Source of the DNA: an uncultured Gammaproteobacteria bacterium
GTDB lineage: Bacteria; Pseudomonadota; Gammaproteobacteria; Pseudomonadales; UBA5518
Direction: 5' to 3'
DNA length: 64,000 nucleotides
Assembly: GCA_903928015.1 (NCBI GenBank)
Contig: CAIYPF010000056.1
Span: 1-64,000, forward strand
Shown here: positions 1 to 64,000 of the stretch, piece after piece
Layout of the letters: each line of letters opens with the position of its first letter
How positions within the stretch are numbered: position 1 is the first letter of the stretch
The notes under the pieces: generated by a model
Databases searched by the model: none
What the model saw: only the letters and a program-made list of their open reading frames with translations
Told to the model about the DNA's origin: nothing
Translations under genes and position numbers: made by a program

Positions 1-1
1 G

Positions 2-754
2 CAGGTCTGGATCGTGGCGGACCTGATGCCACCGGATGCGCGCCTGCTGGGCGTGCTGCTGCTTGCCGCCACGCTGCGCGAGCAAGGTGCCGCAAGCGTC
101 GGACTGGTGGCGCCGTACCTGCCCTATATGCGGCAGGACATGGCCTTCCATCCGGGCGAGTGCGTGAGCGCACGGCATATGGCTGCGCTGATCAGCGCGG
201 GCGTCGACGCGCTCGTCACGGTCGATTCGCACCTGCACCGGATCAGCTCGCTCGAAGACGTGTTTGCCATACCGGCCCGCAACCTCTGCGCCGCATCACT
301 GCTTGCAGAGACGGTTGGCGCAGAACTCGCGAAGCCGCTACTGGTGGGGCCGGATGCCGAGAGCGCGCAGTGGGTCTCGGCCGCCGCAGAACGCCTCGGC
401 TGCCCGTGGACCGTGCTGCACAAGGAACGCAGTGGCGATCGCGCGGTGCAGGTGAGCGGGAGTTTCGAAGCCGCCTGGCACTCGCTGGAACCGGTGCTGC
501 TGGACGATGTGCTGTCCACCGGCGGCACCCTGGTGGAGGCCTGCCGTTTGCTGGCCCGCTCAGGGATGCGTGCACCGCGGGTGGCCGTGGTGCACGCGAT
601 TTTCGCGGAAGACGCAGAGAGGCGCCTGCTCGATGCAGGAGTGGGCGCGATCCTGAGTAGCGACTCCCTGCCCCATCCCAGCAACCGGGTGGGGCTGGCG
701 CCGCTTCTGGCGGCGGCGCTGCTCGAGTGCGGTGCCCCGCAAAAAACGGCCTGA
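2..754 (+). CDS. PRPP synthetase-like protein (5' end outside window)
   Basis: The frame is open from base 2, so the start codon lies upstream of the window; about 250 C-terminal residues are present. The protein resembles ribose-phosphate pyrophosphokinase, the cytoplasmic enzyme making PRPP from ribose 5-phosphate and ATP. Visible family marks are the core segment PYLPYMRQD (usual form PYFGYARQD), VTVDSH, and the phosphoribosyl loop LLDDVLSTGGT (usual form VDDMIDTGGT). The flexible-loop KRR of housekeeping enzymes reads KERSGDRAV here. The divergence from standard Prs suggests a paralogue, perhaps a specialised phosphoribosyl donor enzyme, rather than the main prs gene. It ends 14 bases before the convergent gltD stop. 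Family is fairly sure; exact role is inference. Confidence 0.75.
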   Translation, partial: QVWIVADLMPPDARLLGVLLLAATLREQGAASVGLVAPYLPYMRQDMAFHPGECVSARHMAALISAGVDALVTVDSHLHRISSLEDVFAIPARNLCAASLLAETVGAELAKPLLVGPDAESAQWVSAAAERLGCPWTVLHKERSGDRAVQVSGSFEAAWHSLEPVLLDDVLSTGGTLVEACRLLARSGMRAPRVAVVHAIFAEDAERRLLDAGVGAILSSDSLPHPSNRVGLAPLLAAALLECGAPQKTA

Positions 755-768
755 TACAGCCCGCTGCC

Positions 769-2235
769 TCAGCGCGGCAGCGTGCTGCAGCCCATCAGGA
801 ATTCGTCGACGGCCCGCGCGGCCTGGCGCCCTTCGCGGATCGCCCATACCACCAGGGACTGACCGCGGCGCATGTCGCCTGCTGCGAAGACCTTGTCGAC
901 GTTGGTGCGATAGGCAGCGTTGCCCTCCGTGGAGGCGGCAGCGTTGGCACGCGCATCGGCCTTGACGCCGAAGGCCTGCAGCACGGTCTGCACCGGGCTC
1001 ACGAAGCCCATCGCAAAGAGCACCAGATCCGCGGGCAATGTCTGCTCCGAGCCGGGCACTTCGGCGAACTTCCCGTCTTTCATCTCGACGCTCACGGTGC
1101 GAATGCCCGTGACCTTGCCGTTCTCGCCGATGAACTCCTTGGTCGAAACGGCGAAGACACGCTCACAGCCTTCCTGGTGGCTGCTGGAGGTGCGGAGCTT
1201 GTAAGGCCAGTAAGGCCAGGTGAGGGCTTTGTCTTCGTGCTCGGGCGGCATCGGCATCACCTCGAACTGCGTGACGCTCTGCGCGCCGTGGCGGTTCGAT
1301 GTGCCCACGCAATCGGAGCCGGTGTCACCACCGCCGATCACGATCACGTGCTTGCCTTCTGCCGAGATCCGTCCCTCGACCGTATCGCCGGCGACCGTGC
1401 GGTTCTGTGCGGAGAGAAACTCCATGGCGAAGTGCACGCCATCGAGTTCGCGCCCCGGCGCGGGAAGGTCGCGCGGCTGTTCCGCGCCGCCCGTCAGAAG
1501 CACCGCGTCGAAGTCAGCGAGCAGAGCATCGGCCGCCACACTCTCAAGGGAGAGGTTCGCCACCTTGCTGCCTTCGGGCATCGCACCCACCAGCACGCCG
1601 GTGCGGAACACCACGCCCTCGGCCTCCATCTGCGCCACGCGACGGTCGATGTTGTGCTTGTCGAGCTTGAAGTCGGGGATGCCGTAGCGCATCAGGCCGC
1701 CGATGCGGTCGTTCTTCTCGAAGACCGTGACATCGTGCCCTGCGCGGGCGAGTTGCTGCGCGGCTGCCAGTCCGGACGGGCCGGAACCCACCACTGCCAC
1801 GCGCTTGCCCGTGCGCTGTTCAGCCGGCTGCGGCGCAACCCAGCCCTGTTCCCAGGCATGGTCGATGATCTTGCGCTCGATGGACTTGATGCCGATGGCG
1901 TCGTTGTTCCAGTTGAGCGTGCAGGCGGCCTCGCAGGGGGCCGGGCAGATGCGACCTGTCACCTCGGGGAAATTGTTGGTGCTGTGCAGAACCGCGATCG
2001 CGTTGCGGTAGTCGCCGCGATAGACCAGATCGTTGAAATCCGGGATCACGTTGTTCACGGGGCAGCCGTTGTTGCAGAACGGTGTGCCGCAATCCATGCA
2101 GCGCGCACCCTGCTGCTTCGCCTCCGCATCAGCCAGCGTGATCACGAACTCGCGGTAGTTGCGCACGCGCTCCGGCACCGGCTCGTACTGCTCGTTGACG
2201 CGATCGAACTCGAGAAACCCTGTTACCTTGCCCAT
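769..2235 (-). CDS. gltD: Glutamate synthase (NADPH) small subunit
   Basis: This is the beta subunit of NADPH-GOGAT, which passes electrons from NADPH through FAD and iron-sulfur centres to the large subunit that makes glutamate from glutamine and 2-oxoglutarate. Of 488 residues, the N-terminus carries two cysteine clusters for [4Fe-4S] centres (C46, C49, C54, C58 and C97, C101, C105). A FAD-binding [12 protein letters not shown] follows at about 148-159, and an NADPH-binding [10 protein letters not shown] comes later. Length matches the family. It follows gltB by 55 bases on the same strand, so the pair is an operon in the order gltB-gltD. The ATG at 2235 gives the normal N-terminus MGKVTGFLE. 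Confidence 0.97.
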
Positions 2236-2290
2236 GTTTCACACTCTCCCCGGAACCATCGTTGCACGGCGGCAAATGGCCGCCGCGTGG

Positions 2291-6967
<4,677 letters not shown>

Positions 6968-7035
6968 TGGCGGGGACCTCATCGCGAATTTCTGTCGAAA
7001 CCGCAGGATAAACGAGCACGCGCAGAGCGCCAAGA

Positions 7036-7067
7036 AAAATAAAATGGGGTCTGACCCCATTTATTTT
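7036..7067. repeat. Palindrome with core ATGGGGTC-T-GACCCCAT
   Basis: An A/T-flanked palindrome with perfect 8-bp arms around a central T, extended outward by AAAATAAA and TTATTTT (one extra A in the left arm). It lies between gltB and the RAYT gene, 22 bases past the RAYT stop and about 70 bases upstream of the gltB start. From memory, closely similar GGGGTC-GACCCC palindromes accompany REP-associated tyrosine transposase genes in many proteobacteria. It is probably the substrate or boundary of the neighbouring element, but may also act as a hairpin for RAYT or affect gltB transcription. Confidence 0.7.
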
Positions 7068-7088
7068 GTCAGGCGGAAGCGCGTGTTT

Positions 7089-7787
7089 TTAATCGGGGAC
7101 AGGTTTTGGCTTTGGGGGCCTGCCCCGCTTTGCGGGCTGGAGGGAGCGGCCAGCGCTCTCGGACATGCGCTGAAGAAAGAGCGACGAGCCCAGCGCCCGC
7201 CCGCCCAGAAAGGCCTTGCTGAGGTTGCCCGACTCCTCCAGGGACGCATCGGCGAGAAAAGCCTTGTAGGTCGCCTCGCGCTCAAACGGCGTGTTACCCA
7301 GACTCCAGTAGAGGGAATGGTCGCTGACCAGCGGGTCCGAGAGGCTGCCGACGTGATGCCTGGCGCTGGACCAGCGGAAGTCCTCTGCCTGCTCGACCAT
7401 CCCTGCCCGCACCGGATTGCACTCGATGTAGCGCATGCAGGCGAGAAGGTAGGCATCGGCTTCCACCAGACTGGAGCGGAACCGACCCTCCCAAAGCGCG
7501 CCTGTGCGCCCGTGGCGATGGTTGAACCAACCCGTGTACCAGGTGCCAAGACGCTGCATGAGGCGCGAAAGTGCCGCGCCCTCCCCCGGGCTGACAAGCA
7601 GATGCACGTGATTGTCCATCAGCACATAGGCGTGGAGGGCAACGCCCTGCTCACGCAGCACCTCCCGCAGCATCCCCAGATAGCGCGCGCGGTCGTCTGC
7701 GTCGACGAACACCGCCTGGCGGTTGTTGCCACGCTGGATGAGGTGATGGGGATAGCCGGGGACGGCAAGTCTGGCGGTGCGCGCCAT
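7089..7787 (-). CDS. REP-associated tyrosine transposase (RAYT, Y1_Tnp family)
   Basis: This is a single-domain Y1 HUH nuclease of the RAYT group, which nicks and joins single-stranded REP-type hairpins. The 232 residues show the metal-binding HUH motif as H60-V-H62 in MDNHVHLL. The likely catalytic tyrosine is Y120 in RYIECNPVRAG, the usual RAYT position. The C-terminus is basic (KRGRPPKPKP), as common in the family. A hairpin at 7094-7127 overlaps the last codons and the palindrome at 7036-7067 lies just beyond the stop. The gene stands alone between gltB and a nitroreductase-like gene. It appears intact. Confidence 0.9.
   Translation of the reverse strand: MARTARLAVPGYPHHLIQRGNNRQAVFVDADDRARYLGMLREVLREQGVALHAYVLMDNHVHLLVSPGEGAALSRLMQRLGTWYTGWFNHRHGRTGALWEGRFRSSLVEADAYLLACMRYIECNPVRAGMVEQAEDFRWSSARHHVGSLSDPLVSDHSLYWSLGNTPFEREATYKAFLADASLEESGNLSKAFLGGRALGSSLFLQRMSESAGRSLQPAKRGRPPKPKPVPD
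7094..7127. repeat. Hairpin overlapping the 3' end of the RAYT gene
   Basis: Arms CGGGGACAGG and CCTGCCCCG pair with one bulged A around a 15-base loop. The sequence lies within the last codons of the RAYT gene and next to the ATGGGGTC palindrome. It could be a REP-type target of the transposase or simply part of its coding sequence. Confidence 0.4.
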
Positions 7788-7850
7788 GCGGAAGTGCCCG
7801 TCGGGTGGAATGGACCGGCTGGGATTATAGGCAGTTCCGGCACCGGGGGA

Positions 7851-9035
7851 CTAAGCCCCCAGCAAGACCCACTCAACGGGACGCCGCGGGCTCGCTGCGG
7901 CAGGCTGCAGGGGATAGCCTGCCCGGAATGCGAAGGTCGGCTGCCAGGCGGGATCACCCGTAAAACCCGCGAGACGGCGCGACGTGACAGGCTCCACGCC
8001 CAACTGCCGCTCACGGTCGACACGCTCGAGCGGAGCGTTCACCGGCTGCAAGGCCAAACCGCGAGACGCGGCCCAGAGATGGAGGCGTTGCCAGGCACGG
8101 CCCGCGCGCAGCGCCTGGGCCCGGTCGTAGAGATCCCGCACGGCGATCAACCCGAACGCTGGTGTTGCAGGCACCTGCACTTCACGCAGTTGCCGCAACC
8201 ACCGGTCGCCGCGCACGCCTGATTCGGCACGCGGCAGGAACTTCAAGATCGCAGTCTCGAGTCCCGGAATGCCTGCGGCATCGGGTATCAGACCGTCACG
8301 CTCGGCTTGCACCGCCGACCATTCCCCGCGAAACCACACATCCTGCGCCGCCAGCATCACGGCGTCGCCCAGAATGGCCTCCGCGGCTCCGAGCACCTCG
8401 GCACCGAATGCCGCCCTTTGCTCCGTGTCGGTGAACAGCACGAGCCTCACACCGTCGATATCCGGTACAAGCGCATCGATCGCGGACAGCGTCTCGGGGG
8501 AAAGCGAGCGCCCCATGTCGTAGGGCCCGCGATTGGTGTGACGCAGCGGGATGGCGGTGGCAAGAGGCGTGTAGACGGGCTCAGCGCGCCGGAGCGAAAG
8601 CACGACCACCGGCGCAGGTGGCACGGAGCCATCGATCCTGCCCGCCGCGAGCTCCACCTCTGCTGCAAAACCCTGTGCCCGCGCCGCCAGCAGCATGTTC
8701 TCGAGGGCGCAGCCGAGCGCGAGATGCATTTCGCGCAGAAAAGGATCGGACGCACCCAAGGACCGCAATGGATCGGCGTGGAGCTCTATGCGCGTGGGCG
8801 AGACACGAAATCGCCAGGGCTGGCTGTTCTGCGGGCTTGCCGCAAGAATCGCTGCACGCACCAGCGCCAGCGGGCCGTCGTTCATGCCCGCGCGCCAATC
8901 GTCCCAGGGCGCAAAGGCAGGACCGCTGCCAGCACCGAACACGCCCGCATCGACGCAGCGCCAGACCCCGCCAGCGGCCGCAAGGATCGTGAGGGATCCG
9001 GCGGCCTTCAGGACGCTCCGCCGGCGCGTGGACAT
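7851..9035 (-). CDS. Tat-exported nitroreductase-like protein (Acg-like)
   Basis: A 394-residue protein starting MSTRRRSVLKAAG, a clear twin-arginine signal (RRRSVLK) followed by a hydrophobic stretch, so export of a folded cofactor-bound protein is likely. The rest resembles FMN-dependent nitroreductase-family proteins of the Acg type: ILAASPQNSQPWRF near the N-terminus is the usual flavin-site segment, and TNRGPYD recalls the H/RxNRR-type region. Substrate is unknown. The ATG at 9035 lies 10 bases after the trpA stop, so the gene is probably cotranscribed with trpBA. An in-frame start at 9092 would overlap trpA and hide the Tat signal, so I rejected it. Confidence 0.7.
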   Translation of the reverse strand: MSTRRRSVLKAAGSLTILAAAGGVWRCVDAGVFGAGSGPAFAPWDDWRAGMNDGPLALVRAAILAASPQNSQPWRFRVSPTRIELHADPLRSLGASDPFLREMHLALGCALENMLLAARAQGFAAEVELAAGRIDGSVPPAPVVVLSLRRAEPVYTPLATAIPLRHTNRGPYDMGRSLSPETLSAIDALVPDIDGVRLVLFTDTEQRAAFGAEVLGAAEAILGDAVMLAAQDVWFRGEWSAVQAERDGLIPDAAGIPGLETAILKFLPRAESGVRGDRWLRQLREVQVPATPAFGLIAVRDLYDRAQALRAGRAWQRLHLWAASRGLALQPVNAPLERVDRERQLGVEPVTSRRLAGFTGDPAWQPTFAFRAGYPLQPAAASPRRPVEWVLLGA

Positions 9036-9045
9036 GCGCTCGCGC

Positions 9046-9813
9046 TCAGACGCCGAGGCCGTCAAAGAATGCGCTGAGCGCGGTCTCCCCACCCTGCTCC
9101 CAGGCCTTGAGCGCTGCCGTGCCGATGATCGCTATCTCGGCGTTCTGCCCGATGAAACCGAGATCCTCGGCGGTACTGACGCCGAAGCCCACCGCAAGCG
9201 GCAGGGAGGTGGCGGCCCGGCAGCGCGCGAGGAAGGTCGAGACTTCATCGTCCATCTGGGTGCTGGCGCCGGTGACGCCCCGCCGCGCCACGCAATACAC
9301 GAAGCCGCGCGCCACACCGCCGAGTTGCGCCAGACGCGCATCGGTGCTGGTGGGCGTCATGAGCACGATCGGGGCGAGCCCCTTGGCATCGGCCAGAAGA
9401 TGCAGCGGCCCGGCTTCTTCTATGGGGAGATCGGGAAGGATGTAACCGCAGGCGCCGGCCTGCGCGAGGCGCTCCACGAAGGTGGCGTGCCCCATTTTGA
9501 AGGCGGTGTTGTAGTAGCCCATCATCAGGACGCGGAAGGGAAAGGCTGCCGTGACACGCGCCATGAACTCCAGGCACTGCGTGACAGTGGTGCCGCGGGC
9601 CAGGGATTCCTGATTGGCCTTCACGAACAGCGGGCCGTCGGCAGAGGGCTCGGAGAACGGAAACTGGAGTTCCACGAACGCCACCCCACGCCCGGCCATG
9701 ATCTCGAGTTCGCGCCAGTTGTCCTCGAAGCTGGGGTAGCCGCAGACCACGTGCGTCATCAACAGGGGACGCCGGTGCGACAAACGCTCCGCGATGTAAT
9801 TACTCAGCTGCAT
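9046..9813 (-). CDS. trpA: Tryptophan synthase alpha subunit
   Basis: TrpA cleaves indole-3-glycerol phosphate to indole and glyceraldehyde 3-phosphate and feeds indole to TrpB. From the ATG at 9813 the product is 255 residues (family about 265). The catalytic Glu and Asp are visible in FVELQFPFSEPSADGP. ILPDLPIEE and FVYCVARRGVTG are the usual active-site loop regions. The start overlaps the last 14 bases of trpB, implying translational coupling. The sequence is off the standard proteobacterial pattern (PFSEP instead of PFSDP; YYNTAF instead of YYNPI). This suggests a divergent TrpA lineage, paired with an equally unusual TrpB. Confidence 0.9.
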   Translation of the reverse strand: MQLSNYIAERLSHRRPLLMTHVVCGYPSFEDNWRELEIMAGRGVAFVELQFPFSEPSADGPLFVKANQESLARGTTVTQCLEFMARVTAAFPFRVLMMGYYNTAFKMGHATFVERLAQAGACGYILPDLPIEEAGPLHLLADAKGLAPIVLMTPTSTDARLAQLGGVARGFVYCVARRGVTGASTQMDDEVSTFLARCRAATSLPLAVGFGVSTAEDLGFIGQNAEIAIIGTAALKAWEQGGETALSAFFDGLGV

Positions 9814-11053
9814 AGAGCGCCGCCTTGGCTTTGATGAACTGCTTCCACTTGGCGTCACCGAGCGCCTCGGCAACGGTGAAGATGTCCTTGTCGGCACGCC
9901 CGGACTGGTTGATGAGGATCACCTCGTCCTTGCGCATGGAGGGGGCTTCGCGGATGGCGCGCACGAAAGCGTGGGTGCTCTCAAGGGCAGGAATGAGGCC
10001 TTCACGGCGCATCACGAGGCGCAGGGCCTCTGCCACTTCGGCATCGGTCGCCGCCTCGAAGCGCACGCGACCCTGCTCCCAGAGATGGACCAGGATGGGG
10101 TTGACGCCGATGTAATCGAGGCCCGCCGAAATCGAGTGGGTCTCGTTCATGTTGCCTTCGTCGTTCTGCAGGAAGTAGGTCTTCATGCCCTGCGCCACGC
10201 CGACCGAGGCATCGTTGTAGGCGAGGCGCGCTGCGTGCTTGCCAACGCCCGGCCCGAAACCCCCGGCCTCGCAGCCCACCAACTCCACCGACGCGTCGTC
10301 GATGAACCCCTGGAAGAGCCCGATGGCGTTGGATCCGCCACCCACGCAGGCGTAGACCCGGTCCGGGAGCTTGCCGGAGGCCTTGATGATCTGCTCACGG
10401 GCCTCGATGCCGATCACGGACTGGAACCAGCTCACCATCTCGGGGAAAGGATGCGCACCGCACGCCGTGCCCAGCACGTAGTGCGTGTCGGCCATGTTGG
10501 TGGCCCAGTCGCGCATGGCCTCGTTGATCGCGTCCTTCAGCGTCTGCTGGCCGTCCTCTACCGACACCACTTCGGCGCCGAGATTTTCCATCCAGAAGAC
10601 GTTGGGGCGCTGCCGGGCGATATCCACTGCACCCATGTAGATGCGGCAGCGGAAGCCGAATTTGGCCGCCATGGTGGCGGTGGCGAAGCCATGCTGGCCG
10701 GCACCGGTCTCGGCGATCACGCGCGTCTTGCCGAGGCGCTTGGTGAGCAGGCCCTGCCCCATCACGTTGTTCAGCTTGTGCGAGCCCGTGTGGTTGAGGT
10801 CTTCCCGCTTCACATAGATCTGGGCTCCTCCCAGCTCGCGCGAGAGGTTGGCGAGATAGGTCACAGGCGTCGGCCGGCAGGAGTACTCGGACAGAAGCGC
10901 GCGGTACTCCTGCCAGAAGGACGGATCCTGCTTGGCGGCACGGAAGCCCGCCTGCAGTTCCTCGATGGTGCTGTGGAGGATCTCGGGCAGGAAACAGCCA
11001 CCGTAGTCGCCGTAATAGCCCTCGCGGCCGGGCGCGAAGTCGAACAGGTTCAT
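9800..11053 (-). CDS. trpB: Tryptophan synthase beta subunit
   Basis: The PLP-dependent beta subunit condenses indole with serine to form tryptophan. The PLP lysine is seen in HTGSHKLNN, the catalytic Glu in AETGAGQHG and the phosphate loop in GGGSNAIG. The ATG at 11053 (MNLFDFAPG) gives 417 residues; upstream is GAGGAAACCCACAGG, with GAGG as a distant ribosome-binding site. An ATG-less extension to 11092 is unlikely. No trpF or trpC is adjacent: the genes upstream are a Nudix hydrolase and a flavin/deazaflavin-type reductase, so trpBA stands apart from the rest of the pathway. Confidence 0.95.
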   Translation of the reverse strand: MNLFDFAPGREGYYGDYGGCFLPEILHSTIEELQAGFRAAKQDPSFWQEYRALLSEYSCRPTPVTYLANLSRELGGAQIYVKREDLNHTGSHKLNNVMGQGLLTKRLGKTRVIAETGAGQHGFATATMAAKFGFRCRIYMGAVDIARQRPNVFWMENLGAEVVSVEDGQQTLKDAINEAMRDWATNMADTHYVLGTACGAHPFPEMVSWFQSVIGIEAREQIIKASGKLPDRVYACVGGGSNAIGLFQGFIDDASVELVGCEAGGFGPGVGKHAARLAYNDASVGVAQGMKTYFLQNDEGNMNETHSISAGLDYIGVNPILVHLWEQGRVRFEAATDAEVAEALRLVMRREGLIPALESTHAFVRAIREAPSMRKDEVILINQSGRADKDIFTVAEALGDAKWKQFIKAKAALYAAE

Positions 11054-11115
11054 CCTGTGGGTTTCCTCATGTTGAGCGTGCAGGATACGCAATGGGTCTC
11101 GGGGCCGGCAAACGC

Positions 11116-11670
11116 CTAGGCGAGTGCCGCGGAAAACTGGTCGACGAGCTCGCCGCGGTCATGCCGCGCCAGATAAAGCCCGTGCAGGCCGCGACGGATG
11201 TCGTCATAGGCCATCTGGATCGAGTAATTGGCACTGGGGAAGGCAATCTCGGACCAGGGCAACTCCTGCTCCGCGAAGAATCTCACCTCGAGGGCCTCGG
11301 AGCCCGGACTGCACTCCACTTCATCCACCGTGGCACGGAAAGCGATGTAGACCTGATCGATCTGGGTGATGGAGCCCAGGCTGTAGAGGCTGAGTGACGA
11401 GGGGTCCAGCGAAAGCCCGGTCTCCTCGCGTAGCTCGCGTGCCGCCGCCTCCGCGAGGGTTTCCCCGATTTCGAGATAGCCCGCCGGTATTGCCCAAAGG
11501 CCGGCCTGCGGTGCCGCCGCACGACGCATCCAGAGCAGCCGTTGCCCTTGGAACACGAAGCAGGCCACCAGAACCTTGGGGCCTGCGGAAGCCGGCCTGC
11601 CACAGGCGCCGCAGATGACCGCAGCGCCGCCCGCGCCACACCAGCAGCAGAAGGCCTGCGCAAGCGTCAC
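11116..11670 (-). CDS. Nudix hydrolase with N-terminal zinc ribbon
   Basis: A 184-residue protein. Residues 64-86 fit the Nudix box (GYLEIGE, seven residues, then RELREETGL), which binds metal and cleaves nucleoside diphosphate-linked substrates. Before it, cysteines C8, C11, C20 and C23 make a short zinc-ribbon-like knuckle (CCWC and CGAC), as found at the N-terminus of some ADP-ribose/NADH-type Nudix enzymes. The GTG start overlaps the TGA stop of the upstream gene by four bases (GTGA), a sign of translational coupling. Substrate cannot be named; an NAD-type or ADP-sugar compound would suit the zinc-ribbon subgroup. Confidence 0.85.
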   Translation of the reverse strand: MTLAQAFCCWCGAGGAAVICGACGRPASAGPKVLVACFVFQGQRLLWMRRAAAPQAGLWAIPAGYLEIGETLAEAAARELREETGLSLDPSSLSLYSLGSITQIDQVYIAFRATVDEVECSPGSEALEVRFFAEQELPWSEIAFPSANYSIQMAYDDIRRGLHGLYLARHDRGELVDQFSAALA

Positions 11671-12092
11671 GCGGGCTCGACCGGGCTCAGCACGACCAGG
11701 GGAATACGACGCTGGCAGCGCTGCTGATAGCCCGCCCAATGGGGGTTGTACGCATGGGCGAGCGGGAGCAGGCGCTCGGCTTCGGCAGATTCCGCCACAT
11801 GCGCGCGCACGGGCACGCACCGGGAACCGACCTCGACCTCGGCACCGGGGGCGGATTGCAGGTTCAGAAACCAGGCCGGAGGCACTTCCTGCCCGCCGTT
11901 GGATCCATAGACGACGAACCTCTCGCCGTCGGGCATGTAGACGAGCGGGCTGGTGCGCACCGCGCCGCTCTTCCTGCCTCGGGTTGTGAGCAGGAGGATC
12001 TTGCGTCCGAGTCCGACCTCGCCCATCAGGCGGCCGCCGCTCTTGCGATAGACCCACGTGTGAAACTTGGCGAAGTACTTCCAGGCCGACAT
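11667..12092 (-). CDS. Deazaflavin/nitroreductase-family protein (Ddn-like, DUF385)
   Basis: A 141-residue protein with the Ddn/DUF385 pattern: WKYFAKFHTWVYRKSGGRLMG at the start, the glycine-arginine segment LLLTTRGRKSGAVRTSPLVYMPDGERFVVYGSNGG (listed as two linked motifs, around residues 34-66), and a C-terminal YNPHWAGYQQR. The family reduces nitro or quinone compounds with F420H2 or flavin in a split-barrel fold. Whether this organism makes F420 cannot be told here. It is first in a two-gene unit with the overlapping Nudix gene and is divergent from the SDR gene at 12226, leaving a 133-base shared promoter region. Confidence 0.8.
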   Translation of the reverse strand: MSAWKYFAKFHTWVYRKSGGRLMGEVGLGRKILLLTTRGRKSGAVRTSPLVYMPDGERFVVYGSNGGQEVPPAWFLNLQSAPGAEVEVGSRCVPVRAHVAESAEAERLLPLAHAYNPHWAGYQQRCQRRIPLVVLSPVEPA

Positions 12093-12225
12093 GATTTCCC
12101 TCCGGATGGCGCACTCTACGCAAGCGCTGCAGCAGGTTAAAGCCTTCTCTCACCGATGTTCCGAAGCCCGCGGAGCGCTGTGCTAGCATGCCGCCGCCAA
12201 TACTCCAGCGACGGGAGAGCGGATC

Positions 12226-13083
12226 ATGACGGGATCGCGGATTGCTCTGGTCACGGGTGCCAGCCGTGGCGCCGGCAAGGGCGTTGCCATCGGGCTCGGG
12301 ATGCGCGGCTACACGGTCTATGTGACGGGCAGATCGGAACAGGAAGGCGATGCCCCCCTGCCCGGCACCATCCACCAGACCGCACTCGAGATAGACGCGG
12401 CCGGAGGGCGTGGCATCGCCGTGCACTGCGACCACTCGGACGACAATCAGGTCGCTGCGCTATTCGAACGCATCCGCACCGAGAGCGGCCGCCTCGATAT
12501 CCTCTTCAACAATGTCGCCTTCATCCACGACGAACTGGTTTTGCCTGCGGGATTCTGGGAAAAAAGCCCCGACATCTCTCGCATCCTCGACGTGGGTCTG
12601 CGCTCCGCCTTCATTGCCAGCTGGCACGCCGCGCATCTCATGGTGCCCGCGCGCCGGGGCCTGATCGCGATGGGCTCATCCTTCGGCGCCGCCTGCTACA
12701 TGCACGGCCCGGCCTACGGGGCGCAGAAAGCCGGTCTCGACAAGATGGCCTGGGACATGTCCTTCGATCTGCGCGAGCACAATGTTGCCGCGGTCTCGAT
12801 CTGGCTGGGTCCACTGCTCACCGAGCGCACCGAAAAAGTCTTCGCCGAGCACGCCGAGCAGTACGCGGGTTTCGCCGAACTCGCCGAGAACCCGCGCTTC
12901 ACAGGGCTGCTGCTCGACCGCCTATACGACGATCCTGAACTGATGCAGAAAAGCGGCCGTACCCTGATCGGTGCAGAACTCGGCGTGGAGTATGGCCAGC
13001 CAGACCTGAATGGCCGCCAGCCGCCCTCTTACCGCGAGAGTCTGGGCTCGCCACTGCACTTCACCGACGCCATCGTGCGTTGA
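12226..13083 (+). CDS. Short-chain dehydrogenase/reductase (DHRS1-like)
   Basis: A 285-residue SDR. The nucleotide-binding [10 protein letters not shown] spans residues 10-19, FNNVAF replaces the usual NNAG segment near residue 95, and catalytic Ser lies at about 151 with Y164-x3-K168. The extended C-terminus and [10 protein letters not shown] segment resemble the DHRS1-like group. The substrate is unknown. It opens a run of four genes with gaps or overlaps of 22, -4 and -4 bases, so it is likely cotranscribed with the UPF0114, thioesterase and second SDR genes. GGGAGAG precedes the start by about six bases. Confidence 0.88.
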
Positions 13084-13105
13084 TCAACCGCGTAACGGAG
13101 CCGCC

Positions 13106-13600
13106 ATGGAACGACTCATCGAAACACTGATGTACCGCTCGCGCTGGATGCTGGCGCCGATCTACCTCGGCCTGAGCCTCGCTCTGCTCGGACTCGGCGT
13201 CAAGTTCTTCCAGGAGGTCTGGCATCTGCTGAGCCACGTGCTCGACATGCAGGAAGCGGATCTCGTGCTCGTGATCCTCGCCCTGATCGACATGGCGATG
13301 GTCGGCGGACTGATCGTGATGGTGATGATGAGCGGCTACGAGAACTTCGTATCCACGCTGCAGGTAAGCGATGGCGAAGAGAAGCTCTCCTGGCTCGGCA
13401 CCATGGATGCCTCATCGCTCAAGATGAAGATCGCCGCCAGCATCGTGGCGATCTCCTCCATCCACCTGCTGCGGATTTTCATGAACGCAGAGAAGACCGA
13501 AAACGACAAGCTCATGTGGTACACGATCATCCACATGACCTTCGTTGTTTCTGCTTTCGCGATGGGCTATCTGGACAAGATCCAGAAACACCACAAATGA
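13106..13600 (+). CDS. UPF0114 (YqhA-like) inner-membrane protein
   Basis: A 164-residue membrane protein of the UPF0114/TIGR00645 family: hydrophobic segments near residues 12-32, 48-72, 108-127 and 138-155, beginning [14 protein letters not shown], which is the typical family start. Function is not established. The ATG at 13106 is preceded by ACGGAG. An earlier in-frame ATG at 13010 lies inside the SDR gene and was rejected. Its stop overlaps the start of the next gene (ATGA). Confidence 0.9.
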
Positions 13601-14052
13601 GCGACTGGGATCATCCCGATCCCTTCGTGCTGCGTTTGCGGGTGCTGCCGGAGCAGATAGACCTGCTCGATCACGCCAACAACACCGTCTACACGCAGTG
13701 GTGCCAGGACGTGGCATGGGAGCACTCGACGCTGCTGGGCATGCCACCCTCGGCGTATCGTGCGCTCGACCGGGCCATGGCCCTGCGCAAGGCGCACTAC
13801 GAATACATCCTCCCTGCCCTGCTGGATGAAGCCATCGAGGCAGGCACATGGCTGGTGGCGAGCGACGCGAAACTGAACATGCGCAGGCACTTCCAGCTGC
13901 GCCGGAGCAGCGATGGCGCCACGCTCTTCCGGGGCGACTGGGAGCTGGTCTGCATTCGCATTTCCACCGGTCGCGCCACGCGCATGCCGCCGGAATTCCT
14001 GGCCTGCTACGAGCCGGCGGTCATCCGCACACCATCCGGGACACACGCATGA
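13597..14052 (+). CDS. Hotdog-fold acyl-CoA thioesterase-like protein
   Basis: A 151-residue hotdog protein of the 4HBT thioesterase type. The hallmark segment near residues 22-36, [14 protein letters not shown], contains the aspartate and the NN-x-x-Y pattern of the family. The enzyme probably hydrolyses an acyl-CoA; its substrate is not evident. The ATG overlaps the stop of the UPF0114 gene, and its own TGA overlaps the next ATG, so translation of the three genes appears coupled. Confidence 0.83.
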
Positions 14053-14816
14053 AAACGCCCGCTGAATTGTTCGATCTTCGCGGGCGCCATGCGCTTGTCA
14101 CCGGCGGGGGCACCGGGCTCGGCCGCGCCTTTGCCGCTCAGCTGGCGGCTGCCGGCGCAGCCGTGACGCTGGCTGGCAGGCGCACGCAGCCACTCGAGGA
14201 GACCGCCGCCGCACTGCGCGCCACCGGGGCCACCGCACATACGCTGCGCCTCGATGTGAGCGACGCAGAGAGCGTGAACGCCGCATTCGCGGCACTCCAT
14301 GCGCCGCCGGACATACTCGTCAACAACGCGGGCTTCGCCGCCGACAGCATGTTGCTCGACGTGGGCGAAGAAGACTGGGACAAGGTTTTCGACGCCAATC
14401 TGAAAGGCGCGTGGCTGGTGGCACGGGCAGCAGCCCGCTCGATGATCGAGCAGGGCATCAAGGGTTCCGTGATCAACATCGCCTCGGTGCTCGGGAGCGC
14501 GGTGCAGAAAGGCACGGCGCCCTACGCGGCTGCCAAGGCCGGCCTGATCCATCTCACCCGCGCCATGGCACTCGAGTGGGCGAGGCACGGCATTCGCGTG
14601 AATGCCATTGCACCCGGCTACTACTACACCGACATGGCGGGGGAGTATCTCGATTCGGACAGCGGCAAGGCGATGGTCAAGCGCATCCCGCAGCGCCGAC
14701 TGGGGGATCCCGGGGAACTCGGCGGCGCGGTCCTGTTGCTCGCCTCGGACGCTTCGGCCTACATGACCGGGTCGGTCGTTACCGTGGACGGCGGCCTCTC
14801 GCTCGCGGTGATCTGA
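14049..14816 (+). CDS. SDR-family oxidoreductase (FabG-like)
   Basis: A classical 255-residue SDR. TGGGTGLG at residues 18-25 binds the dinucleotide; NNAG is at 92-95, Ser146 and Y159-x3-K163 form the active site, and the C-terminus MTGSVVTVDGGLSLAVI is typical. The product probably oxidises or reduces a hydroxy/keto compound with NAD(P). It is the last gene of the overlapping four-gene run and ends four bases from the convergent fadB-like gene. A role in acyl or alcohol metabolism next to the thioesterase is inference. Confidence 0.9.
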   Translation: MKTPAELFDLRGRHALVTGGGTGLGRAFAAQLAAAGAAVTLAGRRTQPLEETAAALRATGATAHTLRLDVSDAESVNAAFAALHAPPDILVNNAGFAADSMLLDVGEEDWDKVFDANLKGAWLVARAAARSMIEQGIKGSVINIASVLGSAVQKGTAPYAAAKAGLIHLTRAMALEWARHGIRVNAIAPGYYYTDMAGEYLDSDSGKAMVKRIPQRRLGDPGELGGAVLLLASDASAYMTGSVVTVDGGLSLAVI

Positions 14817-14819
14817 GGC

Positions 14820-16901
14820 TCAGGGCAGCGGCTCGCCACTCTTTGCGCAGCGCGCAAGCAGGGCCGAAGGCTCCCAGTAAAGCGGCCCCAGCTCCTCGCG
14901 GAACGAGAGGACTTTCTCGTATACCGCAGAGAGGCCCACCGTCTGCGCGTACATCATCGGCCCACCCCGCGCGACCGGGAATCCGTACCCGTTCGCGTAG
15001 ATGAGGTCGATATCGGAAGCACGCTGCGCGATCCCCTCTTCAAGCACGCGGCAGCCCTCGTTCACCATCGCGTAAATCAGCCGCTCGACGATACCCGCGG
15101 CGCTGGTCTCGCGCTGGACCACGCCCAGCCTTGCGGCCTCTGCGCGGATCAACTGCTCCACCGCCGGATCCGGAAGGCGCTCGCGACTGCCCGGCTCGTA
15201 GCGATAAAAGCCGGCCCCGGACTTCTGCCCCAACCTGCCCTGTTCGGCGAGCAGGTCGCCGATACGGAACCAGCGAGGATCGTCGGGCCGGTCCTTGCGC
15301 GCAGACCTCGCCTTGTATCCGATATCGAGCCCCGCGAGATCACCGACCGCACACGGCCCCATTGCCATTCCGAATGACTCGATGGCCGAGTCGATTCGGG
15401 CGGGAGTAGCCCCTTCCAGCAACAACATCTGTGCCTCACGCGCATAGGGCTGCAGCATGCGGTTGCCAACGAATCCATAGCAGACGCCCACCAGCGCAGG
15501 AATCTTGCCGATGCGCCGCGCCAGTTCCATCACGGTGGCGACAACGTCTGGCGAGGTGGCGGCGCCGCGTACAACCTCGAGGAGTTTCATCACATTGGCG
15601 GGACTGAAGTAGTGCATGCCGATCACGTCGGCGGGGCGTGCAGTCACGCCAGCGATGGCGTCGAGATCCTGATAGCTGGTGTTGCTCGCGAGGATCGCAC
15701 CGGGGCGACAGATGGCATCGAGCCTGCGGAACACGTCCTGCTTGACCTTCAGATCCTCGAACACCGCTTCGACGACAAGATCCATCGGCGCCAGCACGCC
15801 GAAATCCGTACTGACCTCCACGCGGGAAAGCCGGGCCGCGACAGCGGCATCGTCCAGCCTGCCCTTGGCGCGGGCTGCTTCCCAGGTGCCGCGGATGCGG
15901 TCCATCGCGCGCGCGGCGGCCGCGTCGTCCGTTTCCAGCACCGTGACCGAGAGGCCGCTCTCGGCAAAATTGATGGCGATACCCGCGCCCATCGTGCCGC
16001 CGCCGAGCACGCCGACACGCTCGATGGCGCGACGCGGTGCCTCACGGCAATCAGCGGGCAATTTCGCGGCTTCACGCTCGGCGAAAAACAGGTGCCGCAT
16101 GGCTCTGGATTCGGTGGAGGAGACCATCTCCAGGAACATCTCCCGCGTGCGCAGCGCCGCCTCGTTCGCCGGGAGGGTGACGCCGATCTGCAGCGCATCG
16201 ACGATACGCTGCGGCGCAGTGCGGCCACGCGCGGATTTGGCAAGCGCGGACTTGCGCGCAGCAAACCACGCGTCATCGAGGCCCTCCATGTCCGGCACGA
16301 TGGCGGAGGTCGGACGGGGGGCTGCGTTGGCTGCCAGAAGTTCGCGCGCGTACCCCAGAGCGGCAGGTAGCAGATCGCCTTGTGCGATGCGGTCAATCAA
16401 TCCGGCCGCAAGGGCCGCAGCAGCGCTGATGGCGGCGCCATCGGTCATCAGTTCCAGTGCGGGCTTCACACCCATGAGACGGGGCGCGCGGCGCGTGCCA
16501 CCCGCACCGGGAAGAAGACCGAGTTTCACTTCGGGCAAGCCGAGTTTCGCGCGGGCATCGGCGATCCGGTAATGCCCGGCCATCGCGGTCTCGAGCCCGC
16601 CACCGAGGGCCGTGCCGTGAATGGCGACTACAACGGGTTTGGCGAGAGCCTCCAGCGCGTCCAGCACATCCGGCAGCGAGGGCGGCTGCGAGGGCTTGCC
16701 GAATTCGGTGATGTCGGCACCGGCAATGAAGGTGCGCCCTGCGCACACAAGCAGCAGCGCACGCGAATCATCCGCGGCCGCGCGGGCGATCGCATCCATG
16801 AGACCTGCACGCACCGGGTGGGACGTCGCATTGACCGGCGGGTTGTCGATGGTGACGAGCGCGATCTCCGCCTCGCGGGCGTAGCTGACGACCTGGGACA
16901 T
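14820..16901 (-). CDS. Fused enoyl-CoA hydratase / 3-hydroxyacyl-CoA dehydrogenase (FadB/FadJ-like)
   Basis: A 693-residue bifunctional beta-oxidation protein. The N-terminal crotonase half has the oxyanion segment GTALGGGLE and the second glutamate region GLPEVKLGLLPGAGG. The dehydrogenase half starts near residue 295 with VGVLGGGTMGAGIA for NAD and has the catalytic histidine in GMHYFSP. It sits directly downstream of paaX, 26 bases away, at the end of the paa gene row. The row has no separate paaF (hydratase) or paaH (3-hydroxyadipyl-CoA dehydrogenase), so this fused protein probably supplies both steps. The ATG at 16901 was chosen because residues upstream match paaX in another frame. Confidence 0.92.
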   Translation of the reverse strand: MSQVVSYAREAEIALVTIDNPPVNATSHPVRAGLMDAIARAAADDSRALLLVCAGRTFIAGADITEFGKPSQPPSLPDVLDALEALAKPVVVAIHGTALGGGLETAMAGHYRIADARAKLGLPEVKLGLLPGAGGTRRAPRLMGVKPALELMTDGAAISAAAALAAGLIDRIAQGDLLPAALGYARELLAANAAPRPTSAIVPDMEGLDDAWFAARKSALAKSARGRTAPQRIVDALQIGVTLPANEAALRTREMFLEMVSSTESRAMRHLFFAEREAAKLPADCREAPRRAIERVGVLGGGTMGAGIAINFAESGLSVTVLETDDAAAARAMDRIRGTWEAARAKGRLDDAAVAARLSRVEVSTDFGVLAPMDLVVEAVFEDLKVKQDVFRRLDAICRPGAILASNTSYQDLDAIAGVTARPADVIGMHYFSPANVMKLLEVVRGAATSPDVVATVMELARRIGKIPALVGVCYGFVGNRMLQPYAREAQMLLLEGATPARIDSAIESFGMAMGPCAVGDLAGLDIGYKARSARKDRPDDPRWFRIGDLLAEQGRLGQKSGAGFYRYEPGSRERLPDPAVEQLIRAEAARLGVVQRETSAAGIVERLIYAMVNEGCRVLEEGIAQRASDIDLIYANGYGFPVARGGPMMYAQTVGLSAVYEKVLSFREELGPLYWEPSALLARCAKSGEPLP

Positions 16902-16927
16902 GGAGGGCACTCCCGTGCTGGCACTGA

Positions 16928-17878
16928 CTATTGGCGAAAGCGTTTGCTGAAGGACTCCGCTGGCACGCCGAGCGGCCCGCTCGCGCCCTGCAGGCGCGAA
17001 CCCACGTAGTCTAGCGAACCCGCCGCCACACGGGCATAGAGTTCCGTGGCCAGTCGCCGCGCCTCGAGCCCCGGCCAGTCGGCGGGCAGCAGTTCCGCCG
17101 GAACGTCCGTGTCGTGCAGCAGGATGCGACGGTACTCGTGAATGAGGAGCAGCCTGACGGTGAAACAGTCCTCGGGCGACAACGATCTCGCGCGCGTCAA
17201 AGCGCTGCGCACAGGTTTCAGCCGCTGCACGAAGCGTGCATAGGCAGCAGCCAGGGCTTCCAGTTCCCAGTTCTTCCACAGGACGTCGCGCAGCAAGCGA
17301 TCCGACTGCAAGGCATCCGTACCGGCGCGCATGATCACGACGCTGTCGGCGAGCCCCAGTTCCGCGAGGAGCTCCGTGATGCTGCTCGTGTCCGAACCGG
17401 GGTGCGCGAACACCCCGGACGAGAGATTGCCGAAGCCGGCCCAGAGCACGCTGCGCCGGAAGTTCTCGCGCGCGCTATCAGGCACGGCAACCGGCAGCAG
17501 CAGCGTCCAGTTACCGTCCCAGGCAGGACGGTCGCGCGCGTAGATGCGCCTCGCGGCGCGGGCGTACTCACGCCGTCCGTAAGGCGTGAAGCGGTAATAG
17601 CTGCGACGCCCCTCGCGGCTCGCTTCGAGCCAGCCTTCCTGCACGAGCCTGAAGGTGGATGTGCGCACCAGCCTTTCGTCGATGCCGAGCAGACCAAGGG
17701 CCTCGACCAGGCTGCCGAGCCAGATCACGCCACCGTGCTGCGAGGCCACATCGCCGAACAGGGTGACGATCAACGAGGTGCAACGTATGGGGCGGCGCGA
17801 TGCGAAGTCCTCGACCAGTGCGTCCACTGCGGCCAGACGGGGGCGCGCACGCTCCGGTGTCGAGGCTTTCGCACCCAC
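16928..17878 (-). CDS. paaX: Phenylacetate operon repressor PaaX
   Basis: A 316-residue PaaX-family regulator: N-terminal winged helix (IRCTSLIVTLFGDV then LVRTSTFRLVQEGWLE, about 30-85), the YYRFTPYGRREY wing, and the long C-terminal PaaX domain with DRPAWDGNW. PaaX represses paa promoters and is released by phenylacetyl-CoA. The start is GTG at 17878, four bases after the paaE stop, so it is expressed with the genes it controls. The likely operator is in the paaZ/paaK divergent region. Confidence 0.95.
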   Translation of the reverse strand: MGAKASTPERARPRLAAVDALVEDFASRRPIRCTSLIVTLFGDVASQHGGVIWLGSLVEALGLLGIDERLVRTSTFRLVQEGWLEASREGRRSYYRFTPYGRREYARAARRIYARDRPAWDGNWTLLLPVAVPDSARENFRRSVLWAGFGNLSSGVFAHPGSDTSSITELLAELGLADSVVIMRAGTDALQSDRLLRDVLWKNWELEALAAAYARFVQRLKPVRSALTRARSLSPEDCFTVRLLLIHEYRRILLHDTDVPAELLPADWPGLEARRLATELYARVAAGSLDYVGSRLQGASGPLGVPAESFSKRFRQ

Positions 17879-17882
17879 CCTG

Positions 17883-18977
17883 CTAGACCTGATCGAAATC
17901 GAGCACGACGCGCTCGCTCACGGGATGCGCCTGGCAGGTGAGCACGTATCCCGCAGCGACGTCGGCCTCTCCGAGTGCGTGGTTGAGGTCCATCTCGACC
18001 TCCCCTTCCAGTACGCGCGCCTTGCAGGTGGCGCACACACCACCCTTGCAGGAGTAAGGCACGTCCACACCGGCACTCATCGCGGCATCGAGGATGTTCT
18101 CGCCGTCGGCCGCCAGGGGGAAACGGCTGGAGCGCCCGTCAAGGGTGACCACGACCTCGCTCACCCGACCGCCGAAGCGCTCCGCGCGCGCGTGGTGACG
18201 AAGGATCACCTGCTGCGCGTCCTCGGGGTTGGAATAGAAAAGTTCGTAGTGGATGCGGGACTCGGGAACGCCCGCGCCGCGCAGCCCGCGAGATACCTCG
18301 GAAATCATGCCTTCCGGCCCGCACAGGAAGAACGCGTCCATCTCGCGGATGCGGATCAGGTGCTTGCGCTCGAGCTCAGCGCCCTTGCGGTTGTCGATGC
18401 GGCCATTCAGCACTTCGGCGTCCTGTTCCTCGCGGCTCAGGATGTTGATCCAGTTGAAGCGTCCGAGATGGCGGCTCTTCAGGAAAGACAATTCCTCGCG
18501 GAACATGATGCTCGCGCTGCGCTGGTTGCCGTAGATGAGCGTGACCTCGCTCAAGGGCTCGCGCGAGAGCAGGGATTTGACGATGGACAGCACGGGTGTG
18601 ATCCCGCTGCCCGCAGCGATGCACAGGTAGCGCCGCGCCTGCGATGGCTCGGGATCCACGGTGAAGTTGCCCTGCGGGGGCGACACCTCGAGCAGGTCTC
18701 CGGCGCGCAGCTCAGCATGTGCCCACGCGGAGAACACCCCGCCCTCGATCCGTTTGACCGCAACGCGCAGGCTGGCGTCGTCCAGACCGGAACAGATCGA
18801 GTAACACCGCCGCACCTCTGCCCCGCTGTGCATGCTGCGAAGCGTGAGGTATTGGCCCGGACGGAAACGGAATGTCCCGGCAAGTGCAGATGGCACATCG
18901 AACTCGAGGCAGATGGCCGAGTCGGTCTCGGGTACGACCGAACGCAGGCGCAGCGGGTGGAAAGCGGCATCAGACAT
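17883..18977 (-). CDS. paaE: 1,2-phenylacetyl-CoA epoxidase reductase subunit PaaE
   Basis: A 364-residue reductase that takes electrons from NADPH to the PaaABC oxygenase. It has a flavin motif RCYSICSG, an NAD(P) motif IAAGSGITPVLS, and a C-terminal plant-type [2Fe-2S] ferredoxin domain (CKGGVCATC followed about 29 residues later by LTCQAHP). This three-part order is the PaaE family pattern. It lies 36 bases after paaD in the row. Confidence 0.97.
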   Translation of the reverse strand: MSDAAFHPLRLRSVVPETDSAICLEFDVPSALAGTFRFRPGQYLTLRSMHSGAEVRRCYSICSGLDDASLRVAVKRIEGGVFSAWAHAELRAGDLLEVSPPQGNFTVDPEPSQARRYLCIAAGSGITPVLSIVKSLLSREPLSEVTLIYGNQRSASIMFREELSFLKSRHLGRFNWINILSREEQDAEVLNGRIDNRKGAELERKHLIRIREMDAFFLCGPEGMISEVSRGLRGAGVPESRIHYELFYSNPEDAQQVILRHHARAERFGGRVSEVVVTLDGRSSRFPLAADGENILDAAMSAGVDVPYSCKGGVCATCKARVLEGEVEMDLNHALGEADVAAGYVLTCQAHPVSERVVLDFDQV

Positions 18978-19013
18978 CTGGGAACTCCTCTGATCGTACG
19001 CCCGGCATCGGCG

Positions 19014-19529
19014 TCATATGCGCTTGAAGGCGTCGAAGGGCTCTGCGCAGGAGCGGCACTGCCAGAGCGACTTGCAGGCAGTGGAGCCGAACTCGCTCAC
19101 GCGGCGGGTATCGCTGCCGCCGCAATGCGGACAGGCTGGCACGGGGTCCGCGGCAAGCGGATCGGCCGCTGTCGGCGCGGGCGGTGCAATGCCGAATGCG
19201 CGGAGGCTGTCCAGGGCGCTGCCCGCGATCCAGTCGGTGGTCCATGCAGGCGCAAGACGCGTGCGAACTTCCACGACAGGAACCCCTGCTGCAGCCAGCG
19301 CGCTGCGGATATCAGCCTCCATGGCGTGCATCGCCGGGCATCCGGACCAGGTCGGCGTGATGGTTACCCGGACCACATCGCCCTCGCGCTCCAGTCGCCG
19401 CAGCACCCCGAGTTCGCGCACCGAGACGACGGGAATCTCGGGATCTTTCACGTCTTCCAGAAGTGACCAGAGCGCAACAAGCGACGGATCCTGCTGCGAT
19501 GCGCGATCACCCAGCAACTCGGCATCCAT
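19014..19529 (-). CDS. paaD: 1,2-phenylacetyl-CoA epoxidase subunit PaaD
   Basis: PaaD is a small protein of the epoxidase cluster with an N-terminal MIP18/DUF59 domain (VKDPEIPVVSVRELG) and a C-terminal zinc/iron-binding CPHCGG...CRSCAEPFDAFKRI; it is thought to help iron-sulfur or metal loading. The ATG at 19529 gives 171 residues, close to the usual 165. A GTG at 19595 that overlaps the end of paaC would add 22 residues and is the alternative start; no strong ribosome-binding site decides between them. Confidence 0.93.
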   Translation of the reverse strand: MDAELLGDRASQQDPSLVALWSLLEDVKDPEIPVVSVRELGVLRRLEREGDVVRVTITPTWSGCPAMHAMEADIRSALAAAGVPVVEVRTRLAPAWTTDWIAGSALDSLRAFGIAPPAPTAADPLAADPVPACPHCGGSDTRRVSEFGSTACKSLWQCRSCAEPFDAFKRI

Positions 19530-19588
19530 CAACGGAATGCGCGCCAACACGGCGCCCGAGCCTGCTTTTCCGGTGAGTGACCCGGCGG

Positions 19589-20347
19589 CTACCACTGCAA
19601 CCCCGGGTAAGCGCGCTGCATGAACTGGAGTTCGGAGAGCAGGTGACCGAGGTGCTCGGTATGGGTGCCCTCGCGGCCGCCATCGACGGACCAGGCGTCT
19701 TCGGGGCGTCGCAGCGTCGCCTCCGCGAGCACGGGCACAACCAGCGCCTCCCAGCGTGCGCGCAAGGCCGGACGATCTGGCGCAAAGCCGGCGGCAACCA
19801 GACGCTGCTCGGCTTCGCCGGCCCGGAAAAGCTCGTGTGTGTAGCCCCAGATCTCGTCAAAGGCCCGCTGCAGGCGACGGTGGCTCTCCGCTGTGCCATC
19901 ACCGAGGCGCAGCACCCAGTCACGGCTGCGGCGGTAGTGGTAGCGCGATTCCTTGAGCGCCTTGCCCGCGATCCCGGCAAGCTCGGGATCGCGCGAGCGA
20001 CACAGGTCCTCGAGAAATGGAAGATTGAAGGCATCGACCAGGAACTGCCGCGCCGTACTGAAAGCGAAATCGCCCCGCGGAAGCTCCATGATCAGGAGGT
20101 TGCGGTATTCGCGGCAGTCGCGCAGATAGGCAAGCGCGTCCTCGTCGCGGCCCGCGCCCTCGAGGGTCGCAGCGTGGGAGTAGAGCATCCTCGCGCGGCC
20201 CATGAAATCCAGCGCCACGTTCGCCAGTGCGAGGTCTTCCTCGAGGAATGGCGCATTGCTGCACCATTCGCACAGCCGCTGGCCGAGGACCAGCGCGTCA
20301 TCCGCCAGTCCCAGCGTGTAATGGAAAAGCTCAGGTTCTGCGTGCAT
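19589..20347 (-). CDS. paaC: 1,2-phenylacetyl-CoA epoxidase structural subunit PaaC
   Basis: A 252-residue ferritin-like subunit that pairs with PaaA in the epoxidase core and lacks the full di-iron site. The N-terminus FHYTLGLADDALVLGQRLCEWC and the C-terminal THTEHLGHLLSELQFMQRAYPG are characteristic. It sits between paaB and paaD with short gaps. Confidence 0.96.
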   Translation of the reverse strand: MHAEPELFHYTLGLADDALVLGQRLCEWCSNAPFLEEDLALANVALDFMGRARMLYSHAATLEGAGRDEDALAYLRDCREYRNLLIMELPRGDFAFSTARQFLVDAFNLPFLEDLCRSRDPELAGIAGKALKESRYHYRRSRDWVLRLGDGTAESHRRLQRAFDEIWGYTHELFRAGEAEQRLVAAGFAPDRPALRARWEALVVPVLAEATLRRPEDAWSVDGGREGTHTEHLGHLLSELQFMQRAYPGLQW

Positions 20348-20389
20348 GGTTGCTCCCCGCGCCGCGCGCCCGTCGCGCGCAGCGACTGG

Positions 20390-20680
20390 CTACATGTTGT
20401 CGACTTCAGGAGGAAGCCGGTAATGCGTGGCATGACGGTAGGGCTTGTCGTCCATGGGATCGAAGAACTCGCCCGCGTCCTCTTCCTGCGAAGCCACGAT
20501 GTCGCCCGATCTGACGACCCAGATGCTCACGCCCTCGCTGCGCCGCGTGTAGCAATCGCGTGCGTACTCGAGCGCCTGCTGGTGCGTCTCGGCGTGGAGG
20601 CTGCCCACGTGCTTGTGGTCCAGACCCCGTCTGGAGCGGATGAACACCTCGAAAAGCGGCATGTGTTGTCCGGGAACCAT
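20390..20680 (-). CDS. paaB: 1,2-phenylacetyl-CoA epoxidase subunit PaaB
   Basis: A 96-residue subunit starting MVPGQHMPLFEVFIRSRRGL, the standard PaaB beginning, and containing HVGSLHAE and a WVVRSGDI segment. It is a small structural part of the PaaABC oxygenase. The ATG at 20680 has AGGAGA five bases upstream; an extension to 20788 would run into paaA and is rejected. Confidence 0.96.
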   Translation of the reverse strand: MVPGQHMPLFEVFIRSRRGLDHKHVGSLHAETHQQALEYARDCYTRRSEGVSIWVVRSGDIVASQEEDAGEFFDPMDDKPYRHATHYRLPPEVDNM

Positions 20681-20714
20681 GGGTATCTCCTGCTGGTGTG
20701 CCGTGTCGGGCCGC

Positions 20715-21677
20715 TCAGGCGGCATCCTGCGCCGCGCGCTCGCGCTTGCGCTCTTCATGCGCCCGCACGGCCTCGCGCACCCACTCACCTTCCTCGTGGG
20801 CCCGGCGGTGGTGCGCGATGCGATCGCGGTTGCACATCCCGTTGCCGGCGACCACGCGGTTGAACTCCTCCCAGTCGATGGGACCGAAGTCGTAGTGCCC
20901 GCGTTCGGCGTTCCAGAGGAGTTGCGGATCGGGAATCACGAGCCCGGCGAACTCCGCCTGCGGCACGGTCTGGTCGACGAATTTCTGCCGCAGTTCGTCG
21001 TTCGACTGGCGTTTTATCTTCCAGGTCATCGACTGTGCGCTGTGGGCGGATTCGGCATCGTGCGGGCCGAACATCATGAGCGATGGCCACCACCAGCGAT
21101 CGAGCGCGTCCTGGGCCATGGCTTTCTGCTCGGCGCTGCCACGCGCGAGCGTGAGGATCACCTCGTAGCCCTGGCGCTGGTGGAAACTCTCCTCCTTGCA
21201 GATGCGCACCATGCCCCGCGCGTACGGGCCGTAGGAGGTACGCTGCAACGAAATCTGGTTGACGATGGCCGCACCGTCGACCAGCCAACCGATGGCGCCG
21301 ATATCGGCCCATGTGAGGGTCGGGTAATTGAAAATGGAAGCGTACTTCGCGCGCCCTTCGTGCAGCGCCTCGACGAGTTCCTCTCGGGAAACACCAAGGG
21401 TCTCCGTGGCGCTGTAGAGATAAAGCCCGTGTCCTCCCTCGTCCTGCACCTTGGCGAGCAGCACGGCCTTTCGCCGCAGCGAAGGCGCCCGGAGTATCCA
21501 GTTTCCCTCGGGCTGCATGCCGATCACTTCGGAGTGCGCATGCTGGGAAATCTGCCGCACAAGGGTCCTGCGGTAGGCCTCCGGCATCCAGTCCTTGGGC
21601 TCGATGCGCTGCTCGGCATCGATGCGCGCCTGGAAGCGGCGCAGCAATTCCTCGGGTGACGCGTTGCTGTCGTTCAT
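20715..21677 (-). CDS. paaA: 1,2-phenylacetyl-CoA epoxidase catalytic subunit PaaA
   Basis: The 320-residue di-iron oxygenase subunit converts phenylacetyl-CoA to its 1,2-epoxide. Two ExxH pairs of the ferritin-like site are visible: E80-x2-H83 in [13 protein letters not shown] and E163-x2-H166 in [11 protein letters not shown]. Both keep normal spacing. It lies 24 bases after paaJ and 34 before paaB. Confidence 0.97.
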
Positions 21678-21701
21678 ATGCCTGTACCTCTTGCTGCGGG
21701 C

Positions 21702-22910
21702 TCAGACCCGCTCGATGATGAGTGCGATCCCCTGCCCTACGCCGATGCACATGGTGCAGAGTGCGTAGCGCCCGCCACGGTGTTCCAACTCGCATAGCGC
21801 GGTGGTGACAAGGCGTGCCCCGCTCATGCCAAGCGGATGCCCGAGAGCGATGGCACCGCCATTGGGATTGACCCGGGAATCATCGTCGGCAAGACCAAGT
21901 TGCCGGGTCACGGCAAGGCCCTGCGCCGCGAAGGCCTCGTTCAGTTCGATCACATCCATGTCTGCGATAGACAGGCCCGTCCGGGCGAGGAGCTTCTGTG
22001 TCGCAGGCGCCGGACCGATACCCATGATCCGTGGGGCCACGCCGGCGACGGCCATGCCCACCACGCGGGCGCGCGGGCGGAGGCCATGCGTGCGCGCCAT
22101 CGCCTCGGATGCGAGCAGCAGCGCGCATGCGCCGTCGTTCACGCCCGAGGCATTGCCCGCTGTCACCGTGCCGCCTTCACGGAACGGGGTGCCGAGTTTG
22201 GCGAGTGCCTCGAGGGTCGTGTCGGGGCGCGGGTGCTCGTCCGTATCGATCACAAGCGGCGCCTGCTTGCGCCGCTCGATGCTCACCGGAACGATCTCGG
22301 CGGCGAAGCGTCCGGAGGCCATGGCCGCACCGGCACGCTGCTGGCTGCGCCAGGCGAAGAGGTCCTGGTCCTCGCGGGAAATGCCGAACTCCGCGGCAAC
22401 GTTCTCGCCGGTCTCCGGCATGGAGTCCACGCCGTATTGCTGCTTCATCAACCGGTTGACGAAACGCCAGCCGATGGTGGTGTCGAAAATCTGCGCCTCG
22501 CGCGAAAACGCCGAGTCCGCCTTTGGCATCACGAACGGGGCCCGGGACATGGATTCCACGCCGCCCGCGAGCAGCAAGCCCGCCTCGCCCGCACGGATGG
22601 CGCGCGCCGCCGTGCCGACGGCGTCGAGTCCGCTGCCGCAGAGACGGTTCACCGTCACGCCCGTGACATCCACCGGCAGCCCTGCCAGCAGCGCGCTCAT
22701 CCGGGCAACGTTGCGGTTGTCCTCGCCCGCCTGGTTGGCGCAGCCGTAATAGACGTCCTCGACGGCGCTCCAGTCGACGCCCGCGTTGCGCGCCATCAGC
22801 GCGCGGATGGGCACCGCGCCAAGATCATCCGTACGCACCTGGGCGAGCACGCCGCCGTAGCGCCCGATGGGCGTACGTACGGCGTCACAGATATAGGCCT
22901 CGTTGCTCAT
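21702..22910 (-). CDS. paaJ: 3-oxoadipyl-CoA / 3-oxo-5,6-dehydrosuberyl-CoA thiolase PaaJ
   Basis: A 402-residue thiolase performing the two CoA-cleaving steps of the phenylacetate pathway. NRLCGSG holds the nucleophilic cysteine, [10 protein letters not shown] the histidine and [10 protein letters not shown] the second cysteine. The ATG at 22910 overlaps the paaI stop by four bases (ATGA). Upstream in-frame codons to 22964 fall inside paaI and were rejected. The gene could equally be called pcaF-like; the context supports paaJ. Confidence 0.94.
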
Positions 22911-23362
22911 GCCGGGTCCTCGAGCAGGGGTTTGTCGGAACTGTGGGAATTGCCGCGAAAGCACGCGACGAGAGTGCCGTCGGCGCGCCTCACCTCGACG
23001 TCGAAGAGGCCGCTGCGCCCGCCGCGACTGATCTCGCGGGCCTGTGCGCGCAGGATGTCACCGCGCGCCGCGGGGCGGATGAAATCGATCTTGGCCGCCT
23101 GTGCGACCGTGACGCGGTTGTAGGTGTTGCAGGCGAAGGCAAAGGCGGAATCCGCGAGCATGAAAATGAAGCCGCCGTGGCAGATGCCGTGCCCGTTCGT
23201 CATGTCCTCGCGCACTTCCATACGCAGCACGGCATGACCCGGCGCTACGGTCTCGACCACCATGCCGAGCCCCTTTGACGCGCGATCCTCCGCGAAGAGG
23301 CTGCGCGCACAGGCCTCCGCGAGCGACTGCGGATCGGACGTGCCTCCGGATGCGGCGCTCAT
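22907..23362 (-). CDS. paaI: Hotdog acyl-CoA thioesterase PaaI
   Basis: A 151-residue hotdog thioesterase. [21 protein letters not shown] is the PaaI active-site helix region (positions about 57-77; the HGG is diagnostic). PaaI releases CoA from ring-hydroxylated dead-end intermediates of the pathway. Both ends overlap neighbours by ATGA, with paaG upstream and paaJ downstream. Confidence 0.95.
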
Positions 23363-24150
23363 TCCCCGCGAAACTCAGGCTTGCGTTTCTCGCGGAAGGC
23401 GGCCACTCCCTCGCGGTAGTCGTGGCTGTAGCCGAGCTCACGCATGAAGCCCTTCTCGACTTCCAGTTGCTCGTGGAGCGTATTGCTGCCCGAGACATTC
23501 ATCGCCTGCTTGATGCGCGCGAGTGCACGCGTGGGCTGGGACGCCAGATACACAGCCATCGCGAAGGCCTCCGAGGCAAGGGCCTCGTCGTCGACGCATT
23601 TCCAGATCAGACCCCACTCCTCGGCCCGGGCTGCCGGGAGCTTCTCGCCCAGCATCGCGAGCGCCTTGGCACGCGGCAGTCCGAGCGCACGGGGCAGCAT
23701 CCAGGTGCCTCCGGAATCGGGGATCACGCCGATCTTGGCGAAGGCCTGCACGAAATTCGCCGAACGCGCGGCAAGCACGATGTCACAGGCGAGCGCGATG
23801 CTGGCGCCGGCTCCCGCGGCCACGCCGTTGACGGCACAGACCACCGGCTTTTCGAGCGTTGTGATGGCGCGTATCAGCGGGTTGTAGTTCTGCTCCACCG
23901 AATCGCCGAGATCCACGGGCTCGGCGCCGGGCGCAACCGCGCGGTCGTTCAGGTCCTGGCCTGCGCAGAAGCCGCGACCATTGCCCGTGACGAGCAGGCA
24001 GCGGACGGCCGGGTCCTTGCGTACCCGGGCGATCGCCTCGCGCACCTCCCGGTGCATCTGGGTGTTGAAGCTGTTCAGCGTATCCGGACGGTTCAAGCGG
24101 AGCGTGGCTACGCCCTGCTCGACTGCGTATTCGATGGTTTCGTAGCTCAT
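23359..24150 (-). CDS. paaG: 1,2-epoxyphenylacetyl-CoA isomerase PaaG
   Basis: A 263-residue crotonase-fold protein that isomerises the epoxide to the oxepin and later moves a double bond. [22 protein letters not shown] and [12 protein letters not shown] are the CoA-binding and oxyanion segments in PaaG-like form. It overlaps paaZ upstream and paaI downstream by four bases each, so the three are translated as one coupled block. Confidence 0.93.
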
Positions 24151-26207
24151 TTGGCCTCGGCCTCCCCCCGCATCGCCACCAGCGTCAGGATCTCGTAGAC
24201 CGCCACGGGCTTGTCGTGCTGGTTACTGACCTCGACGTCCCAGGCAACCACCCCGTTCGGTTGCTCGCCGGGACGCGGGTCCTTGGCGATCTTGCGCTTG
24301 GCGGTCAGCCGCGCGCGGATGGTATCGCCGATACCGACCGGCTCGACGAATCGGAGGTTCTCGAGCCCGTAGTTGGCGAGGACCGGCCCTGGCGCAGGAG
24401 AAACGAACATCCCGGCTGCGGCAGAGATGACGAAGTACCCGTGCGCCACTCTCTTGCCGAAAAGCGAATCCTTGGCTGCCGTCTCGTCGAAATGGGCATA
24501 GAAGTGGTCGCCCGAGACGCAACCGAAGTTGACGATGTCGGCTTCGGTCACGGTACGACGATGCGTGATCAGCGTCTCGCCGATCTGCAGATCCTCGAAG
24601 TAACGACGGAAGGGATGCACTCCGGCATCGATCTGGCGGGCACCGGGATTGAACTCACGCGTGATGGCCGTGATGGTGTCTGGCGATCCCTGGATCGCGG
24701 TGCGCTGCATGTAGTGCTTGATGGCACGCACGCCACCCAATTCCTCGCCCCCGCCTGCACGCCCGGGGCCCCCATGCACGAGCGAGGCGAGAGGAGAGCC
24801 GTGACCTGTGGACTCCTTTGCACAATGGCGGTTCAGCACCAGCATGCGGCCGTGCCAGGCCGCAGTGCCGAGGATGACCTGCACGGCTTCAGCGTCGTCG
24901 GCCGTCACCAGGGAGCCCGCAAGGCTGCCCTTGCCAAGCCGTGCCAGCGCGATTGCCTCCTCGGTATCGGCGTAGGGCATCACTGTGGCAACCGGCCCGA
25001 AGGCCTCTATGTCGTGGGCTTCGCGGCGCGCAAAAGGCTGCTTACACAGCAGCAGCGTGGGAGGGAAGAAAGCCCCCTTCGCGATATCGGCACCCTGCAC
25101 CTCGAAATCCGTTTTGCCGCCATGGACAATCTCTGCGCCTGCGCTGATCGCGCGCAGCGCCTCCCACACATCGCTTCTTTGCGCATTGCCCACGAGCGGG
25201 CCCATGCGCACACCCTCGAGCGCAGGATCGCCTACCGTCACCGTCTCTAGCCGGGCCCGCAGCGCCGACACCACTGCGTCGACGCGCCCGGCAGGCACGA
25301 TGATGCGGCGTATTGCCGTGCACTTCTGGCCCGTCTTCGAGCTCATCTCGCGTGCGACTTCACGCACGAAAAGATCGAATTCCGGGGCCCCGGGATCAAC
25401 GCCGGCACCGAGGATGCAGCAGTTGAGGGAGTCGGCCTCCATATTGAACGGGATGCTGTTGGCGACGATGTCGGGATGCACGCGAAGCCGCCGCCCCGTG
25501 GATGCAGAACCGGTGAAGGTAACGCTGTCCTGCTCGTCCAGATGCGAGAGCAGATCCCCCACGCCGCCACAGACGAGTTGCAGTGCTCCGGGCGGAAGGA
25601 GCCCGGAGGCGACGATCTCCCGGACCATGGCTTCGGTAAGGAAGGAGGTGACGGTCGCCGGCTTCACAATGGCCGGAACACCTGCGAGCAGGCTGGGAGC
25701 GATCTTCTCCAACATGCCCCAACAGGGAAAATTGAAGGCGTTGATGTGAACCGAGACACCCTCTCTCGGCACCAGGATGTGGCGGCCGATGAATCCGCCC
25801 TTGGCGGAGAGACGCTCGGCGGCGCCCTCCACGAGGAAGCGCTCGTTGGGCAGTTCACGGCGGGCGATGCTCGCGTAGCTGAAAACGGTGCCGATGCCGC
25901 CTTCGATATCGACCCATCCGTCGGCCCGCGTGGCGCCGGTCACTGCAGAGACCGTATAGAAAAGTTCCTTCTTCTCCATCAGATGCTGCGCGAGGCGCTT
26001 CAGCATGGCCGCGCGCTGGTGGAAGCTCATCTGCCGCAACGCCGGCCCACCGTGCTGTCGCGCGAAACGCAGGACCTCGGTGAAATCGATGCCATCGCTG
26101 CCTGCGCTGCCGATTTCGCTCCCATTGATCGCGTTGAACAGTGGCTGCCCGGCGCCAGTGCCGCTCACCCACTCGCCACAGACATGGCTCTGTATCGTAG
26201 TACCCAC
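24147..26207 (-). CDS. paaZ: Oxepin-CoA hydrolase / 3-oxo-5,6-dehydrosuberyl-CoA semialdehyde dehydrogenase PaaZ
   Basis: The 686-residue bifunctional ring-opening enzyme has an N-terminal aldehyde dehydrogenase domain (catalytic Cys in [10 protein letters not shown], about residue 295). Its C-terminal MaoC-type hydratase domain has GDHFYAHFD near 580. The start is GTG at 26207, chosen because AGGAGG lies eight bases upstream and the N-terminus [13 protein letters not shown] is typical; the ATG-like start at 26264 lies in the promoter. It is the first gene of the paa row. Confidence 0.96.
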
Positions 26208-26250
26208 CCTGTTAGCCTCCTGACAGTGCAGCGCCACCCGCGGAGGCGCA

Positions 26251-26283
26251 TTGACATGATACACACAAGTTGTACTTGGTCAA
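26251..26283 (-). promoter_or_regulatory. Predicted paaZ-operon promoter with palindromic operator candidate
   Basis: On the minus strand TTGACC (26278-26283) and TATCAT (26256-26261) are separated by 16 bases, a good sigma-70 pair 49 bases before the paaZ GTG. Within that spacer lies a perfect palindrome CAAGT-TGT-ACTTG at 26266-26278. A repressor bound there, PaaX being the obvious candidate, would block RNA polymerase. A weaker plus-strand pair for paaK (TTGTAC 26270-26275, TTACAT 26293-26298) shares the region. The site does not match the E. coli PaaX consensus I remember. Confidence 0.5.
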
Positions 26284-26323
26284 TTTCATGTATTACATTT
26301 CGGCACCACGGAGGAGAACCGTC

Positions 26324-27625
26324 ATGAAACCTGCCGCGCACCCGGGCCCGCTGCACGCCATCGAGACCGCCAGCATCGACGAGTTGCGCGCGCTGCAGCT
26401 CGCCCGACTCAAGGCATCCCTCAACCATGCCTACACGAACTCGCCGGTCTACCGCGCCAGTTTCGATGCGCACGGCGTACGGCCGGAGGATCTCCACAGC
26501 CTCGATGATCTCGCCCGCTTCCCGTTCACGACCAAAGCAGACCTTCGCGCGAACTATCCCTTCGGCATGTTCGCCGTGCCCATGGAGCAGGTTGTGCGCA
26601 TACATGCCTCCAGCGGCACGACGGGCAAGCCCACCGTGGTGGGATACAGCGCCCGCGACATAGACACCTGGGCCGAGGTGGTGGCGCGCTCCATCAAGGC
26701 CGCGGGCGGGCACGCCGGCGACAAGGTTCATGTCTCATACGGCTACGGACTCTTCACCGGTGGACTCGGCGCGCACTACGGCGCGGAGCGGCTTGGTTGC
26801 GCCGTCATACCCATGTCCGGCGGTCAGACCGAGAAGCAAGTCCAGCTGATACGCGATTTCGATCCCGACATCATCATGGTCACCCCCTCTTACATGCTGA
26901 ACCTCGCCGACGAGATGGAGCGTCAGGGCGTCGATCCCGCACGCCTGCGACTGCGGGCGGGCATTTTCGGTGCGGAGCCCTGGACAGAAGCCATGCGCGC
27001 GGAAATCGAAGGCCGGCTGCAGATCGATGCGGTCGACATCTACGGGCTCTCCGAAGTGATGGGCCCTGGCGTGGCCCAGGAGTGCATCGAAACCAAGGAT
27101 GGACCCACCATCTGGGAAGACCATTTCTATCCGGAGATCGTCGACCCGGAGACCGGCGCGGTGTTGCCCGATGGCAGCGAGGGGGAACTGGTCTTCACCA
27201 GTCTCACCAAGGAAGCCATGCCGGTAATCCGCTACCGCACGCGCGACCTCACCCGGCTCTTGCCGGGCAGCGCTCGCACCATGCGCCGCATGGGGAAGAT
27301 CACCGGGCGCAGCGACGACATGATGATCATCCGGGGCGTCAACGTATTCCCCTCCCAGATCGAGGAGCAGTTGCTCACCGTGCCGCAGCTTTCGCCGCAC
27401 TATTTCATCGAATTGCGCAAGGAAGGGCATCTCGACGAGATAGAGGTGAACGCCGAACTCAAACCCGGTGAGGATGCGAGCCAGAGAGAGGCCTGCGCCG
27501 CAATACTTGCGCACAGGATCAAGTCCTACATCGGCGTGTCTGCCCACGTGCACGTGCACCGGCCAGGAACCATTCCGCGATCCGAGGGCAAGGCGAAGCG
27601 GGTCATCGACAAGCGCAAGGGCTGA
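26324..27625 (+). CDS. paaK: Phenylacetate-CoA ligase PaaK
   Basis: The 433-residue AMP-forming ligase makes phenylacetyl-CoA, the first committed step and the signal for PaaX. The ATP loop SSGTTGKPT is at residues 96-104; IFGAEPWTEAMR, DIYGLSEVMGPG and the C-terminal GRSDDMMIIRGVNVFPSQIE are PaaK hallmarks. GGAGGAG precedes the ATG at 26324 by seven bases. It is divergent from paaZ and convergent with the AraC gene. Confidence 0.97.
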   Translation: MKPAAHPGPLHAIETASIDELRALQLARLKASLNHAYTNSPVYRASFDAHGVRPEDLHSLDDLARFPFTTKADLRANYPFGMFAVPMEQVVRIHASSGTTGKPTVVGYSARDIDTWAEVVARSIKAAGGHAGDKVHVSYGYGLFTGGLGAHYGAERLGCAVIPMSGGQTEKQVQLIRDFDPDIIMVTPSYMLNLADEMERQGVDPARLRLRAGIFGAEPWTEAMRAEIEGRLQIDAVDIYGLSEVMGPGVAQECIETKDGPTIWEDHFYPEIVDPETGAVLPDGSEGELVFTSLTKEAMPVIRYRTRDLTRLLPGSARTMRRMGKITGRSDDMMIIRGVNVFPSQIEEQLLTVPQLSPHYFIELRKEGHLDEIEVNAELKPGEDASQREACAAILAHRIKSYIGVSAHVHVHRPGTIPRSEGKAKRVIDKRKG

Positions 27626-27634
27626 TCGCCCCTC

Positions 27635-28606
27635 TCATCCCTCGCCGGAGCAGCCCCGCGCACCGAGTCGCCAGGCCTTGGGGGTTACACCGTACTCGGC
27701 CTTGAAAAGCCGGTTGAAGTGCGAGCTGTCGTTGAAGCCCCAGCCGAAGGCGATGTCCGTGACACTCATGCCGGCGAGATCGCCGCGCTCCAGGGAGCGC
27801 CTGCAGGCCTCGAGGCGCTGCAACTGCACATAGCGCGAGACCGACTCTCCCTGACGCCGGAAAAGCATGTGCAGGTAGCGGGTGCTGATCCCTTCGGCGT
27901 GGGCGATGCGGTCCGGGCTCAGCTGCGCATCCGCGAGGTGCATGTGGATGAAATTGCGCACGCGCCGCAGGTGCTCCTCGGCAAGGTCCTCGGCTTCCGG
28001 ACGCCGCTCGGGACCAAACTGCAGCGCAGTCACCAGCAGGTCGAGAACGTTCGCCTCGAGGCGCTGCGTGATGGCAGGATCGAGGCGATCCAGACGTTCG
28101 CTGAGCGAGCTGACGAACTGGCTGAGGAGCCCGTTCACGGGCTCATCGGCAGACATCCGCCTGCCGAGCCATGACTCGGGGCTGCGCACGCGTTCTCTCA
28201 GGCGGCGCTCGGGAATGGCGAGCACAGCCTCCCGGTAGCGCCCCGGGAAGTGGAGGCTGTAGGGCTCGGCCGTGCTGCAGATGACGAAGTCTCCGGGACG
28301 AAGATGTGCCTCCCTGTCCCGCTGGCAGATCAGGGCCTCCCCCTCGAGCTGGAACTTGACCAGATACCAGGCATCGCTTACCCGGGAAATGTCGGAACGA
28401 CGTCGATGGACATCAATCGGCGTGCTGCCGATTACCGTGAGCGCGAGTTCATCAAGCCGTGCGAGCGCCAGACTCGCTTCGAAGGGAGCAAGGTCACCGC
28501 GTGGCCGTTCGCAGTGCATAGGGCAGAAGGTGGAGGAGACCACCTCGGAGAAGTAGTCGAAGCGTACGGCGGCGGGTTGTTCCGCCAGCGGGAGCACCTC
28601 ATGCAT
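27635..28606 (-). CDS. AraC-family transcriptional regulator (FeaR-like)
   Basis: A 323-residue regulator: N-terminal AraC-binding-like domain of the type seen in FeaR (CPMHCERPRGDLAPFEA; DAWYLVKFQLEGEA) and a C-terminal double helix-turn-helix (about 215-315; ISTRYLHMLFRRQGESVSRYV and FGWGFNDSSHFNRLFKAEYGVTP). FeaR controls aromatic-amine/aldehyde genes in E. coli, which suits this setting, but the target here is not shown. It is divergent from the P450 gene across 134 bases, so the P450 is the nearest candidate target. Confidence 0.88.
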   Translation of the reverse strand: MHEVLPLAEQPAAVRFDYFSEVVSSTFCPMHCERPRGDLAPFEASLALARLDELALTVIGSTPIDVHRRRSDISRVSDAWYLVKFQLEGEALICQRDREAHLRPGDFVICSTAEPYSLHFPGRYREAVLAIPERRLRERVRSPESWLGRRMSADEPVNGLLSQFVSSLSERLDRLDPAITQRLEANVLDLLVTALQFGPERRPEAEDLAEEHLRRVRNFIHMHLADAQLSPDRIAHAEGISTRYLHMLFRRQGESVSRYVQLQRLEACRRSLERGDLAGMSVTDIAFGWGFNDSSHFNRLFKAEYGVTPKAWRLGARGCSGEG

Positions 28607-28740
28607 TACGTATTACCGTATGTCCTGAAGGCTGGAATTCTTGTAATACGCGGCAATCCTCTCCGCATTGCCGGCTCCGGTCAAGCGCAGCACCACTCAT
28701 TGAGGCACACTAGCCTCTGGCCCAACCCTTGCGAGTAACG

Positions 28741-29961
28741 ATGAGCACGGTTCCCGAGAGCGTCCGGCAGTTCGACCCGCGACGGTTGGATGAGTCCTTT
28801 TACGCAGACCCCTTCCCCCTGTACGCGGCGCTGCGCAAACATTCACCGGTACATCAGTGCCCGGACGGCAGCTTCTTCCTGACGCGCCACGAAGACCTTA
28901 ACGCGGTGTACCGCAACGCGCGGTCTTTCAGTTCCGACAAGCGCCGGCAGTTCGCTCCTGTCTTCGGTGCCGACTCGCCCCTCTTCGAGCACCACACGAC
29001 GAGCCTCGTATTCAGCGACCCGCCGTTGCACACACAGGTACGCAAAGCCATAGGCAACGCGCTGTCGGCCCGCGCCATCACCGCGATGGAGCCAGGATTG
29101 CGGGACCTTGTGGAGCAGCTGCTCGGACGCATCGAGGCATCGGCAAACTTCGACCTGGTCGAGGACTACGCTGCAGCAATCCCCATCGAGATCATCGGCA
29201 ACCTGCTGCGCGTACCCCAAGGCGAGCGCGGCCCGCTGCGGCGATGGTCACTGGCGATACTGGGGGCGCTGGAGTTCGGTCTGGACGCAAGCGCGTTGGC
29301 GACCGGAAACCAGGCTGTGACGGAGATGCTCGGTTTTCTTGACGACCTGGTGCAGAGCCGCCGGGGCGCACTGGGAGACGCGGACGACGATCTGGTGGCG
29401 CGCCTCCTGCGCTGGGAGTCCGACGGATTCAGACTGTCGGGGCACACGCTCTATCACCAGTGCATTTTCCTGCTGAACGCGGGACACGAAACCACCAGCA
29501 ACCTGATCGGCAACGCCGTCCAGCTCCTGCTGGAACACCCCTGGCAACTGGAGCGCCTGCGGGCTGAACCGGCGCTGATCGCGAGCACCGTGGAAGAGGT
29601 CCTGCGGATGGAAAGCCCCAACCAGCTGGGCAACAGGACGGTGGCGGAGGACAGCGACATCGGCGGCGTAGCCCTGCCGGCAGGCACCATCCTCACGCTG
29701 TGCATTGGTGCCGCAAACCGTGATCCGGAGGTTTTCCCGGAACCCGACCGGTTTGATATCGCCCGCCATCCAAACCCTCACCTCGCCTTCGGAGCGGGCA
29801 TCCACACCTGCGCCGGGCTGAACGTGGCGCGACTGGAGGCGCAGGTCGCGGTACTTGCACTCTTCCAGCGCTTTCCGGGGCTACGCCACGCCGGGGAACC
29901 AAAGCGTGCCCGTCGCGCACGCTTCCGTGGCTACGAGTCGGTGCCGCTGGCCGTGCGCTGA
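28741..29961 (+). CDS. Cytochrome P450
   Basis: A 406-residue soluble bacterial P450. The I-helix oxygen-binding motif AGHETTSN is near 243, the K-helix ExxR is EEVLR, and the heme loop FGAGIHTCAGLNVAR places the ligand at C357. No signal peptide. It would need separate ferredoxin and reductase partners, none of which is next to it; PaaE-like reductases are not expected to serve. Substrate is unknown. The neighbouring AraC gene may regulate it. The ATG at 28741 was preferred to one four codons upstream. Confidence 0.93.
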   Translation: MSTVPESVRQFDPRRLDESFYADPFPLYAALRKHSPVHQCPDGSFFLTRHEDLNAVYRNARSFSSDKRRQFAPVFGADSPLFEHHTTSLVFSDPPLHTQVRKAIGNALSARAITAMEPGLRDLVEQLLGRIEASANFDLVEDYAAAIPIEIIGNLLRVPQGERGPLRRWSLAILGALEFGLDASALATGNQAVTEMLGFLDDLVQSRRGALGDADDDLVARLLRWESDGFRLSGHTLYHQCIFLLNAGHETTSNLIGNAVQLLLEHPWQLERLRAEPALIASTVEEVLRMESPNQLGNRTVAEDSDIGGVALPAGTILTLCIGAANRDPEVFPEPDRFDIARHPNPHLAFGAGIHTCAGLNVARLEAQVAVLALFQRFPGLRHAGEPKRARRARFRGYESVPLAVR

Positions 29962-29979
29962 GGCCTTCAGCGCCTCAAC

Positions 29980-31053
29980 TCACCTGGCCTCGGGGCGCTC
30001 GTACACCAAGCGCCCGGCAAACCAGGTCTGGACTACGACCGTTGCGGCGACACGCTCGGGTGGCTCGAGCAGCGGGTTGCGGTCAAGAACGACGACATCC
30101 GCGAGCTTGCCCGTCGCCAGGACACCGGCGTCCTGCTGCAGTCCCATCGCGCGAGCCCCCTCGACGGTGAACGCCCGCAGGGCCTCCGTGGCCGTATCTG
30201 CGGGAGTTGCCACGCGCGCGCTCATGGCCTGCGCCATCGCCTGCCACGGTGAAGGCAGCGTGGGTATCGCAGCGGGCGGCGAAGGCATGGGCGTGGTGCC
30301 GAGGGCGGTTTCAGGGAGCACCGCAACACCCGATGTCCCGGGCGCAGGTGCTGCCGGCAACGCAAGCTGAGCCGGCTCGGGATCGAGCTTCACGCGAAGG
30401 CGGGAGACGCTGTCCGAGGGCGCCTGCGCCAGGTCCCGCATCACCTGCTGGAGGATCAGGCGCTCACGTGCACCACAGGCGGGCCAATGCGCGATCTGCA
30501 GGTGCACGCCGGCATCCGCCTGACGCTCACGGGCGAGCACACCGGGCAGCCCGGGTACGGGAACGCTATGCAGGCGGCTCGCTGTCACACCTTGGCTGTG
30601 CAGCCGATCTAGGTCCGTACCGAGATCAGTTACGGGCGTTTGCACCTCGGCAGGCCCTGCCAAGACCTCGGGCTCCATCGGCGTAACAGCCTCAGGATCC
30701 GTGCAGGGCGGCGGTACGCTGCCCCCGTCCGGGTCCCGCGCATCCACCAGGCCGGGGATGAGCGTCTTCCCCTCCAGATCCTCGAGCCGTGTTCCGGCGT
30801 CCGTCAGGGGTTCGATGTCCGCCTCCTCGCCCAGCGCGATGATGCGCCCTTCACGCACGGCGATGGCCCGTACCACGGGCAAACGATGATCCATGGTCAG
30901 GATGGTGCCATTGAAGAACACCAGTTCGGCCACCCCGTGGCGCGCGGCGGCGCGATTCGCCGGCGATCGCCCTCCTTCGGGCGAGCACGCGGCGAGGCAC
31001 AGCAGCAGCGCCAAGGGAAATGCTCTGGAATTGAATGTGCTCGGGGCAATCAT
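29980..31053 (-). CDS. Degenerate amidohydrolase-related lipoprotein
   Basis: A 357-residue protein with a lipoprotein signal (lipobox L20-A-A-C23). Residues 40-105 match the N-terminal beta-sandwich of YtcJ-type amidohydrolases (FFNGTILTMDH, GKTLIPGLVDA). The last 80 residues match the C-terminal part (FTVEGARAMGLQQDAGVLATGKLADVVVLDRNPL). The metal-binding HxH expected after LIPGLVD is DARDPDG, and the roughly 190 middle residues are proline/alanine rich with no TIM-barrel ligands. Intact relatives are about 550 residues. The frame has no internal stop, so it is either a decayed enzyme or a remodelled non-catalytic protein. Confidence 0.6.
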   Translation of the reverse strand: MIAPSTFNSRAFPLALLLCLAACSPEGGRSPANRAAARHGVAELVFFNGTILTMDHRLPVVRAIAVREGRIIALGEEADIEPLTDAGTRLEDLEGKTLIPGLVDARDPDGGSVPPPCTDPEAVTPMEPEVLAGPAEVQTPVTDLGTDLDRLHSQGVTASRLHSVPVPGLPGVLARERQADAGVHLQIAHWPACGARERLILQQVMRDLAQAPSDSVSRLRVKLDPEPAQLALPAAPAPGTSGVAVLPETALGTTPMPSPPAAIPTLPSPWQAMAQAMSARVATPADTATEALRAFTVEGARAMGLQQDAGVLATGKLADVVVLDRNPLLEPPERVAATVVVQTWFAGRLVYERPEAR

Positions 31054-31133
31054 GGGCGCTGAGCGTGTCCGGACAATGGCGCGCCATCATCGCGCAGACG
31101 CAGGGCTTCGCCCACCGCCCTGCCCCCGGCAGG

Positions 31134-31162
31134 CAAAAAAAACCCCGGCCGAAGCCGGGGTT
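31134..31162 (-). terminator. Rho-independent terminator after the TonB receptor gene
   Basis: On the minus strand the arms AACCCCGGC and GCCGGGGTT close a TTCG tetraloop and are followed by at least seven T residues. It starts 32 bases past the receptor stop codon and separates that gene from the degenerate amidohydrolase gene. Confidence 0.93.
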
Positions 31163-31194
31163 CTTGCACGCCCTGTCGTGCTTCCGGGGCGGTG

Positions 31195-33639
31195 TCAGAA
31201 GTTGTAGTCGAGGGTCACGCCGTAGGTGCGTGGCATGGCGTTCACGCGTCCAAAGGGACCGTTGGCGGCGTAGGCTGCAAGGAAGTAGTCCTCGTCGGCG
31301 ATGTTGTTGCTCCACACCGTGGTGCGCCACTTGCCGTCTTCGCTCGCGACGTGCACCCGGGCGTTCATCACGGTGTAGTCCTCGACAGCCTGCTCGGCAA
31401 GACGCGCGGAGGTGGCGTCCTTGTAGCTGAAGTCCCAGGCCACGCCCATCATCAGGCCGTCGGTCAGATGCCACTCGTAGCCGATGGTGCCGTTGTATTG
31501 CCACTCGGGCGACATCGCGAGCTCGATGCCCGAAGCGTCGAGGTACTTGATGCCGCTGCCATCCGGCGCCCAGGTGCTGGTGGGATCCACCGCCTCCCAT
31601 TCCTTGACCTCGGTGTCGAGCCAGGCCGCGCCCAGATCGACGCTCAGACCATCGGCCGGCAGCCAGCGCAATTCGACCTCCGCCCCCTTCACCTCGGACT
31701 TGGGCACGTTCGTCAGACCACCGATGTTGCCCACGAAGGTAACGGCGATGTCCTGCTCCTGCTTGTCCTCGTAGTCGTAGAAGAAGGTGGCCGCGTTCAA
31801 CTGCATCGAACCCTCGAGCAGGGTTGCCTTCACGCCCAGTTCGTAGGAGGTGAGTTGCTCTTCCTTGTACGGGATGAGCTGGGTCTGGGCGTTGCTGTTC
31901 GCGCCGTTGAAGCCGCCGGACTTGAAGCCGGTGCTCACGGTGAAATACGCGAGAACGTCGTCCGTGAAGGCGTAATCCACGCCAACCTTGCCCATCCACT
32001 TCTGCGTCTTGATGCTGTCGACGTAGGGGTGGAATGCATCGTTCGGATTACCGCCGGAACCGAGCAGGGTGAAGAAGTTGTTCGGGGAACCGGGCACGTC
32101 GTCGACCGTGCCGCAGCTTCCGGGCGTGAGCGATGTGCCGAAGGCGAAGTTCAGGAAGCCCGCGAGCGAGCCGTCGCCGGTGTCGTAGGTGCAACCCTCC
32201 CAATCGCGCTCCTCCTCCGTGTAGCGCAAGCCCACCGTGAGGCGCACCTTGTCCGTGGCGTTCCACTCCACGTGACCGAAGGCAGCCTTGGAGGTGGTGT
32301 CCTGCGAGTACAAGGTGTCGAGTTCGAGGATCGGCGCGAACTGGAACGGCGGAACGCCCCAGGCCACCGAGCCCCTGCCGAAGAGCGAATCACCCATGTA
32401 GTAGTTGTACCACTCGTCGACGGTGTCGTCGGAGTAGAACAGGCCCGCGATCCAGAGCAGGTTGTCGGTCTGACCGGAGAGCCGCAGTTCCTGCGAGAAA
32501 ACCTCGAGTTCGGAGGTGTTGATGTTGCTCGAATCCACATAGGCGCCACCGTCGGCGTCGAAGGCTTCGCGGCGCTCGAATTTGTCGTAGGCCGTGATGG
32601 AGGTGAGCGTCATTTCGCCCAATTCCCAGTCGAGTCGCGCGGAGGCGCCTTTGAGGTCGTTGTCGCGCTGCGGGCGGATATCCACTTCCTCGGGAGCACC
32701 GTTGCGCCGCGTGATCGTGGTGTTGGTCCAGTCGGCCGCCGAGTTGTTGTTGGTGCTGTACCAGGGAGGCGTCTCGCCGAGGTGCGCGCCCCCGGGCAGC
32801 CGATACTGGTCGAGGGGCGTGTAGGGCAGGTTGAATTCGTTCAGGCCGAACTCGCGACCGTCGTAGGCAGTGGATGCGGCGTTTTCACCCTCGTCCTTCA
32901 CGTAATGGGCATTGAGCAGCAGCGTGGCCGACTCGCCCAGGTCCAGTTCCAGCATGCCGCGAACGGCGCCGGCGTCCTGTTCGCCGAGCGTGTCGTTGCG
33001 GGTCAGGCTCTTCTGCCAGCCATTGCCGGAATCGACCTTCTTGATGGCGACACGACCGCGTGCGGAATCGGTGAGCGGGCCGCTGGCGAAGGCTTCGATC
33101 TCAAGGGTCTTGTAACGCCCATAGGAGGTCGAGAAACCGGCCTCGAATTCGTCGGTGGGCTTTTTGCTGATGAAGTTGATCGAGCCCGCGGTGGTGTTGC
33201 GGCCGTAGAGATCACCCTGCGGGCCTTTGAGTACCTCAACACGCTCGACATCGAAGATCGCGCCGCGCGTCATGACGCTGTAGGGCAGCGAAACCTCGTC
33301 GAAATAGAGACCGACCGTGGAAGATGCGCCCACGTTGTAGTCCTGGAAGCCCACACCGCGGATGGTGTAAACGGGGACGCCGAGCGAGAAGGACTCGTTC
33401 ACTGTAAGACCGGGGGTGTGGAGAGCCACATCCTCGGCGCTCTTCACGCCCATCTCCTTCAGGCGGTCACCGGTGAAGGCATTGATGGTGACGCCGACGT
33501 CGTTGATGCCCTCCTCGTGCTTCTGCGCGGTGACGACGACTTCCTCGATCTGCTGCGCTGCCGTGGCGGTCATGGCCACGCCGCACAACGCGATCGCTCC
33601 CGCCAATGCGCCCAACCGGATACCGTGGTTCCTGCTCAT
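31195..33639 (-). CDS. TonB-dependent outer-membrane receptor
   Basis: An 814-residue receptor. The N-terminus has a signal peptide ending near MTATAA, then the TonB-box-like region QQIEEVVVTAQK and a plug domain (NDVGVTINAFTG, YTIRGVGFQ, VERVEVLKGPQGDLYGRNTTAGSIN). The beta-barrel ends in the aromatic-terminated LDYNF, required for outer-membrane insertion. It imports an unknown substrate. It lies downstream of the amidase and HDAC-like genes on the same strand, which suggests it brings in their substrate. A perfect terminator follows. Confidence 0.95.
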   Translation of the reverse strand: MSRNHGIRLGALAGAIALCGVAMTATAAQQIEEVVVTAQKHEEGINDVGVTINAFTGDRLKEMGVKSAEDVALHTPGLTVNESFSLGVPVYTIRGVGFQDYNVGASSTVGLYFDEVSLPYSVMTRGAIFDVERVEVLKGPQGDLYGRNTTAGSINFISKKPTDEFEAGFSTSYGRYKTLEIEAFASGPLTDSARGRVAIKKVDSGNGWQKSLTRNDTLGEQDAGAVRGMLELDLGESATLLLNAHYVKDEGENAASTAYDGREFGLNEFNLPYTPLDQYRLPGGAHLGETPPWYSTNNNSAADWTNTTITRRNGAPEEVDIRPQRDNDLKGASARLDWELGEMTLTSITAYDKFERREAFDADGGAYVDSSNINTSELEVFSQELRLSGQTDNLLWIAGLFYSDDTVDEWYNYYMGDSLFGRGSVAWGVPPFQFAPILELDTLYSQDTTSKAAFGHVEWNATDKVRLTVGLRYTEEERDWEGCTYDTGDGSLAGFLNFAFGTSLTPGSCGTVDDVPGSPNNFFTLLGSGGNPNDAFHPYVDSIKTQKWMGKVGVDYAFTDDVLAYFTVSTGFKSGGFNGANSNAQTQLIPYKEEQLTSYELGVKATLLEGSMQLNAATFFYDYEDKQEQDIAVTFVGNIGGLTNVPKSEVKGAEVELRWLPADGLSVDLGAAWLDTEVKEWEAVDPTSTWAPDGSGIKYLDASGIELAMSPEWQYNGTIGYEWHLTDGLMMGVAWDFSYKDATSARLAEQAVEDYTVMNARVHVASEDGKWRTTVWSNNIADEDYFLAAYAANGPFGRVNAMPRTYGVTLDYNF

Positions 33640-33706
33640 GTGCGTCCCCTTTCTTCGATGGTTTTCAGATACGTGGCATCACGGAGGCAGCCCGTGCGAC
33701 CCTCAG

Positions 33707-33734
33707 ACTGTAGTCAAACAGCACCCACAAGCAA
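33707..33734 (-). promoter_or_regulatory. Possible promoter of the TonB receptor gene
   Basis: On the minus strand TTGCTT (33729-33734) and TACAGT (33707-33712) are 16 bases apart, about 70 bases before the receptor ATG. AAGGGG lies upstream of that ATG as a ribosome-binding site. Matches are moderate, so this is a candidate only. Confidence 0.3.
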
Positions 33735-33780
33735 TGTCGAGGCTGTAAGGGAAACCCCTGTTGACTCAGCGGGAAGTGGC

Positions 33781-35406
33781 TCAGAGCCCGGGCGGCACGC
33801 GCGCGCCAAAACCCGCCGCAGCGGCGTAAGCGGCGCCTGCGCGCAACACATCCACGTCTCGTCGCAGCGGACCGATCAGTTGCAGACCCATGGGTAAGCC
33901 AGCGGCTGAAAAACCCGCGGGTACCGCGACAATGGGGCAGCCGCTCATGGTTCCCCCGATCACCACCTCCATCCAGCGGTGATAGGTGTCCATGCTTCGC
34001 CCGCCTACATTGAGGGGCCAGTGGGTGTCGGCGTCAAAAGGAAAGACCTGCGCCGTGGGCAGCACGAGAAAGTCGAATTTCTCGAACAACGCGCTGAAGG
34101 CCGCGTACCACCGGGCACGCGTGGCCATCGCCTCGCTCACTTGCGTGGCAGAGAGTCCTAGACCGCCCTCGACCTCCCACACCAACTCCGGCTTGAGCTG
34201 CGCACGGCGCGCGGGATCACGGTACAGGGGAGCGGCCCAGGCGGCCGTGCTCCACTGGCGCAGAACGATCCAGGCTTGCCACAACTGCGCCATGTCGAAT
34301 TCGGGCCGGGCATCGGAGACCGTACAGCCGATCGCTTCGACATGCGCGAGAGCGCTCCGGCACAAGGGAAGCACGCCCTCCTCCATCGGCAGATAACCGC
34401 CGTAATCGCCCAGCCAGCCAATGCGCAGGCCATCCGTCCTGGCAGCCAACGGCGCGGCGAAGGTGTCGGCGTCGAGATCGAGCGAGAGCGGATCGCGCCG
34501 GTCATAGCCGGCCATCGTGGACAGCAATCGCGCCGCCTCGGGCACGCTGCGGGCCATGGGGCCGGCAGTACTCAGCAGGTCGATGTAATCGGGGCCATCG
34601 CCCGGGATCGTGCCCAGTGTTGGCCGGAAGCCGATGACGTTGTTCCAGCCGGAGGGGTTGCGCAGCGAGCCCATCATGTCGCTGCCGTCGGCGACCGGCA
34701 GCATGCGCAGCGCGAGCGCCACCGCAGACCCGCCGCTCGAGCCGCCGGAGGTACGCGTTGCATCCCAGGCGTTGCGCGTCACCCCGAAGACCGGGTTGTA
34801 GCTCTGCGAGCCATAGCCGAATTCCGGCACATTGGTCTTGCCGATGAACAGCGCGCCCGCGGCACGGATGCGCGACACGAACACCGAGTCCTTCTGCGCC
34901 ACGTTGTCGCGCAGCAGAGGCGAGCCACTGGTGGTGCGGATGCCCCGCACATCCACGAGGTCCTTGGGCGCATAGGGCATCCCGTGCATCCAGCCGCGCC
35001 ACTGTCCGCGGGAGAGCTCCGCATCGCAGGCGCGGGCCTCTTCGAGGAGTTCCGATGCCGGGCGCAACGAGACGATGGCGTTGACCCGCGGGTTATGGTG
35101 CTCGATCTGTGCGAGGTAGGCCTTCATTACCTCTACCGCGGACACGGCGCGCGAGCGGATCGCAGCGGACAAGGCGAGCGCGTCGAGTCCGGCTACCGGC
35201 CCCCCCGGCAAGGCAGTAGCTTGCGCCGCCTGCAGGGAACCGTGGCCGAACGCGAAACCGGCACCGAGCAGCGCAGCACCCTGCAGGAACCGCCGCCGTC
35301 CCGCACCGTGCGCAAGCACCGGGGACTCTTCTTCCTGAAGCTCGACATGCTCACCACCGGCGCTGCCCTGCGTCTCCCGCACACCCGGACCGGCTGCTCG
35401 CGACAT
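33781..35406 (-). CDS. Tat-exported amidase (amidase signature family)
   Basis: A 541-residue amidase with a twin-arginine signal at residues 37-41 (GRRRFLQGAALLGAGFAFG), so it works outside the cytoplasm. The Ser-cisSer-Lys triad is visible: K148 in APKDLVD, the cis-Ser in TSGGSSGGSA (220-228) and the nucleophile S247 in SDMMGSLRNP, where the family usually has TDTGGSIR. It would hydrolyse a carboxamide bond; substrate unknown. The ATG at 35406 is preceded by GAGGGA and lies 19 bases after the HDAC-like stop. The signal starts unusually far (about 35 residues) from the N-terminus. Confidence 0.92.
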   Translation of the reverse strand: MSRAAGPGVRETQGSAGGEHVELQEEESPVLAHGAGRRRFLQGAALLGAGFAFGHGSLQAAQATALPGGPVAGLDALALSAAIRSRAVSAVEVMKAYLAQIEHHNPRVNAIVSLRPASELLEEARACDAELSRGQWRGWMHGMPYAPKDLVDVRGIRTTSGSPLLRDNVAQKDSVFVSRIRAAGALFIGKTNVPEFGYGSQSYNPVFGVTRNAWDATRTSGGSSGGSAVALALRMLPVADGSDMMGSLRNPSGWNNVIGFRPTLGTIPGDGPDYIDLLSTAGPMARSVPEAARLLSTMAGYDRRDPLSLDLDADTFAAPLAARTDGLRIGWLGDYGGYLPMEEGVLPLCRSALAHVEAIGCTVSDARPEFDMAQLWQAWIVLRQWSTAAWAAPLYRDPARRAQLKPELVWEVEGGLGLSATQVSEAMATRARWYAAFSALFEKFDFLVLPTAQVFPFDADTHWPLNVGGRSMDTYHRWMEVVIGGTMSGCPIVAVPAGFSAAGLPMGLQLIGPLRRDVDVLRAGAAYAAAAGFGARVPPGL

Positions 35407-35425
35407 CGGTGATCCCTCGTTGTTG

Positions 35426-36553
35426 TCAGTGTCGGCCCGGGCCCTGTGCGAGCCGCAACAGATCCGGCATGGCCCGGTCGATGGCCACAGACTGGTGCGA
35501 CTGCAACTCCTGCCCACCGAGTCCGGCCATGATCGGTTCGAAGGGATCCTGCACGCCGCTGCCGATGCCGCGCAACTCCTCGAGCACTGTGAGTCCGTAA
35601 AAAGGCACGGTAGGCGCGTGGTAACCACCCTCGTGACAGAGCAGCAGACGTCCCTCGCAGAGCTCCTGCGCAACCGCGACCATACGCTGCGTCAGCGCAC
35701 GGTAGCCCCCGCTGTGCATCTGCATCCTGCCGAGCGGATCGTAGGCGCCCGCATCGAAACCCGATGGCACGATGATCAATTGCGGCCGATAGGCGCGCAG
35801 TGCCGGCAACACCACACGATCCCAGGCCGCCTCGTAAGCGCCGGTCCCGGAACCCGGCGGCAGCGGCACGTTGACGCAGAAGCCCGCACCCGATCCCTCG
35901 CCGCGCTCGTGAACGTGGCCCGAGTCGGGCGGAAAACAGTTGTCCTGGTGGACCGAGATGGTGAGCGCGCGCGGATCGGACCAGAACGCGCTCTGCGTCC
36001 CGTTTCCGTGGTGCACGTCCCAGTCGACAAAGGCGATGCGCTCCAGGCCGTAGTGCTCAAGCGCATGAAAACCCGCGATGGCCGCATTGCCGAAGATACA
36101 GAAGCCCATTCCCATGTCGGCAACAGCGTGGTGGCCCGGCGGACGCACCAGTGCATAGGCATTGTCCACCTCGCCTGCCATGATCGCCTCGAGCGCGGCC
36201 AGCACCCCGCCCGCAGACAGCATCGCTATCTCGTAGCTTCCCCGACCCATCGGCGTGAAGGGGCCGGCATCGCCGCCGATCCCCGCACTGAGACTGCGCA
36301 CCCGCTCCAGATGCTCTCGCGTATGGAAGCGCAGTATCTCTGCCTCGATGGCTTCCCGCGGTTCAATCAATGTGAGTTGCTTGATGAATCCCGACGCCTC
36401 CACAAGGTTGCGGAAACGGCGCTTGGTCTCGGGATTCTCTGCGTGTTCATAGGGCTGAACCGGATTGCCGTAAGGCATGATGCCGGCGTAATTGCCCGTG
36501 TTGTGCCACATGTAGAGTTCGTGGCAGACGAAGCCGGTGCGGCGTGCGGACAT
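35426..36553 (-). CDS. Histone-deacetylase-like amidohydrolase (class II/acetylpolyamine type)
   Basis: A 375-residue zinc amidohydrolase of the HDAC/acetylpolyamine amidohydrolase/acetoin utilisation family. RPPGHHAV gives the charge-relay histidines H141 and H142. Zinc ligands are D179 and H181 in VDWDVHHGNGTQ, with the third Asp in PSGFDAG. Such bacterial enzymes remove acyl groups from amines such as acetylpolyamines. No signal peptide, so cytoplasmic. It is the first gene of a unit with the amidase and receptor; an ATG at 36553 with AGAGGA upstream was chosen. Confidence 0.92.
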   Translation of the reverse strand: MSARRTGFVCHELYMWHNTGNYAGIMPYGNPVQPYEHAENPETKRRFRNLVEASGFIKQLTLIEPREAIEAEILRFHTREHLERVRSLSAGIGGDAGPFTPMGRGSYEIAMLSAGGVLAALEAIMAGEVDNAYALVRPPGHHAVADMGMGFCIFGNAAIAGFHALEHYGLERIAFVDWDVHHGNGTQSAFWSDPRALTISVHQDNCFPPDSGHVHERGEGSGAGFCVNVPLPPGSGTGAYEAAWDRVVLPALRAYRPQLIIVPSGFDAGAYDPLGRMQMHSGGYRALTQRMVAVAQELCEGRLLLCHEGGYHAPTVPFYGLTVLEELRGIGSGVQDPFEPIMAGLGGQELQSHQSVAIDRAMPDLLRLAQGPGRH

Positions 36554-36781
36554 GGCGCTGATCCTCTGGATTGGCGGCCTCCAGGGCCGAGAATTGGTCG
36601 TGGTCACGACGGATTAGAGCAGATCGACTGCGACGCGGGTTTGGCTGGCCGCGAAGCCCGGGTTGACGCTCAGCGAAACGCCGGATTTCCCTCGTGGTCA
36701 ACGCCACTCTTCCCCACGGGCATGGCTACCGGGGAGAGACTGTGATTACCTTGCCCGAGCCCCACTCGAGAACTGAAGACC

Positions 36782-38509
36782 ATGAGACTCACCCCATCTC
36801 TGCGCATGACGGCTGCGCTGCTGCTGTGTTCACTGGCATCTGCCGGTCATGCAACGCCCACCGGCACCGGGCCTGCCGCACTGCTGCTCACCGGCGGCAA
36901 GGTGCACGGCCCCGGCGCCGTATCCGAGGCGGTAGCCGTTGATGCGGGTGGCGTGATTCTGGCCGTGGGCAGCGCATCGGAACTCGCGAAGCTGCAAACC
37001 CCGCAGACCCGGGTAGTGGATCTGCACGGCGCAAGCGTGCTGCCGGGCTTCCACGACGTGCACGTGCATCCCGTCTTCGGCGGCATCCTCGAAAAGCAAT
37101 GCAAGATCGCGCAGGGCGCGGGTCTCGAGGCCATCCAGACCCGGGTGAAGGAATGCGTCTCACGGGCAAAACCCGGGGAATGGATCACGGGCGGCCAGTG
37201 GGATGCATCGGCCATCGGGCGCATCCCCGACCGGTCCATGCTCGATGCCGTCGCGCCGCAGAATCCGGTGTGGCTGCACGACACCAGCGGCCACTCCACC
37301 TGGGCCAACAGCAAAGCGCTGGCTGCCGCTGGCATCACCCGCACCACCACCGATCCGGAAGGCGGGATCATCGAGCGCGATGCCAAAGGCGAACCCACCG
37401 GCATCCAGCGCGAGACCGCCAACGGACTGGTCCAGACCCACGTGCCCGCCCCGAGCGCAGAACACACGCGGGCGGCGCTGGAATGGGCACTGCAGAACAT
37501 GCTGTCCTACGGAATAACCTCGTTCACCGAGGCCTCTGTGGGCTTCTCCGCAGGCCTCACCCGCGAGGCCGGCGTATGGCGCAGCGTTGCAGACGCGGGC
37601 ACGCTCAAGCAGCGCGCACGCCTGTGCCTTACCTGGGCCCCCGGCAATGCGGAGGCCGAGTCCGTGATCGCCGGGCGCAATGCCTACACCCGCGACAGAC
37701 TCTCGCCCGACTGTGTGAAGGTCTTCCTGGACGGCGTTCCCACCGACAGCCACACGGCAGCCATGCTCGAGGATTACGCCGGAACGGTGGCGGGCCGCAA
37801 CGACGAGGCCGCACGCAAGGGCATGCTGCTGGTGCCGCAGCCGCAACTGGACGAGGCCGTCACCCGCTTCGACCGCATGGGGCTCACCGTGAAGTTTCAC
37901 GCCGCCGGGGACGCGGCCGTGCGTGCCGGACTGCATGCGATCGAGGCCGCCCGCAAGGCAAACGGTTTCAGCACCCTCTCGCACGATGTGGGGCACTGCA
38001 CCTTCGTGGCAAAGGAAGATCTTGCGATCGCCCGGCGCGTGGGCGCGGCCTTCGAAATCTCGCCCTATCTGTGGGACCCTAGCCCGATAAACGATGACAT
38101 CACCAAGGCCGTGGGCCCCGAGCGCATACGGCGCGTATGGCCCGCACGGGAGATGATCGATGCGGGCGCGCTGGTGGTGCCCGGCTCGGACTGGGCAGTG
38201 GTCCCATCGGTGAACCCGTGGATCGCGGTCGAGACGCTGGTCACGCGGGAGAACCCCGGCGGCAGCACGCGATCCTTCGGCAAGGAGGAGGCCATCACCG
38301 TGAAGGAGGCCATCGGGCTTTTCACGGTGAATGCCGCGCGCCACGAAGGGAGCGAAGACAAGCTCGGCCGTATCGAGCCCGGCATGCTCGCCGACCTGAT
38401 CGTCGTGGATCAGGACCCTTACACGGTCCCCGCAAATACCCTGGCCAAGACGCGGGTTCTGAAGACGATCATCAACGGCGACATCGTCTACGAGACTCCA
38501 GCGCCCTGA
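36782..38509 (+). CDS. Exported amidohydrolase (YtcJ/Amidohydro_3 type)
   Basis: A 575-residue metal-dependent amidohydrolase with a Sec signal peptide (about residues 1-24, ending GHA). LPGFHDVHVHP carries the HxH metal ligands H94 and H96; VKFHAAGDAAVRAG and later GSDWAV provide further ligand regions. It acts in the periplasm on an unknown N-acyl, amide or urethane-type substrate. It is divergent from the HDAC-like unit and touches the stop of the convergent metallo-beta-lactamase gene. It is the intact counterpart of the degenerate protein at 29980-31053. Confidence 0.9.
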   Translation: MRLTPSLRMTAALLLCSLASAGHATPTGTGPAALLLTGGKVHGPGAVSEAVAVDAGGVILAVGSASELAKLQTPQTRVVDLHGASVLPGFHDVHVHPVFGGILEKQCKIAQGAGLEAIQTRVKECVSRAKPGEWITGGQWDASAIGRIPDRSMLDAVAPQNPVWLHDTSGHSTWANSKALAAAGITRTTTDPEGGIIERDAKGEPTGIQRETANGLVQTHVPAPSAEHTRAALEWALQNMLSYGITSFTEASVGFSAGLTREAGVWRSVADAGTLKQRARLCLTWAPGNAEAESVIAGRNAYTRDRLSPDCVKVFLDGVPTDSHTAAMLEDYAGTVAGRNDEAARKGMLLVPQPQLDEAVTRFDRMGLTVKFHAAGDAAVRAGLHAIEAARKANGFSTLSHDVGHCTFVAKEDLAIARRVGAAFEISPYLWDPSPINDDITKAVGPERIRRVWPAREMIDAGALVVPGSDWAVVPSVNPWIAVETLVTRENPGGSTRSFGKEEAITVKEAIGLFTVNAARHEGSEDKLGRIEPGMLADLIVVDQDPYTVPANTLAKTRVLKTIINGDIVYETPAP

Positions 38510-39439
38510 TCACTCCTTGATGTGGTTCTCGAGGCTGTACTTCAGGAAGAAGTCGGCCTCGCCCCACCCCGGGTAGAGGGCCTTCATCTGCTCCATCGCC
38601 TCGCTGCGGGTCTTCGCCGAGAGCGTGATCCGCGTGTAATTGTCGATGTAGCCCATCACCGTATCGAACATCGACATGTCCGTGACATCACCGTGCCCCG
38701 GATAGACCGTCGGATTGCGGGCAGCATATTCACGCTTGATACGGCCGAGTTCGCTCTTCCAGTTCGCGATGTCCTGACGGCTGATGTCGTCCCCCAACCA
38801 CAGGTGCACGTGGTTGTAACCGAAATCGGAGAGGAACAACGCATTCAGCTCGGGGCTGTAGACCGTGGTCATGTAATCGGCTTCTGCCGGGAGGTAATCG
38901 GTGGTGAGTTCCAGCGTTCCGCCGCCGTCGAGCGTGAGGGTTTTCCCGGGCAGCACCTCGATCCGGTTCTCGTAGTCGAAACCTCCGGGATTCAGGGCCG
39001 TTTTAGGCTTCAAGGCGGGATCGAGTGCGGGCTCCGCACCGGTCTCGCCGCCCGAATCCATGTAGATCGCGTAAGCCTTGATGGCGCGCTTGATGTCTTC
39101 GGAGGCCACCACGATCCGCGCCTGCGGAAAGGCCGCATGGAAGCGTGCCATGCCCGTGAAATGATCCGTGTGGCCGTGGGTGATCAGGATGTGCGTGAGC
39201 GGCAGGTGCCGCGCCTTGACGCGCTCGATCAGCCGGTCGGCCTCAACGGCCTTGCGCTGCACGTCCATGACAATCAGGCTCTTGCCGTTCGAGAAGATGA
39301 ACGAGTTCACCGAGGCAAAACTGCCCCGGTACATCTCGACCTCCAGCTTTCCGCCGGCCCCGGCGGCAAACGCCGGCAGGCAGCAGAGCAGCAACATCAA
39401 GGCAGACCAGAGCAGACTCCGGGATCCGGCAAGACGCAT
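38510..39439 (-). CDS. Periplasmic metallo-beta-lactamase-fold hydrolase
   Basis: A 309-residue MBL-fold protein with a signal peptide (LLWSALMLLLCCLPAFAAG). The metal motif is H88-x-H90-x-D92-H93 in ITHGHTDH; further histidines lie in NHVHLW and YPGHGD. The family covers lactonases, thioesters and ester hydrolases, so the substrate cannot be named. The ATG at 39439 was chosen because upstream codons do not extend the signal sensibly. It is divergent from the second TonB receptor gene across 273 bases. Confidence 0.88.
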   Translation of the reverse strand: MRLAGSRSLLWSALMLLLCCLPAFAAGAGGKLEVEMYRGSFASVNSFIFSNGKSLIVMDVQRKAVEADRLIERVKARHLPLTHILITHGHTDHFTGMARFHAAFPQARIVVASEDIKRAIKAYAIYMDSGGETGAEPALDPALKPKTALNPGGFDYENRIEVLPGKTLTLDGGGTLELTTDYLPAEADYMTTVYSPELNALFLSDFGYNHVHLWLGDDISRQDIANWKSELGRIKREYAARNPTVYPGHGDVTDMSMFDTVMGYIDNYTRITLSAKTRSEAMEQMKALYPGWGEADFFLKYSLENHIKE

Positions 39440-39628
39440 GCGTACGATCTCCGATATGTAAACAGGCAGGCGGCACAGGCAAGCTAACAGAGTCTTCGCG
39501 GGGCAACAGAGATGTCTTTGCTGAGAGCGAATCCCTGCGTTGACCTTCAGGGAAACACCCACCCGCGTTGTGGCAATTCTGCGCACGACACACCTCCGGG
39601 GCTGACAGAGCCCGCCGCGCCCTCATAG

Positions 39629-39656
39629 GATTCGGGTCACCCGACCCAGATTCGGG
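39629..39656. promoter_or_regulatory. Possible operator: GATTCGGG direct repeats around a palindrome
   Basis: Two GATTCGGG copies, 20 bases apart, flank the perfect palindrome CGGGT-C-ACCCG at 39633-39643, about 70 bases upstream of the receptor gene start. A regulator site is possible. The rest of the 273-base divergent region shows no gene and no clear -35/-10 pair. Confidence 0.3.
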
Positions 39657-39712
39657 CAGGTCCGTCAGCGCATTCGCAGCGCCGGATTCAGTCAATACAA
39701 GGAGACCGCCAC

Positions 39713-41920
39713 ATGACGTCGCTCAAGCCACGCCTCATCGCAACTGCCATTGCCCTTGCACTCGCCCCCGGAATGGCCGGCGCGCAGGTCCTCGAGGAGA
39801 TAGTCGTCACCGCGCAAAAACGCGAACAGAACCTCCAGGACGTCGGCATCTCGATCAGCGCATTCAGCGGCGAGCAGATGGAAAGACTGGGCTTCGACAA
39901 CGCCCAGGAAGTCACTGCCATGACGCCTGGCGTCTCCACCATCCAGCCCAACGGGGAAGCCAACTACGGCCTCGCAATCCGCGGCGTAGCCACCAGCGAC
40001 TTCACCACCAACGTCGAGAGCCCCGTCGCGCTCTACCTGGACGAGGTCTATATCAGCCAGATGTCGGGCGCGGGCTTCATGCTCTATGACATGGAGCGCG
40101 TCGAGATCCTCCGCGGTCCGCAAGGCACGCTGTTCGGACGCAACGCAACGGGTGGACTCGCCCACTTCGTCTCCAAGAAGCCGACCCAGGAATTCAGCGG
40201 CTACATGAAAGGCACCATCGGCGACTACGACCAGTACAAGGTCGAGGGCGCAGTCGGCGGCGGCATCACAGACACCCTGTCGGCCCGTCTCTCGGGTTCC
40301 TGGAAAGAGGCTGATGGCTACATCGACAACCGCGTCACCGGCACCGACCTGAACAACCAGAACGACGACAGCTTCCGCCTGCACCTCGCCTGGGATCCCA
40401 GCGATTGCCTGTCCGTGCTCCTGTCTGCGCGCAAGGGCCAGCAGGACATCGACACGGGCTCCTGGCAGCACGTCTCTTCCAACCTTCCCGGCCAGCTCAC
40501 GCCGGACGAACCGAACGTGGTGACGGGCTACATCGACAACGACAACGACTCGTTCGCCGGTGACTGGAACCGCGACGGCTTCAACAAGCTCGATACCGAC
40601 GGCCTCACGCTGACGGTCAAGTGGAACCTGGTGGGCGACGTCAACCTGACCTCGGTCAGCGACCGCTCCAATGTCCACCGCCACTACATCGAAGACTCAG
40701 ACGGCGGCCCGGTAGACCTCTTCAACTTTTTCCTCAACACCGGCGCCGAGCAGACCTCGCAGGAACTGCGACTTGACGGCAAGACCGACTCGCTCCAGTG
40801 GGTGGCGGGGGTCTATTACCTCAAGCTCGACATCAATGACAACAACGGCGCAATCACCGATCCTTTCTTCGGTGGCGATCCCGAGACTACCGACCAACTC
40901 GGCCTGATCAACCCCTACACCCGCGAACTCGAGTCGAGCTCGGTCTTCGGTCAGCTCGAGTACGCGCTCAGCGATACGGTCAGCCTGATCGGCGGCCTGC
41001 GCCTCATCAAGGACAAGAACGACTTCAAGTACGCGACCAAGCTGGTCGATTTCATCGATCCCTACGCCACGAATTACGACGGCAAGGACAACGTCACCGG
41101 ACGCGCCACGCTGGCGAGCTACGAGGGCAATCGCAACGACGACGAGTGGTCGGGGCTGGTGCAACTGAACTACACGCCCACCGACGACACGCTGGTCTTC
41201 GCCAGTGTCAACCGTGGCGTGCGCGGTGGCGGCTACAACGCACCGATCTTCCCCCTCACACCGCCGCTCGACTACGTGGACGAGACGATGTCCTACGATC
41301 CCGAGCACCTGCTGGCCTATGAAATCGGCCTGAAGCAAGGTCTGATGGACGGTCTCGCGCGACTCAACATCTCGGCGTACTACTACGACTATCAGGATTA
41401 TCAAGCCTTCTACATCCTGGGCATCGACACCATCACCTTCAACACCGACGCCGAGAGTTACGGCGGCGAGGTGGAGTTCATTGCCAGCCCGGCAGAAGGC
41501 CTCGACCTGCTGCTCGGCGCCTCCTACAACGACATCAGCGTCGAACTGCCCGGCGGCGATGTGCCCTCGATCCAGTCGCCGAAGTGGATCTTCAACGCGA
41601 TGGTGCGTTACGAGTTCGATGTGGGCTACGGCTCGCTCGCCTTCCAGGCCGACGCTCTCTACCGCGACAAGCACTACTTCGCCCTGACCGGTCTCGAGAC
41701 CGTCGAGGAAGACGGCTACGCCGTAGGCAACATCTCCGCCACCTGGACCGACCCCGAAGACCGCTGGCAGGTGTCGGCCTTCATCGACAACGTCACCGAC
41801 GAAGAGTATCTGGTACAGACATTCGACCTGTCGGGCCCCACGGTATTCGGCATGACCGAGCAGTACTTCGGCCGTCCGCGCTGGTGGGGCCTCTCGGCCC
41901 GGTATCAGTGGGGCGAGTGA
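39713..41920 (+). CDS. TonB-dependent outer-membrane receptor
   Basis: A 735-residue receptor with a signal peptide ending GMAGAQ, then VLEEIVVTAQKREQNLQDV and a plug with IRGVATSDF and VEILRGPQGTLFGRNATGG. The C-terminus ends LSARYQWGE, with the aromatic position two residues before the end rather than last. AAGGAG lies seven bases before the ATG. A long GC-rich hairpin follows. It stands upstream of two acyl-CoA synthetase genes, 112 bases away. Confidence 0.95.
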   Translation: MTSLKPRLIATAIALALAPGMAGAQVLEEIVVTAQKREQNLQDVGISISAFSGEQMERLGFDNAQEVTAMTPGVSTIQPNGEANYGLAIRGVATSDFTTNVESPVALYLDEVYISQMSGAGFMLYDMERVEILRGPQGTLFGRNATGGLAHFVSKKPTQEFSGYMKGTIGDYDQYKVEGAVGGGITDTLSARLSGSWKEADGYIDNRVTGTDLNNQNDDSFRLHLAWDPSDCLSVLLSARKGQQDIDTGSWQHVSSNLPGQLTPDEPNVVTGYIDNDNDSFAGDWNRDGFNKLDTDGLTLTVKWNLVGDVNLTSVSDRSNVHRHYIEDSDGGPVDLFNFFLNTGAEQTSQELRLDGKTDSLQWVAGVYYLKLDINDNNGAITDPFFGGDPETTDQLGLINPYTRELESSSVFGQLEYALSDTVSLIGGLRLIKDKNDFKYATKLVDFIDPYATNYDGKDNVTGRATLASYEGNRNDDEWSGLVQLNYTPTDDTLVFASVNRGVRGGGYNAPIFPLTPPLDYVDETMSYDPEHLLAYEIGLKQGLMDGLARLNISAYYYDYQDYQAFYILGIDTITFNTDAESYGGEVEFIASPAEGLDLLLGASYNDISVELPGGDVPSIQSPKWIFNAMVRYEFDVGYGSLAFQADALYRDKHYFALTGLETVEEDGYAVGNISATWTDPEDRWQVSAFIDNVTDEEYLVQTFDLSGPTVFGMTEQYFGRPRWWGLSARYQWGE

Positions 41921-41930
41921 GCCCGTTTGT

Positions 41931-41960
41931 CCGCAGCCGGGGTGCTCGCCCCGGCTGCGG
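41931..41960 (+). terminator. GC-rich hairpin after the second TonB receptor gene
   Basis: A perfect 12-bp stem (CCGCAGCCGGGG paired with CCCCGGCTGCGG) around a 6-base loop, 10 bases past the stop codon. No T-run follows, so it may be a weak or Rho-assisted terminator, or stabilise the receptor mRNA. Confidence 0.55.
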
Positions 41961-42032
41961 CCCTGCCCTGTCGGCGTGATGCTCCTGCTGCAGCCAGCCT
42001 GACGGGCCTATCGGCACTTCAGATAGCCTGAC

Positions 42033-43652
42033 ATGAGCACAGCTTACGAACGTCTGCGCGAACACTACCGCTGGGATTGCCCGGAACGGTTCAACTTCGC
42101 GCGTGATGTCATAGACCGCTGGGCGGAACTCGACCCCGAACAGCTCGCGCTCTGGTGGGTAGATGACCTCGGTCACGAGGAAAAGCACCGCTTCAGCGAT
42201 ATTTCCGCCACCTCACGCAAACTCGCCCGCGTACTGACGGACGCAGGCATCCGGCGCGGCGAGCGCATCGTGGTGATCCTCGGCCGGCAGGTCGCGTGGT
42301 GGGAAACGCTCGCTGCCGGGCTGCGCATGGGCGCCGTGGTAAGCCCCGGCACCACACAACTCTCGGCGCGCGATCTGGCCTACCGGCTCGGCGCCTGCGG
42401 CGCGACCTGCGTGATCACCGACACCGCGAACGCCGCCAAATTCGAGCAGATCGAAGCCGACTGCCCCGGCGTGCGGGCGCGCCTGCTGGTAGACGGTACC
42501 CGCCCCGGCTGGATCGACTACCGCGCAGCCATCACCGCTGCGCCGGCAGATTTCGAGGCCGCCGACACCGCAGCATCCGACGAAGCGCTCTGCTTCTTCA
42601 CCTCGGGCACCACCGGCTACCCGAAGATGTGCATACACGATCAGTCCTACGGGCTGGCGCACCAGACCACCGGGCGCTACTGGCTCGACCTGGGACCGAC
42701 GGACCTGCACTGGAACTGCAGCGATACCGGCTGGGCCAAGGCTGCCTGGAGCAGTTTCTTCGGTCCGTGGAACCAGGGCGCGGCGGTGTTCGCACACCAC
42801 ACGCAGGGTTTCAGTGCGAAGCGCACCCTGGATCTGCTGGAAACGTTTCCCATCACCACTTTCTGCGGCGCGCCCACCATCTACCGGATGTTCGTGCTGG
42901 AAGACCTGGGCGCGCGGCGCTTCGCTGCCTTGCGACACTGTGTGGGCGCAGGGGAACCGCTGAACCCCGAGGTCATCGAGACCTGGCGCCGTGCCACCGG
43001 GCTCACCATCCGCGACGGCTACGGCCAGACCGAAAGCGTGATTCTCTGCGGCAATTTCCCCGGCCTTGAGCCTCGCTTCGGCTCCATGGGAAAACCCTCT
43101 CCCGGCATCGATCTGGCAGTGATCGACGAGGTGGGCAACAGCCTGCCCGCCGGCGCTGAAGGCGATGTGGCGGTTCGCGTGAAGCCCCGGCGCCCGCCCG
43201 GCCTCTTCCGCGAGTACAAGGGCAACCCTGAAAAAACGGCCGCATGCTTCCGCGGCGACTGGTACATCACGGGTGACCGCGCCACGGTGGATGCAGACGG
43301 TTATTTCTGGTTCGTGGGCCGCTCGGACGATGTGATCCTCTCCGCGGGCTACCGCATCGGGCCATTCGAGGTGGAAAGCGCACTCATCGAGCATCCCGCG
43401 GTTGCCGAGTCCGCGGTGGTCTCGAGCCCCGACGAGAAGCGCGGTGAAGTAGTGAAAGCCTTCGTGGTGCTTGCCCCGAGCCACACCGCCAGCGAAGAAC
43501 TCGTGAAAGCGCTGCAGGAGCACGTGAAGGCCGTCACGGCCCCTTACAAATACCCCCGTCGCATCGAGTTCGTGGAGCAACTTCCCAAAACCGTGAGCGG
43601 CAAGATCCGCCGGGTAGAGCTGCGCGAGCGTGAATGGGCGCGCAACCCGTGA
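42033..43652 (+). CDS. Medium-chain-type acyl-CoA synthetase (AMP-forming)
   Basis: A 539-residue adenylate-forming ligase of the medium-chain/benzoate-like (ACSM) type. Marks are the ATP loop FFTSGTTGYPK near 188-198, the motif DGYGQTES, and the C-terminal GYRIGPFEVESALIEHP and PKTVSGKIRR, with the catalytic lysine in SGKIRR. It activates a carboxylic acid to acyl-CoA in the cytoplasm; the specific acid is unknown. The next gene is a second ligase 34 bases on, then a TetR gene, so the three are probably one unit. Confidence 0.92.
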   Translation: MSTAYERLREHYRWDCPERFNFARDVIDRWAELDPEQLALWWVDDLGHEEKHRFSDISATSRKLARVLTDAGIRRGERIVVILGRQVAWWETLAAGLRMGAVVSPGTTQLSARDLAYRLGACGATCVITDTANAAKFEQIEADCPGVRARLLVDGTRPGWIDYRAAITAAPADFEAADTAASDEALCFFTSGTTGYPKMCIHDQSYGLAHQTTGRYWLDLGPTDLHWNCSDTGWAKAAWSSFFGPWNQGAAVFAHHTQGFSAKRTLDLLETFPITTFCGAPTIYRMFVLEDLGARRFAALRHCVGAGEPLNPEVIETWRRATGLTIRDGYGQTESVILCGNFPGLEPRFGSMGKPSPGIDLAVIDEVGNSLPAGAEGDVAVRVKPRRPPGLFREYKGNPEKTAACFRGDWYITGDRATVDADGYFWFVGRSDDVILSAGYRIGPFEVESALIEHPAVAESAVVSSPDEKRGEVVKAFVVLAPSHTASEELVKALQEHVKAVTAPYKYPRRIEFVEQLPKTVSGKIRRVELREREWARNP

Positions 43653-43686
43653 AGCGACGTGCCCAGACACATCGACGGAGACTCGC

Positions 43687-45366
43687 ATGCTGACGCTGAG
43701 CGAAGCCACCGGCTCCACCCGCGAACCCCTGCTCGAGATCACGATCGGGGACGCCTTCAAGGGCACGGCCGAGCGCTATCCGGATCATCTCGCACTCGTC
43801 GTGCGCCATCAGGGTATCCGCTGGACCTGGGCCGAGTACGCGCGCGAGGTGGACCGTCTGGCCGCAGGTCTTCTGACGCTGGGCATCGTTCCCGGCGACC
43901 GGGTGGGGATCTGGTCACCCAACCGCGTCGAGTGGTGCCTTGCGCAATTCGCTACCGCGCGCATCGGCGCGATCATGGTCTGCGTGAACCCCGCCTACCG
44001 CCTCTACGAACTCGAGTACGCGCTGAACAAGGTGGAGTGCAAGGCACTGATCACCGCCGAGCGCTTCAAGAGCAGCGACTACCTGGGCATGCTGCAGACG
44101 CTGGCACCGGAACTGTCGCGCTGCGCGCCCGGTCACCTCGATTCGCATGCGCTGCCGCACCTGAAAACCGTGATCCGGTTGGGCGAGGAACGCACCGCGG
44201 GGATGTTCAATTTCGATGCGGTCTGCGATGTGGGCACCTCGGATCTCGCACAGATCGGGATCGTTGCCCGGAACCTGCACGCCTCTGACCCGATCAACAT
44301 CCAGTTCACCAGCGGCACCACCGGCAACCCCAAGGGCGCCACGCTCACCCACCGCAACATCCTGAACAACGGCATGATCCTCGGCGACTGCATGCGGCTC
44401 ACCGGGAACGACCGCCTTTGCGTACCCGTGCCGCTGTACCACTGCTTCGGCATGGTGATGAGCAACCTCGCCTGCATGACACACGGGAGCGCGACGGTGT
44501 TCCCGGGCGAGGGCTTCGATGCGCTCGCCACTCTGGAAGCCGTCGCCGAAGAGCGCTGCACGGCCTTGCACGGCGTGCCGACGATGTTCATCGCGGAGCT
44601 CGAGCACCCGCGCTTCGGCGACTTCGACCTCTCTTCCCTGCGCACCGGCGTGATGGCGGGTTCGCCCTGCCCCGTCGAGATCATGAACAAAGTGATCTCG
44701 CAGATGCATATGTCGGAGGTCCTGATCGCCTACGGGCAGACCGAAACCAGCCCCATCAACCACATGACTGCCATCGACGACCCGATCGACAAGCGCGTCG
44801 GTACGGTCGGACGCCCTGCAGCCCACTGCGAAATCCGCATATGCGGCCCCGACGGACACACGCTCCCCGTTGGAGAGCACGGCGAAATCTGCTGCCGGGG
44901 CTACAGCGTGATGGAAGGGTATTGGGGCGACGAGGAAAAAACGCGCGAGACCATCGACGCGGAAGGCTGGCTGCACTCCGGCGATATCGGCGTGATGGAT
45001 GAGGGCGGTTACACACAGATCACCGGCCGCATCAAGGACATGGTCATCCGCGGCGGCGAGAACGTGTACCCGCGCGAGGTCGAGGAATTCCTTTACCGCC
45101 ACCCGTCCATCCTCGACGTGCAGGTATTCGGCGTACCGGACGTCAAATACGGCGAGCAACTGTGCGCGTGGATCCGCACGCGTCCGGGCGCCAGCCTCAC
45201 GGCAGCAGAGGTGCAGGAGTTCTGCCGCGACCGGATCACGCACTTCAAGATTCCGCGCCACATCCGCTTCGTCGAGGAATTCCCGATGACGGTGACGGGC
45301 AAAGTGCAGAAGTTCCGCATGCGCGAGGAGATGGCCGCGGAACTGGCCGGGGGCAGCGACGCGTGA
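43687..45366 (+). CDS. Fatty-acyl-CoA synthetase (AMP-forming, ACSF2-like)
   Basis: A 559-residue ligase. The ATP loop FTSGTTGNPKG is near 206-216, YGQTETSP and GRIKDMVIRGGENVYPREVEEF follow, and the C-terminal TVTGKVQKFRMRE carries the catalytic lysine. The overall pattern matches long-chain/ACSF2-like enzymes. Together with the preceding ligase it offers two acid specificities. The ATG at 43687 is preceded by GGAG; its TGA overlaps the GTG of the TetR gene. Confidence 0.92.
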   Translation: MLTLSEATGSTREPLLEITIGDAFKGTAERYPDHLALVVRHQGIRWTWAEYAREVDRLAAGLLTLGIVPGDRVGIWSPNRVEWCLAQFATARIGAIMVCVNPAYRLYELEYALNKVECKALITAERFKSSDYLGMLQTLAPELSRCAPGHLDSHALPHLKTVIRLGEERTAGMFNFDAVCDVGTSDLAQIGIVARNLHASDPINIQFTSGTTGNPKGATLTHRNILNNGMILGDCMRLTGNDRLCVPVPLYHCFGMVMSNLACMTHGSATVFPGEGFDALATLEAVAEERCTALHGVPTMFIAELEHPRFGDFDLSSLRTGVMAGSPCPVEIMNKVISQMHMSEVLIAYGQTETSPINHMTAIDDPIDKRVGTVGRPAAHCEIRICGPDGHTLPVGEHGEICCRGYSVMEGYWGDEEKTRETIDAEGWLHSGDIGVMDEGGYTQITGRIKDMVIRGGENVYPREVEEFLYRHPSILDVQVFGVPDVKYGEQLCAWIRTRPGASLTAAEVQEFCRDRITHFKIPRHIRFVEEFPMTVTGKVQKFRMREEMAAELAGGSDA

Positions 45367-46019
45367 GCACCTCGACGGCGCGCAAGCCGGCAGCGAAGGC
45401 CGTACCGGGCACCTATGCAAAAGGTCGCACCCGCGCCGAAGACATTCTCGACGCAGCCGTCACCGTTCTCATAGAACACGGATACCACAACTTCTCGCTG
45501 CGACGCGTTGCCGAGGAGGCGGAGCTGCGGCTCGGCAACCTGCAACACTATTTTCCGAGCAAGGACGCGCTCGTGCAGGCCATGCTCGATCGCGTGATCG
45601 AGGCCTATCTGGCACGGTTGGGACGCATCCAATCGAGCGGGCTCGATCCGGAGGCCCAATTCCGCAAGATCATCGAAACCCTGTTCCTCGATCTGAACAC
45701 CCGCCGCACCACCGTTTTCTTCCCCGAGCTCTGGTCGCTGGCCAACCATGACGCCCATGTCGCCGGCTACATGGAACGCATGTACGGGCGCTACCGCGAA
45801 CTTCTGGGCGCATCGATCGCGCGGGTGAATCCCGCGCTGGACGAAAGGCAGGTTCGGCAGATCGCGCTGTTCATCTCCGCCTCGATCGAGGGCCACACCA
45901 TGTTCGTGGGCCACCGCAAACCCTGGCGCGCGCAGACCAAAGAGATTCTTGCACTCGCGACCGCGTCTTTCCTGTGGCTGATACGTTCCGGAGAAGTGCC
46001 GGTCATGCAGGACACATGA
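45363..46019 (+). CDS. TetR-family transcriptional regulator
   Basis: A 218-residue repressor-type protein. The N-terminal helix-turn-helix is clear (FSLRRVAEEAELRLGNLQHYFPSKDAL, described here by its core near residues 45-70). The start GTG overlaps the acyl-CoA synthetase stop (GTGA), so it probably controls its own operon and, being directly upstream of qhpA, possibly the amine dehydrogenase genes. Ligand unknown; acyl-CoA or an amine would suit the context. Confidence 0.9.
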   Translation: MSTSTARKPAAKAVPGTYAKGRTRAEDILDAAVTVLIEHGYHNFSLRRVAEEAELRLGNLQHYFPSKDALVQAMLDRVIEAYLARLGRIQSSGLDPEAQFRKIIETLFLDLNTRRTTVFFPELWSLANHDAHVAGYMERMYGRYRELLGASIARVNPALDERQVRQIALFISASIEGHTMFVGHRKPWRAQTKEILALATASFLWLIRSGEVPVMQDT

Positions 46020-46042
46020 GTGCCGGAAGACCTGGACTCCGG

Positions 46043-46071
46043 TTGCGTGAAGTAGGTCACCTGAACTAAAT
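46043..46071 (+). promoter_or_regulatory. Possible qhpA promoter with AGGTCACCT palindrome
   Basis: TTGCGT (46043-46048) and CTAAAT (46066-46071) are 17 bases apart, 41 bases before the qhpA GTG. The palindrome AGGT-C-ACCT at 46054-46062 lies in the spacer and could be a repressor site, for instance for the adjacent TetR protein. The -10 match is weak. Confidence 0.35.
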
Positions 46072-46111
46072 TTCGCCGTCGTCCGGCATTGGCTTCCGAG
46101 GGACAGTACAC

Positions 46112-47716
46112 GTGAAGAAAGCGAACATCTGGCCGGCCCTGTGCCTCGCACTCGTGCCATTCCTGCCGGCGCAGGCCAACGAGGCGCTGCTGAGGCACAA
46201 CTGCGGCGCCTGCCATGGCGATCCGGCCAACCCGGAGGCTCCTCTCAGCAGGATCAGCGAACAGCGCAAATCCCCGGAAGGCTGGGAGATGACGCTGCAC
46301 CGCATGCAGACCATTCACGGCGTGCAGCTCTCCGACCCAGAGGGAAAGTCCGATTCCGCCGGCGTGCTGTTCCAACTGGTGAAGTACCTCTCCGACACGC
46401 ATGGAATCGCTCCCGCAGAAACTGCCGGGCTGCGCTACACGCTGGAGCGCCGGCACAATGCCGTCGACATCCCCGAGGACGCGGAGTACGCGGTGATGTG
46501 CACGCGCTGCCACTCCAACGCGCGTGTCGCCCTGCAGCGCCGCACGGAGCCCGAGTGGCGCAACCTCATCCACTTCCACCTTGCACAGTTCCCCACCACC
46601 GAGTACCAGATCGGCGGGCGTGACCGCGAGTGGTTCCCGATTGCCATCGATCGCACCCTGCCAAAGCTCGCGGCCGCCTATCCGCTGCAGACACCGGAGT
46701 GGGAGGCCTGGCAGAAAGCCGCCAAGCCGGCGCTCGCAGGTCGGTGGAGGGTCACCGGAAGGATGCCGGGCAAGGGTGATTTCAACGGCATCATGACGGC
46801 AGAAGCGGGAGATGCGGATTCCTATTCCGTCTCTCTCGTGGGCGAATTCAGCGGCGGCGAGCCGCTGCACGTCGACGGGCACTCCGTGGTGTACACGGGC
46901 TTCGAATGGCGCGGGAATCTCGAGACCGACAGCGAGCACTATCTGCAGGTGCTGGAAGCCAGCGCCGATGGCAGCGCACTCTCCGGACGGATGTTTCCCT
47001 TCGACCATCCCGAGCGTGGCATTGATCTTCAGGCCCGCCGCGATGATGGCACCCCCAGACTCCTCGCCGTGTCCCCCGCCCAATTGAAGCGCGGCAGCAC
47101 AGCGACCCTCACGCTCTCGGGCAGCGCACTCGCGGGTGCGCCTCAACTCGGCGCAGGCCTGAAGGTGGAGCGCATCGTCTCCCGCGACGCGGATCGCCTG
47201 GTCGTGGAGGCAAGCGCCGCGGCCGACGCAGATGTCGGTGCACGCGCGATTGTCGTCGGCAAGGCATCCCTGCCGGCCGCACTCACCGTCTTCGATGCCG
47301 TTGACCGCGTGGAAGTCTCCCCTGCCTACACGGTGGGTCGCGTCGGCGGCAGCGAAGGCTCGCAGCCCGAGGTGCAGGGACGTTTCGAGGCCATCGCCTG
47401 GGCCAACGGACCTGACGGCGCGGCCGGCACCGCTGACGATCTGCGCATCGGACCGGTGAAGGCGCAATGGTCGGTGGCCCCCTGGAACGAGAAAGCCGCA
47501 GAGGACGGTGACCTGCGGTTCGCGGGCACGATGGACAAGGACACCGGCATCTTCACGCCCGCCTCCGCCGGCCCCAACCCCGAGCGCAAGCAGGGCACCA
47601 ACAACGCGGGCAACCTGAAAGTCATCGCAACCGTCGGCGAGGGTGAGGCGGCGGTGCGTGGCGAGGGCCAGCTGCTTGTAACGGTGCAGCGCTGGGTCAA
47701 CCCGCCGCTCTGGTAA
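46112..47716 (+). CDS. qhpA: Quinohemoprotein amine dehydrogenase alpha (diheme) subunit
   Basis: The 534-residue alpha subunit of periplasmic QHNDH passes electrons from the quinone cofactor through two c-type hemes. A signal peptide ends PAQAN. Heme motifs are CGACH (31-35) and CTRCH (130-134). After them come the family beta-barrel domains ending QRWVNPPLW. The start is GTG at 46112 with GAGGGA upstream. In Pseudomonas putida U the homologue is PeaA for 2-phenylethylamine. It begins the row qhpA-D-C-B with gaps of 18, -4 and 10 bases. Confidence 0.97.
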   Translation: MKKANIWPALCLALVPFLPAQANEALLRHNCGACHGDPANPEAPLSRISEQRKSPEGWEMTLHRMQTIHGVQLSDPEGKSDSAGVLFQLVKYLSDTHGIAPAETAGLRYTLERRHNAVDIPEDAEYAVMCTRCHSNARVALQRRTEPEWRNLIHFHLAQFPTTEYQIGGRDREWFPIAIDRTLPKLAAAYPLQTPEWEAWQKAAKPALAGRWRVTGRMPGKGDFNGIMTAEAGDADSYSVSLVGEFSGGEPLHVDGHSVVYTGFEWRGNLETDSEHYLQVLEASADGSALSGRMFPFDHPERGIDLQARRDDGTPRLLAVSPAQLKRGSTATLTLSGSALAGAPQLGAGLKVERIVSRDADRLVVEASAAADADVGARAIVVGKASLPAALTVFDAVDRVEVSPAYTVGRVGGSEGSQPEVQGRFEAIAWANGPDGAAGTADDLRIGPVKAQWSVAPWNEKAAEDGDLRFAGTMDKDTGIFTPASAGPNPERKQGTNNAGNLKVIATVGEGEAAVRGEGQLLVTVQRWVNPPLW

Positions 47717-47734
47717 TCAAGGACAACACGGGCC

Positions 47735-49165
47735 ATGGGCATCTTCCACCTGCAGGCGCACAACCTCCACGAGATAGAGGTGGATTCGCGGCGCCTGCTG
47801 TTCCACATACCGAGCAGCGCACTCTTCGAGGCCGACGACCTCACCGGCGCGCTGATCGCGGAGCTCCGCGGGCAGGAGGGCAGGAGCCTCGAAGACCTGC
47901 AGGACCGCCTGGGAACCCGCTTCGGCTGCGCGGAAATCGCCACCGCAGTCGATGAATTGCAGGATCTCCAGATACTCCGCGCCGAAGGGGCCACCGTCTC
48001 GACCAGCCGCCCTCGAGTGAGCAGCCTGCCGCTCACAACGGTGGTGCTGAACGTCAACACCGGCTGCAACCTGAGCTGCACCTACTGCTACAAGGAAGAC
48101 CTGGACACCCCGGCCAACGGCCGCAAGATGAGCTTCGAAACCGCACAGCAGTCCGTAGAGATGCTGCTGCGCGAATCCCCCGACCAGCCCCGCTACACCA
48201 TCGTGTTTTTCGGTGGAGAGCCACTCACCAACCTGCCGCTGATCCGGCAAGTGGTGGAATGGGCCGAGCCGCTCTTCGCCGCACGCGGCAAGCGGCTGGA
48301 TTTCTCGATCACCACCAACGCCACACTGCTGGACGAGCAGAACATCGCATTCCTTCAGGCACACCGCTTCAGCATTGCAGTGAGCATCGACGGCCCCAAG
48401 GCCGTGCACGACAGGAACCGCGTGACCGTAGGCGGCCAGGGCACCTATGAAACCGTTGCCCGCAAGGTGCGCCTGCTGCTCGGCAGCTACCGCGCACGGC
48501 CGGTGGGAGCGCGCGTGACCCTCACCCGCGGCACCACGGACATCCTCGGCATCTGGGATCACCTCTTCAACGAACTCGGTTTCGCCGAGGTGGGTTTCGC
48601 GCCGGTCACGGCCGGCGACGTGGCGGATTTCAACCTCACGGGTGAGGAACTCTCTGCCGTGTTCACCAGCATGAAAGCCCTGGGCGAGCGATACGTGGAC
48701 GCGGCCTGCGCAGGGCGCAACATCGGCTTCTCGAACCTGCACCAGTTGCTCACCGACATCCACGAGGGCGCCAAGAAAGCCCTGCCCTGCGGCGCCGGAT
48801 ATTCGATGGTGGCGGTGGACCGCGAAGGCGGAGTGAATCTCTGCCACCGCTTCACGGGCTCGGAATTGCCGACCTTCGGCAACGTGGAGTCGGGCCTCGA
48901 CCGCGCAGCGCTGGGCAGCTTCCTCGAGCAGCGCCTCGACCGCAGCAACACCGGCTGCGACACCTGCCGGATACGTAACCTCTGCTCTGGCGGCTGCTAC
49001 CACGAAAGCTACCAGCGCTACGGCGATCCCGCGCACCCCACGTATCACTACTGCGACCTGATGCGTGACTGGGTCGATTTTGCTATCAGTGCCTATGCAC
49101 GCATCCTTGCAAGCAACCCCGGATTCTTCAGCACCCACCTCGCCCCACGGAGGGCCCGGTCATGA
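47735..49165 (+). CDS. qhpD: Radical SAM maturase for QHNDH gamma subunit
   Basis: A 476-residue radical SAM/SPASM enzyme that makes the intra-peptidyl thioether (Cys to Asp/Glu) bonds in the gamma subunit. An N-terminal peptide-binding region precedes CNLSCTYC (C111, C115, C118), which binds the radical SAM cluster. The C-terminal SPASM cysteines are in [15 protein letters not shown] and YHYC. The stop overlaps the qhpC ATG (ATGA), fitting enzyme and substrate being made together. Confidence 0.97.
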
Positions 49166-49488
49166 AACACCTGAAACCGCTGAACGCAAAAGCAGAACTC
49201 ATGGACGCTGCAAACAACCCCGAGGCGAAAGCCGAAGTGGTTGCCATGCAGACCGTGGTCGGCTGTGCCTCCACCACCGATCCGGGGTGGGAGGTCGACG
49301 CCTTCGGCGGCGTGGCAGGGCTCTGCCAGCCGATGGAGGCGGACCTCTACGGCTGCGCCGATCCGTGCTGGTGGCCGGCACAGGTGCCCGACCTCATGAA
49401 CTCCTATCCGGACTGGGATCAGAACGCGCAGTCCGCCGGCACGGACTGGCGCAAGCTCGACGCCGTGTTTCCCAAGGCCCGCGACTGA
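49162..49488 (+). CDS. qhpC: QHNDH gamma subunit carrying cysteine tryptophylquinone
   Basis: The 108-residue catalytic subunit precursor. Taking the 28-residue leader known from Paracoccus, the mature numbering reproduces every modified residue: Cys7-Glu16 (C35, E44), Cys27-Asp33 (C55, D61), Cys41-Asp49 (C69, D77), and the cofactor pair Cys37-Trp43 (C65, W71). The leader [20 protein letters not shown] shows no Sec or Tat signal, as expected for a peptide cut off by QhpE after modification. Family identity is certain. Confidence 0.97.
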
Positions 49489-49498
49489 GGCAATCCGG

Positions 49499-50611
49499 AT
49501 GCGTCACCACTTCGCAACATCGTTTCGCGCGGCGCTCGTAGCTGCGGCGCTCCTGCCCATGCTGCTCGCAGGCTGTGCCAAGCCCGCGAAGGATTACATG
49601 GCCATCCCCAACCGCCCCAACCAGGTCAGCCTGATCGATCTGGAAGAGCGCAAGGTCGTGCGCACCTGCCCTCTGCCCGGGCGCTACGGTTCCGGCACCT
49701 TGCAGATGTCGCCCGACAAGCGCACGGCCTATGTGCTCAGCAACCAGTTCGAAAACATCTACGGCGTCAACCTCGATACCTGCGAGATCACCTTCTCGGC
49801 GATCCAGAGCGAGGGCAACACCCGCATCAAGACCACCGCCGCCTTTGCTGTAAGCGCGGACGGCACAGAACTTTATGTGCACCAGAATCCTTCACTGCTT
49901 CTGCGTGACCGTTACGAGGTACAGGAACCACGCGTAGCGGTCTACCGCATCGCCGACGGGCTGAAGGCCAAACCGGTACGCAGCTTCCCGGCCCCGCGCC
50001 AGGTGATCCTCATGCAGACGGATGCCAAGGGCACGCTCTATCTCGCGGGCCGGGACATCTACACGATGGACACCGCCACGGGCGCTTACAGCGTGAAGCT
50101 GGAGAGCCAGACCCGGAAGGAAGCCCGCTACGGTCAGCGCGACGTGCTCTCGATCTGGCCGCTCGGACAGCAGTCAAACGAGTTCATCCGCATGTACACC
50201 GTGCAGCGTTTTGCCGATGAAACCAGAAAGCCGGAAACCGCGGAGTTGATGTGGGGCTACGAGCGCATCGATCTTGCCACTGGCGAGGCGACCACACGTG
50301 ATTTCGGTCCGCTGAACGTGGTGCTCTTCTCCGGCATGACGCGCCCGCACCACCCGAACGAAATGTTCGGCGCGCTCTCGCAGCTGCAGAAATTCGATGT
50401 CGAGAAACAGCAGCTGATCAAAAGCGTGGATCTTGAGCACAGCTACTACTGCGTGAACTTCTCTACCGACGGTTCCAAGGTCTATCTCTCCGGCACCTTC
50501 AACGACATCGTGATCTACGACGCCGAAACACTGGAGAAGCTCGGCAATATCCAGCTCCCCGGCGGCGACATGTCCCTCGCCACCGCGCAGGTCTTCCCAC
50601 GCGCCCCGTAG
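49499..50611 (+). CDS. qhpB: QHNDH beta subunit (beta-propeller)
   Basis: The 370-residue beta subunit forms a seven-bladed propeller around the gamma subunit. A lipobox-like LLAG-C26 ends a hydrophobic signal, so it may be a lipoprotein or simply secreted. Repeated blade segments such as AYVLSNQFENIYGVNLDT, VYLSGTFNDIVIYDAETLEKLGNIQLPGGDMS (motif ends) are visible. Its TAG stop lies inside the first of three REP-like repeats. Confidence 0.95.
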   Translation: MRHHFATSFRAALVAAALLPMLLAGCAKPAKDYMAIPNRPNQVSLIDLEERKVVRTCPLPGRYGSGTLQMSPDKRTAYVLSNQFENIYGVNLDTCEITFSAIQSEGNTRIKTTAAFAVSADGTELYVHQNPSLLLRDRYEVQEPRVAVYRIADGLKAKPVRSFPAPRQVILMQTDAKGTLYLAGRDIYTMDTATGAYSVKLESQTRKEARYGQRDVLSIWPLGQQSNEFIRMYTVQRFADETRKPETAELMWGYERIDLATGEATTRDFGPLNVVLFSGMTRPHHPNEMFGALSQLQKFDVEKQQLIKSVDLEHSYYCVNFSTDGSKVYLSGTFNDIVIYDAETLEKLGNIQLPGGDMSLATAQVFPRAP

Positions 50612-50742
50612 GAGCGGGCCATGCCCGCGACGTCCCTGAAGGCTGCTTTCGCGCGCGTGTCGCGCTCCTACCGCGCTCCGGTAGGAGAGGGCCATGCCCG
50701 CGACCTTCTGCCTCACCCGTAGGAGCGGGCCATGCCCGCGAC
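50608..50742. repeat. REP-like palindrome cluster (three direct copies, one inverted remnant)
   Basis: A 24-base unit beginning GTAGGAGCGGG and ending ATGCCCGCGAC occurs at 50608-50631 and 50719-50742. A one-base variant lies at 50681-50704. An inverted remnant lacking the loop is at 50659-50671 (GTCGCGCTCCTAC). The unit has the GTAG head and GC-rich imperfect palindrome of REP elements. The cluster fills the qhpB-qhpF gap, and the first copy includes the qhpB stop codon. A fifth, perfectly inverted copy is at 57355-57378. Confidence 0.88.
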
Positions 50743-50768
50743 CTCCGCTTGTTTGAAGTCCCGGCACA

Positions 50769-52412
50769 ATGAACCCCGCTGAACTGCTACGCCCGCACCG
50801 GACAGCGATCGGCGGCCTCGTCCTGCTGTCGCTGGGCGTCTCGTCGCTCGCCCTCGCGCAACCCTGGCTGACCAAACTTCTTATCGACGAAGGCCTTCTG
50901 GCAAAAGACTTCGATGCCGTGCTGCGCTGGGCGCTCGCGCTGCTCGGCGTATCGGTGCTCGCCTCTCTCGCAACGGGCTTCAACCGCTGGTGCTACACGC
51001 GCCTCTCCGGACGCATCCTCTTCGCACTGCGCGAGCGCGTGTATGCACACCTGCAGCGCCTCTCCCCCGCCTTCTACGCACGCAACCGCGGCGGCGACAT
51101 CCTCGCCCGCCTGGACGGCGACGTGGCCGAAATCCAGCGCTTCGCGCTCGACAGCCTGTTCGCCGGCGTCAGCGGGGTATTCGGCCTGATCGGCACGCTC
51201 AGCTTGATGCTGATGCTGAGCCCCGCGCTCTCGCTGCTGGCGCTCGCGGTGGTGCCGCTCGAGTGGTTCTGGCTGCGCGCAATGCGAGCCCGTGTGCGCG
51301 AGCGTGCTGGCGAAGTGCGCGCCAACGCGTCCGACATCTCTGCCTTCCTGGTAGAGACACTGCCCGCGATGAAACAGATCCAGGCAGCGGCGGCCACGGC
51401 GCGGGAGCGCGAGCGGCTTGGCCGCCTCAACACGGCCTATCTCGCAGGGCTGCTGCGCCTGCAACTCACCGAGTTTGCTACGGCGGCCGTGCCGCAAGGC
51501 CTGAGCTCCGTCGCGCGCGCGGGGGTCTTCGTCGCAGGCGGATGGGAGGTGGTGAACGGGCGCATGGCACTCGGCTCTCTGATCGCCTTCGCGAGCTATC
51601 TGGGCATGGCGATGGGCCCCGTGCAGAGCCTGCTCGGCGTGTACATGGGCTTCAACCGCGTCAAGGTAAGCCTGGATCGCGTGCGCCATCTGACCGATGC
51701 GCAACCCGACGTCGCGGACACAGGTTCGCACCCGCCACCGTCCCGCCCTCCTCTCATCCGTTTCGAGAACGTCGGCTTCGGCCATGGCAGTGGAGATCCG
51801 CTGCTGCGCGATATCAGCCTCGATATCCCTCCGGGCAGCAGGGTCGGTCTCTGCGGACCCTCGGGAAGCGGCAAGACCACGCTCGCGGATCTTCTGCTGC
51901 GCCACTTCGACCCGCAGTCCGGCCGCATCCTGCTCGACGGCACGGACCTGCGTGAGCATGCCCTGGAACCGTGGCGCAGGCGCGTGGCACTGGTGAGCCA
52001 GGAGGTCGTGCTGTTCCGTGGCTCGATACTCGAGAACCTGCGTCACGCGAACCCCGCGGCGAGCGAGCAGGAGGCGCAGGCCGCAGTGGGCCGCGCCCAG
52101 TTGCAGGACTTCGTCTCACGGCAGCCTGAGGGCATCCACACCCAGATCGGCGAGCGCGGCGCGCGGCTCTCGGGCGGAGAACGCCAGCGCCTCGCCATCG
52201 CGCGTGCGCTGCTGCAGGACCCTCTCCTGCTGATCCTTGACGAAGCCACCTCCGCACTCGATCCGGCTACCGAGCAGGAACTGCTCACGGCGCTGGACGG
52301 GCTTTTCCCCGGGGTCACGCGCATCGTGGTGAGTCACAGGGAAAAACCGTTGGAAACGGCCGACATCCTGCTCGAACTGCGCGACGGCGCGTTGCGCCGG
52401 ATGGACGCATGA
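50769..52412 (+). CDS. qhpF: ABC transporter required for QHNDH assembly
   Basis: A 547-residue half-transporter: six hydrophobic segments in about residues 15-300, then an ATPase domain with Walker A GPSGSGKTT (about 364-372), signature LSGGERQR (about 467) and Walker B LLILDEATSALD (about 487). In Paracoccus the QhpF transporter is needed to export the modified gamma subunit, which has no ordinary signal. It overlaps qhpE by four bases. Confidence 0.93.
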   Translation: MNPAELLRPHRTAIGGLVLLSLGVSSLALAQPWLTKLLIDEGLLAKDFDAVLRWALALLGVSVLASLATGFNRWCYTRLSGRILFALRERVYAHLQRLSPAFYARNRGGDILARLDGDVAEIQRFALDSLFAGVSGVFGLIGTLSLMLMLSPALSLLALAVVPLEWFWLRAMRARVRERAGEVRANASDISAFLVETLPAMKQIQAAAATARERERLGRLNTAYLAGLLRLQLTEFATAAVPQGLSSVARAGVFVAGGWEVVNGRMALGSLIAFASYLGMAMGPVQSLLGVYMGFNRVKVSLDRVRHLTDAQPDVADTGSHPPPSRPPLIRFENVGFGHGSGDPLLRDISLDIPPGSRVGLCGPSGSGKTTLADLLLRHFDPQSGRILLDGTDLREHALEPWRRRVALVSQEVVLFRGSILENLRHANPAASEQEAQAAVGRAQLQDFVSRQPEGIHTQIGERGARLSGGERQRLAIARALLQDPLLLILDEATSALDPATEQELLTALDGLFPGVTRIVVSHREKPLETADILLELRDGALRRMDA

Positions 52413-53071
52413 TCCGGGTAGGCATCGCCGACAGCGGCGTGGACGGGCCGGCACGCAAGAGCGTGATCGCCCGCGCGGATTTCGGCTTCAGCGGCAAGCC
52501 CGGCACGCTCCAGGATGCGCCGCGCGATCGCGCCGGGCACGGCAGCGCGATCGCGGCGGTGATCGCGGGGATCGAGGGCGTGGAGTTGCTGGATGCGCGC
52601 ATCTTCGACGCGGAACTGCGCACCAGCGCCGCGCAGGCCGCAGCCGCGATCGACTGGCTCGTGACGCAGGGCGCCCGGATTCTCAACCTGAGCTTCGGCC
52701 TGCGCGAAGACCGCGCGCTGCTGCGCGAGGCATGTGCACGCGCGATCGATGCGGGCGTGTTGCTGGTGGCCTCGTCTCCGGCGCGCGGGGCCTCGGTGTT
52801 TCCCGCGTCATACCCCGGCGTGCTGCGCGCCACGGGAGACGCCCGCTGCGCTCCTGGCGAAACATCCTGGTTGGGCACGCAGCAGGCCGATGCCGGCGCC
52901 GCGGTGCGCACGCCATGCGGCAAGGTGGCAGGTGCCAGCGCGGGCTGCGCCCATGTCAGCGCGGCGCTGACCAGATTGATGCTCCAGCAGCCCTCTGCAG
53001 GCCGGGAGGAACTGCTGGACGCCTTCAGGCGCGGAGCGCACTACCACGGTGCGGAACGGCGCACGCAATAA
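52409..53071 (+). CDS. qhpE: Subtilisin-like protease that removes the QhpC leader
   Basis: A 220-residue short subtilase without a signal peptide or propeptide, so cytoplasmic. The triad is visible as D8 (GIADSG), H44 (AGHGS) and S177 (GASAGCAH, in place of GTSMAAP). In QHNDH systems QhpE cuts the 28-residue leader after QhpD modification. The oxyanion asparagine region reads ASSPARG, which is not canonical. The ATG overlaps the qhpF stop. Confidence 0.93.
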   Translation: MIRVGIADSGVDGPARKSVIARADFGFSGKPGTLQDAPRDRAGHGSAIAAVIAGIEGVELLDARIFDAELRTSAAQAAAAIDWLVTQGARILNLSFGLREDRALLREACARAIDAGVLLVASSPARGASVFPASYPGVLRATGDARCAPGETSWLGTQQADAGAAVRTPCGKVAGASAGCAHVSAALTRLMLQQPSAGREELLDAFRRGAHYHGAERRTQ

Positions 53072-53170
53072 CCCGGGCAGGAACCCAGGCGCGCCGAGTG
53101 CTGCGCCATCGTTCCATGATCGACAAAATGTCGGCATGCTTGGCCCCGATCCTCTCCCGGAAGCAATCCC

Positions 53171-54421
53171 ATGAAACGCCGCGACATGATCCGCACCGCC
53201 GTGGGTGCCGCAACCGTTCTGGCAGCAGCCGCTGAAGCCGCCTCCGCCGTGCAGACACCGACGGCTGCCGCGAGCAACGGCATCGCCGATGTCGCCGTGA
53301 TCGGCGCTGGCGTCTTCGGCGTGTGGACCGCCGAACACCTGCTGCGCGCGGGGCGCTCGGTAGTGCTGCTCGATGCCTGGGGGCCGGGACACAGCCGCGC
53401 GACCTCGGGCGGCGAGACGCGCCTGATCCGCATGAGCTACGGCGCGAACGAGCTCTACACGCGCTGGACGATACGGGCGCTGGAGGAGTGGAAAGCACTC
53501 GGCAGGGACTGCGGAGAACCGATCTTCAACCGCACGGGCGTGCTGCGCATGGGCCCGGCCGGATTTCCCTACATCACGGAGTCCGAGAAAACCCTCAAAA
53601 CACTCGGCGTGCCCTTCGAGCATCTGGACGCCGCAGCGCTCGCGCAGCGTTTTCCGCAGATCGGCATGGAGCAACTGGGGGCAGGACTGTTCGAGCCCGA
53701 CAGCGGCGTGTTGCTCGCACGTCGTGGCATACAGGCCGCTGCAGAGCGCTGCAGCAAACAAGGGGCCATCGTGCGGGTCGATGCCGCGCTGCCGCCCACG
53801 GGGCGCGGTGAAGTCCGGGAGCTCTCCACCGCCTCGGGCGCCAGCGTCCGCGCCAGGCAATTCGTGTTCGCGTGCGGGCCGTGGCTGCCGAAGCTGTTTC
53901 CCGAACTCCTCGGCAAACTCATCACGGTGCCGCGAGCCGAAGTTTTTTTCCTGGGACTGCCGGGCGGAGACCGGCGCTTCGCGGCGCCTGACATGCCGGG
54001 CTGGATCGACGAGACCTCCGACACCTACGGCACACCCGATATCGAGTACCGCGGCTTCAAGGTCGGCATTGATCCGCCCCGCGCCCCCTTCGACCCCGAC
54101 ACCGCCGTGCGCGTGGTCTCGGAGGAATCCATCGCGCGCATGCGCGCCTATGTGCGCAAACGCTTCCCGTCACTCGCCGAAGCGCCGATCGTCGAGACAC
54201 GCGTCTGCCAGTACGAAGAGACAGCGAGCGGCGATTTCCTGATCGACCGGCACCCGGATTTCGGCAATGTGTGGATCGCCGGTGGCGGCTCCGGGCACGG
54301 CTTCAAACTGGGGCCATCGGTGGGCCAATACGTGGCCGAGCGGGTCTTGCGCGGCGACGCGCCTGACACGCGTTTTGCCATAGCCACACATCAGCGCGGA
54401 GCCCGCCGCGCAGTGGATTGA
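53171..54421 (+). CDS. Exported sarcosine oxidase/N-methyltryptophan oxidase-like flavoprotein
   Basis: A 416-residue FAD-dependent amine oxidase of the monomeric sarcosine oxidase (MSOX/SolA) type. VIGAGVFG (44-51) binds FAD. The segment RVCQYEETASGDFLIDRHP puts C346 at the place of the cysteine that binds FAD covalently in MSOX, and GSGHGFKLGPSVG follows as in the family. Unlike SolA it begins MKRRDMIRTAVGAATVLAAAAEAAS, a twin-arginine-like export signal. It may therefore oxidise or N-demethylate amines in the periplasm beside QHNDH. It lies 99 bases after qhpE. Confidence 0.85.
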   Translation: MKRRDMIRTAVGAATVLAAAAEAASAVQTPTAAASNGIADVAVIGAGVFGVWTAEHLLRAGRSVVLLDAWGPGHSRATSGGETRLIRMSYGANELYTRWTIRALEEWKALGRDCGEPIFNRTGVLRMGPAGFPYITESEKTLKTLGVPFEHLDAAALAQRFPQIGMEQLGAGLFEPDSGVLLARRGIQAAAERCSKQGAIVRVDAALPPTGRGEVRELSTASGASVRARQFVFACGPWLPKLFPELLGKLITVPRAEVFFLGLPGGDRRFAAPDMPGWIDETSDTYGTPDIEYRGFKVGIDPPRAPFDPDTAVRVVSEESIARMRAYVRKRFPSLAEAPIVETRVCQYEETASGDFLIDRHPDFGNVWIAGGGSGHGFKLGPSVGQYVAERVLRGDAPDTRFAIATHQRGARRAVD

Positions 54422-54429
54422 AGGCGCTG

Positions 54430-55224
54430 TCAGCCCGCGTCCATCCACTCGGGCAGCGTGGCCAATTGCGGCCGGAACCACGCGATCATCCTGCCGCAAG
54501 GTGGTGCCACCGCCCCCTCGGCCCACGGCGCCATTCCGTGTAGCAGCTGCCGGTGGAACAGGCATGCCTCGCCAGGCTGGAGTTCCAGTACGACACGCGG
54601 GCAGCGCGCGAATACCTCCCTTCGCGCATCGGCATAGAGGGCTGTGAGATCAATCTCTGCCCACCGCTCGGGCGCCACGCCGCAAAAGGCACGCAAGAAG
54701 GTCTCGCGCATGATCGTGTGGGAGCCTTCCCACACCACCGTGGGTGAGGCGCCGCCCTGACCCGTCGCAAGCGGCAAGCCGAGAATCCACGCGTGCGGCT
54801 CACGCAGAAAACGCTGCCTGGGCGCGCCCTCCGCCAGCAGGCCGTCGACGTGCGCGGCATCACGGTCACGGCGGAACGCGAACGCCGCCTCGCTCTCCCC
54901 CTCCATGGGTTGCGGATATCCGGGGTAACAGATCGAGATCTGCGCACGGTGCAGGGGCAGCGCGGGCGAGATGTGCGCTCGTATGAACTCCCGTGCGGCG
55001 CCGGCAAGCGCGGGCCCGCATCCGACGCGGCCGTCGGCGTCATTCGGCAGCGCGTCAACGCCAACGAACCAGCTGCCTCCACAGCGAAGCCAGTGTGCAT
55101 TCGCAGGATCTGCGGCCGCATCGAGCGCCACCGGAAACGCATGCGCGGCCCAGGCAAGCACCGAGGACTCCGCAGGAAAACGCAGCCAGCCGCTATGGCG
55201 GAACAGTGCGACTGGATCCGTCAT
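54430..55224 (-). CDS. Putative Fe(II)/2-oxoglutarate-dependent dioxygenase
   Basis: A 264-residue protein with the facial-triad pattern of phytanoyl-CoA-dioxygenase-like enzymes: H125-x-D127 in DAAHVDGL, a distal histidine around H224-H229 in LFHRQLLHGMAPW, and an arginine after it (GRMIAWFRP) to hold 2-oxoglutarate. No signal peptide. It would hydroxylate an unknown substrate. The ATG at 55224 was preferred to a TTG at 55236; neither has a strong ribosome-binding site. It sits in a three-gene minus-strand group with the FrnE-like gene and qhpG. Confidence 0.65.
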   Translation of the reverse strand: MTDPVALFRHSGWLRFPAESSVLAWAAHAFPVALDAAADPANAHWLRCGGSWFVGVDALPNDADGRVGCGPALAGAAREFIRAHISPALPLHRAQISICYPGYPQPMEGESEAAFAFRRDRDAAHVDGLLAEGAPRQRFLREPHAWILGLPLATGQGGASPTVVWEGSHTIMRETFLRAFCGVAPERWAEIDLTALYADARREVFARCPRVVLELQPGEACLFHRQLLHGMAPWAEGAVAPPCGRMIAWFRPQLATLPEWMDAG

Positions 55225-55247
55225 GGATGACTGCAAGAAGCTCTGGC

Positions 55248-55913
55248 TCAGGCAGGCTCAGATGCGATCCGGCGCAACGCCTGTTCGAAGACCTCCACCG
55301 GCTGACCGCCCGATATGAGGTACTTCTGGTTCACGATCACCGCGGGAACAGAGTTGATCCCGGCGCCCGTGAAGAATGCCTCGCGCTCGCGCACCTCGTC
55401 GGTGTACCGGCCGCTGCCCAGAACCTCCAGGGCCTCGACCGGATCGAGCCCTGCGCTGCCGGCCACACGTGCGAGTACCGCGTGGGAGGAAGGATCCTCG
55501 CCATCGCTGAAATAGGCTGCGAGCAGGGCTTTCTTCAGCGCTTGCTGCCGGCCGGCGGGCACCGTGCCGGGCTCTCCCGCCCAGTGCAGCAGACGGTGCG
55601 CGTCGAAGGTGTTGAAGATGCGATCGCGACCTTCCAGGCGGAAAACGAATCCCAGTTCGGCACCGCGCTCGCGGATGGTCTCGCGGATGGCGGCGTGCTG
55701 CTCGGGGGTGCTGCCGTACTTCTGCGCCAGATGCTCGGTGATGTCCTGGCCACCGGGAGGCATCTGCGGATTCAGCTCGAAAGGCTGCATATGGATATCG
55801 GCGCGCAATCCGCTACCGATGCGATCCAGCGCCTGCTCCAGCGCGCTCAAGCCGATGGCGCACCAGGGGCAGGAGATATCGGAGACGAAGTCGATGCGCA
55901 GCGTGGTGCTCAT
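55248..55913 (-). CDS. DsbA-family FrnE-like oxidoreductase
   Basis: A 221-residue cytoplasmic thioredoxin-fold protein of the FrnE group. The redox motif is C15-P-W-C18 in SDISCPWCAIG; FELNPQMPPGG and the cis-proline loop INSVPAVIVN are family marks. No signal peptide. It may reduce or isomerise disulfides; a role with the cysteine-rich gamma subunit is possible but not shown. It lies 31 bases downstream of qhpG on the minus strand. Confidence 0.9.
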   Translation of the reverse strand: MSTTLRIDFVSDISCPWCAIGLSALEQALDRIGSGLRADIHMQPFELNPQMPPGGQDITEHLAQKYGSTPEQHAAIRETIRERGAELGFVFRLEGRDRIFNTFDAHRLLHWAGEPGTVPAGRQQALKKALLAAYFSDGEDPSSHAVLARVAGSAGLDPVEALEVLGSGRYTDEVREREAFFTGAGINSVPAVIVNQKYLISGGQPVEVFEQALRRIASEPA

Positions 55914-55944
55914 GGGCAATACCCGGCAGGAAGTTTTCCGCAGT

Positions 55945-57297
55945 CTAGTGCGAAGAGTGCTCTCGCACAGCCTGGATCCCGTGACGATTGAACCAGGCCT
56001 GCACCTGCTGACGCTGGAGGGGTGCGGGAGCCGCCTCGGCGATTCTTGCCTCGAGCAGCGCTGCGCGCTCGGCGGGCGACTCGGGCAGATCGCGGAGCAA
56101 TGGCGCCACCGCCACGCCCTCGACACGCCAGACACCGAGCGGTTGCCCGGTGGTGAGCAGCACCTCGCGTTCACGGATGAGTCCGTCCTCGATCACCGGC
56201 CGCAGCGCCGCCCCCTCGATGCGTTCGGGTTGCACATGCGCGGCGAGCGCATCCGGCCAGAGTGAACGCTCTCGCCAGAAGGATGCGTCGGACCAGCGTG
56301 TTTCAGCGGCATGAAAGTCGCGCCCGATCCGCGCGAAACGCAGGAATGTTTCCTGGAGCCGCGACGAATGGAACGCCACCGCGAGTGCGGCATCGTCCGG
56401 CGCGCGGAGCAGCGTGTTGATCACGGCGGGCGCGGTTGTGGCAGACGAGAGTGACTGGAAGATTCCGTTGCCGGAGAGCGGGTCCACCGCCATGGCGGCG
56501 TCTCCCACGCGCAGGACCCCCCGCTCCCACGGACGGGCGTGGAGCATGGCGGTACTGGCGCGCGCTGCCGGCGGGCCCTCGGTCACGCAGCCCTCGAGCC
56601 ATGCAACAGCAGCGGGCAGCGCGGCAATGCGCGCCCGCGCCCAGTCCGCAAGCCCCGACCGCTTCGGCAGGCCGGGGGTATCTGCAGCCACGCACAGCTG
56701 CACGTAGCGTTGCCCGCCGGCGAGCCGCGCCAGCCAGACCCAGCCCTCGGCGCAGGCAAACACCGCAGAGCCGGGCTGGACCTCAGCCCCCCGCGCGCTC
56801 TGCAGCACCGCCAGCGTACCCGGACCGCGAAGCCCCACACCCCTGCCCTGCGGCGCCGCGCGCCCGCGCGCTTCCACCACCACGCGGGAGCGCAACACCG
56901 TGCCGTCTGCCAGCCGCAGGCCGGGTGTGTGCTCGTCGTGCAGCACAGCAGCAATGCGCGCCTCGAGCACGCGCACGCCGGACTGCTGAAGATCCTCAAT
57001 GAGCGCAGCGTCGAAGCCGGGACGCCAGAGCAGGCTCTCCATGTTCCTGGCGAGGCTCTCGCCGTTCCAGTCCACTACCCGCAGACCCGGCGGAGGAATC
57101 TGCTCCAGTGCCCTGCGAAAACCCGATTGCCGCAGCCCGTCGACCACGCGGCGGGAAATCCCTTCGCAGGCATCGAAGGGCCGCGGCACGCCCACCACAC
57201 AGACGCCATAGCCGAGCCGCGCGAGGCCGAGCGCTGTCGCAGCGCCTGCAGGTCCTGCGCCGGCGACGAGCACATCAGCATGAAGGGCGTGGGGCAA
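55945..57297 (-). CDS. qhpG: FAD-dependent monooxygenase for CTQ formation
   Basis: A 450-residue flavoprotein: DVLVAGAGPAGAAT (8-21) binds FAD and GVLRVGDAAMAVDPLSGNG (about 263-281) is the second FAD motif of the hydroxylase family. In QHNDH biosynthesis QhpG hydroxylates the gamma-subunit tryptophan that becomes CTQ. Here the start is uncertain: the first in-frame start codon is TTG at 57297, with no ATG upstream before non-coding sequence. The gene is on the opposite strand to qhpA-D-C-B-F-E, unlike the usual collinear order. Confidence 0.85.
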   Translation of the reverse strand: MPHALHADVLVAGAGPAGAATALGLARLGYGVCVVGVPRPFDACEGISRRVVDGLRQSGFRRALEQIPPPGLRVVDWNGESLARNMESLLWRPGFDAALIEDLQQSGVRVLEARIAAVLHDEHTPGLRLADGTVLRSRVVVEARGRAAPQGRGVGLRGPGTLAVLQSARGAEVQPGSAVFACAEGWVWLARLAGGQRYVQLCVAADTPGLPKRSGLADWARARIAALPAAVAWLEGCVTEGPPAARASTAMLHARPWERGVLRVGDAAMAVDPLSGNGIFQSLSSATTAPAVINTLLRAPDDAALAVAFHSSRLQETFLRFARIGRDFHAAETRWSDASFWRERSLWPDALAAHVQPERIEGAALRPVIEDGLIREREVLLTTGQPLGVWRVEGVAVAPLLRDLPESPAERAALLEARIAEAAPAPLQRQQVQAWFNRHGIQAVREHSSH

Positions 57298-57354
57298 AGG
57301 CGACGTCCGGGATTCAGGGGTTGGCGAATGGGGAGTCTAGCGCCAGTGCGTACC

Positions 57355-57378
57355 GTCGCGGGCATGGCCCGCTCCTAC
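57355..57378 (-). repeat. Inverted perfect copy of the REP-like unit
   Basis: The reverse complement of this segment is identical to the 24-base unit at 50608-50631 and 50719-50742 (GTAGGAGCGGG at one end, GCCCGCGAC at the other). It lies 58 bases upstream of the qhpG start. Confidence 0.9.
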
Positions 57379-57390
57379 AGAAATACCCGG

Positions 57391-57530
57391 CAGGAGAGGG
57401 CCATGCCCCGACCGAAAACCTCCACCGCAGGAGGGGGGCATGCCCCCGACCGAAAACCTCCACCACAGGAGGGGGCCATGCCCCCGACCGAAAACCCCCC
57501 ACCGCAGGAGGGGGCCATGCCCCCGATCGG
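57391..57530. repeat. Tandem array of variant REP units (37-39 bp period)
   Basis: Four head-to-tail copies begin at 57391, 57428, 57466 and 57505. Each has CAGGAGGGGGCCATGCCCCC (first copy shorter in G and C) followed by GACCGAAAAC and a CCACC-rich tail. The second copy contains a perfect 14-base palindrome GGGGGCATGCCCCC. The last copy runs up to the stop of the VOC-protein gene. Together with the perfect REP copy it fills the 235-base gap; no gene is seen there. Confidence 0.9.
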
Positions 57531-57532
57531 CA

Positions 57533-57991
57533 TCACTCGCTGAAATCGAGCGACATCCTGTTTCCGCCCATGTGCTCGAGCAGTTCGATCACATTGCCGA
57601 AGGGATCACGCCCGTAGGCAAAACGGTGCGGCGACTCACCGAAGGGCTGCGTGTTGAACGGCACACCGGCCGCAAGCAGCACGGCGTGATCCGCATCGAA
57701 GTCATCAGTGGCGAGGGCGATATGCGAGATGCCCGTGCGGTTCACCGGGCGCAGCGGATCGCCCGCTTCCCGCTCTTTGAATTCGAAGAACTCGATGCAG
57801 GAGTTGCCCTTGCGGAGCATGCGGATCTTGCACGCGGAATCGGCGAGCCCCAGCGCGCGGGCCATGGGCTCCCAGCCGCTCGGGAGTTCCGCATCCATCA
57901 CGACGCGGAAGCCAAGCACACCGCAGTAGAAATCGAGAGCCGTCTGCATATCGGGCACGGCGAGCGCGGGGTGGTGCAGACCAAGGATCAT
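57533..57991 (-). CDS. Glyoxalase/VOC-superfamily protein
   Basis: A 152-residue protein with two beta-alpha-beta-beta-beta repeats of the VOC fold. LHHPALAVPDMQTALDFYCGVLGF opens the first (about residues 5-28), GISHIALATDDFDADHAVL the second, and DPFGNVIELLE ends the metal site region. Such proteins are lyases, dioxygenases or isomerases; the substrate is unknown. It is the last gene of the mau/aau row, nine bases after the cytochrome c stop. Confidence 0.87.
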   Translation of the reverse strand: MILGLHHPALAVPDMQTALDFYCGVLGFRVVMDAELPSGWEPMARALGLADSACKIRMLRKGNSCIEFFEFKEREAGDPLRPVNRTGISHIALATDDFDADHAVLLAAGVPFNTQPFGESPHRFAYGRDPFGNVIELLEHMGGNRMSLDFSE

Positions 57992-58000
57992 GAGGTGAGC

Positions 58001-58444
58001 TCAGTAGGTCGTGGGGATGCCGGCTGCTGCAGCAAGAGGGGTGCGCGCGGCCTGCACATTGTCCAGCGGCCTGGCGGCGCGCGCCCGCGCCACTTCTGCG
58101 GCATCGAAGGGAACGAAACCCTCGGGCAGGCCGCGCGGATCGAGCGTGGCCAACATCCAGTTGTAGACGCGCGCGAGTCGCTGGTCGTCGAGCGCGGACA
58201 AGGAGGCACCCGGCACCCGAAGCAGGAATTCCCGGCCACCAGGCGTGCCGAGCAGAGCCCGCATGGACACGCGCAAATCGGGAACCTTGCCGGGATACCC
58301 GCTGCCGTCGCCCACATGGCAACCCTGACAACGCAGGATGTAATCGACCTGCGGGCTCTCGTCAGCCCGCAGCCCGGCCGTCGGCATCAACAGCGCCGCG
58401 GAGGCAAGTAGCGCGCACAGCACGAAACGCCTCACAGCGGCCAT
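58001..58444 (-). CDS. Periplasmic monoheme c-type cytochrome
   Basis: A 147-residue protein with a signal peptide ending near GLRA and a single heme site C39-x2-C42-H43 (CQGCH). It lies five bases downstream of the amine dehydrogenase light chain gene, where the Alcaligenes faecalis aromatic amine dehydrogenase cluster also has a small cytochrome gene. It is the likely electron acceptor or relay. It has one heme, so it is not the diheme MauG. Confidence 0.9.
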   Translation of the reverse strand: MAAVRRFVLCALLASAALLMPTAGLRADESPQVDYILRCQGCHVGDGSGYPGKVPDLRVSMRALLGTPGGREFLLRVPGASLSALDDQRLARVYNWMLATLDPRGLPEGFVPFDAAEVARARAARPLDNVQAARTPLAAAAGIPTTY

Positions 58445-58449
58445 GGCGC

Positions 58450-58977
58450 TTACTTCTTGGGGTCGATCGCCAAGCCCACCACGATGGCAGTGGAGCAGTT
58501 GTAGATCGCGCTCTTGGTGCCGAGGCACCAGTTGAGGTCGTTCGAGAGATCCGGGCGGTAGATCGGACGGTCGATCTTGTTCGCATTGCAAAGGCAGGTG
58601 CCGCAGGAGCTTTTGCCGCAGCAGTCGTTGTAGGAAATGATGTAGTGCTTGCCGTCTGCGGGATTCAGGCAGGTGCCGATCCAGGTGATCGGTGACATCT
58701 CGGTGCCGGGCGGGCACTCGTTCTGGCTGCCGCCACAGCAGGAGCAGAGGAATCCGTCGATGGCGCAATAGCGCCAGTAGTCGCAGGAGGCGGGATCGCC
58801 CGGGTCCGCCGGCATACCCGGTGCGCCGTCCGCGGCCGAGGCGCGAGCCACCGGCAGTAGCGGCAACGCTGCAGTGCCCACCAGCATGGATCCCAGCCCG
58901 CGCAGCACGCCACGGCGGGAGCTGTGCTGCGCCACGCGCCTTGCGCTGCCTTCCATCAGTTTGTCGAGCCAGTTCAT
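58450..58977 (-). CDS. mauA: TTQ-bearing amine dehydrogenase light (small) subunit
   Basis: A 175-residue precursor with a Tat-type signal (SSRRGVLRGLGSMLVGTAALP) and the cysteine-rich core of methylamine/aromatic amine dehydrogenase small subunits. W99 (SPITWIGTC) and W150 (NDLNWCLG) are 51 apart, as in the TTQ pair Trp57-Trp108 of Paracoccus. D118 and D74 match the catalytic Asp76 and Asp32 by spacing. The ATG overlaps the mauD stop. The gene order B-E-D-A followed by a cytochrome resembles aauBEDA of Alcaligenes faecalis, so aauA is an equally fair name. Confidence 0.95.
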   Translation of the reverse strand: MNWLDKLMEGSARRVAQHSSRRGVLRGLGSMLVGTAALPLLPVARASAADGAPGMPADPGDPASCDYWRYCAIDGFLCSCCGGSQNECPPGTEMSPITWIGTCLNPADGKHYIISYNDCCGKSSCGTCLCNANKIDRPIYRPDLSNDLNWCLGTKSAIYNCSTAIVVGLAIDPKK

Positions 58978-59570
58978 CTGCCTGATCTCCCCACGTATTC
59001 TTGGATGGATGCCACCTTGCGCTCCTTGGCCTCGAACAGGCTGTCCAGGTGTTCGCGCGAGTTCACGATGCCGAGCGAGGCGATGCGCCCCTGCTCGTCG
59101 ACAAGTACGCCGTAAGGCAGCTTTGACACACCGTAGCTGCGGCCCAGCACTTCCGATAACAGATACGGGTAGCCCTCGAGCCCGTGGCGGCGCACCAGCT
59201 CGGCGTGCAGCGTGGTGTCCCCGTCGCTGGCGAAGACCAGATCGAGCCAGTCGCGCTCCGCGCGCGCTGCGGAAAGCAGAGCGGGCAGCAGCGATTTGCA
59301 GAGCGGGCAATCGGGCGCGAGGAAAAACAGCAACTGGCTGCGGCCCGCTGCGGGGACGCCGGCCTCGAAGGTGCCGCCGTCCAGACGCGGTGCCGGGACC
59401 CGCGGAGCCTCCTGCCCCACGCCAAGTTTGCGGTTGAGCATCAGTGCGCCTGCAGGCGCAACGCGCTCGTAGAGAACGCCGATCTGCCGCACCAGCGCGA
59501 AGATCACCACCGCCATCACGAGCACCACGATCCACAGCAGCACGGAGGACACGAGCAGCGCCTGGTTCAT
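58974..59570 (-). CDS. mauD: Amine dehydrogenase maturation protein MauD
   Basis: A 198-residue membrane-anchored thioredoxin-like protein: one N-terminal membrane segment (about 7-28) and the redox motif C88-P-L-C91 in LFFLAPDCPLCKSLLP. MauD is needed to form the six disulfides of the light chain. It overlaps mauE upstream and mauA downstream by four bases each. Confidence 0.95.
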   Translation of the reverse strand: MNQALLVSSVLLWIVVLVMAVVIFALVRQIGVLYERVAPAGALMLNRKLGVGQEAPRVPAPRLDGGTFEAGVPAAGRSQLLFFLAPDCPLCKSLLPALLSAARAERDWLDLVFASDGDTTLHAELVRRHGLEGYPYLLSEVLGRSYGVSKLPYGVLVDEQGRIASLGIVNSREHLDSLFEAKERKVASIQEYVGRSGR

Positions 59571-60106
59571 CGCAGGCGCTCCAGCAACTGACGGTTGGCA
59601 AGCAGGCCGTTCACGCTGGCGTAAAGCAGCGCCACGACCGCGGCGCAAAAGAGCGCGAACAACCAGCCCGACCAGTGGGAGGGCACGGCCGGAGAGGCCG
59701 CAGCGACGAGGGCGGCGGCGACGAGAAGGGCGTTTCGCATGGGCAGCGCGACACTCAGGCGCTGCGACTGCCCCGTCCCTGCGCAGCCGCAGTCGATATC
59801 ACGGCGCCCACGCAGGAGATTGACCGTGATCGCCACGCCATAGGCGCCGATGATCGCCGCAGCACAAAGCAAGGCCGGCACCCGGGCAAAGGGCAGGAGC
59901 AGGAGTACTGCGAGCGCCACCTCGAACACCGCGAGCGGCCGCGCGAGCAAGGCGCCCGCACCGTCCGGAAGCAAGCGGTAGTCGTCGATATGCGCCGCGG
60001 TGAGTGCCACGTCGCGCAACTTGCCGAGACCGGCGTCGAGCAGCACCCAACCGAGCAGCAGGACGAGGCCGAGCGCGATCACGGGATCCACCATGGGCAG
60101 TGTCAC
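59567..60106 (-). CDS. mauE: Amine dehydrogenase maturation membrane protein MauE
   Basis: A 179-residue integral membrane protein with about four or five hydrophobic segments (about 9-27, 58-75, 79-97, 123-143, 147-163) and the loop DIDCGCAG. The pattern is that of MauE, which works with MauD on light-chain folding. The start is GTG at 60106, three bases after the heavy-chain stop; an ATG four codons on (60094) is possible. Confidence 0.92.
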   Translation of the reverse strand: MTLPMVDPVIALGLVLLLGWVLLDAGLGKLRDVALTAAHIDDYRLLPDGAGALLARPLAVFEVALAVLLLLPFARVPALLCAAAIIGAYGVAITVNLLRGRRDIDCGCAGTGQSQRLSVALPMRNALLVAAALVAAASPAVPSHWSGWLFALFCAAVVALLYASVNGLLANRQLLERLR

Positions 60107-60109
60107 GTC

Positions 60110-61267
60110 TCAGGGTGCAGGGAAGACGAGGAACGGCGTCTCGGCGCCGAAATCTGCAAGCGTGCGGAGCCATTGGCCACTCAGCGCGTCGTAGACGTCC
60201 AGCACGAAGGCGCCCGTCTCGTTGTTGCCCACAGCGACCATCAGGGGCTTGTCGTCACGGGTAAGCATGATCGACATAGCCGGATGCTTCAGCGTGATAC
60301 GCCGCTCGCGCTTCTTCGAGGCGGGGTCGAAAACCCAGGCCTCGGTGCCGGAATCCTGGTGCGAGGATTTCTCGCCCTTCACATGGAAGAGCATATAGAT
60401 CCTGCCCGTGGAATCGGTGTCGAGGAACTGCCAGCCGCCAGGGCGCCAGCCGGCCTCGCGGTCTGCAGCGTCGAGCAGGGACCAGGGCTTGCCCGGCTTG
60501 GCAACGTCACCGCGGAAATCGACGGGCAACATCTGGCCACCAAAGGTCGGGAACCAGCCCATGCCGGCGTGCCGCGCGGGCTTCTCGAACAGCGGATCGG
60601 CCTCCACGTCCAGGGCCGGCTTGCCCCGCACTTCTTTCTTGAGCTTGCCGTTCTCGTCGAGTTGCACGCTGAAGAAAGCGCCGTCGGCGCAGAGCGAACT
60701 GAAGCCGCGCTTGCCAGTGGGGTACATGAGCGCGCAGCCGGGAATCGGCACCTCGGTGGCGATGGCGCGCTTCTCGAGATCCACCACCCAGACCGAACTG
60801 CCCGGGTTGAAATTGAACGACAGCGCGAAGCGGTCGTCTCCGATCACCTGCACGGCGTGCACCTGCGGCAAGCCGCTGAAACGCTTGCCGCCCGGCAAGA
60901 CCACCTCGCCCGTCGGCGCCAGGGTGGACTGGTCGTAGATAGTGAAGACGTCGGTGCGCTCACCGCGCTGGCCGCGGGAATAGAAACTCTCCGAGACGTA
61001 GAGTTCCTTACGCGCACGCGAGGTCGCGAACCCGCCCATGAAGCCATGGTTGATCATGCCCTTGTACTGGGCTGCGCCGGTTTCGGCGTCCGCGTCGAGC
61101 ACCACCACCTTGCCATCGCTCATGTGGAAGAACGCCCCGTCGTGGGCGAGGATCCAGTGCGGCGGATACGGCGCCGGCAGCGTGCGGATGATGCCGGTCT
61201 TTTCTGCGGGCAACTCGGCATGCACGAGCGCGGCTCCGAGCAGCAGGAGGCCGATCCACTTCTTCAT
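60110..61267 (-). CDS. mauB: Quinone amine dehydrogenase heavy (large) subunit
   Basis: A 385-residue beta-propeller subunit with a signal peptide (MKKWIGLLLLGAALVHA). Family segments include GWFPTFGGQMLPVDFRGD, WRPGGWQFLDTD and repeated VWVVDL, VFDPASKK and VLDVYDA blades. It pairs with the TTQ light chain in the periplasm. It is the first gene of the row mauB-E-D-A-cytochrome-VOC, with GAGGAA eight bases before the ATG. The sequence alone does not settle methylamine versus aromatic amine; the neighbourhood favours aromatic (aauB). Confidence 0.93.
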   Translation of the reverse strand: MKKWIGLLLLGAALVHAELPAEKTGIIRTLPAPYPPHWILAHDGAFFHMSDGKVVVLDADAETGAAQYKGMINHGFMGGFATSRARKELYVSESFYSRGQRGERTDVFTIYDQSTLAPTGEVVLPGGKRFSGLPQVHAVQVIGDDRFALSFNFNPGSSVWVVDLEKRAIATEVPIPGCALMYPTGKRGFSSLCADGAFFSVQLDENGKLKKEVRGKPALDVEADPLFEKPARHAGMGWFPTFGGQMLPVDFRGDVAKPGKPWSLLDAADREAGWRPGGWQFLDTDSTGRIYMLFHVKGEKSSHQDSGTEAWVFDPASKKRERRITLKHPAMSIMLTRDDKPLMVAVGNNETGAFVLDVYDALSGQWLRTLADFGAETPFLVFPAP

Positions 61268-61321
61268 GTCTGATTCCTCACGAAACCGGTTGAACCGAGC
61301 CTGACAGCGATAGTGCCGCGC

Positions 61322-62653
61322 TCAGGTCTTGTCGATGCTGATCACCTGGATGTCGGTGTACTCGGCGAGACCTTCCTCGCCGAACTCCACACCCATACCC
61401 GAGGACTTCACGCCGCCCATGGGTACATTCGGTGCGATGGCCGCGTGCTTGTTGACCCAGACCGTTCCACATTCGAGACGGGCCGCAACTGCAGCTGCCA
61501 CCGTGAGATCCGTGGACCACACCGAGCCACTCAGCCCGAACTCGCTCGCGTTTGCGCGTGCAATCACTTCGTCCAGATCGCTGTAACGGATCACCGGAAG
61601 GACCGGGCCGAACTGCTCCTCGTCCACTAGGCGGGTGCCATCCGTGACATCGGCCACGACGGTGAGCGGATAGAAATTGCCCTGGCCTCCGGTGGGCGAA
61701 CCGCCGCAGAGGATGCGCGCACCGTGCGCCTTGGCGTCTTCGACCAGCGCGTTCACCTTGTCGAACTGCATACGGTTCTGCAGCGGGCCCATCATGCTCG
61801 ACTCGTCCAGACCGTTGCCCACGGGCGTGGCCTGCGCGATGCCGGCAAGCGCCTGGCACATCGGCTCGTAGAGGCTGTCGTGAACGTAGAGGCGCTTGAT
61901 GGCCGCGCATGTCTGCCCGGAGTTGATGAAGGCACCGCCGAAGATCTTGGGCGCCATGGCCGCCACATCGGCGCCCGGCAGCACGATGGCGGCGTCGTTG
62001 CCGCCGAGTTCAAGCGTCAGGCGCTTGAGGTTGCCTGCCGCGCTCGCCATCACCTTCTTACCGGTGGCGCAGGAGCCGGTGAACACGATCTTCTTGATGC
62101 CGGGGTGTTCGGTCATCCACTGCCCGAGCTCATCGGGGCCGGTTACCGCGTTCAGCACGCCGGGCGGCAGCACCTCGTTGATGAGCTCCACCATGCGCAG
62201 CGTCCCGAGGGGCGTGTAGGGAGAGGGCTTGATCACCACGGTGTTGCCGGTGCGGATTGCGGGCACCACATGCCAGATCGCGATCATCAGCGGCCAGTTC
62301 CAGGGCGTGATGGAGCCCTCCACGCCGAGCGGGCGGCGGTGGATCTCGACACGGCTCTGCGGGGTGTCTTCCAGCACCTTGACCGGCAGTTCAAAGGAGG
62401 CCTGTGCACCCGCCCAGGCCATGCAGGCACCGAGCTCGAACTCCGAACCCATGCCCTTCAGAGGTTTGCCCTGCTCCATCGTGAGCAGCCGCGAGAGCTC
62501 GCCCGCGTGTGCCTGCAACACGCCCACGATATCGAGGCAGGCCTGCTTGCGCCGCGCCTCGGGCTCCTTGCTCCACGTGGCGAAGGCGCGTTCGGCCGCA
62601 GCAACAGCCTGATCGAGTTGTTCGCGCGTGGCGACGGGCGCCCGGCCCACCAC
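61322..62653 (-). CDS. NAD(P)-dependent aldehyde dehydrogenase, N-terminus uncertain
   Basis: An aldehyde dehydrogenase with all active-site parts: TPWNWPLMIAIW, LELGGNDAAIV (general base Glu) and the nucleophilic Cys in FINSGQTCAAI. From the first possible start, GTG at 62653, it has 443 residues. The family N-terminus is encoded upstream in the same frame (IIDNHKVPT...FAVPNPATGE, 62654 to about 62730) but has no ATG, GTG or TTG before a TGA at 62758. It lies 54 bases upstream of mauB on the same strand, so it probably oxidises the aldehyde made by the amine dehydrogenases, like PeaE. Confidence 0.88.
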   Translation of the reverse strand: MVGRAPVATREQLDQAVAAAERAFATWSKEPEARRKQACLDIVGVLQAHAGELSRLLTMEQGKPLKGMGSEFELGACMAWAGAQASFELPVKVLEDTPQSRVEIHRRPLGVEGSITPWNWPLMIAIWHVVPAIRTGNTVVIKPSPYTPLGTLRMVELINEVLPPGVLNAVTGPDELGQWMTEHPGIKKIVFTGSCATGKKVMASAAGNLKRLTLELGGNDAAIVLPGADVAAMAPKIFGGAFINSGQTCAAIKRLYVHDSLYEPMCQALAGIAQATPVGNGLDESSMMGPLQNRMQFDKVNALVEDAKAHGARILCGGSPTGGQGNFYPLTVVADVTDGTRLVDEEQFGPVLPVIRYSDLDEVIARANASEFGLSGSVWSTDLTVAAAVAARLECGTVWVNKHAAIAPNVPMGGVKSSGMGVEFGEEGLAEYTDIQVISIDKT

Positions 62654-62985
62654 CTCGCCAGTGGCGGGATTCGGTACGGCGAATGAGGCGAGCGTAGGGA
62701 CTTTGTGGTTGTCGATGATCAGGCCGTAATCAGGCGTGGGCAGGCACTCCGGGTTTCAGCCTCGAAGACTATCAGGGCCGGCGCCGCAATGGCCGGTCTG
62801 ACAGTGAACAGTCGCTTGAATCTGCGCGAAGTTTTGCCTTTGCCCGGAAGAAACTCAATCGCCCGCGCAGATCCCGATCACTACGCGCACGATCATGACC
62901 GGCTTTTTGAGGCACAAAAGAAAACGCCCGCGGGGTTAGCCGCGGGCGTTCGGGTGGCCACGAGGGCCACCTCGGACCACAGGGA
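62654..62985. other. Gap holding an unstarted ALDH N-terminal extension and a terminator
   Basis: Bases 62654-62755 stay open in the aldehyde dehydrogenase frame and encode its expected N-terminus, but offer only CTG (62741-62743) as a conceivable start. Between about 62760 and 62912 I see no gene or clear promoter. The receptor-gene terminator occupies 62915-62950. Confidence 0.6.
62915..62950 (-). terminator. Rho-independent terminator of the third TonB receptor gene
   Basis: On the minus strand an 11-bp perfect stem (AACGCCCGCGG / CCGCGGGCGTT, 62923-62950) with a 6-base loop is followed by TTCTTTT. It lies 36 bases past the receptor stop. Confidence 0.9.
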
Positions 62986-64000
62986 TCAGAAGCTCTGGGT
63001 GAACTTCAGGCCGATGGTACGGGGACGTGCCGGAATCCCGTAGATCTGCTGTCCGCAGACCGCCGGGGCGCACTGCGAGGTGATCGACAGGGGGGTGTCC
63101 TCGTTGGTCACGTTCTTCACGAACAACTCGACTTCGTAGCTCTCCTTCGCCAGACCTGCGGTGAGGTCGATGAAGGTGTTTTCCTTGAACTCGGGGTAGT
63201 AGAGCTCCATGTCGCGGATGTTCAGGCTCGAGTTGCGCTTGCCCTGATAGGCCAGCGTGGCCTGCAGGTGGCCCTCGAACTCACCCACGGGCACGGTGTA
63301 GCGAGCCGTCAGGTTGCCTTTGAACTTGGCCGTGAGGGGGAGTTGCTCGCCCTCGTCAGCCCAGTTGGCGCTCTCACCCGGACCGCCGATCACGCCGTCG
63401 CCGTTGATGTCGGCCGGCGATTGGCAACCGGGGCAGTAGTCGTCCTTGATCTCGCTGTCGTAGTAGGCCCAGGAGGCCACCAGTGTCAGGTTCTCGGTGG
63501 CAGCCCAAAGAACGTCCATCTCCGTGCCGAGGATCTCTGCCGTCGGGCCGTTCACGTTCTGCGTTATGCCGTTGGCGCCCTGGAAGCCGACCTGGAAGTC
63601 TTTCCATTCCTCGAAGAACACCGCGCCGTTGAATTGCACGCTGTTGTCGAACCACTGCGTCTTCCAACCCATTTCCCAGTTGGTGAGGAAGTCCGACACG
63701 TACTCGCCGGCGAAGGGGTTGCGGTTGATGCCGCCGGGCCGGTAGCCCTCGGACCAGGTGCCGTACACCATGTCGTCGTCGTTGATCTTGTAGCTCAGGT
63801 TGACCATGAAGATGTGGTCGCTTTCCTTGATGCCCTTGTCGACGTTTTTGCACGGAGCGTCGTCGTAGTCAGCCTGCGAGGGGCAGCGCCACTCACCGTT
63901 GCCCGACCAGCCCTGACCCCAGGACACGAATGCGCCGTCACCACCGTTGGCAGGATCACCCGGCTCGTTGACATCCGACGGGCGGCTGCCCGGCACACGG
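62986..64000 (-). CDS. TonB-dependent receptor, C-terminal part (5' end outside window)
   Basis: About 338 C-terminal residues of an outer-membrane receptor; the frame runs off the window end. Barrel segments such as VYGTWSEGYRPGGINRNPF, FFEEWKDFQVGFQ, and the terminal RPRTIGLKFTQSF with its final Phe are typical. An acidic loop (ADINGDGVIGGPG) resembles a calcium-binding DxNxDG motif. Its own terminator follows. Substrate unknown; position suggests import for the amine-degrading genes. Confidence 0.93.
   Translation of the reverse strand, partial: RVPGSRPSDVNEPGDPANGGDGAFVSWGQGWSGNGEWRCPSQADYDDAPCKNVDKGIKESDHIFMVNLSYKINDDDMVYGTWSEGYRPGGINRNPFAGEYVSDFLTNWEMGWKTQWFDNSVQFNGAVFFEEWKDFQVGFQGANGITQNVNGPTAEILGTEMDVLWAATENLTLVASWAYYDSEIKDDYCPGCQSPADINGDGVIGGPGESANWADEGEQLPLTAKFKGNLTARYTVPVGEFEGHLQATLAYQGKRNSSLNIRDMELYYPEFKENTFIDLTAGLAKESYEVELFVKNVTNEDTPLSITSQCAPAVCGQQIYGIPARPRTIGLKFTQSF

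Follow-up and report, generated by a model that had tools for sequence, protein, structure and literature searches.

What does an oxidase with an export leader do at the end of a QHNDH gene cluster? The question is raised by a locus in a 64,000-nucleotide stretch of DNA from an uncultured gammaproteobacterium (referred to here as the window), for which a preliminary description had proposed that an exported sarcosine-oxidase-like flavoprotein demethylates N-methylated amines that QHNDH then deaminates outside the cytoplasm. The underlying sequence observation, that of an MSOX-like flavoprotein with an export leader, stands in all the details open to checking; the cascade proposed on top of it is a different matter.

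RESULTS

The flavoprotein gene and its surroundings

The flavoprotein ORF is exact and complete, encoding 416 aa between an ATG start and a stop codon (Table 1). Its placement within the QHNDH region holds, as the gene lies on the same strand as qhpE, 99 bp past it, and closes a complete qhpADCBFE run. The Qhp proteins scanned are all over the NCBIfam cut-offs except QhpF, a generic ABC transporter. A convergent neighbour (54430-55236, minus strand) ends 8 bp from the flavoprotein gene, and neither promoters nor terminators were found in 52300-54700.

Table 1. Features of the qhp cluster and of the flavoprotein gene, in window coordinates
Feature	Coordinates	Strand	Basis
qhpA, QHNDH alpha subunit	46112..47716	+	TIGR03908, 650.5 bits
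qhpD, radical SAM maturase	47735..49165	+	TIGR03906, 716.6 bits
qhpC, gamma subunit	49162..49488	+	NF037958, 169 bits
qhpB, beta subunit	49499..50611	+	TIGR03907, 412.4 bits
qhpF-like ABC exporter	50769..52412	+	Position; ABC exporter families below cut-offs
qhpE, leader protease	52409..53071	+	NF049966, 240.9 bits
MSOX/SolA-like FAD-dependent amino acid/amine oxidase with export leader	53171..54421	+	
Predicted leader of Tat type (residues 1-26), with RR at codons 3-4, a hydrophobic core and a cleavage-like A-S-A end	53171..53248	+	
R84 and R87, counterparts of R49 and R52 in MSOX (side chains for flavin and substrate)	53420..53431	+	Alignment
K297, equivalent to MSOX K265 (oxygen activation site)	54059..54061	+	Alignment; role from the available text of PMC6222107
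D301, at the position of MSOX H269	54071..54073	+	Asp in 77/80 family loci
C346, equivalent to MSOX C315 (covalent FAD)	54206..54208	+	Alignment
K379, equivalent to MSOX K348 (carboxylate anchor, flavinylation)	54305..54307	+	Alignment; role from the available text of PMC6222107
qhpG, flavin monooxygenase	55945..57297	-	NF049967, 470.8 bits

The 268-aa product of the convergent gene is conserved in genomes G008 and G140 (about 76-79% identity), and the gene was not seen in the other QHNDH loci examined outside the genus. Neither Pfam nor NCBIfam matches the protein at E <= 0.001, and its best PDB match is at E 0.12; by eye, the stretches AAHVDG and LLHGMAPW...GRMIAWFRPQ suggest a possible iron/2-oxoglutarate dioxygenase. 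On the other side of the cluster, 5' of qhpA, two acyl-CoA-synthetase-like genes and a TetR-like regulator (names given by eye) occupy 42033-46019 on the plus strand, and relatives of the gene at 42033 and of the regulator also adjoin qhp genes in G114 and G135.

A TTQ amine dehydrogenase cluster (58450-61267) lies 4 kb beyond the flavoprotein gene. Its heavy chain scores 155.2 bits as aromatic amine dehydrogenase versus 127.2 as methylamine dehydrogenase, and its light chain 161 versus 151.7 bits. The minus-strand region 57533-61267 carries genes for the light chain, a MauD-like protein, MauE and the heavy chain, together with a glyoxalase-family gene and an ORF with a CxxCH motif (58001-58768) that gave no Pfam match for this frame. 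Besides QHNDH, TTQ light-chain genes (PF02975 over cut-off) number four in G008 (at L122, L124 and two more places) and two in the window's genome (L120 in G000:C184); three of the six genomes of the genus have a TTQ light chain of any kind.

Family membership and active-site residues

The closest match in a phmmer search of the PDB is MSOX (1l9c, E 2e-44), followed by SolA/MTOX (2uzz, E 2.9e-32), and PF01266 (DAO) is well over its Pfam cut-off (176.5 versus 27.9 bits). An AlphaFold model built from 19 sequences (mean pLDDT 85, with residues 1-35 under 50) superimposes on MSOX with a Z score of 44.7 and an rmsd of 2.4 over 368 residues, and on MTOX with a Z score of 42.1 and an rmsd of 2.4 over 362. 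The best NCBIfam score, that for the N-methyl-L-tryptophan oxidase equivalog NF008425, falls short of its cut-off (231.8 versus 257 bits; 238.1 bits for the sister copy), as does that for TIGR01377 (soxA_mon; 198.9 versus 479.65 bits). With both named oxidase models missed, we label the protein MSOX-like rather than a sarcosine oxidase, and its substrate may be unlike either sarcosine or N-methyl-L-tryptophan.

Residues were counted in an alignment of the window protein and 80 homologous loci, the best 80 of 261 confirmed relatives (44-88% identity, in 79 genomes), with MSOX and E. coli SolA; in MSOX numbering, R52 and K348 are the carboxylate pair. The equivalents of R49, R52, K265, C315 and K348 are present in the window protein and in all 80 of these loci, so that the cysteine for covalent FAD is indeed kept, as had been described. 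Among the same best 80 of 261, the position of MSOX H45 is Gly in 77 and that of H269 is Asp in 77, and on this alignment the uniform replacements mark a distinct, so far unnamed subfamily; the change of H269 to Asp could accommodate a cationic substrate.

The two carboxylate-free substrates that had been put forward, N-methylphenylethylamine and N-methyltyramine, are to be set against the roles of these residues in related enzymes. In the available text on FsqB, an Arg/Lys pair binds the carboxylate of the substrate, as it does in MTOX, MSOX and NikD, and mutagenesis assigns reoxidation by O2 to one lysine and substrate binding to the Arg/Lys pair, the lysine of which is also needed for covalent flavinylation (PMC6222107). 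The residue set as a whole is in keeping with an oxidase that binds FAD covalently and acts on N-substituted amino acids, and the invariant basic pair would favour such compounds and argue against N-methylamines that have no carboxylate, although the conservation of the K348 equivalent is by itself no proof of a carboxylate substrate since that residue also serves flavinylation. Sarcosine, which was also on the list of proposed assays, fits better than the carboxylate-free amines.

The leader and its start codon

The leader, MKRRDMIRTAVGAATVLAAAAEAASA, has a twin arginine followed by a mild core rich in alanine, and ends in A-S-A. It is recognized by a loose twin-arginine rule, whose hit rate is 2.9% when the upstream codons of the window itself are shuffled. 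At the sister locus L020, the DNA 5' of the ATG barely aligns with that of the window and identity begins at the ATG; the twin arginine is kept, core residues are constant despite third-position changes, and the linker past ASA diverges again. A ribosome-binding-like GGAAG lies 7 nt 5' of the ATG at codon 1, and the following ATG in frame, that of codon 6, has no GGAAG ahead of it. The start of identity and the GGAAG both favour codon 1 over a downstream start that would remove the leader. A TatC gene is present in the window's genome. PF10518 (TAT_signal) does not match the window's leader and gives 11.2 of the 22.7 bits required with that of L020, and none of the curated Tat HMMs is over cut-off, so that the claim of export rests on the motif, its conservation and the family pattern. 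On these grounds export via Tat, as was proposed, is likely.

It is quite unlikely that the leader fails to work as a Tat signal, whether because translation starts at codon 6, because the Sec route is used or because the protein is cytoplasmic. The codon 6 ATG is conserved in L020, the Tat HMMs stay below cut-off and 43 of the best 80 of 261 relatives are called leaderless, all of which speak for such a reading; against it stand the GGAAG preceding codon 1 only, and the retention of the twin arginine in L020 with divergence of the linker immediately after ASA.

Predicted export across the subfamily

A twin-arginine leader was called in 37 of the 80 loci (best 80 of 261), where codon shuffles lead one to expect 1.59, the count being a rough one since the rule misses plausible leaders at L032, L044, L055 and L094 (judged by eye) and includes a doubtful one at L072. 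The phylogeny of leader-bearing homologues suggested earlier was constructed, and the leader recurs across it with at least 13 changes of state, at least seven of them forced by starred branches, on a tree made by a quick method with 32 open forks and long branches at L098 and G332/G436, and from which G130 was left out. From the number of leaders and the forced changes, export is evidently common and labile in this subfamily, with repeated gain or loss of the leader. The view that the MSOX/SolA group is normally cytoplasmic thus stands for E. coli SolA, which is without a leader, and fails for the subfamily represented in the window.

The subfamily extends over the Acidobacteriota, Methylomirabilota, sphingomonads, gammaproteobacteria and others, its members being mostly from the Acidobacteriota and Proteobacteria. 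No paper on an exported sarcosine-oxidase-type enzyme was found in a search of mainly open-access literature, and a survey of plasmid-borne relatives returned 103 records, all below 60% identity (35.5% for the first), with no nearer kin.

Linkage to QHNDH

Among the best 80 of 261 relatives, qhp genes are near the flavoprotein gene only at L020, in the same genus, a count to be read with the fact that the flanks of many of the 80 loci end at contig ends. No recurrent operon partner was found in these loci within four genes per side under a simple ORF rule, and the largest clusters of neighbours cover 9 and 7 of the 80, in mixed positions and strands. Conversely, the flavoprotein gene is at none of eight other QHNDH loci of the order that were examined outside the window's genome and G140, one of which (L101) ends at a contig edge. 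The sister genome G008, rated 100% complete, has qhpADCBFE and qhpG, with 60 bp and nothing else between qhpE and the convergent gene, and encodes the flavoprotein nowhere at E <= 1e-20.

In rpoB the two carriers, the window's genome and G140, are each other's closest match (86.1%, versus 84.6% to G113; G008 rpoB was not found), so that the pattern is explained by a single gain on the stem they share or a single loss in the other lineage. On this comparison the placement after qhpE goes back to an event restricted to part of a single genus, and the flavoprotein gene is evidently not needed for QHNDH. QHNDH alpha is over cut-off in 14 of the 79 family genomes (7/50 and 7/29) and QHNDH in 9 of the 145 genomes of the order, so that the family may be loosely associated with QHNDH, neither phylum nor genome size being allowed for in the comparison. 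The neighbourhood looks like a local matter of gene order, not the sign of a common pathway.

Electron acceptor

In the available text on the unrelated FAO superfamily, members with a Tat leader and an adjacent cytochrome c gene are dehydrogenases (PMC12224317, PMC9396064), and those with a Tat leader and no such neighbour are mostly periplasmic oxidases that react fast with O2 (PMC12224317). Among the best 80 of 261 relatives, a CXXCH protein is a neighbour at 4 of the 37 leader loci versus 1 of the 43 leaderless ones, and no clear dedicated small cytochrome c was found beside the 37. By the FAO criterion, and with the O2-site lysine kept, the subfamily looks like one of periplasmic oxidases. 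The QHNDH alpha subunit carries two c-type haems in characterized enzymes, according to the available text of PMC7876137, and its presence in the same run of genes, which sets the window locus apart from the rest, keeps the cytochrome option open there.

DISCUSSION

We consider the protein to be a Tat-exported, H2O2-forming oxidase of secondary amino acids, tied to QHNDH by neighbourhood only, and put the probability of this reading as a whole at about 0.6. From family, catalytic residues, leader, conservation and distribution, all read from the sequence, we infer Tat export, flavinylation, O2 as acceptor and the class of substrate. The MSOX-type enzyme would fold and bind FAD covalently in the cytoplasm, after which Tat would carry the folded flavoprotein out. 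Its substrate in the periplasm would be a secondary amino acid, N-methyl or N-alkyl, with the carboxylate gripped by R87 and K379; the imine formed on oxidation would hydrolyse, the reduced flavin being reoxidized by O2 at the K297 site with formation of H2O2. The enzyme would share a compartment, and possibly a transcript, with QHNDH.

Other roles have been weighed against this. It is unlikely that the flavoprotein is an exported dehydrogenase with a periplasmic cytochrome c as its electron acceptor, in the manner of NicA2 and Pnao; Tat-exported flavin amine enzymes that use cytochrome c are known from the available literature, and both the QHNDH alpha subunit and the CxxCH ORF are nearby, but the O2-site lysine is kept in 80 of 80 loci (best 80 of 261) and the leader-bearing members have no gene for a dedicated cytochrome c as a recurrent neighbour. 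The cascade of the preliminary description, in which periplasmic demethylation of N-methyl-aralkylamines by the exported enzyme yields primary amines for deamination by QHNDH, is likewise doubtful, also with the nearby aromatic-amine-dehydrogenase-like TTQ enzyme in place of QHNDH. The compartments would match, the gene follows qhpE closely on the same strand with no terminator-like site in 52300-54700, and the TTQ cluster lies close by; linkage, however, is seen in one genus only, G008 has its qhp cluster without the flavoprotein, and the R52/K348 carboxylate pair is invariant (80/80). A broader version, in which an oxidase lineage moving repeatedly between cytoplasm and periplasm was captured into a periplasmic amine-oxidizing island of QHNDH and the TTQ enzyme, and demethylates N-methylated amines or amino acids there with electrons going to local c-type haems instead of O2, is a speculative and improbable one.

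The position right after qhpE might also suggest a QHNDH maturation factor, for instance for a last periplasmic oxidation of the quinone cofactor. This candidate was rejected, and is highly improbable, given QHNDH clusters without the flavoprotein in G008 and, elsewhere in the order, at six loci from five genomes, and the 65 of 79 family genomes that have no QHNDH over cut-off; in the available text, the published set qhpABCDEFGR has no counterpart of the flavoprotein (PMC7876137).

The point worth keeping exceeds the locus, and is the unnamed MSOX-like subfamily with its apparent repeated gain or loss of export. If the secondary-amino-acid oxidase reading is right, sarcosine-oxidase-type chemistry, with demethylation of N-substituted amino acids and release of H2O2, would go on beyond the cytoplasm of many bacteria, the sphingomonads and other Proteobacteria and the Acidobacteriota making up most of them. 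A second family would then parallel the flavin amine oxidoreductase superfamily with its Tat-exported branches, and the exported and non-exported relatives within it would offer a natural set for asking why an oxidase is moved outside.

Comparison with known systems

MSOX (the SoxA/SoxB type) shares with the flavoprotein its fold, the cysteine for covalent FAD and R49, R52, K265 and K348, but the two are about 30% identical and differ in the export leader and in the replacement of H45 by Gly and H269 by Asp. The conserved Arg, Lys and Cys residues are also found in SolA (MTOX), although E. coli SolA is without a leader and keeps both His residues. The fungal N-methyl-dopa/N-methyl-tyrosine oxidase FsqB and the fructosyl amino acid oxidases resemble the flavoprotein in having PF01266 and the charged active-site set, the sequence match of the fructosyl oxidases being mainly C-terminal, whereas an export leader, which the flavoprotein has, is not among the features described in the available text on them. 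NicA2 and Pnao are described in the available sources as Tat-exported flavin enzymes that oxidize amines in the periplasm, but these belong to a different flavoprotein superfamily (FAO) and have as their acceptor a cytochrome c encoded next door.
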